Virus record (IMG/VR): IMGVR_UViG_3300010354_000308 | Location: 1 to 33,610 of that record | Reading direction: 5' to 3' (one strand) | Origin: a virus | Length of the DNA stretch: 33,610 bases | Shown here: piece by piece, positions 1 through 33,610 of the stretch | Layout of the letters: each line of letters begins with the position of its first letter | Position numbering within the stretch: the first letter of the stretch is position 1 | Notes under the pieces: generated by a model | What the model was told of the DNA's origin: nothing | The model's input: the letters and a program-made list of their open reading frames with translations, nothing else | The model's database searches: none | Made by a program: the position numbers and the translations under genes

Positions 1-198
1 ACCGCTTCTAAACTCGATCTGCTGATTGCTGACACACAGGGTAGCATCCGTTACACGGTTCTGCCTACCTCTCACAAAGGTGCAAAGGCTGCTCGACAGG
101 GTTGGGCACCAGCTGCTCCCAAAGGGGCATTCCTTCATGGTGCTATTGCTGATGCCGCAGCAGTGAGTAAGAACAACAAGGCATCTAAGGCCGCTTGA
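1..198 (+). CDS. 3' end of an unrecognised gene (partial)
   Basis: Frame 1 is open from the first base to a TGA at 196-198, giving 65 residues of a protein whose start lies outside the window. The visible part contains LIADTQGSIRYTVLP and ends in an Ala/Lys-rich tail (ASKAA). It is rich in Ala, Gly and Lys and uses many G/C-ending codons, unlike the AT-rich structural genes downstream. I see no motif that identifies a family, no membrane segment and no recognisable domain. It is followed within about 10 bases by a terminator-like hairpin (209-239), which suggests that it closes a transcription unit. The function is unknown; the coding call rests on the uninterrupted frame, the biased composition and the position of the hairpin. 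Confidence 0.7.
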   Translation, partial: TASKLDLLIADTQGSIRYTVLPTSHKGAKAARQGWAPAAPKGAFLHGAIADAAAVSKNNKASKAA

Positions 199-208
199 GT
201 ATAGCACA

Positions 209-239
209 GACCCTCGGAGTTCTTGACACTCTGGGGGTC
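209..239 (+). terminator. Terminator-like hairpin after the first gene
   Basis: The arms GACCCTCGGAGT (209-220) and ACTCTGGGGGTC (228-239) pair over 12 positions, two of them G-U, around the 7-nt loop TCTTGAC. The tract that follows (TTATGTTAT) is only moderately U-rich, so termination strength is uncertain. It lies 10 nt after the TGA of the upstream gene, the usual place for an intrinsic terminator. Its loop and 3' arm also carry the -35 box and spacer of a promoter. Confidence 0.6.
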
Positions 240-251
240 TTATGTTATACT
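223..251 (+). promoter_or_regulatory. Near-consensus sigma70 promoter
   Basis: TTGACA at 223-228 (perfect -35) and TATACT at 246-251 (5 of 6 to the -10 consensus) are separated by exactly 17 nt. Transcription would start near 258, giving a leader of about 200 nt before the first small gene at 460. A host-type promoter implies early transcription by unmodified host polymerase, unlike the phage-type late promoters elsewhere in the window. Confidence 0.75.
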
Positions 252-459
252 GCATTTGAGCAGTTAATTCTGCGGTCTTATGTGTAGCGCGGGGGCGCGA
301 TGATGCGGTTATAAAAACGCTAACTACCCTAACCTACAACGGACCAAAATCGAGAGCGAGATATAAGGATTCTAAAAAAATTTCTGCCGGCTGTAAAAAC
401 CCTACAAGGTCGCTCAGAGAAACTCGAATACATACTTTATGGAGAGTTGAGATCTGCAC
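252..459 (+). other. Gene-free leader with possible RNA structure
   Basis: No reading frame of useful length exists here on either strand. Several complementary pairs lie downstream of the inferred start near 258: GCAG 260-263 with CTGC 270-273; TAGCG 285-289 with CGCTA 318-322; and a longer arrangement TCGAG 350-354 with CTCGA 423-427 stacked on AGCGA 355-359 with TCGCT 410-414. It could be a structured 5' leader or a small RNA. No tRNA-like cloverleaf was found. Pairing was judged by eye only. Confidence 0.4.
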
Positions 460-621
460 ATGATCAAGTTTCACGTCTATCAGAACGATAACAAACTTAT
501 CGACCACAGTTTAACCACTGAGGAACTAGAATCAAAGATTAAAGATAATGAGATTAATCTCACTGATCATCAGATTCAACCTGTTGACTTCTCCCCTATC
601 AGAGAAGAGTCTTCTTATTGA
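460..621 (+). CDS. Small unknown protein, 53 aa
   Basis: ATG at 460 opens a 53-codon frame to TGA at 619-621, encoding MIKFHVYQNDNKLIDHSLTT and then a charged helix-prone stretch (EELESKIKDNEI). A purine-rich GGAGAG lies 14 nt upstream, rather far for a ribosome site. It is the first gene after the sigma70 promoter at 223-251 and its long leader, followed by two genes of similar size. The style (short, acidic, no Cys, no signal or membrane segment) fits the tiny conserved accessory proteins common in cyanophages. The family is not identified. It could be an early host-takeover protein, but that is inferred from promoter type and size alone. Confidence 0.65.
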   Translation: MIKFHVYQNDNKLIDHSLTTEELESKIKDNEINLTDHQIQPVDFSPIREESSY

Positions 622-671
622 TTGAAAAGTGTAATCATATACATACATTTTGATTATGTTAAGAGAATCAT

Positions 672-827
672 ATGACAATAGATCTTAAGTTAAACACCTA
701 CGATCTTGATCTAATGATCGAAACAATCTCATATAGACTTGAAAACGATAATCAATTGATTTTAAATTCAAGTTTAAAAGATGAACTGGAAGACCTGTTA
801 GCATTATTGGAAGATCAATATGTATAA
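672..827 (+). CDS. Small unknown protein, 51 aa
   Basis: ATG at 672 runs 51 codons to TAA at 825-827. AAGAGA lies about 5 nt before the start and could serve as a ribosome site. The product begins MTIDLKLNTYDLDLMIETIS and ends with a Leu/Glu/Asp-rich stretch (LKDELEDLLALLEDQYV) with the spacing of an amphipathic helix, so a small helical protein or dimer is plausible. It overlaps the next gene by 8 nt, which suggests coupled translation. No family is recognised. Confidence 0.65.
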   Translation: MTIDLKLNTYDLDLMIETISYRLENDNQLILNSSLKDELEDLLALLEDQYV

Positions 828-981
828 TGTCTATCTTGGCAAACATCTTATTATTGAGAATTGTGCAAAAGAAGATTTAGATCATAAATTAGATTTTGTA
901 CGAGAATATTTTGATTGGTATCAGAATGACGAATTACGTCATGAGAAGATCAAGATCGTTCCAATAAATAATCACGCATGA
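820..981 (+). CDS. Small unknown protein, 53 aa
   Basis: ATG at 820 lies inside the end of the previous gene (8-nt overlap, different frame) and reads 53 codons to TGA at 979-981. GGAAG about 7 nt upstream fits a ribosome site. The product starts MYNVYLGKHLIIENCAKEDL and contains an aromatic, charged middle (REYFDWYQNDE). It has one Cys, no membrane segment and no known motif. The fixed order of three tiny genes with overlap suggests one short operon read from the sigma70 promoter at 223-251. A late-promoter-like octamer (963-970) lies in its last codons. Confidence 0.65.
   Translation: MYNVYLGKHLIIENCAKEDLDHKLDFVREYFDWYQNDELRHEKIKIVPINNHA
963..970 (+). promoter_or_regulatory. Late-promoter-like octamer AATAAATA
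   Basis: AATAAATA matches the T4-type late consensus TATAAATA at 7 of 8 positions and is the same variant seen at 1985, 2765 and 29976. It sits within the last codons of the gene ending at 981 and would serve the glycosyltransferase gene at 1036. Confidence 0.45.
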
Positions 982-984
982 CCA

Positions 985-1013
985 TTGCAATCTTGAAGAT
1001 GCTGTGGTAAAAT
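985..1013 (+). promoter_or_regulatory. Possible sigma70 promoter
   Basis: TTGCAA (985-990) and TAAAAT (1008-1013) are 17 nt apart, matching the consensus boxes at 4 of 6 and 5 of 6 positions. A start near 1020 would give a very short leader before the ATG at 1036. Together with the octamer at 963-970, the next gene may be read both early and late. Confidence 0.4.
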
Positions 1014-1035
1014 TAATTCGTTACTATTCAATGTT

Positions 1036-1794
1036 ATGGCTAAAGGATTTACTGTAAAAGCAAACGCACCAGCTCCAAAGAAAGTCGAAGATGATTTCGA
1101 TTTGGCAGCAGCAAAAGAAATGATCAAAGGCAAATCGATTGTCTTTTGTCTTCCTGGACGAGGTGTCTCATATACGTATCTGAAATCATTCGTACAGATG
1201 TGTTTCGATCTGGTACAGAATGGTGCATCGATTCAGATTTCTCAAGATTATTCATCGATGGTAAACTTTGCACGTTGTAAAGTTCTCGGTGCAAATGTTC
1301 TTCGTGGACCTGATCAACTTCCTTGGGATGGTAAACTGAACTACGATTACCAACTGTGGATTGACTCCGATATCGTCTTCGATGTCGAGCAATTCTATAA
1401 ACTGGTGTGGATGGATAAGGATATTGCATGTGGTTGGTATTGTACCGAAGACGGCAAAACGACTTCCGTTGCTCACTGGCTGGAAGAGGATGATTTTGCG
1501 AAGAACGGCGGAGTCATGAATCACGAGACTGTTGAATCTATTTCACGTCGTCGTAAGCCCTTTACCGTTGACTATACTGGTTTTGGTTGGGTTCTGATTA
1601 AGCACGGTGTCTTCGAGAATCCTGAGATGAAGTATCCTTGGTTCGCTCCGAAGATGCAAGTGTTTGAGTCTGGTGATGTCCAAGATATGTGCGGAGAGGA
1701 TGTCTCGTTCTGTCTTGACGCACTCGCAGCGGGTTATGAGATTTGGTGTAATCCTCTGATTCGCGTGGGTCATGAAAAGACTCGTATTATCTGA
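1036..1794 (+). CDS. Glycosyltransferase, GT-A fold (family 2-like)
   Basis: The 252-aa product shows the layout of a nucleotide-sugar-dependent GT-A transferase. A beta strand and loop, KSIVFCLPGRGVSY (33-46), is followed by a helix. The metal-binding D-x-D is D110-S111-D112 in LWIDSDIVF. A GFGW segment (182-185) precedes GEDVSFC (220-226), whose acidic residues fit the catalytic-base position. A late His lies in RVGHEK (243-248). There is no signal peptide or membrane anchor, so it should act in the infected cytoplasm. Family knowledge says such enzymes transfer a sugar from a UDP- or GDP-sugar; the acceptor (DNA, virion protein or host glycan) cannot be told from sequence. No Shine-Dalgarno is visible; the start was chosen as the first ATG after the promoter elements. 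The fold is fairly sure, the substrate unknown. Confidence 0.8.
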   Translation: MAKGFTVKANAPAPKKVEDDFDLAAAKEMIKGKSIVFCLPGRGVSYTYLKSFVQMCFDLVQNGASIQISQDYSSMVNFARCKVLGANVLRGPDQLPWDGKLNYDYQLWIDSDIVFDVEQFYKLVWMDKDIACGWYCTEDGKTTSVAHWLEEDDFAKNGGVMNHETVESISRRRKPFTVDYTGFGWVLIKHGVFENPEMKYPWFAPKMQVFESGDVQDMCGEDVSFCLDALAAGYEIWCNPLIRVGHEKTRII

Positions 1795-1842
1795 TTCTAA
1801 AGCGCGTTAAAAAAACCGTCGTAAACCACTCTTAAGAATGAT

Positions 1843-1989
1843 ATGGCTGTAAAGAAAATTGGTAAATCTGGATCTGGGTATGTAGAAGGCAAACCCAAGA
1901 CTACAAGACAAGGACAGAGTAAGAATACTAACTATGCGGCCACGAGTCGTAATTCGAGAGGAAAACGGTATCGTGGTCAAGGTAAATAA
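1843..1989 (+). CDS. Small basic protein, 48 aa
   Basis: ATG at 1843 reads 48 codons to TAA at 1987-1989. The product begins MAVKKIGKSGSGYVEGKPKT and is dominated by Lys, Arg, Gly, Ser and Thr, with no acidic residue except one Glu. It is strongly basic and probably disordered, so binding to DNA, RNA or a packaged chromosome is conceivable but unproven. From memory, very similar short basic proteins with an AATSRN core occur in other cyanophages. Its stop codon overlaps the late-promoter-like octamer at 1985-1992 that serves the next gene. Confidence 0.7.
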   Translation: MAVKKIGKSGSGYVEGKPKTTRQGQSKNTNYAATSRNSRGKRYRGQGK

Positions 1990-1992
1990 ATA
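1985..1992 (+). promoter_or_regulatory. Late-promoter-like octamer AATAAATA
   Basis: AATAAATA lies 23 nt before the ATG at 2016, about the spacing seen at 14325, 20635 and 29976. It overlaps the stop codon of the preceding gene. Confidence 0.55.
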
Positions 1993-2015
1993 AAAATAAA
2001 ATAACCGTACTAAAA

Positions 2016-2162
2016 ATGGCTGATTCATCTTCCAAGACAAGTCCACTACACGAACCAGAAACCACATCTGATGACAATCAAGTGTTCTCTTATGTGGTTG
2101 GTTCCCAGAGTGGACCTACTGAACAACAACCAAGTCCATATTCACCTTTAGCCGCAGGTTGA
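2016..2162 (+). CDS. Small Ser/Pro-rich acidic peptide, 48 aa
   Basis: ATG at 2016 gives 48 codons to TGA at 2160-2162. The product begins MADSSSKTSPLHEPETTSDD and ends QPSPYSPLAAG. It is low-complexity, polar and likely disordered. The next gene starts at the very next base in the same frame, so only one TGA separates this peptide from the 200-aa product. Three readings are possible: an independent small protein, the N-terminal part of a longer protein reached by readthrough, or a gene split by a nonsense change. The upstream late promoter at the right distance shows that transcription starts before this segment, so it is at least transcribed. No family is recognised. Confidence 0.6.
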   Translation: MADSSSKTSPLHEPETTSDDNQVFSYVVGSQSGPTEQQPSPYSPLAAG

Positions 2163-2765
2163 ATGTACCCAACAGATGACGAGGAATGGGAAATCATCCA
2201 TCCACAAGACTGTTGGGTATACAATAAATTGATTCTGAGTCGGGTTTTGGGGTATACATGTGGTCCATCTGGGACTACTGTACCCAAGCCCGACTTTTAT
2301 ATTGTTCGCCCATCGATGAATATCATGGGAATGAGTCGTTATGCACGTATTGAGTGGATAGAAAACACAACAAATCACTTTCATCCCGCTGAATTTTGGT
2401 GTGAAGTATTCGATGGTGAACATTTAAGTGTAGATTTTCACAACAAAGAGTTAGATTTAGTCGTTTTAGGTCATAGACATTCCGAAAATCCTCTATACAA
2501 ATGGGAAAAATGGGAAAAAGTTGATCGAAAAATAGAATTCCCTGAGATTTTGTCCTCTTTAACTGAAAATTATGAGTGGATTAACTGCGAAATGATTGGT
2601 AATAAACTGATTGAGGTCCATTTTCGCAGAAATCCGAACTTTAGATATGGAAATACCGTTGCAATTCCTATGTGGGATGAGTCTGAACAAGAAAAATATT
2701 CTGATTTGACTTATATTGCAGACCAAAATCATCTCAGACAGGGATTTTTAGTCGATAAATCGTAA
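2163..2765 (+). CDS. Unknown protein, 200 aa; possible divergent ATP-grasp fold
   Basis: The ATG immediately follows the TGA of the upstream peptide, same frame, with no space. The protein begins MYPTDDEEWEIIHPQDCWVY. Three segments resemble the order of a divergent ATP-grasp enzyme: DFYIVRPSMNIMGMSRYA, comparable to a K/R-P strand and Gly loop; FWCEVFDGEHLSVDF, comparable to the E-x-V strand followed by a Gly turn; and INCEMIGNKLIEVHFR, comparable to the late acidic metal-binding strand. This is resemblance by eye and could be wrong; the safe label is a conserved cyanophage-type unknown. It has many Trp and His residues and no membrane segment. It belongs to the late transcription unit that starts near 1985, just before the baseplate genes, and translation probably depends on termination-reinitiation from the peptide upstream. 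Confidence 0.75.
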   Translation: MYPTDDEEWEIIHPQDCWVYNKLILSRVLGYTCGPSGTTVPKPDFYIVRPSMNIMGMSRYARIEWIENTTNHFHPAEFWCEVFDGEHLSVDFHNKELDLVVLGHRHSENPLYKWEKWEKVDRKIEFPEILSSLTENYEWINCEMIGNKLIEVHFRRNPNFRYGNTVAIPMWDESEQEKYSDLTYIADQNHLRQGFLVDKS

Positions 2766-2772
2766 ATAAATA
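2765..2772 (+). promoter_or_regulatory. Late-promoter-like octamer AATAAATA
   Basis: AATAAATA overlaps and follows the TAA of the 200-aa gene. A start near 2778-2780 would give a leader of about 50 nt before the ATG at 2830, just long enough to hold the hairpin described at 2790-2824. This is the only late promoter seen ahead of the gp25, gp6 and giant-protein genes, until 14325. Confidence 0.6.
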
Positions 2773-2789
2773 TAATTTGGAGATAGAAA

Positions 2790-2824
2790 CCTCCTTAAAA
2801 GTTCTGATTACGGAACTTTGGAGG
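2790..2824 (+). promoter_or_regulatory. Hairpin that can mask a strong Shine-Dalgarno
   Basis: CCTCC (2790-2794) pairs with the Shine-Dalgarno GGAGG (2820-2824), and AAAGTTC (2798-2804) pairs with GAACTTT (2813-2819). The result is a 12-bp hairpin with a 3-nt bulge (TTA) and an 8-nt loop. The whole ribosome site for the ATG at 2830 lies in the 3' arm. A weaker alternative, GGAG (2779-2782) with CTCC (2791-2794), would free it. Confidence 0.55.
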
Positions 2825-2829
2825 AATTT

Positions 2830-3078
2830 ATGGCTAATAGCCCAAATCCAGAAACTAACAAAGACTACATGATGTCTCAATGGGGTACAAAATATCTCAT
2901 CACTGACCCAAAATCAGACCAAGTTTTACGAGAAATTAATTTTGATCATTTGAATGACCTCAAAAGACAAAATAATTTGCATGAATCAATTCGTAATGAT
3001 GAAGATTATGATGATTGGGAGTATGGCACTGAACCAGTTTATGGTCAATCTTGGACAAATCCCAAAAAACTCGTATAG
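2830..3078 (+). CDS. Small acidic unknown protein, 82 aa
   Basis: The start at 2830 was chosen because GGAGG at 2820-2824 lies 5 nt upstream; an in-frame TTG at 2818 would bury that site in the coding region. The product begins MANSPNPETNKDYMMSQWGT and has a very acidic centre (RNDEDYDDWEYGTEP). It has no membrane segment or known domain. It is the first gene of the late unit that continues into gp25 and gp6, so a role in baseplate assembly or as a minor virion or regulatory protein is possible from position only. The strong Shine-Dalgarno, in a region where most genes lack one, and the hairpin over it suggest that its level is controlled at translation. Confidence 0.7.
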   Translation: MANSPNPETNKDYMMSQWGTKYLITDPKSDQVLREINFDHLNDLKRQNNLHESIRNDEDYDDWEYGTEPVYGQSWTNPKKLV

Positions 3079-3100
3079 ATATAGTAATTAAAATCTAAAA

Positions 3101-3517
3101 ATGGCACTTACTCCTCGATCAATAACTACTTCTAGGGGATTTAAAGATATTAGTTTGTCTTTTATTAGACATCCAGTGACTAATGATGTAGTGACACTCA
3201 GGAATGAAGATGCTATTAAAAGATCTGTAGTGAATTTAGTTAGAACTAATATAGGTGAACGATTTTTTAACCATTTACTTGGAACAAGTTTGGATGGATC
3301 TTTATTTGAAATTCAAACTCCTGAAGTTGCTTATTCCATACAATCTGAAATTGAAACTCTTTTGAGTAATTTTGAACCTAGAATCATAACGGAAGAGGTC
3401 ATAGTATCTTTTCCATTTGATTCTAATGAAATGTCTGTAATGATTCGTTATTCAATAGTTGGCCAATCGGCCCCGGCTCAAGAAATAGATTTCCTCTTAC
3501 AACCAACTAGAATATAA
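3101..3517 (+). CDS. 25: Baseplate wedge subunit gp25
   Basis: The 138-aa product belongs to the GPW/gp25 family of contractile-tail baseplates. Diagnostic parts are TNIGERFFNHLLGTSL (49-64), the family's helix-Gly-turn element with G-E-R, and the hallmark E-P-R triad at 92-94 followed by I-I. Length is close to T4 gp25 (132 aa). In T4 and related contraction machines, gp25 sits at the inner wedge, joins the gp6/gp7 core bundle and primes sheath polymerisation. Its TAA shares one base with the ATG of gp6 (TAATG), so the two are translationally coupled, which suits subunits of one complex. No Shine-Dalgarno is visible. T4 keeps gene 25 away from gene 6, so adjacency here follows the P2-like arrangement (W then J). 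Confidence 0.93.
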   Translation: MALTPRSITTSRGFKDISLSFIRHPVTNDVVTLRNEDAIKRSVVNLVRTNIGERFFNHLLGTSLDGSLFEIQTPEVAYSIQSEIETLLSNFEPRIITEEVIVSFPFDSNEMSVMIRYSIVGQSAPAQEIDFLLQPTRI

Positions 3518-5385
3518 TGGCATTTAATCAGTTCACTAATTTAGATTTTGATAGTCTTAAAATTCAGATCAAAAACTATCTTAGAACAAATTCAAATTTT
3601 ACTGATTTTGATTTTGAGGGTTCTAATTTTACAACCCTTATAGATCTTCTTGCGTACAATACATACATCACCGCCTACAACACTAACATGGCGGTTAATG
3701 AATGTTTTCTGGATAGTGCAACATTACGTGAAAATGTAGTTGCTCTTGCAAGGAATATCGGATATGTTCCTAGATCGAAAAGATCAGCAAAAGCATCGAT
3801 TACTTTTACTGTAGACTTATCAGATAATGATACAAGACTTGTAACTCTTAAAGCAGGTCCAGTAGTATTGGGTAGTGTTCAATCAGGCACTTACATCTAC
3901 TCAATACCAGAAGATTTTGTCACTACGAAAAACGATGACCTTAAAGCAACATTTGTTGATTTGCCAGTATATGAGGGAATTTATTTAACTAAAACTTTTA
4001 CAGTTGATTACTCTTTACCAAACCAAAGATATATTATTCCAAACCCAAATGTAGATACTACATCCATTAGGGTTAAGGTTACTTCATCTACAAGTGAAAT
4101 ATATGAAAATTATAGTAATGTTCTAAGTGTTAACTCAAGTTCTAAAGTATTTCTTATTCAGGAAATTGAAGATGAAAAATATGAAATCCTATTCGGAGAT
4201 AATATCTTAGGTAGAAAACCACCAGCTGGCAGTACGATTGAAGTAAGTTATATTGTAACCAATGGCAAAGAAGCAAATGGTGCAAGTAACTTTACTTTCG
4301 CTGGTGTTTTAAAAGATGATAGAGGACAGACAGTAACAAGTGGAATATCTTTTGTTACCACTACGCAATCTTCTGTTGATGGGGATGATATTGAGTCAGT
4401 AGAATCTATAAAATATTTGGCACCTAGAGTATACTCGGCTCAATTCCGTGCAGTTACTGCGAATGATTATAAAGCCGTTATCCCATCAATATATCCAAAT
4501 GTTCAATCAGTTACATCATATGGCGGAGAGGAATTAGATCCTCCAGAATATGGAAAAGTTTTTATATCAATTAAACCAAGAAATGGTAAATTCTTGTCTC
4601 AAATTACGAAGAACAATATTCTAAGACAACTTAAACAATATTCTATTGCAGGAATTCAACCAGTTTTAATTGACCTAAGTTATCTGTATGTCGAAGTTGA
4701 TTCTACAATTTATTATAATACTAACAGTGTTTCTGATCCAACTGCATTAAGAACTAAAGTTCTTAAAACACTCACTACATATTCGGAATCACCTGATGTT
4801 AATAGTTTCGGTGGAAGATTTAAATACAGTAAAGTTGTTGGTCTTATTGATGATAGTGATAAAGGCATCACTTCTAATATTACTAAAATAAAAATGAGGA
4901 GAGATCTTATTCCTTCCTTTAATGAATTTGCTACTTACGAACTTTGCTTTGGTAATAAATTCCACCAAAAAAGATCTGGATTTAGTATCAAATCATCTGG
5001 ATTTACGTATGCAAACGTGGAGGGTACGGTTTATGTTGGTGACATTCCAATAGATAGTAAAAAGGGCAGACTTATATTTTTTAAATTGGAAAATAATGTT
5101 CCTCTTATTGTTAAGACTAATGCAGGAACTGTTGATTATGAGAAAGGTGAATTGATCCTAGATGTTGTCAAAATAACTGGAACTTCTCTTGATAGTGGAG
5201 TTGTTCAAATTGAAGCAATTCCAGACTCTAATGATATTATTGCTTTGCGGGATTTGTATTTGCAAGTAGACATTCCAAATAGCAGAGTAAATACTCTACA
5301 GGACGTTGTATCTTCTGGAGAAAATACTTCCGCAACTCAATACATAACAACGTCAAGTTATCTAAACGGATCATATACGAGATAA
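3517..5385 (+). CDS. 6: Baseplate wedge subunit gp6 (baseplate J-like)
   Basis: The 622-aa protein is near the size of T4 gp6 (660 aa). Two family regions are clear. Near the N-terminus a helical segment (about 34-86) contains LIDLLAYNTYITAYNTNMAV, then ATLRENVVALARNIGYVP, the J-family pattern in which helices end in a G-Y-x-P turn. Around 300-350, APRVYSAQFRAVTANDYKAV matches the usual A-R-x(n)-A-V-T-x-x-D-Y motif. In T4, two gp6 chains pair with one gp7 to form the wedge core and the ring that irises open during contraction. It starts one base inside the end of gp25 and ends 4 nt before the 2977-aa gene, so gp25, gp6 and the gp7 candidate form one tight operon. Confidence 0.93.
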   Translation: MAFNQFTNLDFDSLKIQIKNYLRTNSNFTDFDFEGSNFTTLIDLLAYNTYITAYNTNMAVNECFLDSATLRENVVALARNIGYVPRSKRSAKASITFTVDLSDNDTRLVTLKAGPVVLGSVQSGTYIYSIPEDFVTTKNDDLKATFVDLPVYEGIYLTKTFTVDYSLPNQRYIIPNPNVDTTSIRVKVTSSTSEIYENYSNVLSVNSSSKVFLIQEIEDEKYEILFGDNILGRKPPAGSTIEVSYIVTNGKEANGASNFTFAGVLKDDRGQTVTSGISFVTTTQSSVDGDDIESVESIKYLAPRVYSAQFRAVTANDYKAVIPSIYPNVQSVTSYGGEELDPPEYGKVFISIKPRNGKFLSQITKNNILRQLKQYSIAGIQPVLIDLSYLYVEVDSTIYYNTNSVSDPTALRTKVLKTLTTYSESPDVNSFGGRFKYSKVVGLIDDSDKGITSNITKIKMRRDLIPSFNEFATYELCFGNKFHQKRSGFSIKSSGFTYANVEGTVYVGDIPIDSKKGRLIFFKLENNVPLIVKTNAGTVDYEKGELILDVVKITGTSLDSGVVQIEAIPDSNDIIALRDLYLQVDIPNSRVNTLQDVVSSGENTSATQYITTSSYLNGSYTR

Positions 5386-5389
5386 TAAC

Positions 5390-6110
5390 ATGTCAGCAGA
5401 AATAAAAAGAGTTAAAGTTGGACATTTAATTGAATCCCAAATTCCTTCGTTTTTAAATGAAGAGTCTCCACTATTCAGAGAATTTTTAGAGACTTATTAC
5501 ATCTCTCAGGAACACCAGGGTGGTGTTCTAGATTTGTCTAGTAATATTGACAAATATACTAAGGGCACATCATTTAACAGAGAAACTTTAATTCCATATG
5601 GTGTATTGCTGCAGTCCATTAATCCAGGTGATGGTACGATTGTAGTTAATTCTACAATTGGTTGGCCAGATCAGTATGGGTTATTGAAAATTGGTGATGA
5701 AATAATTACGTACACTAGAAAAACCGATAATACGTTTGAGGATTGTTATAGGGGATTTAGTGGTATTGATCAAATATCTCAAGATACTGATGTTGAGTTT
5801 TTGAGTTTTTCCCTGACAGATTCATCTAGTCATGAAGCCGGAAGTATTGTTTACAATTTAAGTAATTTATTCCTGCAAGAAATATTTGTAAAGTTTAAAA
5901 GTCAATTCTTACCTGGATTTGAAAATAGAAATTTTATCGAGGGCATCAACTTAGCCAATATCTTATCCAGAGCCAAAGATTTTTATAGCGCAAAAGGCAC
6001 AGATACTTCATATAAATTACTCTTCAAAATTCTGTACGGCGAAGAAATCCAAATTATTAAGCCACAGGAATATACTCTAACACCTTCAGATAATACTTAT
6101 TTTGTAACTA
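5390..6110 (+). other. P2 gpI-like (gp7/Tri2-like) wedge domain
   Basis: Residues 1-240 of the giant protein. A helix containing SPLFREFLETYY and a later helical block, FLQEIFVKFKSQFLPG followed by AKGTDTSYKLLFKILYGEE, match the pattern of tail protein I family proteins, in which an (S/A)-K-G-T-x-x-S/T-(F/Y) turn precedes an L-F-x-x-L-(Y/F)-G-E-E helix. An IGDEIITYT beta module is inserted between these parts (about 80-130). Confidence 0.6.
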
Positions 6111-9100
6111 AGAATGTTCTTGTAGAAAAGATTTTTGGAACTGGTGATCCAATCTTATCGAAGGGCAATTTCTTATATCAAAATATAACTGGAATTGGAA
6201 CTGTAAGTGCTTCAATTTATAACGTAGAATATAGACCTATTAAAAACAAAGATTTTTATGAGATATCTTTGGATTCCTCGTCATTTGATGGCCAATTTGT
6301 AGCGCCAGGAAAAACAAAAATTATTGAAACTACTCCACAAAACTCTACAGCTATTCTTGTTGATTCTACTTTAGGTTTTGAGAGATCAGGAAACCTTCTT
6401 ATTAAACCAACACCTACATCCGAATATATTACTATATCTTATCAAGATAAGACAATCAATCAATTTTTGGGAGTTTCTGGAGTCACAACTGAATTTTCTT
6501 TTGGTGCAGATATTACAGAAGATCGCTTAGCTTATGCTTATGTTGGTTTAGGTCAAACTTCAAAGGTAGATTTGAGGTTGGTAAATGTTATTGATACTGT
6601 TGAAACTACTCAAACTTCTAATATGAGGGTTGGGGATACTTTGGTATTGTCATCTTTTGGATTTGATTTAATTGATGATCCTAAATTTAATAGTTGGGTT
6701 TATAATGTCCCAACAAAACATATCATATCAAACGTACTTCAACAAAACCAAAATACGTTTAGAGTGCAACTTTATGATTCTATCGTATTCAGCATTGGAG
6801 AATCAGTTTATATTCTGAATTCCAATAATGAGAAAGTTAGAGGTGTGGTGAAGAGTATTGAGTATTCTTCTGGAGATACAATAAAAATTAAATCAAATAC
6901 TATTATCGTACAGATTTCTGGTACTCTTCCATCAAATCCATATCAAATTGAAAAAATAGTAGTTAAAGCGAATCATAACTCAAATTATTTTCCACAACTT
7001 TCCGACATTTCTGTGGGTATACAAAACTCATATTTGGACTTTGATGAAAAAAATATGTATGTTGCGACTAGTGGCATACCTAACTATCCTATTTTTGCGA
7101 CGGACAACAAAATTTTCATTAAAACTGGATCAAATCAAGATGGAATAGTGACACTTGTCAGTTCATTGGATCCATTAAACAATACTCCTTTTGATCATAA
7201 CTTAGTTACTGGTGATAAAATTTATTGGAATAATACCACTAACAGTGGATTGTCTACTGGCGTTTATTTTGTTACTTCTGTTAATAGAACCCAGTTTAGA
7301 TTATCTTATAGTAATACAGACGTTTTTGCTAAAAAATATGTCCCCATTAAGTCGGATCTTCCTGGACAATATATTTACAAATCTGGATTCGAAAACAAGA
7401 ATGCTTCCCATCAAAAGTTATTAGGAAAATTTCCATATACTAAAGAAGTTACATTATTTGATGATAAGTCAAAAAGAACTACAAGTAACAGACCAATAGG
7501 TCTCATGGCAAATGGAGTAGAGTTGTATCCATCTACTGTATTTGACGAAGAAATATTTTTTGGAAAAATAGAATCTATCAAAGTTACAAATCCAGGTAAA
7601 GATTATGATGTTATAAATGGTCCACCAATAGTCATCCAAGATGACCTTGGTACAGGCGCAAAAGCTTATGCAAACGTAGTTGGATCATTTAAAGAAATTA
7701 AATTAATAACACCTGGTATTGGTTATCAGGAAAAACCAAAAATAACTGTTTCTGGTGGTAATGGACGTGGAGCAGTACTGGAGTCCAATTTAGTTAGGGG
7801 TAGAATCATTGTATCATTTAAAGCTGATGGAAATTCAGTAAACGTTTCTTCTGATACTATTGATTTCCCAATCAAACATAATTTTGAATTAGGCGAAGAG
7901 ATAATTTATGATTCTGGTGGAAATACTGCTATAGGTGGACTGGTAGATGATTCCAGTTACTATGCTAGACCAGTAGATCCATATACCATTTCCTTACATA
8001 TCACACCAAAGGATGCTATTTCTGGTATCAATACAGTTAACATTGGATCTGTTAGTTTAGGATTTCATAACTTCAAAACTCTAAACAGTAAGAATACAAT
8101 TACAAAAATATATGTAAAAGATTCTGGAGAGGGATATTCTAATAAACAAATTAGAGTTCCTGCAAGACCAGTTAATGGGGATACTCAAACTGGAATTAGT
8201 ACAGCTGATAATTACTTTTTTGCCCCAGGTCATGGATTTTTGGATGGTGAAATCGTAGTCTATGATTATATTGGAACTTCTGCCAATGGATTATCTACAA
8301 CTACAGAATATTATGTACACAAGATAAACAACGATAAGTTTAAACTTTCTAATGCTGGAGTTGAGACTTCTAGAACGCCTGGCAACTTTACTTCAAAAAA
8401 ATATGCAAGAATCTCTGGAGTCGGGAATGGAACTCATATTATTAAATATCCACCTATTAGGATTAATGTAGAGACTCTTGCTGGCATCTCTTCTACGGGT
8501 ATCGTAAAACCTGAAATTGATCCAATAGTGCTTGGTTCAATTCAAAGTGTTTATATTGAAGATAATGGTATTGGATATGGATGCACAAACATTATCAATT
8601 ATCATAGAAGACCAAATGTTGGTATATCTACTGTAACATCAAAAGCTTTGATAAAACCAATTATTGTTAATGGTAGTATTCTTGATGTTCAAATTCTTGC
8701 TCGTGGATCTGGATATAGAAAAGATTCGGAAATTATAGTATACGATAACACGGAAAAGGGAGTTTTTGCTCAATTAATTCCTGTTATTGAAAATGGAAAA
8801 TTGCAATCTGTTAAAATTATAGATGGAGGCCTAAACTATAATCCAGCTACTACTGGATTAGAATTGAGAAATAGAGGAACAGATGCTAAATTTATTGCTG
8901 ATGTTACGAAATGGACTATTAATCAACAGATAAAAAGTTCAACTTTAATCAATAATGAAGATGCTTTATTGACAAAACCCAATGATAGGGGACTTCAATT
9001 TATATCCTTATATTTCCCCAATAAGTTAAGATTCCAGTTAAGTGATAATATTGATTCTGGTAATATAGAACTTACGACTAGTTCGAATCACTCGCCTATT

Positions 9101-12100
9101 CTTGGATGGGCCTATGATGGAAATCCAATTTATGGTCCATATGGATTTTCTGGTGCTACGAGTGGATCTATTCGAAGAATAACCAGTAGTTATGAATTAG
9201 ATATTACTACAAAACCTGGAATACGACCACCAGGATTTACCCCTGGATATTTCGTTGATGATTTTTATTACAATGCATCTGGGGACCTAGATGAGCATAA
9301 TGGTAGATATTGCATTACTCCCGAATTTCCAGATGGAATATATGCATATTTTTATACCGTAGATATTGATTCTAGTGGAGTGTCTGTTCCCAAATTCCCA
9401 TATGTTATGGGAAGGTATTTTAAAGATCAACCACTATTGGAAAATTTTGATTCAAACTTTAATCAAGATTTGGATATAACCCAATTTAATTTAATTAGAA
9501 ATGTTGGACCTTATTATTTGAATAGTTCCGGCAGTAACTATGATGTAATCGATAAAGTAACTGATGCAGCAAAACAGGAATTCAAAGTAACCAACATCAA
9601 AACATCTGGTATTGGATCCGTAACAGTATTTTCGCCAGGAAGTGGATACAGAGTTGGTGAAGTATTGCAGTTAGACAATACTGGAACTGATGGTACGGGT
9701 ACAAACGTTGTAATTTCTCACGTTAAAGGAAAGGCGATCGAGATTATTAATGTAGGTGTCTCTACAATTACAGATGTCAAAATGCAGGTGATTAATAATA
9801 GAATCATTGGAGTTACTACGGATCCACATGGATTCTCTGACGGAGAAACTGTAATCATCAGTGGACTTTCCACTTCTCGTCTTTCTATTATTGAAGGCCC
9901 ACGTAAACTTAGTGTTCTGAAAAGAAGTGTAGGACTAACTGAATATCTTCCAAATTCAAATACAACTGGAATATCAACTTACATCCCAGTTACTGATGTA
10001 CGAGGATTTTCCATTAATGATGTAATTGGCATTGGAACCGAAGTGATGAGAGTTACTTCGATTGATGAACAGTTTTCTAGATTGGGAGTAAACCGCCAAG
10101 TAGGAGTTTCATTAACACATACTAGTGGAACAAATAATGTTAAATTATTACCTACTAAGTTTGAGTATTATATTCCAAAGGGAATTAATTATGCTACATT
10201 TGAAAATAACGTCAGATTCTTTGATCCTCATTATACTATTGGCATTGGTTCTACTGGAACGAATTATAGAATAACTTCTACTGGAATTGGCACAACAACT
10301 ACCCAAACCATTACTAATAGATTTGTACCAGAAAAATCAATTTATGTAAAAAATCATCCATACTATACTGGACAGAAATTAATTTATAATCCAGGGATTG
10401 GTGGATCTAGCATTGTTTATTCGTCAACTGGATATGGATCTACCAGTGGAATTGGAACAGAGAGGCTTTCAGCTGGAACTGAAGTATATGCAATTAATTT
10501 GGGTGTAGATTATCTTGGTATTTCTACCGTTGGTTTCCCCACGGAAGGAAATGCAGTATATTTCTTTGGACAAGGTGAAGAAGTTGGATATGCACATTCA
10601 TTTACGTCTACATTCCCAGAGATAACAGCCGTTGCAGAGAATTATAGTGCATCAGTAAAAACAACAAATAACCACGGACTGTCTACTGGTGATCTTGTAT
10701 CTCTTACAAGTCTACCAAAACAACTTGAAAGAGTGGCTCTTAGATATGATCCTGTTATTTTAAAAATAACGACCGAACGAGTATCATTCTCTAGTACTAC
10801 TTTCTCTAATGATTTGACAAGCTTTAAAATTGATACTCAGAAATTTAATAGTGGAGATAAAGTAGTTTACTATGCAAATGGAAATACAATTGGTGGATTG
10901 GTTGATAATGAAATTTATTATGTATTGAAGGATGCCCCAGATAGAATTAAATTGTGTAGATATCTTAGCGATGTTAAAGAATCTAATGCAATTGTCATGT
11001 CTTCTGTTTCATTGGGCACTTACTATCTTGCAAAAATAAATCCACCAATTACTGTTAATAGGGGAAATGTATTAGAATTTGATTTGTCCGATCAAAGTCT
11101 ATCTAATATGCGATTGGATTTTTATGAGGATATTAATTTTAGGAATAATCTAGACATTTCTGGTACTTCAGAAAGTGGTTTCTCCATTTTACGTGAAGGT
11201 GTTGTTGGTACTGTTGGTGCTAGAGTCATAATTTCCACGGTAACGGAGTTTCCTAAAAAGTCATTTTATAATTTAACTCCAATTACTCCAACGGATGTTA
11301 GAAAAAATCAAATCACTAGTGATGATAGTATTCCAGGAAGAAATTCTATAACAATTAATGATAGTATTTTGAGTGGAAATCACGCAATTGTTGTTGCTGA
11401 TTCCAAAAATTTCTCTTTCAATTTGATTAAAAAACCAGCATTCTATGAAAATTTCATAACCAAGTCGGGACTATCGACTGTATATTACGAAACAGATTCA
11501 CCATTTGCAGTTGGCCCTGTATCTAGGACAAAGATTAATTTCCCAGGTAAAGGTTATTCTAAACTACCAAAGGTTATTGGATTTGAATCTATTTCAGGTA
11601 AAGATGCAGTTATTAAAATCAATAGTGGGAGAATTGGTCAAATTGATTCTATGGAAAGGGTAAAAGATGGATTTGATTATCCTACTGACCCAACCCTACT
11701 TCCATTTTTAAGTGTTCCGACAATATGCGATATAAGTGGAATATCTAGAATATCTAGAGTCGATATTACGGATGGTGGAAGGAATTATCAGCAACCACCC
11801 AGACTAGTTGTTTTGGGAAATACTAAAGTAAAACTAGATGCTGTTGTAAATGGAGGTTCTGTAGTCGATGTAATAGTTAAAGAAAACGCATATGAATTTA
11901 CAGAACCGTTACCTGTTATTCCAGTTACTAATTCTAATGGATATGATATTGATACGATCACTCATTCAAGTAATCTAGTAACTTTAGAATTACTTTTAGA
12001 CCCACAATTTAATAAACCAGTTACTGCTGGATATGCAACATCTGAAGTTAAATTCCCATTTGCTATTGGAGATAGAATTTATATCGAAGGGTGTAGATTG

Positions 12101-14323
12101 AAGCCAGATTCTGTAAATTTGGGTGAATTGAACTTTAATTCTATTGATTATGGATATAGATTCTTCGATGTAGTTGGCATCAATACATTAAATTATACCG
12201 TTACTTATAGTATGGTTGGGATTGCCACTGGAACTTTAGGTGCATATGACGATGACTTCACCTTAGGTTCTGTCATCAATGAAAATGACATGGCTAAATT
12301 TAGTATGAAAATTATTGACGATTCTTCTTATGTTTCTGGTGAAAAAGTTATATCTAAAAAGTTTACTGCTAATGTAACTGAAAATGGTTATGACAGTGAC
12401 ATAAATCAACTTAGATTAACTAATAGTGTAGGTGAATTAAGAGTTGGTGATGTATTGTACGGGGAACAATCAAAATTAGTCGGTAAAGTCGAAGCAGTTA
12501 ATAAATTTAATATTAGAACAAGATTGGGAATTACAAGAGATAAACTTGGGGATATTGATAAGTCAAAAGGAATATTGAATGAGTATCTTCAAAGAATATC
12601 TGATAATTTTTATTATCAGAAGTTTTCTTACTCTATTAATAGTTCTATACCATATGATTCTTGGAAAGAATCGGTTAGGTCAATCATTCACCCATCTGGA
12701 TTTAGAGAATTTTCAGATTTAAAAATATTTGGTGATCCACAAAAAGATGCAAAAACATTTAATTATGTAAATGTTGGGTTGGCTAAGTCAACTAATATGA
12801 AGGTTAAGGCAATTTCTCAAGATGTGTCTTTAATTATTAATATTGATAATGAAGTTTACATGGGCACCAAATCAAACTTTGCTATGATAACTGAGGATGA
12901 TCCTCTTCCAGACAATTCTATCCAAAGAATTTTCTTCCCTGAGGGTAGACCACTTAAGGGTTATATTTTAAATAAAACTAACAAAGTTTTGAAACTAGAT
13001 GATATAAGTAATGGATTTAATGGAAGATATGATAGAGCAGGAAACCTAATTGGAAATACTCAGTTTAAATTAACAACAAAGAATGGAGTTCCCGTTTTTA
13101 GATCCACATTCAATTCAGCGTCATCATCTGTCGTTGATTTAGTTAATAATGTAATTAGCATTCCTAATCATAATTTCCAAAGTGGACAAGAATTGGTCTA
13201 TGATACTCAAGGAGGTACAGTTCTCGGTATTGCAACTACATCTCACACAACAGGCACAAGAGATATTGTCATGTCTGTTACTGGTGCCGGCGGCAGTGCA
13301 TTATTTGAAAATGGATACAATTTCTCTGTTGTTGGTCCAGTTGTTGGTATATCCACTACTGCAAGTCCAATAGTTGGAGCAAAAGTATTTGGATTTGGTA
13401 CTGGAATCCCTGGAATATCTACTTATGGAACTGGAGCTAAGTTTGAGGTTCTCATCACCTATAGTGAATCTACAGGAGTTCCAATTTCTACCAGTATTTT
13501 ACTGAGAGAGGGTGGATATGGATATCAAGTTGGGGAAACTGTAAGTATAGCTGGTACTTTTATGGGGGGAACTTCCCCAACTAATGATCTATCTTTTGTT
13601 GTAACAAAAGTAGCAAGTACTAGAGCTGGAATACAGACGGTGTACTCAAATGTACCTTCTACTAATGATGGTTCTGGGTCTGGAGCAGTGTTTAATGTAG
13701 AAAGAGATGTCAATACTGATATATCCAAAGTAACGGTCGTTACAGGAGGTTCTGGTTATGCTGGAACTAATACAATTTCTATTGCAGGAACTTACATTGG
13801 AGGATCGACTCCTACCGACAATTTGTATTTAACTCCAACCGAATTGGGAAGTAATGTAATGCCTTCTACAGTCTATGTTCAAAAAATAGACGATGTTAAA
13901 TTTAGACTATCTGGTCTCACTACCTCATTGGCATTTGATATTGTTGGTCTTGGTACTGGCACCCATCTACTTAGATATGCCAATCCAACTCAAAATTCTT
14001 TAATTTTGGTTGATGGTATAATTCAAAGTCCAATTCGTAATAAAAAACTATCAGTGAGTGTTACAGCTCCTGTTGGAACTGAAGATCAACAAATAACAGT
14101 TGGCGCAGGTATAAATTCTCTTGGAACAGATGATTTGATCAAGATTAATGACGAATACCTAAAAGTAAAATTCATCGGTAAGGGATCATTTGTTATTTCC
14201 AGAACTGCTGATGTCGAAACTACAGTGGACCAGAATTTTTATTATGATAAGAATAGAGCTAATTCTACGGTCACCTCTGTGGACAGTACGTTAGTTACTT
14301 CTGATGATAGACCTCCATATTAA
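5390..14323 (+). CDS. Giant baseplate protein, 2977 aa, with gpI-like N-terminus (gp7/Tri2 candidate)
   Basis: The frame is unbroken for 8.9 kb. The N-terminus (1-240) carries IPSFLNEESPLFREFLETYY (18-37) and, near 183-221, NILSRAKDFYSAKGTDTSYK then LLFKILYGEE and a T-P-S-D-N turn. This resembles the P2 gpI / tail protein I family, the counterpart of gp7 in the wedge triplex. The rest is beta-rich: repeated GxGY segments, at least six H-x-(L/F)-x-x-G-(D/E) repeats (His 603, 830, 948, 1480, 1762 and 2594), and a YHYH-like domain at about 1210-1345. No signal, membrane or coiled-coil segment is obvious. It directly follows gp6, where T4 has gene 7 (1032 aa). Inference: it acts as gp7 at its N-terminus and extends outward as a large arm or fibre. 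The virion-protein role is very likely; the gp7 equivalence is moderately likely. Confidence 0.88.
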   Translation: MSAEIKRVKVGHLIESQIPSFLNEESPLFREFLETYYISQEHQGGVLDLSSNIDKYTKGTSFNRETLIPYGVLLQSINPGDGTIVVNSTIGWPDQYGLLKIGDEIITYTRKTDNTFEDCYRGFSGIDQISQDTDVEFLSFSLTDSSSHEAGSIVYNLSNLFLQEIFVKFKSQFLPGFENRNFIEGINLANILSRAKDFYSAKGTDTSYKLLFKILYGEEIQIIKPQEYTLTPSDNTYFVTKNVLVEKIFGTGDPILSKGNFLYQNITGIGTVSASIYNVEYRPIKNKDFYEISLDSSSFDGQFVAPGKTKIIETTPQNSTAILVDSTLGFERSGNLLIKPTPTSEYITISYQDKTINQFLGVSGVTTEFSFGADITEDRLAYAYVGLGQTSKVDLRLVNVIDTVETTQTSNMRVGDTLVLSSFGFDLIDDPKFNSWVYNVPTKHIISNVLQQNQNTFRVQLYDSIVFSIGESVYILNSNNEKVRGVVKSIEYSSGDTIKIKSNTIIVQISGTLPSNPYQIEKIVVKANHNSNYFPQLSDISVGIQNSYLDFDEKNMYVATSGIPNYPIFATDNKIFIKTGSNQDGIVTLVSSLDPLNNTPFDHNLVTGDKIYWNNTTNSGLSTGVYFVTSVNRTQFRLSYSNTDVFAKKYVPIKSDLPGQYIYKSGFENKNASHQKLLGKFPYTKEVTLFDDKSKRTTSNRPIGLMANGVELYPSTVFDEEIFFGKIESIKVTNPGKDYDVINGPPIVIQDDLGTGAKAYANVVGSFKEIKLITPGIGYQEKPKITVSGGNGRGAVLESNLVRGRIIVSFKADGNSVNVSSDTIDFPIKHNFELGEEIIYDSGGNTAIGGLVDDSSYYARPVDPYTISLHITPKDAISGINTVNIGSVSLGFHNFKTLNSKNTITKIYVKDSGEGYSNKQIRVPARPVNGDTQTGISTADNYFFAPGHGFLDGEIVVYDYIGTSANGLSTTTEYYVHKINNDKFKLSNAGVETSRTPGNFTSKKYARISGVGNGTHIIKYPPIRINVETLAGISSTGIVKPEIDPIVLGSIQSVYIEDNGIGYGCTNIINYHRRPNVGISTVTSKALIKPIIVNGSILDVQILARGSGYRKDSEIIVYDNTEKGVFAQLIPVIENGKLQSVKIIDGGLNYNPATTGLELRNRGTDAKFIADVTKWTINQQIKSSTLINNEDALLTKPNDRGLQFISLYFPNKLRFQLSDNIDSGNIELTTSSNHSPILGWAYDGNPIYGPYGFSGATSGSIRRITSSYELDITTKPGIRPPGFTPGYFVDDFYYNASGDLDEHNGRYCITPEFPDGIYAYFYTVDIDSSGVSVPKFPYVMGRYFKDQPLLENFDSNFNQDLDITQFNLIRNVGPYYLNSSGSNYDVIDKVTDAAKQEFKVTNIKTSGIGSVTVFSPGSGYRVGEVLQLDNTGTDGTGTNVVISHVKGKAIEIINVGVSTITDVKMQVINNRIIGVTTDPHGFSDGETVIISGLSTSRLSIIEGPRKLSVLKRSVGLTEYLPNSNTTGISTYIPVTDVRGFSINDVIGIGTEVMRVTSIDEQFSRLGVNRQVGVSLTHTSGTNNVKLLPTKFEYYIPKGINYATFENNVRFFDPHYTIGIGSTGTNYRITSTGIGTTTTQTITNRFVPEKSIYVKNHPYYTGQKLIYNPGIGGSSIVYSSTGYGSTSGIGTERLSAGTEVYAINLGVDYLGISTVGFPTEGNAVYFFGQGEEVGYAHSFTSTFPEITAVAENYSASVKTTNNHGLSTGDLVSLTSLPKQLERVALRYDPVILKITTERVSFSSTTFSNDLTSFKIDTQKFNSGDKVVYYANGNTIGGLVDNEIYYVLKDAPDRIKLCRYLSDVKESNAIVMSSVSLGTYYLAKINPPITVNRGNVLEFDLSDQSLSNMRLDFYEDINFRNNLDISGTSESGFSILREGVVGTVGARVIISTVTEFPKKSFYNLTPITPTDVRKNQITSDDSIPGRNSITINDSILSGNHAIVVADSKNFSFNLIKKPAFYENFITKSGLSTVYYETDSPFAVGPVSRTKINFPGKGYSKLPKVIGFESISGKDAVIKINSGRIGQIDSMERVKDGFDYPTDPTLLPFLSVPTICDISGISRISRVDITDGGRNYQQPPRLVVLGNTKVKLDAVVNGGSVVDVIVKENAYEFTEPLPVIPVTNSNGYDIDTITHSSNLVTLELLLDPQFNKPVTAGYATSEVKFPFAIGDRIYIEGCRLKPDSVNLGELNFNSIDYGYRFFDVVGINTLNYTVTYSMVGIATGTLGAYDDDFTLGSVINENDMAKFSMKIIDDSSYVSGEKVISKKFTANVTENGYDSDINQLRLTNSVGELRVGDVLYGEQSKLVGKVEAVNKFNIRTRLGITRDKLGDIDKSKGILNEYLQRISDNFYYQKFSYSINSSIPYDSWKESVRSIIHPSGFREFSDLKIFGDPQKDAKTFNYVNVGLAKSTNMKVKAISQDVSLIINIDNEVYMGTKSNFAMITEDDPLPDNSIQRIFFPEGRPLKGYILNKTNKVLKLDDISNGFNGRYDRAGNLIGNTQFKLTTKNGVPVFRSTFNSASSSVVDLVNNVISIPNHNFQSGQELVYDTQGGTVLGIATTSHTTGTRDIVMSVTGAGGSALFENGYNFSVVGPVVGISTTASPIVGAKVFGFGTGIPGISTYGTGAKFEVLITYSESTGVPISTSILLREGGYGYQVGETVSIAGTFMGGTSPTNDLSFVVTKVASTRAGIQTVYSNVPSTNDGSGSGAVFNVERDVNTDISKVTVVTGGSGYAGTNTISIAGTYIGGSTPTDNLYLTPTELGSNVMPSTVYVQKIDDVKFRLSGLTTSLAFDIVGLGTGTHLLRYANPTQNSLILVDGIIQSPIRNKKLSVSVTAPVGTEDQQITVGAGINSLGTDDLIKINDEYLKVKFIGKGSFVISRTADVETTVDQNFYYDKNRANSTVTSVDSTLVTSDDRPPY
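7190..13330 (+). repeat. Degenerate H-x-L/F-x-x-G-D/E protein repeats
   Basis: Six clear copies occur in the 2977-aa protein: HNLVTGDKIYW (603), HNFELGEEIIYD (830), HGFLDGEIVVYD (948), HGFSDGETVIIS (1480), HGLSTGDLVSL (1762) and HNFQSGQELVYD (2594). A seventh lacks the His (KFNSGDKVVYY, 1818). Several continue with a GGL turn and a YYV strand. The DNA has diverged, so these are old protein-level repeats rather than DNA direct repeats. Confidence 0.7.
9002..9424 (+). other. YHYH-like domain inside the giant protein
   Basis: Residues about 1205-1345. GWAYDGNPIYGPYG (1239-1252), DLDEHNGR (1299-1306) and TPEFPDGIYAYFYT (1310-1323) follow in the order typical of the YHYH domain. The eponymous Y-H-Y-H is replaced by Y-A-Y-F at 1318-1321. 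The domain's biochemical role is unknown; in a baseplate protein it may be a binding or structural insert. Confidence 0.65.
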
Positions 14324-14324
14324 C

Positions 14325-14332
14325 TATAAATA
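14325..14332 (+). promoter_or_regulatory. Late promoter octamer TATAAATA
   Basis: A perfect match to the T4 late consensus, placed 2 nt after the stop of the giant gene and 21 nt before the ATG at 14354. It starts a new late unit for the fibre protein and the 1749-aa protein. Confidence 0.75.
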
Positions 14333-14353
14333 ACAGAAAAGTACGTTCAAATA

Positions 14354-15370
14354 ATGGCTAAACAGGGTATTAGTACGGGAACAACTCCCAATGATGGGAC
14401 TGGAGATACATTACTTGCAGCTACGTTAAAAATTAATTCAAATTTTAACGAAGTATATAACGTGTTTGGTGATGGCAGTAATCTTGTAAGTTTTGTTTCA
14501 TACGCAACCACTGCGGGGTATTCTACTGCATGTGGGGTTGCTTCTACATCAACTTATGCTCAGGTTTCTAGATTTGTAACTACAGATATTAGTATTAATT
14601 CTACAGGTGTATCTACCTTTAGTTATACTGATACTGGTGGAATAATTATTGAGAAATTTGGTGTACCTGCAAACACTCCGTTTCAAGTTGGATTTGCTGG
14701 TACTATGCTTAGGGTTGAAAAATCAAAAGTTGGAGTGGGAACATCAGCTCCAACTTCTCAATTTGAAGTTGTTTCGTATGATCCAGAAATACCTGTATTG
14801 CAAGTAACTCCTAAGAGTAATGGACACGCAATACGTGTTTCTCAAAATCCAGTAGTAAATTCTACTAGTTTTGTAGTTACAAAAGATGGTAAGGTTGGAA
14901 TAGCTTCGACTGCACCACAATCACATTTAACGGTTACGGGAGATGTTTCTGTAACTGGAATTTCTACATTCACGGGAACTACACATTTAAATGGGTCTAT
15001 TACTGAAAAAGTAATTGGTAATTTTTCTAGTTCTTTAACTGCTATTGGTGGAACCTTAACCGTAGACGTATCTCAAGGAACGGTAATACTTGGTGGATTG
15101 ACAACCTCGGTAACAACTTGGGCATTTACAAATGTAAGTACATTGAATGGTAAAGCAACCACCGTTACGATTATTAATGATGCAGGTGCATCTGCAACAT
15201 ATGGTGACCTTTGTAGAGTAAATGGATCTCTTATTTCTGGTGGAATTCGTTGGGTTGGGGGCAATCCACCGCCATCAACAAATCAGGAAGATATATTAAC
15301 TTTCAGTATCATCCGAGATGGTTTTGGCGAAACACGGGTTTATTGCAATAGTTCTTTAAATATTAGTTGA
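14354..15370 (+). CDS. Tail-fibre-like protein, 338 aa
   Basis: The N-terminus (GISTGTTPNDGTGDTLLAAT, then LKINSNFNEVYNVFG) is the common phage fibre or baseplate attachment motif P-N-D-G-T-G-D followed by a K-I-N-x-N-F helix. The middle holds trimeric-fibre repeats: KVGVGTSAPTSQFEV near 125 and KVGIASTAPQSHLTV near 184, then GISTFTG. The C-terminus has a GGIRWVGGNPPP segment and ends in RVYCNSSLNIS, a terminal domain that recurs in cyanophage fibre proteins. There is no catalytic motif or membrane segment. Family knowledge suggests a homotrimeric short fibre or spike attached to the baseplate. It sits between the gp7 candidate and the propeller protein and has its own late promoter. The fibre label is secure; receptor binding is inferred. 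Confidence 0.82.
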   Translation: MAKQGISTGTTPNDGTGDTLLAATLKINSNFNEVYNVFGDGSNLVSFVSYATTAGYSTACGVASTSTYAQVSRFVTTDISINSTGVSTFSYTDTGGIIIEKFGVPANTPFQVGFAGTMLRVEKSKVGVGTSAPTSQFEVVSYDPEIPVLQVTPKSNGHAIRVSQNPVVNSTSFVVTKDGKVGIASTAPQSHLTVTGDVSVTGISTFTGTTHLNGSITEKVIGNFSSSLTAIGGTLTVDVSQGTVILGGLTTSVTTWAFTNVSTLNGKATTVTIINDAGASATYGDLCRVNGSLISGGIRWVGGNPPPSTNQEDILTFSIIRDGFGETRVYCNSSLNIS

Positions 15371-15381
15371 GGTAACTATAG

Positions 15382-18300
15382 ATGCCTACTAGAGTTACTC
15401 CTGGATCGGGTGCCGTATTACGACCCTTTTTTGATTCTGATTACGGTGTTGAGAAGATAGAAGTAGTTTTTGGTGGTTCTGGATATGCCAAAACCGATCC
15501 ACCAAAAATATCAATACAAGGAACTCAAACTCCCATAACTGAAGGAGTATTTTACCCCGTTATTAGTGGAGTCGGCACAATAAGGGAAATTGTTATATTT
15601 AATCCTGGTGCTGGATACTATCCTGTATTTTCCACAACTACTGGCGGACAGGTATTCGTAGAAAGAGGCGTATTTGGTACTTCCCCTGGGGTACATACTG
15701 CGGGCGTAAGTAGTGTTTTTTCGGGTGACTATAATATTATTCAGGACAATATCTATTTTTCTTCTCCACCATACGGAAAAACTGGTTTGGTTGGATTGGA
15801 AACTGGGTCCACATTTACTGGAAGAATATTTTCAAGAAAATTAGATCCAAACGAAACTAAAGACAAAAATTTAATTTTTGATGATATTTCTCTCGAATTT
15901 ACTGGTGTTGCTGGAACCGAATTCAAATTAACTGAAAATCTAAGTAACGTTACTGCAGCATATAATAGTGTAAATGCTGGATCGGATATTAACAATAATC
16001 CATTTATACTTATCAATAATGTAAGTCAAACTCCAGGACTTGATTTTACCGTTGTAGATTCGGATGAGAATAAGATAAATTTTTTAAGTGGGGTTCCACG
16101 AGCGGGAAGAATAACAAAAGTTGGATTGACCACTGGATCTGGATATTACTCTTTACTTCCCGCAGCTGGAGTTGTTGGTGTTGGGACTACTGGTACAATT
16201 ACCAAAGTAAAACTAACTGGAGTTGGTCAGGGATATAGAACTCCACCAAAGTGTACTATTCGCAGCTCTCAGGGGTCTGGCGGACTAGTTACTGCATATT
16301 TGGGTACACTGGATCCAAACACGTATAACATCTCTACGGCGGTCTATAATCGATATGTTGGCATAGTTACGTTTACCACGTCAACATCCCATGGATATTC
16401 AACTGGAGAAAGAGTTAGAGTAGTTGGAGTTGGATTTACTTTTCCTGCTATCTCAACGGCAAGAAATATAAACACATTTGAATATGATCCTGTTACTGGT
16501 ATAGCATCAATATCTGTTTTTGGTGGACATTATATTGGAACCGATACAAATTCATCCAGACATATTTTAGTCACTCAGGTGCAGGTAACTAATGGTATAA
16601 CAACGTTTACTTTTAGGGAAGATGGGTATCCAATTATATCGGTTGGATCTACCAATAATGTTCAAATTAATTGTGGAGTAGGAACCACCGCATTAACATA
16701 TGTTGGTGGTGGATTAGTTCAGGCTGGAATAGATACTGGAATTCTTGAGTCTGTTAATAGAGTTGGATTTGATATACTTGGAGTTACTACTAATACCTTC
16801 GAAGTCTTTGTTGGACTTAGTACCTTTAATTTATCATATACAAGTGGAGGAGTAGTTCAAAAAAATCAAGTCGGACTAGTAACGGGATTGTCAATTATAG
16901 ATCCTGGTCAAAATTATTATGTAAGTCACAACGTTGCATATGTTGATTACGAACCAAGTTCTGGTGTTACTACTATAACTGGTTATGGAAAGCAATTAGG
17001 TATTACTACAACAATTGCAAACGTTTACTATACACCAACGACAGGAATAGCAACCATCATGAGTACAAACACTCATGGGTTGCAAATAAACGATGTCATT
17101 AGGTTATCTGGTATTGGATTCAGTACTCCATTAGGTGATACTACATTTCCATATAACTCCAATGAATTTTATGCTGTAAAATCTATAGTTAGCACACTTG
17201 AATTTACTGTAGACATTGGAATTTCGACAGTCGGAATTCATACACACCAACAATTAACAGGAACTTGGACTCTATATGAAGGTCATGGACTAAAAACTGA
17301 TGATTTTGCAATAGTTTCTGGTATTGCAATGACTACAAACTATTGGCCTCCAGTTTCTATTCAAAATGTAACTTATGACAATATTACTGGTATAGCAACG
17401 ATTACAACAGATTCTGATCATTACTTAGAACAAAGGGACTTTGTTCTTCTGAGTGGAATTGCTATGACTTGTGGTTATGATAATGGTGTTGGTGTAGTTA
17501 CTTTCCCGAGAACTACTGATCCCGCATATAATGGGGTATTTGTCACTAATGTTGGAACATCAACTGTATTCTCCGTCAACGTTGGTCCATCTACAATTAC
17601 ACATTATTCATTTACCTCTGGTGGAACTGTACAACACGCAGTTCGTTATCCAACTCCATATGCAGCTGCTTATGATTTAATTTCTGAACAATATGGTGAT
17701 GGATTTTATGTTTTGGAAGTTTACGATGCTGCAAAATTCAGAGTTCAGAGTGGATTACTCACATCTAGATACATTTATAATAGGGCAGGTACAATAGAAA
17801 AACCAGTATCTTTAGATATAGCTTCTCCCAATCCTTATTTTAATTTACCTCTACAATATCCAACTGGAATTGTTGGATTTGGAACAACGGGAATAGGTGT
17901 TCAATCTAAATGTGATTTGTCAATCAATATCAGTGGTGAGATTGGAGTATTTGATGTTACGGAAGAAGGAGTTGGGTATAAGGTAGGAGATAGACTTAGA
18001 GTTTCTGGAATATCCACGGATGTTAGAGTTGGTATTTTAACGGAATTCGAACTGACTGTTTTAGAAGTAGCAAATGATAAGTTTTTTGGATTCTATCCTG
18101 GACAATTTATATTATTTGATGATATTTCGAAGTTCTTCAATGGAGTCAGGAAGAAATTTACACTTTCTGTTACTACGGGTGGAGTTACATCTATATTAAG
18201 TCTAAAAACAGAACCTGGAACTGATTTGGACATAACAAATAATATTTTTATATACATTAATGATATTCTACAAACTCCTGGAGATTCTTACATTTTCCGA

Positions 18301-20631
18301 GGAAGTAGAATAGTCTTTAGTGAAGCTCCAAAAGAAAATTCAAAGTGTTCTGTGTTCTACTATAGGGGTTCTGATGCTGATGTGGAACTTATTGAACCCA
18401 TTCCCACTATCAAACCTGGTGATGTGGTACAAATTAAAGAGAATAAAATAGATCTTCTTGATAGAGATCAGTTCCCAAGAACTACAAAGAGAATCGTTGC
18501 TTCCGATGTGATGGAAACATTCACATATGATAGTGTTGGAATTGATACTAACCAAGATAATGAAAGACCTCTAAGTTGGGAAAAACAAAAAGTAGATAAA
18601 ATTCTAACAGGAGTATATTACTCTAAATCTAGACTTAATAATAAAGCTAAAGTTTCTCCAGCAACATATCCAATTAAAGATATTGGACCAACAGATACTA
18701 AGATCTATGTAGCAAATGCATTCCCAGTTTTTAGTGAAGTTGATTTACTAGTCGAATCTGAAAGACATCTGAAGATTTTTGAGAACCTTGATATATCTCC
18801 TGCTTTGGTAACTTCAAGAGTATCTGCATCTTCAAGTATTTCATCTTTAAGTATAGCTTCTTCTGGATCTGGATATTTCAATATTACTAATCCAATAGTT
18901 TCTATATCTGGCGCTAAGATTACAAGAAAAGATCCGATTCGGGACTGGAAATTTGATGTTATTACTTCTATTTCTACTTCCATAAGTCTAAATGGAATAA
19001 CTAGGTCTCTACCCGTAGTTGCGGTTGGTGATAGTAGTCAATTCATCAATACATTAAGTGGAACTTTTTGGGAAAGAGGTAAAATTGGATTTGGGGATAC
19101 CATAACATTTAATGCAATTGACGTTGCTTCGGATAAAAGGACATTGTTAACGGTCGGCGAATATGGCAAAGCAGCAAAAGCTGTATCTTATGGAACCACA
19201 GTATCTACTTGGACTCCAATATCTCTTAAAGAGGAAAGACAGATTCCTGCTATTGGACTTAGTGTCATATTTGATTCTACTTATGAAGGAACCTTTAATG
19301 ATGTTATGTATGAATCCACCAATGATTCTTGGGTTGCCGTTGGTTTGGGGGGAAGTATATTCAATGGAGTTGGAATTGGTACAACAACATTGTTTAGTCA
19401 ATATTCTGGCACAATTCAAGGTTTATATGCAGTCACACATGCTCAAAATGAATTCATAGCTGTTGGAAATGGTGGAATAATCCTCGCATCAACAACGAGT
19501 AAATTCTGGTCACAAAAACAAAGTAATACAGTACAAAACTTAAGAGATATAATTTATGATGGACGAAGATTCATTGCAGTCGGTGATTCGGGGACAATTG
19601 TAGTTTCCTATGATAAGAATTATTGGGAACCATTTAGTACTATTAATGCAGCTGTTGCTGTAAATCCAGCAACATTTAACTTTAGAAAAATAAAATTCGT
19701 TGATAATTTATACATTGCATTAAGTGCAACTGGAGAACTTTACTATTCTCTTGATTTAATTAACTGGATTATTAGAGAAACAAATCAAAATCAACCCGTA
19801 AATAACATAGCATTTACTCCTTTTGGTAGAGAAAATAGATTTATTGCTGTTGGTGGTGCAGCTACAGTATTTTACGCTGATCCAATTTATAACAGAGCAG
19901 CTGCGGTTTCTTCCGTATCTAATGGAATAGTTACATCAGTAACTATCATTAATGGTGGATTTGGATATGAACAATTCAGTTCGCCACCAGTATTGGTTGA
20001 ATCTGATACCACTAAAGAAGAAACATTATTTTCATATAAAACCAAAGGAGATTTTGGTACTATAGTTGGCATTAATACTCAAATTCCAGGACAATCTATA
20101 AATGGTCTTGCTCCTAGACTTGAATTCCAACTTAAGTCCGAATTTAATGATAACACTAATTTGGGGTATGGATATTCTTCACTTAATGTTTTTGGAGTAA
20201 ATAATAGTCAACTTGAAATTGGGGATTACTTCATCATCTACGATAGTCCAGTTGTAGTGGGTCATGCTTTAACTGGAATAAGTACACATATTGGTGGATT
20301 AAATAACTATCCCGTAAATAAAGTAGGTGTTGCATATTCTACTATTAATGGAGTCTATAGAGTAGATTCGGTAACTTCCGCCGATATAACAAGTGGGATT
20401 GTTACAGTAACTTGTTCTTTCCTTCCAGGTCCAAATAGTAGCAACCAAATACAAGTTGGTGTTGGTACAACGGCATTAACTCCATATTATGGGAAATATT
20501 CTTGGGGTATAATCTATGACTATCAAAATAGATCTGTAGGAAACCCTCAACAATTTTTTGTGAACCCCGATAATGGTTTAGTCGGATTTTCTACCGCTCC
20601 TTTGATCACTAGAACTAAACCATTAACATAA
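15382..20631 (+). CDS. Giant virion protein, 1749 aa, with probable beta-propeller
   Basis: Starts 11 nt after the fibre gene, with GAGG at 15369-15372 as ribosome site. The protein opens with GSGY-type beta repeats (IEVVFGGSGYAKTDPPKISI near 25-45). It has an LDDI..F.G module twice (about 164-241 and 909-998), H-G-Y/L repeats in the middle, and between about 1205 and 1505 seven copies of an h-A-V-G-x-x-G-x-(I/V) signature. Those copies, spaced 39-62 residues with Trp-ending strands in most, indicate a seven-bladed propeller of the BNR/Asp-box kind. GSGY repeats resume after it (GGFGYEQFSSPPVLVE). Propellers in virion proteins often bind glycans or, if sialidase-like, cleave them; no catalytic set can be assigned. 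It lies just before gp8, so a baseplate-attached adhesion protein is likely. Confidence 0.82.
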   Translation: MPTRVTPGSGAVLRPFFDSDYGVEKIEVVFGGSGYAKTDPPKISIQGTQTPITEGVFYPVISGVGTIREIVIFNPGAGYYPVFSTTTGGQVFVERGVFGTSPGVHTAGVSSVFSGDYNIIQDNIYFSSPPYGKTGLVGLETGSTFTGRIFSRKLDPNETKDKNLIFDDISLEFTGVAGTEFKLTENLSNVTAAYNSVNAGSDINNNPFILINNVSQTPGLDFTVVDSDENKINFLSGVPRAGRITKVGLTTGSGYYSLLPAAGVVGVGTTGTITKVKLTGVGQGYRTPPKCTIRSSQGSGGLVTAYLGTLDPNTYNISTAVYNRYVGIVTFTTSTSHGYSTGERVRVVGVGFTFPAISTARNINTFEYDPVTGIASISVFGGHYIGTDTNSSRHILVTQVQVTNGITTFTFREDGYPIISVGSTNNVQINCGVGTTALTYVGGGLVQAGIDTGILESVNRVGFDILGVTTNTFEVFVGLSTFNLSYTSGGVVQKNQVGLVTGLSIIDPGQNYYVSHNVAYVDYEPSSGVTTITGYGKQLGITTTIANVYYTPTTGIATIMSTNTHGLQINDVIRLSGIGFSTPLGDTTFPYNSNEFYAVKSIVSTLEFTVDIGISTVGIHTHQQLTGTWTLYEGHGLKTDDFAIVSGIAMTTNYWPPVSIQNVTYDNITGIATITTDSDHYLEQRDFVLLSGIAMTCGYDNGVGVVTFPRTTDPAYNGVFVTNVGTSTVFSVNVGPSTITHYSFTSGGTVQHAVRYPTPYAAAYDLISEQYGDGFYVLEVYDAAKFRVQSGLLTSRYIYNRAGTIEKPVSLDIASPNPYFNLPLQYPTGIVGFGTTGIGVQSKCDLSINISGEIGVFDVTEEGVGYKVGDRLRVSGISTDVRVGILTEFELTVLEVANDKFFGFYPGQFILFDDISKFFNGVRKKFTLSVTTGGVTSILSLKTEPGTDLDITNNIFIYINDILQTPGDSYIFRGSRIVFSEAPKENSKCSVFYYRGSDADVELIEPIPTIKPGDVVQIKENKIDLLDRDQFPRTTKRIVASDVMETFTYDSVGIDTNQDNERPLSWEKQKVDKILTGVYYSKSRLNNKAKVSPATYPIKDIGPTDTKIYVANAFPVFSEVDLLVESERHLKIFENLDISPALVTSRVSASSSISSLSIASSGSGYFNITNPIVSISGAKITRKDPIRDWKFDVITSISTSISLNGITRSLPVVAVGDSSQFINTLSGTFWERGKIGFGDTITFNAIDVASDKRTLLTVGEYGKAAKAVSYGTTVSTWTPISLKEERQIPAIGLSVIFDSTYEGTFNDVMYESTNDSWVAVGLGGSIFNGVGIGTTTLFSQYSGTIQGLYAVTHAQNEFIAVGNGGIILASTTSKFWSQKQSNTVQNLRDIIYDGRRFIAVGDSGTIVVSYDKNYWEPFSTINAAVAVNPATFNFRKIKFVDNLYIALSATGELYYSLDLINWIIRETNQNQPVNNIAFTPFGRENRFIAVGGAATVFYADPIYNRAAAVSSVSNGIVTSVTIINGGFGYEQFSSPPVLVESDTTKEETLFSYKTKGDFGTIVGINTQIPGQSINGLAPRLEFQLKSEFNDNTNLGYGYSSLNVFGVNNSQLEIGDYFIIYDSPVVVGHALTGISTHIGGLNNYPVNKVGVAYSTINGVYRVDSVTSADITSGIVTVTCSFLPGPNSSNQIQVGVGTTALTPYYGKYSWGIIYDYQNRSVGNPQQFFVNPDNGLVGFSTAPLITRTKPLT
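18994..19881 (+). repeat. Seven-bladed beta-propeller-like repeat region
   Basis: The signatures are VVAVGDSSQF (V1212), LLTVGEYGKA (L1255), WVAVGLGGSI (W1317), FIAVGNGGII (F1358), FIAVGDSGTI (F1397), YIALSATGEL (Y1444) and FIAVGGAATV (F1487). The intervals of 43, 62, 41, 39, 47 and 43 residues fit propeller blades. The C-terminal copy lacks the final Trp strand, which the first copy could supply if the ring closes by strand exchange. Confidence 0.7.
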
Positions 20632-20634
20632 CCT

Positions 20635-20642
20635 CATAAATA
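20635..20642 (+). promoter_or_regulatory. Late-promoter-like octamer CATAAATA
   Basis: Seven of eight positions match TATAAATA. It lies just after the stop of the 1749-aa gene and 19 nt before the ATG of gp8, the shortest spacing of the series. Confidence 0.6.
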
Positions 20643-20661
20643 TAGAAAAAACTGTCTTAAA

Positions 20662-22257
20662 ATGCCTGCCATTATATCAGATCAATTTAGAATTCTTAAC
20701 GCAGAAACTTTTGTTCAAAGTTTTGTTGGTGTAGGATCCACAGTAAACAAATATTATGCATTTATTGGTTTACCTGGATCTACAAATACAAAGGCTGGTG
20801 GAACACCAGATTGGAATACTAATACTCCTTCTCCATTGGATGGATTTAAAGAGGAGAATGAAATTAAAGAATCTGTTATTGCTATGAAGAAAATAACAGA
20901 TAGAGATGTCAGGAGATTAGTACGAAAAGTGCAATGGACAGCAGGACAAACTTATGAAATGTATCGTCATGATTATAACATATATAATTTGACTCCAATA
21001 ACTAGTCAAGCTAGTTTGTACGAATCAAATTATTATGTAATTAATGAAGATCTTAGGGTGTATATATGTCTTCAAAATGGATCAGATCCAGAGAACCCAA
21101 AGGGTAGACCTTCGTATGACCAACCCACATTTATTGACCTTGAACCAAGGGCAGCTGGTACTAGTGGCGATGGTTACGTTTGGAAATATCTTTACACGAT
21201 TAAACCATCGGAAGTAGTTAAATTTGATTCTATCGAATATATTCCCGTCCCAGAAAATTGGGGATTTGAAGGAGAATCAATTTCAACGAGAGGAAATGCT
21301 ATTGATGGAAAAATTGAAGTAATTGTCGTTAATAACAGAGGATCTAGTTATCAGCCAATTTCTACTTCATTCTCAAACGTTCCCATTTTGGGGGATGGTA
21401 CTGGAGGTAAAGCTACTATTACTATCGATTCTTTTGGTAAAGTTTCTGAAGTTTTTGTTACAGATGGGGGATCTGGTTATACTCACGGAAGTATTCAATT
21501 TTATCCTGGAGCTCCAGGAAGTGAACCAGGTGGTTCTTTAGAAAATTTAACAAATACTGGAATTGGAACGACATCCAGAGCTAGATTTGATGTTATTATT
21601 CCACCAAAAGGCGGACATGGTGCAGATGTTTATAGGGAACTTGGAGCTTATAGAGTTTTACTCTATACCCGATTCGAAACTTTGGAAACAAACCCAGATG
21701 TTATCGAAGGTAACGATTTTGCCAGGATTGGAGTTATAAAAAATCCTACAGTCTTTGGCAGTAGATATGAACTTCTAGATGCCTCTATTGTCAGTGGACT
21801 TAAATCATTAAAATTAGTTGGACTTGCAACTCAGACTACGTATGCAGTTGATTCAACAATTACACAAACCGTTGGTTTAGGATCTACTGCCATTGGATTG
21901 GTTGCGGCTTGGAATCCAACTACGGGTGTTCTGAAGTACTATCAACCAATGGGATTGGCATCTAGTGAAAGTGGTTATAAGATTATCCCATTTACTTCAA
22001 ATCCTTCCGCTGGTTATGGATTAACGATTAATTGTTCTTCTATAACAGGACCAGTTTTACAAATTAATAATGATTTTACAGGTGTTTCTACATCAATAAA
22101 TAACACGACATATCAATTAGGAGTCAATTTTGTTGCTGGAATTGCTTCTGCTGAGTACAGCACAAAGTCTGGAGAAATTATCTACATAGATAATAGGATT
22201 GCTATTCCTAGGTCCTCAAGTCAAAAAGAAGATATTAAGATTGTACTGGAGTTCTAA
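20662..22257 (+). CDS. 8: Baseplate wedge subunit gp8, enlarged form (531 aa)
   Basis: Three anchors match T4 gp8 in order: GDGYVWKYLYTIKP (170-183; T4 has GDGYVWEYLFEI), GNDFARIGVIKNP (350-362; T4 has a GFRQISIITNP segment) and the C-terminal GEIIYIDNRIAIP ending KIVLEF (T4 GEMIYMENR ending ILFTF). In T4, gp8 is a dimer that joins the wedge periphery to gp7 and gp10. T4 gp8 is 334 aa; most of the excess here is a beta insertion at about 212-320 made of GSGY-type repeats (NNRGSSYQ, then TDGGSGYTHG), the same module found in the giant neighbours. It has its own late promoter and ends 6 nt before the DUF4815 protein. Confidence 0.9.
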   Translation: MPAIISDQFRILNAETFVQSFVGVGSTVNKYYAFIGLPGSTNTKAGGTPDWNTNTPSPLDGFKEENEIKESVIAMKKITDRDVRRLVRKVQWTAGQTYEMYRHDYNIYNLTPITSQASLYESNYYVINEDLRVYICLQNGSDPENPKGRPSYDQPTFIDLEPRAAGTSGDGYVWKYLYTIKPSEVVKFDSIEYIPVPENWGFEGESISTRGNAIDGKIEVIVVNNRGSSYQPISTSFSNVPILGDGTGGKATITIDSFGKVSEVFVTDGGSGYTHGSIQFYPGAPGSEPGGSLENLTNTGIGTTSRARFDVIIPPKGGHGADVYRELGAYRVLLYTRFETLETNPDVIEGNDFARIGVIKNPTVFGSRYELLDASIVSGLKSLKLVGLATQTTYAVDSTITQTVGLGSTAIGLVAAWNPTTGVLKYYQPMGLASSESGYKIIPFTSNPSAGYGLTINCSSITGPVLQINNDFTGVSTSINNTTYQLGVNFVAGIASAEYSTKSGEIIYIDNRIAIPRSSSQKEDIKIVLEF

Positions 22258-22263
22258 CCCAAA

Positions 22264-25200
22264 ATGCCACAAAATACTAACCTAAACGCATCTCCATATT
22301 TTGATGATTTTTCTGAGTCAAAAAATTATCAAAAAGTACTTTTCAAACCTGGATTTCCTATTCAGGCAAGAGAATTAACGACTTTACAATCAATATTACA
22401 GAATCAAATTGAAAAATTTGGAAAACATTTCTTCAAAGAAGGATCTGTAGTAATTCCAGGACAACTTGCTTATGATTCCGAATATACCTCTGTACAAATT
22501 GATGAAACGCACCTTGGTATACCAGTATCAGTTTATTTGAATGCATTGGTTGGCAAAACCATTAAAGGTGAGACAAGCGGAGTCACCGCAAAGGTAGAAA
22601 GTTATATAACAAATTCTGAGTCCGAATTAAAAAATTACACTCTATACGTAAAATATCAAAGTTCTAGTGACAATGATTTTTCAAATCAAACTTTTAATGA
22701 TGGCGAAAATCTAATTACGTTGGATGAAGTTCAGTATTCCATTTCTAATATAAGATCTGGATCCACTTTTGCAACTACCGTCATATCTGATTGCACAAGA
22801 GTTGGATCTGCTGCTAAAATTGCAGAAGGCGTCTACTTTATTAGAGGATTCTTCGTAAACGTATCATCCCAAACTGTAATCTTAGATCAATATTCCAATC
22901 AACCCAGTTATAGGGTTGGACTATTAATTAATGAAGAGGTCGTCACTGCATCTTCTGAAGACAACGACTTATTTGACAATGCAAAAGGATTTTCTAACTT
23001 TGCAGCACCTGGTGCCGACAGATTTAAATTAACTACCACGTTAATCAAAAAATCTTTGAATGATTTTAATGATGAAGATTTTATTGAATTATTGAGAGTT
23101 GAAAAGGGAATTGTTTCTAAATTTGTCAAAAATTCTAATTATAATTTAATTAGAGATGAATTAGCCAGAAGAACATTTGATGAGTCTGGAGACTATTATG
23201 TCAAACCATTTACAGTCACCGTTAGGGAATCATTAAATGATAGACAGGGCAATAATGGAGTTTATTTTGAAAACTCAAAAACAATAGGTGGCAATACTCC
23301 ATCCGAAGATCTTCTTACTTTATCGATAAGTCCAGGTAAAGCATATGTTAGGGGGTATGAACTCGAAACAATCAATACCACTAATGTAGATTTACCAAAA
23401 ACAAGAACTACCGAAAAACAAGAAAATGAATCTGTACAATTTACTCTCGGTAGGCAAATTGAGGTAAATAATGTCTATGGGTCCGCACCTGTTGGATTTG
23501 GAACAACATCTCAGGTTAGATTATACAACCAAAGAACAAGCACTCCTGGAACTCCATCTGGAATCCAGATTGGTGTAGCTAGATTATATGATTTGAAGTT
23601 GAAGAATTCTGAATATGTAGATAAAACTACAAAATTTGAAGCATCATTATATGATGTCCAAACCTTTACTTATTTGGAAATAAACACACATATACTATTA
23701 ACGGGCCCAGCCTTTGTTGAAGGTAGAAGTAGTAATGCATCTGGTCATCTTTTCCAGACAGTTAATGATGTCAGACAAATGGTATTGTATCAAGTGTCTG
23801 GTACTTTCCAGGCAGGAGAAGAGTTATTAGTAAATGGTGAAGAGATTTCTAGAATAGTAACAAAAGTATCCGATCACACAATATCTGATGTTTATCAAAT
23901 TGCGGGTTCTTCTGGCGTTAATTTTACCGCAGATCCAGTTCTAGACACAGGTAAATTACTTGCACCTTCGGGAAGTCAATTTACAATTAGTGCCGCTTCT
24001 GGTGGAGTTTCTACTGCAACTTCCCCAAATGCTTCATTCTCGGTTGGTATTAAGACGGGAGATGTAATTCAATATAGCTTGCCTGGATTTACAGTACCTA
24101 CATATAATCGAGTTAAGGAAGTAAATGCTGCTTCTAGAAATATCGTTTTAGAGGCAACATCAAATATAACTGGAATTAATACTGGAGCTTTACCTACTTC
24201 TCAGGTGACTGTGAATGATTTATTCTCTGTTTCATTGGGAGTAAAAAATGCAGGACAAGCGTATTTGTTTGCCGATTTAACTAGAAAAAACATAGCAAAT
24301 ACGGATCTTTCTTCTTCGGACATAGTAATAAGAAAGTCATATGACATAACAGTATCTTCGGGTGCATTTAGCCAAGTATTAGAGACTGATTCCAATCTTA
24401 CATTAGAACCTTTTGACGAAGAAGATTATAGTTTATCATTTACTTCTACTGGAGCAGTAGAATCTCTTAATAATCAAAAATTAACCGTAAGTGGAAGAAC
24501 TATAACCTTATCAAATATTAGTCAAAATGGATCTGCCACTCTGACAGTTACGTGGAAAAAGGTCAATTTACGTCCAAAGAAGAAAGTATATCAAAGATGT
24601 AGTGTAAAAGTAATTGATAAATCGAGTAAAGATGCTTCTGGAATTAGTACAGCAAGTTTAAATGATGGTTTAACCTATAGTTCTGCATACGGAACTAGAG
24701 TCCAAGATAAACGAATTTCTCTTGATATTCCAGATGTATCATCAGTAATTGGAATTTTTGAATCGTCAAATAATTCAGATCCACAATTACCAAGACTTGT
24801 TCTATCCAACTTAAATTCTAATATCTTAAATGCAATTAGAGGAGAAACTATAATCGGACAAAATTCTGGAGCTGCGGCTGCTTTTGTCTTGACTAATGGT
24901 TCAAATGAAGTTGAGTTTGTATATTTGAATGAAAATAGTTTCGAGATTAATGAATTTATTTCTTTTGGAGAATCAAGAATAACGGCAACTGTAAGTTCGT
25001 TTATTCCTGGAGATAGAGATATTAAATCTAATTTTGAGTTTGATCCAGGACAAACGAGAGATTATGTTGATTATTCTGCGATCATAAGAAAATCTGGATC
25101 AACATCTCCAACTAGAAGACTGAAAGTCATCTACAATAACTACTACATAGATCAATCCGATCCAGGAGATTTTGTAGTAATCAATTCTTATGATAAAGAT

Positions 25201-28200
25201 AGATATACCTACGATTTACCAAGAATTTCTGGATTCTCTGCATCTGATATTATAGATGTAAGACCAAGAGTAACTCCATACGCATCTGGGTCTGGATATT
25301 CTCCCTTTGAATTTGCATCTAGAATATTTAATCCATATACTTCGTCATCTTCTCATATCTTAGCAAAAGATAAGTCTACAAATTTATCATATGATTTTTA
25401 TGTTGGTAGAATTGATAAGTTATTTTTAACTAAAGAGGGGGTTTTTAATATTTCCCGAGGAGTTCCTGCACTAAATCCCAAAGTACCTACTGTAATTGAT
25501 AGTGCTTTAGAAATAGGAACTATTATCTTACCTCCATATATTTACAATACTGATCAAGTTTCCTTATCTCTGAATGCACATAAGAGATATCGAATGAGAG
25601 ATATTTCTGTTATCGAAAAGAGATTAAAGAACGTTGAATATTATACTGCATTGTCTCTTCTTGAAAGTGAAACATCAAACATGACCCTCAGAGATGGTCA
25701 GACTAATTTCGATAGGTTCAAGTCAGGATTTTTTGTAGATAACTTTAAATCGGTTTTAGGTGGAGATGTAAATAACGTTCTTTATAGAGCAAGTGTAGAT
25801 ACGACCGAAGGTAGACTACGACCATCTCACTACACTACCTCTATTGATCTTCTTTTGGGTTCTGAGGTTGTTGTTGGCGCAGCAGTTTCTTCAAACCCAT
25901 CAGCTGACTATAGGTTTGTAGATGACTTAGGAGATTCTAATGTAAAAAGAGTTGGTGATGTAGTATGTTTAAACTACACCAATACTATTTTCATTCAAAA
26001 TAGATTTGCAACAAGAATTGAAAATGTAAACCCATTTGCGGTTGTTAATTGGATCGGTCAGATTGAACTGAATCCATCTACAGACACTTGGATTGAGACT
26101 AGAAGAAGTGCAAGAACCTATGATATTGAGGGAAGTTATTCTGCCTCTCTTGGAATAACGGGGGCTGATAGCAATAGTGGTATTTCTCCAATTGACTGGG
26201 GTTCTTGGGAAACTAATTGGACTGGACAATCAATTTCAAATGGACCAACATTATTCAGTAATAGTACTTCTAGTGTAACTGGACAACGTGAAAATACTGG
26301 TTCATTCCAAAGTGGAAGAGGAATTCCAATTACAACTACAACTAGAATCCAGGATAGAACGGTTTCATTTAGAGAACAGACAGTAACTACTACGACTAAT
26401 GAAACTAGACAAGGAATTCAATTTAGGGTAGGGGAAAGATTTGATTCGACAAGTCTCGGTGATAAGGTAGTATCACTGGATGTTGTTACTACAATGAGAT
26501 CTAGGAATATCGAATTCATTTGTAAGAGGCTAAAACCAAATACAAGGATGTATTCCTTCTTCGATAATGTTGATATGAATAAGTATATTATTCCAAAACT
26601 AATTGAAATTGAAATGGTTAGTGGTACTTTTGGAACAGGGGAAGTTGTTGCTGGTAGTTTTGGAACAGCTTCAATCAGATTCCGACTAGCTCAGCAAAAT
26701 CATAAGTATGGACCATATAATACTCCATCTGAAGTATATAAGGTAAACCCATATTCACCATCAGATTCGTTATCAAGTATATACTCATCGACAGCTACTA
26801 CTCTTAATGTGGATACTGCTTCATTGGAGTTGCAGTCTGCATCTGGTTATTATGGATATTTAACTACTGGAATGCGTTTAGTCGGACAATCCAGTGGTGC
26901 TATTGCAACGGTAAAAGATATAAGACTGATTACTGATCAAGCGGGAGTTCTGATTGGATCTATATTCATTCCCGATCCAACTGTTCCATCCGCTCCTTCA
27001 TTTAATACAGGAACAAAGACATTTACTCTGACCACTAGTGCTACGAATGAAACTATTTCTGGACTAACAGATAGTTCTGCAGAGGCTAATTTCACTTCTT
27101 CGGGTACTTTACAGAATGTAGAAGCGAGTACTTTGAGGATAAGGAATGCTGATGTACAGAGAATCCCTCAGTCACAATCTAGAACTTTAACCTCAAGTGA
27201 TACTAGAGTTGTTGCTGATACTTCATTTGCAAATAGAACTACTCAACAAACTAGATGGGTAGATCCACTTGCACAATCTTTTGAAGTTCCAGATATCAAT
27301 GGAATATACTTGACTAAGTGCGATGTCTTCTTCAGAAGTAAAGATACCAAGAGTTTGCCAATTACTTTACAAGTAAGAACTCTCCAAACTGGACTACCAA
27401 CACAAACAATATTACCTTTTGGTGAAGTTGTTTTGGATCCAGATCAAGTTTCTACATCAACAGATGGAACAGTACCAACAACATTTACATTCCCATCCCC
27501 AGTATATTGTGAAGGTGGTGGAGAGTATTCTATAGTACTACTATCAGCTTCAAATGAATATACTGTGTTTATTTCTCGGATGGGCGAGGAAGATATAACG
27601 ACAATTAATAAACCAGATTCTGAAAAGATTATTGTTTCACAACAACCTTTACTTGGATCGTTATTTAAATCACAAAATGGAGCTACTTGGGATCCAAGTC
27701 AATTAGAAGATTTGAAATTTAATTTATATAGAGCCGAATTTACATCACAGTCTGGAAATGTTAGATTCTATAATCCAGATTTAGATATTGGAAACAGACA
27801 AATTGCCTCATTGAGAGAAAATCCTCTCGATATGGTATCTAGATCGGTTATTGTTGGTTTGGCTAAGAGTTTGAGTGCAAGTGAAGTAACTAATCTGTCA
27901 CCAGGTATAACAGTTATTCAACAAAATAATCCAAACTTTAGTTCAAAATTAAGTAAAATTTTAGGATCCATTGGAATTGGAAGTGAATTAAGTCTGAGTT
28001 CTATTGGGGCTGGATTTACCGCAGGGGCAGTTACATATACTAACGTCCCATTAGTTTCTAAAACAGGAAAAGGATTCGGAGCCAAGGTCACACTATCGGT
28101 CAATTCTGGAGTGGCTGTTGCAGCTACTGTTTCTATTGGTGGTACTGGATATGCTGCGGGAGATATTTTAACAGTTAATTCTGCAGATACTGGTGGTTTT

Positions 28201-29766
28201 GGTAAAAATCTAATTTTGACTATTCCAAATAATATTGGAATAATTAGTGCATATAATACCCTGATATTGGATAATCTTCAAGGTACGCCAAAAGTGGATG
28301 GTGGTTCTGCAATTGTTTATGTTGGTGCAGGCGGAACAACTATCGTAAGTGGTGCAACCGTGGACTCTGCAAATACTTTAAATGATGGACTACATTTCAG
28401 AGTAAAACACAATAACCACGGAATGTATTCCTCTTTTGATAGAGTTGTCTTAGATGGCGTTCAGTCAGATACCAAATCAGAAAAACTTACATCGACATAT
28501 AGTAGTTCGAGCACCGATGATATCAGTGTTTCATCTGTGAATATATTCAATTCATTTGAAAACTATGATATCAATGCAACAAATCCTGGATATGTATTAA
28601 TCGGAAATGAAATTATTAGATATACTGGAGTTTCTAGCGCTTTAGGTACATTGACTGGAATTACTCGTGCTATAGACAACACGAAAGCAAATGAACATCC
28701 AGTTAATAGTTTGGTAACCAAATACGAATTAAATGGCATTTCTTTGCGTAGAATAAATGCAGAACATAGTTTAGCAAACACTTCATTGGAACAATATCCA
28801 ATTGATATTGATTCATACTGGATTAATGTTGGTGTAAGTAGTCGAGGGGTCGATAGATCTATTGGAAACCCAAATGGTTTACCAGAATTGTTCTTTAAAG
28901 AAACTAAATCTGGTGGTAGTTATGAGACACAGTATGCAATTGTTGGTGTGCCCGTTGGACCAAGAGCCACACAAAATATACCATTCAATGCATTGACTCC
29001 AAATGTACAAGTTCTGCAACCAGAAGGAACTTCTGTTTCGGGTAGAGTGAGAACATTTACTGGTAATAGTGTAGACGGAGGATTCACTCCATTTATTGAT
29101 CAAGGATTTGAACCAATCTCTCTTGGAAATATCAATTTCTTCAATTCACCTAGAACTATTGCTTCTAAGGTAAATGAACTTTCTAAATTGACAGATTTCC
29201 CAGGAAGAAAATCATTTACTATGGAGTTTACTTTATCCACATCTGATCCAAAAGTAAGTCCAATGATTGACTTGGACCGAGTTAATATTATTACTACAAT
29301 GGATAGGATTAACTCCAAGGTCTCTGACTATGCTACCGATCTTCGAGTCAATTCCTTAGATGGTGATCCTAGCGCTGCAATATATCTATCTAAACCAGTG
29401 AGGTTGGAAAAACCTGCAGACGGATTAAAAGTCATGTTCGATGCGTATCGTCACTCTACAAATGACATTAGAGTTATGTATAGAATTTTCAGACCAGATT
29501 CTCCTGAAGAATATCAATTATTCGAATTATTCCCTGGATATGATAATTTAGATGGAGATGGACTGCCAATTGATATCGCTAAAAATAGTGGATTGCCCGA
29601 TAAGAGAATTCTTCCATCGAATGGATTGAATGATTATCGTGAATATGAGTATAATGCTAATAATTTGCCTCCATTCACAGGATTCCAAGTCAAAATTATT
29701 ATGACTGGAACAAATTATGCTTATGTTCCAAAAATTCGTGATCTAAGAGTAATCGCATCAATTTAA
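22264..29766 (+). CDS. Giant DUF4815-type baseplate/tail-fibre protein, 2500 aa
   Basis: The N-terminus (PYFDDFSESKNYQKVLFKPG, then FPIQARELTTLQSILQNQIE) is the signature start of DUF4815 proteins, large phage tail or fibre proteins of unknown mechanism. A helical stretch near 1108-1160 (VIEKRLKNVEYYTALSLLE) may form a trimeric coiled coil. The segment NIEFICKRLKPNTRMYSFFD and then the block from DPLAQSFEVP (1667) to GSLFKSQNGATW (1798-1809) and NLYRA are modules shared by many giant phage fibre proteins. GSGY (TGYAAGD) and IGNEIIRYTG modules appear near 1955 and 2110. The C-terminal part (PVRLEKPADGLKVMFDAYRH) also belongs to this family. No enzyme motif or membrane segment is seen. It is probably a peripheral baseplate arm or long fibre, filling the place of T4 gp10/gp11-type proteins. 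Exact location is inferred. Confidence 0.85.
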   Translation: MPQNTNLNASPYFDDFSESKNYQKVLFKPGFPIQARELTTLQSILQNQIEKFGKHFFKEGSVVIPGQLAYDSEYTSVQIDETHLGIPVSVYLNALVGKTIKGETSGVTAKVESYITNSESELKNYTLYVKYQSSSDNDFSNQTFNDGENLITLDEVQYSISNIRSGSTFATTVISDCTRVGSAAKIAEGVYFIRGFFVNVSSQTVILDQYSNQPSYRVGLLINEEVVTASSEDNDLFDNAKGFSNFAAPGADRFKLTTTLIKKSLNDFNDEDFIELLRVEKGIVSKFVKNSNYNLIRDELARRTFDESGDYYVKPFTVTVRESLNDRQGNNGVYFENSKTIGGNTPSEDLLTLSISPGKAYVRGYELETINTTNVDLPKTRTTEKQENESVQFTLGRQIEVNNVYGSAPVGFGTTSQVRLYNQRTSTPGTPSGIQIGVARLYDLKLKNSEYVDKTTKFEASLYDVQTFTYLEINTHILLTGPAFVEGRSSNASGHLFQTVNDVRQMVLYQVSGTFQAGEELLVNGEEISRIVTKVSDHTISDVYQIAGSSGVNFTADPVLDTGKLLAPSGSQFTISAASGGVSTATSPNASFSVGIKTGDVIQYSLPGFTVPTYNRVKEVNAASRNIVLEATSNITGINTGALPTSQVTVNDLFSVSLGVKNAGQAYLFADLTRKNIANTDLSSSDIVIRKSYDITVSSGAFSQVLETDSNLTLEPFDEEDYSLSFTSTGAVESLNNQKLTVSGRTITLSNISQNGSATLTVTWKKVNLRPKKKVYQRCSVKVIDKSSKDASGISTASLNDGLTYSSAYGTRVQDKRISLDIPDVSSVIGIFESSNNSDPQLPRLVLSNLNSNILNAIRGETIIGQNSGAAAAFVLTNGSNEVEFVYLNENSFEINEFISFGESRITATVSSFIPGDRDIKSNFEFDPGQTRDYVDYSAIIRKSGSTSPTRRLKVIYNNYYIDQSDPGDFVVINSYDKDRYTYDLPRISGFSASDIIDVRPRVTPYASGSGYSPFEFASRIFNPYTSSSSHILAKDKSTNLSYDFYVGRIDKLFLTKEGVFNISRGVPALNPKVPTVIDSALEIGTIILPPYIYNTDQVSLSLNAHKRYRMRDISVIEKRLKNVEYYTALSLLESETSNMTLRDGQTNFDRFKSGFFVDNFKSVLGGDVNNVLYRASVDTTEGRLRPSHYTTSIDLLLGSEVVVGAAVSSNPSADYRFVDDLGDSNVKRVGDVVCLNYTNTIFIQNRFATRIENVNPFAVVNWIGQIELNPSTDTWIETRRSARTYDIEGSYSASLGITGADSNSGISPIDWGSWETNWTGQSISNGPTLFSNSTSSVTGQRENTGSFQSGRGIPITTTTRIQDRTVSFREQTVTTTTNETRQGIQFRVGERFDSTSLGDKVVSLDVVTTMRSRNIEFICKRLKPNTRMYSFFDNVDMNKYIIPKLIEIEMVSGTFGTGEVVAGSFGTASIRFRLAQQNHKYGPYNTPSEVYKVNPYSPSDSLSSIYSSTATTLNVDTASLELQSASGYYGYLTTGMRLVGQSSGAIATVKDIRLITDQAGVLIGSIFIPDPTVPSAPSFNTGTKTFTLTTSATNETISGLTDSSAEANFTSSGTLQNVEASTLRIRNADVQRIPQSQSRTLTSSDTRVVADTSFANRTTQQTRWVDPLAQSFEVPDINGIYLTKCDVFFRSKDTKSLPITLQVRTLQTGLPTQTILPFGEVVLDPDQVSTSTDGTVPTTFTFPSPVYCEGGGEYSIVLLSASNEYTVFISRMGEEDITTINKPDSEKIIVSQQPLLGSLFKSQNGATWDPSQLEDLKFNLYRAEFTSQSGNVRFYNPDLDIGNRQIASLRENPLDMVSRSVIVGLAKSLSASEVTNLSPGITVIQQNNPNFSSKLSKILGSIGIGSELSLSSIGAGFTAGAVTYTNVPLVSKTGKGFGAKVTLSVNSGVAVAATVSIGGTGYAAGDILTVNSADTGGFGKNLILTIPNNIGIISAYNTLILDNLQGTPKVDGGSAIVYVGAGGTTIVSGATVDSANTLNDGLHFRVKHNNHGMYSSFDRVVLDGVQSDTKSEKLTSTYSSSSTDDISVSSVNIFNSFENYDINATNPGYVLIGNEIIRYTGVSSALGTLTGITRAIDNTKANEHPVNSLVTKYELNGISLRRINAEHSLANTSLEQYPIDIDSYWINVGVSSRGVDRSIGNPNGLPELFFKETKSGGSYETQYAIVGVPVGPRATQNIPFNALTPNVQVLQPEGTSVSGRVRTFTGNSVDGGFTPFIDQGFEPISLGNINFFNSPRTIASKVNELSKLTDFPGRKSFTMEFTLSTSDPKVSPMIDLDRVNIITTMDRINSKVSDYATDLRVNSLDGDPSAAIYLSKPVRLEKPADGLKVMFDAYRHSTNDIRVMYRIFRPDSPEEYQLFELFPGYDNLDGDGLPIDIAKNSGLPDKRILPSNGLNDYREYEYNANNLPPFTGFQVKIIMTGTNYAYVPKIRDLRVIASI

Positions 29767-29768
29767 TT

Positions 29769-29984
29769 ATGAGTGAAATGAAAATTAAAGTCGAAAACAC
29801 TACGTCTTTATACAGAGACACCACATCAAATGCAATTATAAATTGTTCAGATGCGGAATATGATGCCTATTTGAAGAGAAAAAATAAAAAATTGATGGAA
29901 ATTGAAGAGATGAAAAAATTGCAAAATGATGTAGATGAATTGAAAGATATGATGCGATTAATCTTAGATAAATTAAATAAATAG
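29769..29984 (+). CDS. Small coiled-coil protein, 71 aa
   Basis: Begins 2 nt after the stop of the 2500-aa gene, so it is probably translated from the same message. The first 30 residues are polar; residues 31-71 (LKRKNKKLMEIEEMKKLQND and then VDELKDMMRLILDKLNK) have hydrophobic residues at heptad spacing with many charges, a parallel coiled coil. No Cys, signal or membrane segment. T4 uses a 79-aa coiled-coil chaperone, gp57A, to fold its fibres; size and position next to a giant fibre gene make a similar chaperone or trimerisation role attractive, but there is no visible sequence match. A late-promoter-like octamer (29976-29983) overlaps its end. Confidence 0.75.
   Translation: MSEMKIKVENTTSLYRDTTSNAIINCSDAEYDAYLKRKNKKLMEIEEMKKLQNDVDELKDMMRLILDKLNK
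29976..29983 (+). promoter_or_regulatory. Late-promoter-like octamer AATAAATA
   Basis: AATAAATA lies in the last three codons of the 71-aa gene and 23 nt before the ATG at 30007, the same spacing as at 1985. Confidence 0.55.
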
Positions 29985-30006
29985 TTTAAATAGGTCCCTG
30001 TGACAA

Positions 30007-30339
30007 ATGGCAGCAAGAGTTATCAATCTAGTCGTTGATCAGGGAGTAGATTTCGAAGCTACATTTACGCTTCGAAATCAAAACAATACTCCATTAAATT
30101 TAACTGGGTATACGGCTGTTTCCCAAATAAGAAAACATCCCGCAGCAACAAGATCATATCCATTTGTGGTTACTTTCCCAGATAGATTAAATGGTGTTGT
30201 AAAAGTTGCTATGGGATTCACTGCAACTGGAACAATTGAGGGTGGTAGATATGTCTATGATTTAGTTTTGACTTCTCCAAATGCGTATAAATCAAGACCT
30301 ATCCAAGGGAATGTTTTAGTTGTTCCTGGAGTTTCCTGA
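30007..30339 (+). CDS. Small virion-like protein with Ig-type fold, 110 aa
   Basis: The product starts with the pattern VDQGVDFEATFTLRNQN followed by a P-L-N-L-T-G-Y turn and AVSQIRKHP. This arrangement is typical of small beta-sandwich domains (Ig-like or BppU-N-like) in phage baseplate and fibre proteins. A GGRYVYDLVLTS strand near the C-terminus fits the same fold. There is no catalytic motif or membrane segment. Its TGA overlaps the ATG of the next gene by one base (TGATG), and the two share the late promoter at 29976. A structural role in the tail or fibre is likely; the fold assignment is by pattern only. Confidence 0.75.
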   Translation: MAARVINLVVDQGVDFEATFTLRNQNNTPLNLTGYTAVSQIRKHPAATRSYPFVVTFPDRLNGVVKVAMGFTATGTIEGGRYVYDLVLTSPNAYKSRPIQGNVLVVPGVS

Positions 30340-31019
30340 TGACTAATTCTTACTTTGTAACAGTAAATACTCCAGATCCATATAATATTGGAGTAAATTA
30401 TGAGATTCCTACTAAGTCAGTACAGTATGGTAATATCATACTTGACAATATCAACTCGCAATTTAATGGAACCAATGTTGCATTTCCTTTATTAGCAACG
30501 GGAAATGTATATACTCCGATAAACAATCAACAACTGATTGTATCCAAGAATAATTTGATTCTTGAACCAGGAGAAGATTTTGTTATTTCGGGAAGTAATA
30601 TTATATTTACAGTTCCACCAATAACCACAGATGATGTTTTTATAATTGCTCTTGCAACAACAGCGGATCTTACAAGAACTATCAATTATGTGATTGATAG
30701 TGGAAATTCGAATATGATTCCTGGCAAAAAAGGTAAAGTAACACTAGATGTGAGTGGAGTTATTGAATCTATAAAAGTTTTTTCGGATCAAGTTGGTGGA
30801 GTTGTATTTGAAATAACGAAATCAAATTTTAATGATTATCCCAATTTCACTACAATCACTAATTCCCAAAGAGTACAGTTAATTTCCACGGATAAGTACT
30901 TTGATGATGTTCTAAATAATTGGGATACTGCAATTGTTGCGGGTGATATTTTAGATTTTGAAGTTATCAGCGTATCTAATATTAGGAGATTCCTAATCTC
31001 TTTAAAATTAAAATTATAA
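30339..31019 (+). CDS. Virion-like protein with LDDI..F.G module, 226 aa
   Basis: Starts one base inside the previous gene, with GGAG 8 nt upstream. Residues about 33-107 (NIILDNINSQFNG, QQLIVSKNNLILEPGEDFVI and a GSNIIFTVPP strand) repeat the module seen twice in the 1749-aa protein. The C-terminal half contains KKGKVTLDVSGVIESIKVF and a DVLNNWDTAIVAGDILDFEV strand-turn region. Wild-type late-gene codon use here is strongly AT-ending (by hand, 23 AAT to 2 AAC for Asn). It probably forms part of the baseplate or fibre together with the 110-aa protein. The family is unnamed to me; the structural role is inferred from the shared module. Confidence 0.75.
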   Translation: MTNSYFVTVNTPDPYNIGVNYEIPTKSVQYGNIILDNINSQFNGTNVAFPLLATGNVYTPINNQQLIVSKNNLILEPGEDFVISGSNIIFTVPPITTDDVFIIALATTADLTRTINYVIDSGNSNMIPGKKGKVTLDVSGVIESIKVFSDQVGGVVFEITKSNFNDYPNFTTITNSQRVQLISTDKYFDDVLNNWDTAIVAGDILDFEVISVSNIRRFLISLKLKL

Positions 31020-31022
31020 ATA
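31015..31022 (+). promoter_or_regulatory. Late promoter octamer TATAAATA
   Basis: A perfect late consensus overlapping the stop of the 226-aa gene and 43 nt before the ATG at 31066. Its product gene has the best ribosome site of the window (AGAGGAG, 31051-31057, spaced 8 nt), in keeping with strong late expression. Confidence 0.75.
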
Positions 31023-31065
31023 ATCATAGTTCTTAAAAGTCTAACCCCTAAGAGGAGTTGTTTCG

Positions 31066-32073
31066 ATGGCATTACTAGTTCCTAATATTGGTGAAATTGA
31101 GACTCTACGTTATCTGATCGCCCAAAATAACTTTGTGGCTGATCTTGAAGATACTTCACCAAGAAACCTCGTTCTAAAACTTTATACGAGTAATACAACC
31201 CCAGCAGAAGGGGACGTTCCTTCAGCTACTGCATATTTCGAACCATATGTTGATGGCAACGTTAATGGTTATGGAACCACAGCTAACACTGGATATCCAA
31301 CTTGTGTAAACAATAGAGTAGATCAAAACTATAGTTCTCAGTATGGAATCCTTTTAAATGGTTCTCGTTGGGTTATTAAGAACGTTGGTAGTGGAACAAC
31401 TGCAACTTATCCAGAACAGACATTTACGTTTACTGGACCTGCAGGAAACATCTACGGATATTATGTAACTAGAGCGAACAACATGCCAATCAGCGTCCAA
31501 GGCGTTGTTCATGCTGCTAGCGTAGGAATCGGAACAACTATTACTAAAGGAACCAACGTTGACCCATGTATTGGTATCGTTGGTAACTATTACTTCACTG
31601 TTGACGCGGATATTTCAATTGATGATCTGACCCTTGGTCAATATGTTGCTGGTAACGCTGGAATTCAAACTGGAACTAGAATTATTGGATTGGATAGAGC
31701 TCTGAAGGTCGTTTACATCGATAAACCACTTATCGATAACATTCAGACTGCTACTGACCCATCAATTACATTTAGTTTTGGTAAGATTGGTATTGTAAAT
31801 CACCAACTCAAGAAAGGCGACGTAATCTATATTGCAGCTGGTACAGGAAATACGACTCTTGAGTCAAATGTTTATACAGTATTTGATGTTCCTAACGCAA
31901 ATGAGTTCGTCACTACACCATCTATGACTGCAACATCAAATGGTGTTCTTGGACTTAACACTGCAACTCTCTACAGTTCAATCATGTATGCTGAGAGATT
32001 TACAAACGGTCCTTACAACATTCAGAACAATGGTGACCAAATTAAGATTACTCTAAACGTCGCTCTTGACTGA
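31066..32073 (+). CDS. Probable abundant virion structural protein, 335 aa
   Basis: Preceded by a perfect late octamer and Shine-Dalgarno AGAGGAG with 8-nt spacing, and followed directly by a strong terminator, so it can be a one-gene unit. Codon choice differs from its neighbours: by hand count 20 AAC to 12 AAT for Asn and no ATA codon at all, a pattern that highly expressed phage genes tend to show. The N-terminus is MALLVPNIGEIETLRYLIAQ; the body is beta-rich with WVIKNVGSGTTATYPEQTF and, near 245, a NHQLKKGDVIYIA repeat of the type found in the giant proteins. No enzyme motif, signal or membrane segment. I do not recognise the exact family; a tail, fibre or decoration protein made in quantity is the best inference. 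Confidence 0.82.
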   Translation: MALLVPNIGEIETLRYLIAQNNFVADLEDTSPRNLVLKLYTSNTTPAEGDVPSATAYFEPYVDGNVNGYGTTANTGYPTCVNNRVDQNYSSQYGILLNGSRWVIKNVGSGTTATYPEQTFTFTGPAGNIYGYYVTRANNMPISVQGVVHAASVGIGTTITKGTNVDPCIGIVGNYYFTVDADISIDDLTLGQYVAGNAGIQTGTRIIGLDRALKVVYIDKPLIDNIQTATDPSITFSFGKIGIVNHQLKKGDVIYIAAGTGNTTLESNVYTVFDVPNANEFVTTPSMTATSNGVLGLNTATLYSSIMYAERFTNGPYNIQNNGDQIKITLNVALD

Positions 32074-32075
32074 TA

Positions 32076-32083
32076 TATAAATA
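32076..32083 (+). promoter_or_regulatory. Late promoter octamer TATAAATA
   Basis: A perfect consensus 2 nt after the stop of the 335-aa gene, 80 nt before the ATG at 32164. A transcript starting near 32090 would meet the terminator at 32107-32141 within about 50 nt. Confidence 0.65.
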
Positions 32084-32106
32084 AAAATATAATATTTGTC
32101 ATGGTG

Positions 32107-32141
32107 GGGGATTGCTTTGTTATCAAGCAGTCCCCTTTTTT
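32107..32141 (+). terminator. Strong intrinsic terminator
   Basis: GGGGATTGCTT (32107-32117) pairs with AAGCAGTCCCC (32125-32135) over 11 positions including one G-U, loop TGTTATC, followed by six T (32136-32141). It is the clearest intrinsic terminator in the window and lies 34 nt after the stop of the 335-aa gene. On the other strand the hairpin is not followed by a T-run, so it should work in the + direction only. Confidence 0.9.
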
Positions 32142-32163
32142 ATCAAATGATAAGAATTAAACT

Positions 32164-33610
32164 ATGCCAACAGTCTATGTCTACGATGAAACTAGAGTAG
32201 ATTACTTTATTACCGAAGACTTTGGGTCTATTTCTGGACCAGAGGCGGTAATAGAGTCGATAGATCTTGGCAACGTTTCGCAACTTGCAGATCCCGTAGA
32301 ATTTGATGCACTTCAATTCAATATTAACGATTATGGATTTGTGACAAGAGTTGCGGATGTACTTCCTTTTGGCTCTGTAAGTATATCTGGAACTACTAAG
32401 ACAACCAAAGCATTTGTACCGGCAATTTCTGGCCCAATATTGGTAACAGGAACTGGTAAGGAATCACGCACCAGATCGACCTGGATTGGTTCTGGAACCC
32501 TGTTCGAAATCGGTGGCGGTCTGGAGAGACTTGTTATACCAGACTTTGGGGCCGCAGGACCATCTCCGACCATCACTGGTCAGGCCGTAGAAAGCAATAT
32601 TGTCAATTACAAGGGCGATAAAGTTCAGTTTACTTTATCAAGTTCTGCACAAACAAGAGAATTTAACGTATATCCAGTATTCTCTACTGCAACCTTTACG
32701 GTTACTGGAGGTACGTCACAAGAATATCCGAACGAATATATTCAATCCATCGTTCAAGAACAACTTGTTGGAAAATCGCAAAACTCGATTTCTTACAAGT
32801 ATGCACTAACCGAAATTATACCATTTGATGAGGAAGATTGGGGATTACTCTCAGATCTTAATGGCAGTTCCTTCGATAATTCGGCCGTATCATTTGATAG
32901 TACTTCTACAACGGAGTCTGCATTTAGTGATGCGTTAGTAGTTGAATATGTAAATCTTGGAACTATTATTGATACTCCAACTGAATTTGAAGACTATGGA
33001 ATTGTTTCCACTAGTTACAAATTTGGTGGTATCAATACTACTAAAAAATCCGCTTACGGTATTAAAGGAACTTATAGTAAATCGTTTGATTATATTGGAA
33101 GTGGATCTCTACATGTTGATCCAAGTCCAACAACTCAAGATCTATCGACAGATAGATCTAGATCATTTAAGGGTTCTGGATCTATCAATCTTAATGGTCA
33201 ACTTGGACTTGGCCAGGCACCACAACACAGAGTATTTGGACTTGAAGGCAAGTTTACTATTAGTGGCGCTTGTACGCAAAGATTTATTCCTAGACCTGTT
33301 CGCGGATCTGGTATTTCAATATTCTCAAGTGAATCTAGATATAGAAAAGTACTCAATCCAAGAGAGAATACCCAACTATTCCAGATTTATGGATATGTTG
33401 ATAACGTCAAGACAATATTCTATCCATCTAGAAATACTCTTAATCTCAAATTATCTGGTCAGGCTACTAGACTACAACTATTCAAGTCATACAAAGGATC
33501 AGATAGACTTAAGTTTAGTGGAGAACTTACTACTAAAGATGTCAGATTTGCTCCACATTGGAGAAGTCCTCTTGAAAGAGATGGTTACATTGAACCAGTA
33601 GATTATGGAT
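32164..33610 (+). CDS. Large virion structural protein (partial, runs off the window)
   Basis: ATG at 32164 is the first start after an in-frame TAA at 32158, and the frame stays open for 482 codons to the window end, so the C-terminus is missing. The protein begins MPTVYVYDETRVDYFITEDF and shows spaced repeats: (E/N)-D-(Y/F/W)-G-(hydrophobic) units at ITEDFGSI, NDYGFVTR, EDWGLLSD and EDYGIVST, and S-I-S-G / GSGS-type strands (PFGSVSISG, YIGSGSLHV, FKGSGSINL, LKLSGQA). Such alternating beta repeats suit a long fibre or a large baseplate arm. No catalytic motif is visible. Only a weak AAGAA precedes the start. Downstream reading frames of 69 and 214 codons in another frame are shadows of this gene. 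Confidence 0.85.
   Translation, partial: MPTVYVYDETRVDYFITEDFGSISGPEAVIESIDLGNVSQLADPVEFDALQFNINDYGFVTRVADVLPFGSVSISGTTKTTKAFVPAISGPILVTGTGKESRTRSTWIGSGTLFEIGGGLERLVIPDFGAAGPSPTITGQAVESNIVNYKGDKVQFTLSSSAQTREFNVYPVFSTATFTVTGGTSQEYPNEYIQSIVQEQLVGKSQNSISYKYALTEIIPFDEEDWGLLSDLNGSSFDNSAVSFDSTSTTESAFSDALVVEYVNLGTIIDTPTEFEDYGIVSTSYKFGGINTTKKSAYGIKGTYSKSFDYIGSGSLHVDPSPTTQDLSTDRSRSFKGSGSINLNGQLGLGQAPQHRVFGLEGKFTISGACTQRFIPRPVRGSGISIFSSESRYRKVLNPRENTQLFQIYGYVDNVKTIFYPSRNTLNLKLSGQATRLQLFKSYKGSDRLKFSGELTTKDVRFAPHWRSPLERDGYIEPVDYG

What the first reader, a model, noticed from the sequence alone, without database searches (positions are those of the whole stretch)
5390..6110. P2 gpI/Tri2-like domain at the head of a 2977-aa protein
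After gp25 and gp6, the third partner of the conserved wedge triplex should be gp7/gpI. The first 240 residues carry gpI-like elements (SPLFREFLETYY; AKGTDTSYKLLFKILYGEE). The triplex subunit would thus be covalently extended by more than 2700 residues, nearly three times T4 gp7. This gives a concrete route to assign the missing gp7 in this phage.
Basis: partly seen in the sequence, partly recalled or inferred. Interest (0 to 1): 0.6.

Follow-up and report, generated by a model that had tools for sequence, protein, structure and literature searches.

The report
Phage wedge protein gp7, split open
This giant marine-phage protein is the baseplate wedge protein gp7, thought missing in these phages; its conserved core is cut in two by about 2,000 inserted residues instead of being a small domain with a long tail.

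Summary
The ORF (5390-14323, 2977 aa) and quoted motifs are real. The gp7 core lies in two blocks: aa 9-305 (KGT helix motif, = T4 gp7 729-759) and aa 2310-2450 (WKESVRSIIHPSGF, = T4 775-905). They nearly abut in T4 and in short relatives (586-631 aa) but lie ~2,000 aa apart here: mainly an insertion inside the core, plus a ~530-aa tail. In 17 of 17 T4-type stretches one ORF carries block 1 and only that ORF carries block 2; a T4 gp7 profile found no second gp7 in complete relatives. P2 gpI/Tri2 itself matches only as a 22-30-residue motif; family profiles fail. The name gp7 is already in GenBank (S-SSM7), but a 2020 paper calls gp7 absent from pelagi- and cyanomyophages, replaced by VrlC; both are present side by side. 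In some relatives the next giant protein is fused to gp7, suggesting contact. The inserted arm carries GxGY repeats and a YHYH domain; its role in host attack is inferred.

The parts
3101..3517 (+). gp25, sheath initiator, wedge partner
   Evidence: PF04965 4.5e-11; phrog_261 2.4e-44
3517..5385 (+). gp6, wedge partner expected as two copies per gp7
   Evidence: PF21379 5.9e-16, PF21387 2.6e-7, PF21871 2.8e-6; phrog_219 4e-202
5390..14323 (+). gp7, 2977 aa, whole ORF
   Evidence: phrog_2885 baseplate wedge subunit over aa 6-2545; 57% identical over full length to S-SSM7 'gp7'
5411..5569 (+). gp7 block 1a, aa 8-60: N-terminal helical pair (core-bundle part by analogy with T4 643-689 and XM1 gp17 1-48)
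   Evidence: S-SSM7 relative aa 8-36 matches phiM19 gp7 10-38, 48%; phiM19 6-122 aligns to T4 gp7 640-758; helices in the model but low confidence
5585..5866 (+). aa 66-159: small beta domain inserted between the helices of block 1; not in the T4 alignment
   Evidence: well predicted; resembles small beta domains in phage GP4, JBD30 and Chi tail proteins, Z 8.2-9.2 over 73-74 residues
5858..6055 (+). gp7 block 1b, aa 157-222: helix pair with the KGTDTSYKLLFKILYGEE motif, = T4 gp7 ~725-760
6056..6304 (+). aa 223-305: beta region after the motif, still alignable to short gp7s
   Evidence: Melnitz-2 hhalign 2.4e-6, OC 0.0047; b1 HMM reaches it in 7757, Melnitz-2 and HTVC008M
6305..12316 (+). insertion, aa ~306-2309 (about 2,000 aa), between the two halves of the gp7 core
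   Evidence: 20 of 25 slices of the ORF lack T4 gp7 similarity; the five that have it lie at the two blocks; gap 1930-2272 aa in 91 of 91 loci whose ORF holds both blocks
7568..8893 (+). six ~40-aa GxGY beta repeats in the insertion, aa 727-1168; further copies at 1408-1434, 2048-2063, 2121-2145 and, in the tail, 2778-2800
   Evidence: iterated repeat HMM
9074..9367 (+). YHYH domain in the insertion, aa 1229-1326
   Evidence: PF14240 4e-25
12317..12538 (+). gp7 domain-V-like fold, aa 2310-2383, = T4 gp7 775-854
   Evidence: VIA-align top three of 995 chains are T4-type gp7s, Z 6.3/6.2/5.5, 61-72 residues
12524..12739 (+). gp7 block 2, aa 2379-2450: YYQKFSYSI...WKESVRSIIHPSGFREFSDL, = T4 gp7 ~860-890
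12740..14320 (+). C-terminal tail, aa 2451-2977; the side onto which the next giant protein is fused in relatives
   Evidence: S-SCSM2R: window gp7 2549-2933 = 3062-3447, then big2 60-305 = 3418-3666
14354..15370 (+). 338-aa protein with T4 gp9/gp10-type N-terminal domain
   Evidence: PF07880 2.9e-8; hhalign to T4 gp10 1-43, 96.7%, 3.6e-10
15382..20631 (+). 'big2', 1749 aa: downstream giant protein, fused to gp7 in S-SCSM2R, S-CAM9, Bellamy and S-T4; carries no gp7 block
20662..22257 (+). gp8, wedge partner
   Evidence: PF09215 2.6e-9; phrog_438 8.8e-158
22264..29766 (+). VrlC orthologue (DUF4815), a separate protein that carries no gp7 block
   Evidence: PF16075 3.9e-60; 36% over 1865 residues to P-HM2 VrlC

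Best explanation
The 2977-aa protein is the phage's only gp7. Shown by sequence: its N-terminal block (aa 9-305) and a second block (aa 2310-2450) are the two halves of the T4 gp7 core, in the same order; in T4 they nearly abut, here ~2,000 residues are inserted between them. Inferred: the halves fold back together with two gp6 chains and gp25 into the usual (gp6)2-gp7 wedge unit, and the inserted stretch loops out as an arm of beta repeats with a YHYH domain, one per wedge, six per baseplate. Inferred: the arm does by covalent insertion what docking loops of gp7-type adaptors do elsewhere (XM1 gp17 loops hold tail spikes, TssG loops hold TssK trimers): it carries the host-facing parts. The C-terminal tail probably holds the next giant protein, which some relatives have fused to it.
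For: Block 1: T4-type gp7 is top PDB sequence hit, hhalign 4e-10, and the top two Foldseek hits of the N-terminal model (E 3.3e-4 and 9.7e-4). Block 2: hhalign to five T4-type gp7s 9.2e-6, with the short OC gp7 added 2.4e-8. Slice control: only the five of 25 slices over these blocks match. Independent fold test: the model of aa 2210-2554 has T4-type gp7 as top three of 995 chains, at T4 775-854, where sequence predicts. HMMs built only from window and marine viral-contig sequences hit the same single ORF for both blocks in 17 of 17 T4-type stretches (the window by construction) and in no other of 665 ORFs, no shuffled or reversed ORF, and not in P2. Reverse: a T4-only HMM of residues 855-900 finds 8 of 16 non-T4 gp7 ORFs, all at block 2, and none of 648 other ORFs above 3 bits. 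OC gp7 aligns to RB49 gp7 643-889 across both blocks in one stretch. A 6619-aa relative with both blocks, S-SZBM1_208, was detected in purified virions with 71 peptides (PMC9146016, passages; blocks).
Against: Block 2 against T4 directly is weak when single models are used: the marine HMM scores T4 at E 0.023, leB 1.1, and misses RB49, Aswh_1 and 6E35-1b; the T4 HMM gives the window only E 0.78 and misses 8 of 16 relatives; profile A3 finds no gp7 in the PDB at E<=10 and phmmer finds none. The models are poor (mean pLDDT 64.6 and 58.8; the block 2 motif itself is under 40), Foldseek TM 0.13 with rmsd 28-30 A, VIA Z 5.5-6.3 is below the level that stands alone. The placing of domain V is uncertain: aa 224-310 also aligns weakly to the same region of short gp7s. 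No complex was modelled; the arm's function is not tested.
Confidence: 0.82

Rival explanations
1. One reading: a complete P2 gpI/Tri2-like domain in the first 240 residues, with everything after it a C-terminal extension.
For: The 22- and 30-residue gpI segment around KGT ranks first of 2956 and 2948 positions in the window ORF, and first in T4 gp7 and OC.
Against: gp7 core similarity resumes at aa 2310-2450. PF09684 has no match; hhalign to the gpI family finds none; a 40-column segment ranks 18th.
Confidence: 0.1
2. gp7 is truly absent and VrlC (here 22264-29766) replaces it, as proposed for pelagimyophages and cyanomyophages (PMC7029224); the 2977-aa protein is an unrelated structural protein with chance motifs.
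For: Stated in that paper (passage); T4 gp7 residues 1-640, domain V and domain VI are not recognised by sequence HMMs in the window ORF.
Against: Both gp7 blocks are in one ORF next to gp6 in HTVC008M and P-HM2, which also carry VrlC as a separate gene. VrlC shows no gp7 block.
Confidence: 0.03
3. The two blocks are paralogous small domains, each able to act as a wedge adaptor, and not two halves of one core.
For: aa 224-310 and aa 2310-2383 both show some likeness to the T4 domain V region.
Against: The blocks match different, adjoining parts of T4 gp7 (727-822 and 812-891), the two regions do not match each other, and each block occurs once per ORF in 154 of 154 contig ORFs for block 1 and 91 of 91 for block 2.
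Confidence: 0.05

Closest known systems
T4 gp7 (baseplate wedge protein, 1032 aa)
   Same: Position after gp6; KG-helix motif and W...HPxGF block in the same order; fold match at domain V.
   Different: T4 has a 640-aa N-terminal part and domain VI that were not found here; T4 has ~105 aa between the blocks, the window ~2,080.
Short gp7s: Ochrobactrum phage OC (631 aa), Desulfovibrio phage 7757 (586 aa), Methylophilales phage Melnitz-2 (896 aa), Pelagibacter phage HTVC008M (1016 aa), Sinorhizobium phage phiM19 (1007 aa)
   Same: Both blocks, same order, gene after gp6 where annotation is available.
   Different: Spacing of block 1 end to block 2 start is 64, 84, 318, 467 and 751 aa (7757, OC, Melnitz-2, HTVC008M, phiM19).
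Synechococcus phage S-SSM7 gp7 (SSSM7_101, 3007 aa) and other cyanomyophage gp7s up to 6619 aa
   Same: 57% identical over the whole length; same split architecture.
   Different: Named gp7 in GenBank, but the split was not described in the papers seen; SSSM7_103 is also called gp7 there and carries neither block.
P2 gpI / R-pyocin Tri2 (PA0619)
   Same: Third partner of the conserved wedge triplex by the literature; short KGT segment alike.
   Different: No Pfam or profile match found here.
Vibrio phage XM1 gp17 and T6SS TssG
   Same: gp7-type adaptors whose loops dock spikes or TssK trimers (PMC10457771, PMC6300606, passages).
   Different: Their loops are tens of residues; likeness of function is inference.

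Membership tests
T4-type gp7 | gene directly after gp25 and gp6 | tested here: met
T4-type gp7 | KG-motif helix pair (T4 ~725-760) | tested here: met
   phmmer 7.7e-6, hhalign 4e-10, T4-only HMM finds 16 of 16 non-T4 gp7 ORFs, the weakest at E 0.13
T4-type gp7 | W...HPxGF block (T4 ~860-890) after the KG motif in the same chain | tested here: met
   hhalign 9.2e-6; slices; 17 of 17 stretches; direct single-model scores to T4 weak
T4-type gp7 | domain V between the two | tested here: inconclusive
   fold match Z 6.3/6.2/5.5, but no sequence match to a domain V HMM and Pfam PF21427 not reported for the ORF
T4-type gp7 | N-terminal domains (T4 1-640) | tested here: not met
   HMM of T4 1-640 matches only T4 among 665 ORFs, apart from one chance row at E 0.29; also missing in the short gp7s, so it does not define the wider family
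T4-type gp7 | domain VI (T4 920-1012) | tested here: not met
   no gp7 ORF but T4's matched; also missing in the short gp7s
T4-type gp7 | (gp6)2-gp7 core bundle and trifurcation in the assembled wedge | not testable with these tools
   no complex prediction offered
Pfam PF23786 Baseplate_wedge | score above curated cut-off (27 bits) | tested here: not met
   window 24.7 bits, E 1.9e-5, profile 179-220 only; OC 45.1, Melnitz-2 40.0, phiM19 32.8 bits pass
P2 gpI / Tri2 (PF09684) | PF09684 match | tested here: not met
   none in the window nor in 8 T4-type records; P2 found at 8.1e-58
P2 gpI / Tri2 (PF09684) | KGT helix motif | tested here: met
   rank 1 of 2956 and of 2948 for 22 and 30 columns, rank 18 of 2938 for 40; segment chosen by eye
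P2 gpI / Tri2 (PF09684) | fold match to solved Tri2 | tested here: inconclusive
   not among the listed matches of a low-confidence model
VrlC / DUF4815 | homology of the 2977-aa ORF to VrlC | tested here: not met
   VrlC is the separate ORF 22264-29766; no block hit in it and no PF16075 hit in the 2977-aa ORF

The most novel reading that the evidence does not exclude
In marine T4-type phages the wedge triplex subunit itself has become the host-attack organ: one loop of gp7 between the two halves of its core has grown by stages (about 65 aa in a Desulfovibrio phage to about 2,700 aa in S-SZBM1) into a mosaic arm with GxGY repeats and a YHYH domain, and in several lineages the neighbouring giant protein has been fused to its other end. 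The receptor-binding or wall-degrading parts would then be built into the wedge chain, six copies per virion, and changed by recombination inside one gene.
Probability: 0.35. Interest if true: 0.8.

Novelty: new variant of a known kind. Interest (0 to 1): 0.6.

Why it matters
gp7 is a fixed part of the wedge unit shared by contractile tails, yet it was filed with the non-cyanophage core in the 2010 comparison of 16 cyanophages (PMC3037559, passages) and reported absent and replaced by VrlC in 2020 (PMC7029224, passages). Finding both core blocks in one ORF across cyano-, pelagi-, methylo- and rhizobial phages closes that gap, gives two short markers by which annotators can tell gp7 from the neighbouring giants, and shows that a structural core can be opened by a 2,000-residue insertion. 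It makes part of the host-recognition apparatus of abundant ocean phages testable: predict or image (gp6)2-gp7 with only the two blocks, then ask where the arm points.

Tried and rejected
Direct gpI/Tri2 test: PF09684 in the window and in 8 T4-type records, hhalign of four gp7 profiles and 13 ORF slices to a seven-member gpI family, and the idea that block 2 equals the second half of gpI (rank 2324 to 2768 in the window) all failed; only the KGT segment ranked first, and that segment was chosen by eye.

Block 2 by single-model searches: phmmer and profile A3 against PDB sequences gave no gp7; reported as evidence against.

The idea that big2 (15382-20631) is gp10: its N-terminus matched no T4 protein among gp8-gp12; the gp9/gp10-type N-terminus is in the 338-aa protein. 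The idea that domain V is duplicated on both sides of the insertion: aa 222-330 and aa 2304-2394 do not match each other; left open.

In the fold searches no Tri2, P2 gpI or XM1 gp17 chain was recognised in the rows shown; with such models this shows nothing. The P2 gpI scan of viral contigs returned only near-identical copies (99-100%), not used further.

Papers: nine searches. None of the listings and passages seen describes a split gp7 core. PMC9004378, PMC7824862 and PMC3004832 were seen as passages only; Yap 2016 (PMC4791028) is not held, and Taylor 2016 was not read.

Full report
WHAT WAS CHECKED. The window is a 33,610-base virus record with the tail order gp25, gp6, 2977-aa ORF, 338-aa gp9/gp10-type protein, 1749-aa giant ('big2'), gp8, DUF4815 giant. 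The nearest annotated relatives are Synechococcus myophages: S-SSM7 57% and Sf-FS3 56% identical over the whole protein.

BLOCK 1. phmmer of the first 307 aa against PDB sequences finds T4-type gp7, aa 193-222 = T4 729-758, E 4.4e-5; with 640 aa, 7.7e-6. A 61-sequence profile gives 8.5e-7 and 3.4e-6 for two T4-type gp7s, next hit 0.056. hhalign to five T4-type gp7s: 4e-10. The AlphaFold2 model of aa 1-345 is poor (pLDDT 64.6, pTM 0.43), yet the top two of all Foldseek PDB matches are 9f4a_A0 (1031 residues) and 5iv5_BJ (1004), E 3.3e-4 and 9.7e-4; that these chains are gp7 follows from their entries and length (gp7 is 1032 aa in both entries). TM is 0.13 and rmsd 28-30 A, so this is a local match. 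aa 66-159 is an extra beta domain seen in other phage tail proteins.

BLOCK 2. Reading T4 gp7 beside the ORF showed a second likeness, YYQKFSYSINSSIPYDSWKESVRSIIHPSGF against YYVMKIKSNLPSSRWKSDVIRFVHPVGF. Tests: hhalign of a 41-sequence alignment of aa 2210-2554 to five T4-type gp7s gives E 9.2e-6, T4 811-905, and 2.4e-8 when the short OC gp7 is added. As a control the ORF was cut into 25 overlapping slices: slices 1-345 and 116-460 (E about 1e-9, T4 727-821) and 2186-2530, 2301-2645, 2416-2760 (1e-5 to 2e-4, T4 783-889) match, the other 20 have E 0.035 or worse. The model of aa 2210-2554 (pLDDT 58.8; aa 2219-2374 good, the motif itself under 40) has as its top three of 995 aligned chains 9f4a, 5iv5 and 5hx2, all T4-type gp7, model aa 2310-2383 = gp7 775-854, Z 6.3, 6.2, 5.5, that is Pfam's gp7 domain V, 766-861. 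Plain Foldseek ranks 5iv5 only seventh, E 0.47.

SPECIFICITY. HMMs from window and viral-contig sequences alone were run over 665 ORFs of 100 aa or more in 18 stretches. Block 1 hits 17 ORFs, one in each of the 17 T4-type stretches; block 2 hits the same 17 and no other; P2, shuffled and reversed ORFs give nothing. The window's own hits are by construction, and T4's block 2 is weak (E 0.023). In five T4-type gp7s block 2 is found at E<=10 in two (T4, leB) and missed in three. Reverse: an HMM of T4-type residues 855-900 alone lists, above 3 bits, T4 and 8 of the 16 other gp7 ORFs, each at block 2 (E 0.004-0.78), and none of the 648 other ORFs. OC gp7 and RB49 gp7 align in one stretch across both blocks, 7-273 to 643-889, E 3e-8, which links block 2 here (38% to OC, 1.3e-6) to T4-type gp7.

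A GRADED INSERTION. End of block 1 to start of block 2 (HMM limits): phage 7757 64 aa; OC 84; T4 about 105; Melnitz-2 318; HTVC008M 467; phiM19 751; S-PM2 1509; window 2080; S-T4 2094; S-CAM9 2096; Bellamy 2151; P-HM2 2281; S-RIM2 2642; S-SZBM1 about 2718. In IMG/VR contigs 154 loci (best 80 of 260 matches; best 80 of at least 590, six of them already held; at least four contigs occur twice) hold block 1; 91 hold block 2 in the same ORF, 61 ORFs are cut by the stretch end, 2 end near a contig end; the gap is 1930-2272, median 2087. In the phage collection block 1 is found in 475 of 50,697 records and block 2 in 474, 475 places. Between the window and P-HM2, S-PM2 or S-RIM2 the blocks are 96-100% covered by BLAST matches but the insertion only 22-30%: the insertion is replaced while the core stays.

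NO OTHER gp7. A T4-type gp7 profile run over whole records finds one place in S-SSM7, Sf-FS3, S-SCSM2R, phiM19, OC and T4, inside the gp7 ORF, and none in S-CAM9 and Melnitz-2 (6 of 8); of seven more, one place each in S-RIM2, Bellamy and 7757, none in four. PF09684 is found in P2 only, 1 of 9.

gpI/Tri2. P2 gpI and pyocin Tri2 are one family (1.6e-39). The literature links them to gp7 through TssG and the wedge scheme (PMC6300606, passages). Here only the KGT segment ranks first; profiles do not match.

THE NEIGHBOUR. big2 has no gp7 block, though its S-SSM7 counterpart SSSM7_103 is also called gp7 in GenBank. In S-SCSM2R window gp7 2549-2933 equals 3062-3447 and big2 60-305 equals 3418-3666, with the rest to the end: a fusion that drops about 60 residues of big2 and 40 of gp7. 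S-CAM9, Bellamy and S-T4 show the same with big2 from aa 81-93; P-HM2 only one short piece. In these five the next gene is 410-534 aa, gp8 by annotation or place (checked by alignment in S-T4 only). The gp9/gp10-type gene next to gp7 in S-SSM7 and Sf-FS3 has no full-length match in these five. Fusion partners usually touch, so big2 probably binds the gp7 tail.

VIRION. S-SZBM1_208 (6619 aa, beside the two genes annotated as wedge subunits in the gp6 and gp25 positions) has both blocks and was found in purified particles with 71 peptides, 13.5% coverage (PMC9146016, passages).

AGAINST PRINT. PMC7029224 (passages) says T4 gp7 is absent from pelagimyophages and cyanomyophages and appears to be substituted by VrlC. 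HTVC008M and P-HM2 carry gp7 with both blocks and VrlC as separate genes. PMC3037559 (passages) lists gp7 in the non-cyanophage core.

MECHANISM. Shown: identity, two blocks, order, single copy. Inferred: the halves reunite in the (gp6)2-gp7 unit; the insertion (nine of the ORF's ten GxGY repeat units, and a YHYH domain, PF14240 4e-25) stands out as an arm. gp7-type loops carry spikes in XM1 (PMC10457771, passages) and TssK in T6SS (PMC6300606, passages). YHYH is predicted elsewhere to be a tail-associated metal hydrolase (PMC7824862, passages). I give identity and split architecture 0.82 and the host-attack arm 0.35.

Noticed in passing
L168 (S-SSM7, GU071098) 25084-34089: SSSM7_103 is annotated gp7 baseplate wedge initiator but has neither gp7 block; it is the homologue of window 15382-20631.
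   Followed up: yes
window 20662-22257: gp8 is 531 aa against 334 in T4; a stretch (aa 217-324) matches phrog_701 and holds a GxGY repeat piece, so gp8 seems to carry an insertion of the same repeat kind.
   Followed up: no
L160 6926-8809 (phage OC): phiOC_p051 is labelled T4-like gp7 but lies in the gp6 position; p050 is the gp7.
   Followed up: partly
PHROGs phrog_4406, phrog_701, phrog_3465: Families matched by gp7 are filed under head and packaging or as head closure Hc2; for these members the wedge is the likelier place.
   Followed up: no
L258 (S-RIM2) gp7 aa 1-650 and L261 (S-SZBM1) gp7 aa 1-660: These two giant gp7s have about 500 extra residues before block 1, with GxGY repeats in S-RIM2; no match to the T4 N-terminal part.
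   Followed up: partly
window 1036-1794: ORF of phrog_1574 with weak glycosyltransferase likeness, upstream of gp25; a gene annotated glycosyltransferase lies upstream of gp25 in Sf-FS3 and S-SCSM2R too.
   Followed up: no
window 30007-30339: 110-aa protein resembling LtfC beta-sandwich and L-shaped tail fibre assembly families (PF23926 sub-threshold, phrog_3304 2.7e-27).
   Followed up: no

Follow-up and report, generated by a model that had tools for sequence, protein, structure and literature searches.

The window, the whole 33,610-nucleotide stretch of IMG/VR record IMGVR_UViG_3300010354_000308, comes from a T4-like virus of marine cyanobacteria and carries a block of baseplate genes in the order gp25 (3101-3517), gp6 (3517-5385), N-terminal half of gp7, connector, C-terminal half of gp7 and gp8 (20662-22257). 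The gp7 halves, the connector and all features of the propeller described below lie on the plus strand. An unbroken 1749-aa ORF (P0001; 15382..20631) matches PHROG 2885 'baseplate wedge subunit' (2e-126), and its homologue in S-SSM7 is annotated as gp7. The 2977-aa ORF (5390..14323) shares a short segment with T4 gp7 (aa 193-223 against T4 residues 729-759, E 0.002). Between these two ORFs lies a gene for a 338-aa tail-fibre connector of the gp9/gp10-N type (14354..15370; Pfam T4_gp9_10_N, 2.9e-8; PHROG 677). In most cyanophages examined gp7 is a single giant ORF, and the counterparts of the 2977-aa and 1749-aa ORFs are fused into one gp7 in S-CAM9, S-SCSM2R, S-8S56, S-B05, P-SSM2 and others. 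A split gp7 with the connector gene between its halves was found in the window, S-SSM7 and Sf-FS3. Together with the match to PHROG 2885, the continuous ORF in relatives and the gene order therefore identify the 1749-aa ORF, by homology, as the C-terminal half of a T4-like gp7, the initiator protein of the baseplate wedge; it is not the free adhesion protein that a sequence-only reading had taken it for. The carrier shares with T4 gp7 the PHROG wedge family, the short match given above and the gene order. T4 gp7, however, has 1032 aa, is encoded by one gene and has no propeller, whereas the gp7 of the window comprises 2977 + 1749 aa in two genes. The N-terminal half also contains a YHYH domain (PF14240, 4e-25) at 9074-9367 (aa 1229-1326). 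A connector-like gene follows gp7 in S-B05 and S-SCSM1, where it was seen. Upstream of the baseplate genes, a 252-aa ORF (1036-1794) matches PHROG 1574 (function unknown) and, more weakly, a glycosyltransferase.

Residues 1182-1505 of the 1749-aa protein (18925..19896) are predicted to form a seven-bladed beta-propeller. AlphaFold2 was run on aa 1100-1749 with 28 sequences (the window and 27 IMG/VR relatives) and, with 20 sequences, on the isolated domain. Both models contain seven blades of four strands each, the domain-alone model has a pLDDT of 87.9 and a pTM of 0.88, and the Foldseek matches are propellers. We regard the predicted seven-bladed fold as secure. The complete ring had been proposed from seven signatures spaced by 39-62 residues, and this proposal was borne out. 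A scan of aa 1205-1502 with the pattern [AT][VL][GS]xx[GAS] found exactly seven occurrences (aa 1214, 1257, 1319, 1360, 1399, 1446 and 1489; spacings 43, 62, 41, 39, 47 and 43), whereas in 5000 shuffled versions of the domain the count averaged 0.34 and did not exceed 4; the strict form AVGxx[GA] occurs four times against a shuffle mean of 0.03. According to the blade assignment each blade holds one signature, which forms strand B and the tight B-C turn. By pattern scan and blade assignment, the ring is composed of blade 1 (18988..19083, signature VVAVGDSS), blade 2 (19108..19245, LLTVGEYG), blade 3 (19294..19401, WVAVGLGG), blade 4 (19423..19518, FIAVGNGG), blade 5 (19540..19632, FIAVGDSG, with the degenerate Asp box SYDKNYW), blade 6 (19681..19776, YIALSATG, with the degenerate Asp box SLDLINW) and blade 7 (19798..19887, FIAVGGAA).

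In the models the ring is closed by pairing of the N- and C-terminal strands. The N-terminal closing strand (aa 1184-1193, DPIRDWKF..; 18931..18960) is the outer strand of blade 7 according to DSSP of both models and the blade assignment, and it lies within the part of the model (1..327) that VIA-align superimposes on closed rings. Its residue W1189 is nearly invariant. The domain begins near 18925, and the start at 18994 given earlier had left this strand out. Most signatures had also been expected to precede a strand that ends in Trp; blades 1, 2, 4, 5 and 6 conform, whereas blade 3 has no Trp and that of blade 7 is W1189, supplied by the closing strand. The propeller does lie between GSGY repeats, as had been noted. 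It is preceded by a module with GSGY at aa 1162-1165 (module aa 1145-1180; 18814..18921) and followed by a GSGY-type module with GFGY at aa 1526-1529 (module aa 1510-1545; 19909..20016), both of which are conserved in phages with and without a propeller.

In structural searches with the domain, ranks 1-5 among PDB entries in Foldseek are Ycf48 chains (E 6e-11 to 9e-10, 14-15% identity). The top match in VIA-align is virginiamycin B lyase (Vgb; Z 29.4, rmsd 2.7, 284 aligned residues), with WD40 seven-bladed rings close behind in a near tie; the alignments to Vgb, PLRG1 and RACK1 have Z scores of 27-29 over 277-291 residues. This near tie implies that the Vgb match reflects the shared fold, and geometry by itself points to no single propeller family. 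The near tie also bears on the possibility that the propeller is a glycan-cleaving or glycan-modifying enzyme, sialidase-like or lyase-like, which would open the cell surface. Propellers of other phages are known depolymerases, and both the geometric proximity to Vgb and the BNR/Asp-box style of the domain would be in line with such an activity. Sequence identity to Vgb is only 9-10%, however, no match to a family of known activity was obtained, and sialidases are six-bladed whereas this domain has seven blades. An enzymatic role is improbable.

The window propeller has no significant match in Pfam or among the PHROGs, and sequence searches of the PDB with the domain and with the domain profile returned no match. 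A propeller domain is not named in the Pfam, PHROG and record annotation seen, and PHROG 2885 (4179 positions) spans the propeller site without room for a propeller. Identity to the window propeller declines from S-SSM7 (56%) and Sf-FS3 (48%) to S-SCSM2R (34%), S-CAM9 (28%) and DSL-LC03 (27%). One scan of IMG/VR confirmed 101 relatives, and the propeller is common in viral metagenome data. The DSL-LC03 copy scores above the cut-off of Pfam PSII_BNR (PF14870; 30.6 vs 27 bits) and is alone in doing so; the domains of the window and S-SSM7 have no PF14870 match. The alignment of distant phage copies with 12 Ycf48 proteins from cyanobacteria extends over most of the sequence (hhalign probability 92, E 8e-7), whereas the window's own profile matches Ycf48 only locally (probability 59). 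Because DSL-LC03 passes the PF14870 cut-off and the distant copies align to Ycf48, the domain appears to belong, remotely, to the broad Asp-box/Ycf48-like propellers. The BNR/Ycf48-type style attributed to it earlier stands as far as the first five Foldseek ranks and the DSL-LC03 match are concerned, and is less apparent in its Asp boxes. The motif S/T-x-D-x-G-x-x-W at the C-D turn is present in the window only in degenerate form, in blades 5 and 6 and without the Gly, while relatives of the S-CAM9 type have the canonical Asp box STDNGLTW.

With Ycf48/HCF136 (PF14870; PDB 5ojr, 8am5, 2xbg) the domain shares seven blades, a repeat in the style of AVGxxGxIxxSxDGGxxW and the top Foldseek matches. 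Those proteins are thylakoid lipoproteins, however, and the window domain, at the low identity given above, belongs to a virion protein, falls below the Pfam cut-off and lacks the Arg patch. In Ycf48 this six-residue patch binds D1 (positions in PMC10403576). At the corresponding sites the distant phage set has A, K, N, N and V, the sixth site falling in a gap of the hhalign alignment to the 12 Ycf48 sequences; with five of the six sites aligned and none of them Arg, identity with Ycf48 was rejected. The idea that the phage mimics a host propeller is likewise unsupported by these sites. The phage would then have captured a Ycf48-like assembly factor with D1 of photosystem II as its binding partner. 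Such an origin would suit a virus whose hosts are cyanobacteria and a domain for which Ycf48 ranks first in Foldseek, but it agrees poorly with a position within a virion baseplate protein instead of a lumenal lipoprotein. Moreover, the phage propeller profile found no match in 12 cyanobacterial genomes, in a search that had no positive control; a WD40 control gave zero matches in every genome and was uninformative. We consider this scenario very improbable. Genome contigs scanned with the propeller of DSL-LC03 yielded no relative. Related propellers do occur in tail proteins of other phages, such as the tail fibre of Caulobacter KSC and a BNR protein of S-CBWM1. The similarity to these DUF6242 (PF19755)/BNR propellers (S-CBWM1, Limnohabitans DC31, Caulobacter KSC) is weak but significant and covers several blades (tblastn 1e-3 to 4e-5), although their carrier proteins and phage types differ from those of the window. 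A free-standing 400-aa ORF with a DUF6242-type propeller was also seen on another virus contig (L037:4728-5927, and L038); its best segment is 38% identical to the S-CAM9 propeller.

Comparison of 20 cyanophages, with the flanks of the propeller used as anchors for scoring presence and absence, shows the propeller to be optional and to be inserted always at the same junction, between the two GSGY modules. It is present in eight (the window, S-SSM7, Sf-FS3, S-SCSM2R, S-CAM9, DSL-LC03, S-8S56 and DSL-LC02) and absent from the other 12; because only some relatives carry it, the propeller looks like an optional add-on. Profile matches to near relatives of the model members arise by construction, and those to Sf-FS3, S-8S56 and DSL-LC02 are independent. 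The distance between the flanks is about 320 aa in carriers, compared with 8 to about 34 residues in the non-carriers with both flanks measured (S-B05, SynMITS9220M01, S-SCSM1, P-SSM2, S-T4, Bellamy and S-SM2), where the flanks are joined. Neither the flank downstream of the propeller nor the propeller profile was matched in S-SKS1, S-SRM01, P-TIM68, B23 and Sf-CH8, in which 211-377 residues remain vs 573-639 in the window. Seven carriers group in one supported clade of a tree built from the upstream flank; the eighth, DSL-LC02, sits apart from them on a long branch.

Among close relatives the conservation of the propeller is comparable to that of its flanks; its identity drops below that of both flanks in distant pairs only. 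A hypervariable host-range domain was rejected on this comparison; faster divergence than the scaffold is a usual, not strictly defining, trait of receptor-binding domains. Loop classes differ little in entropy (A-B loops 1.25, D-A loops 1.01), and therefore single out neither face as a binding site. Given that hypervariability is lacking, the main rival to a host-contact function is a structural one: the propeller might be a rigid spacer or docking platform for gp8, the connector or fibres within the baseplate, and never touch the host. Inheritance with the gp7 lineage and, in the lineage of the window, a connector gene flanked by the two halves of gp7 are in line with such a role, as are the contacts of T4 gp7, which binds gp9, gp8, gp10 and gp6 (PMC3004832). 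Yet the propeller is dispensed with in roughly half of the gp7 homologues compared, where the same flanks are joined directly, and other phages use a different cargo domain nearby. A structural role is less likely than host contact but is a serious rival.

Contact with the host envelope, with the propeller as an accessory surface module on the rim of the baseplate, is in our judgement the most likely role, at about even probability. Such a role fits because the rim position expected by analogy with T4, the absence of the domain from some relatives and the presence of other cargo nearby all agree with it. T4 gp7 is a peripheral monomer in six copies, and one of its domains swings outward when the baseplate is triggered (PMC3004832). 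As an accessory domain in the C-terminal part of gp7, a peripheral wedge protein of the T4-like cyanophage baseplate, the propeller may thus be displayed as six rings around the virion baseplate; rim position, copy number and host binding are all inferred. The rings would touch the host envelope at many points and with low affinity, through an outer-membrane glycan or protein, presumably via one face of the propeller. This contact could help to seat or orient the baseplate once the fibres have bound, and the main choice of host range would remain with the fibres. It counts against host contact that the propeller follows the gp7 lineage, with 7/8 carriers in one clade, and is not often swapped, as host-range modules usually are.

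Propellers in phage baseplates are already known, with gp131C of phiKZ (PDB 4GBF), a seven-bladed propeller at the baseplate periphery (PMC4901313), as a precedent; the propeller described here is an optional insert in gp7. Both have seven blades and are carried by a peripheral protein of the baseplate in phages with contractile tails, and gp131C has been proposed, though not proven, to be a receptor-binding domain. It differs in phage group and carrier, which is not known to be gp7. The PDB search gave no sequence match to 4GBF, and the structure is absent among the best 50 fold matches listed. The receptor-binding propeller gp45 of phi11, with a GlcNAc-sized pocket, is likewise a baseplate propeller whose ring is closed by an N-terminal strand and which is thought to bind sugar (PMC4901313), but it has five blades and is a trimeric stand-alone receptor-binding protein directed at wall teichoic acid of a Gram-positive host. 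A search of the open-access literature gave no publication describing a propeller in the baseplate of a cyanophage. Little is known about host contact of T4-like cyanophages beyond the tail fibres. As a clade-specific domain with a fixed position in a core protein of the baseplate, the propeller offers a defined and testable candidate for a contact domain.

The tail of gp7 also accepts other cargo. In S-B43 the two GSGY modules are immediately preceded by a different insert of 322 aa (L131:6861-7826, containing EHVFHTLHMHGLP). Because it is absent from S-B05, whose gp7 is otherwise near-identical, and occurs in 85 phage records, Syn33 and S-RIM12 among them, the gp7 tail can be regarded as a recipient of extra domains. 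The S-B43/Syn33 insert (~320 aa) is unrelated to the propeller; it matched nothing in Pfam or the PHROGs and gave no significant match to PDB sequences. It may be, as we suggest tentatively and with somewhat less than even confidence, that the paired GSGY modules form a dock for alternative folded domains, which would show host-contact functions in six copies on the baseplate, separate from the tail fibres. The dock would hold the propeller in one clade, the unrelated ~320-aa domain in S-B43, Syn33 and S-RIM12, and nothing in others. Phages such as S-B43 and S-B05, whose near-identical gp7 genes have gained or lost cargo, provide natural pairs for testing domain function. A further observation concerns the gp7 of S-SCSM2R (L006:767-2341), which has about 500 extra aa that match short-tail-fibre PHROGs; this stretch lies within the region matching the N-terminal gp7 half of the window and marks a second place for the uptake of extra domains.
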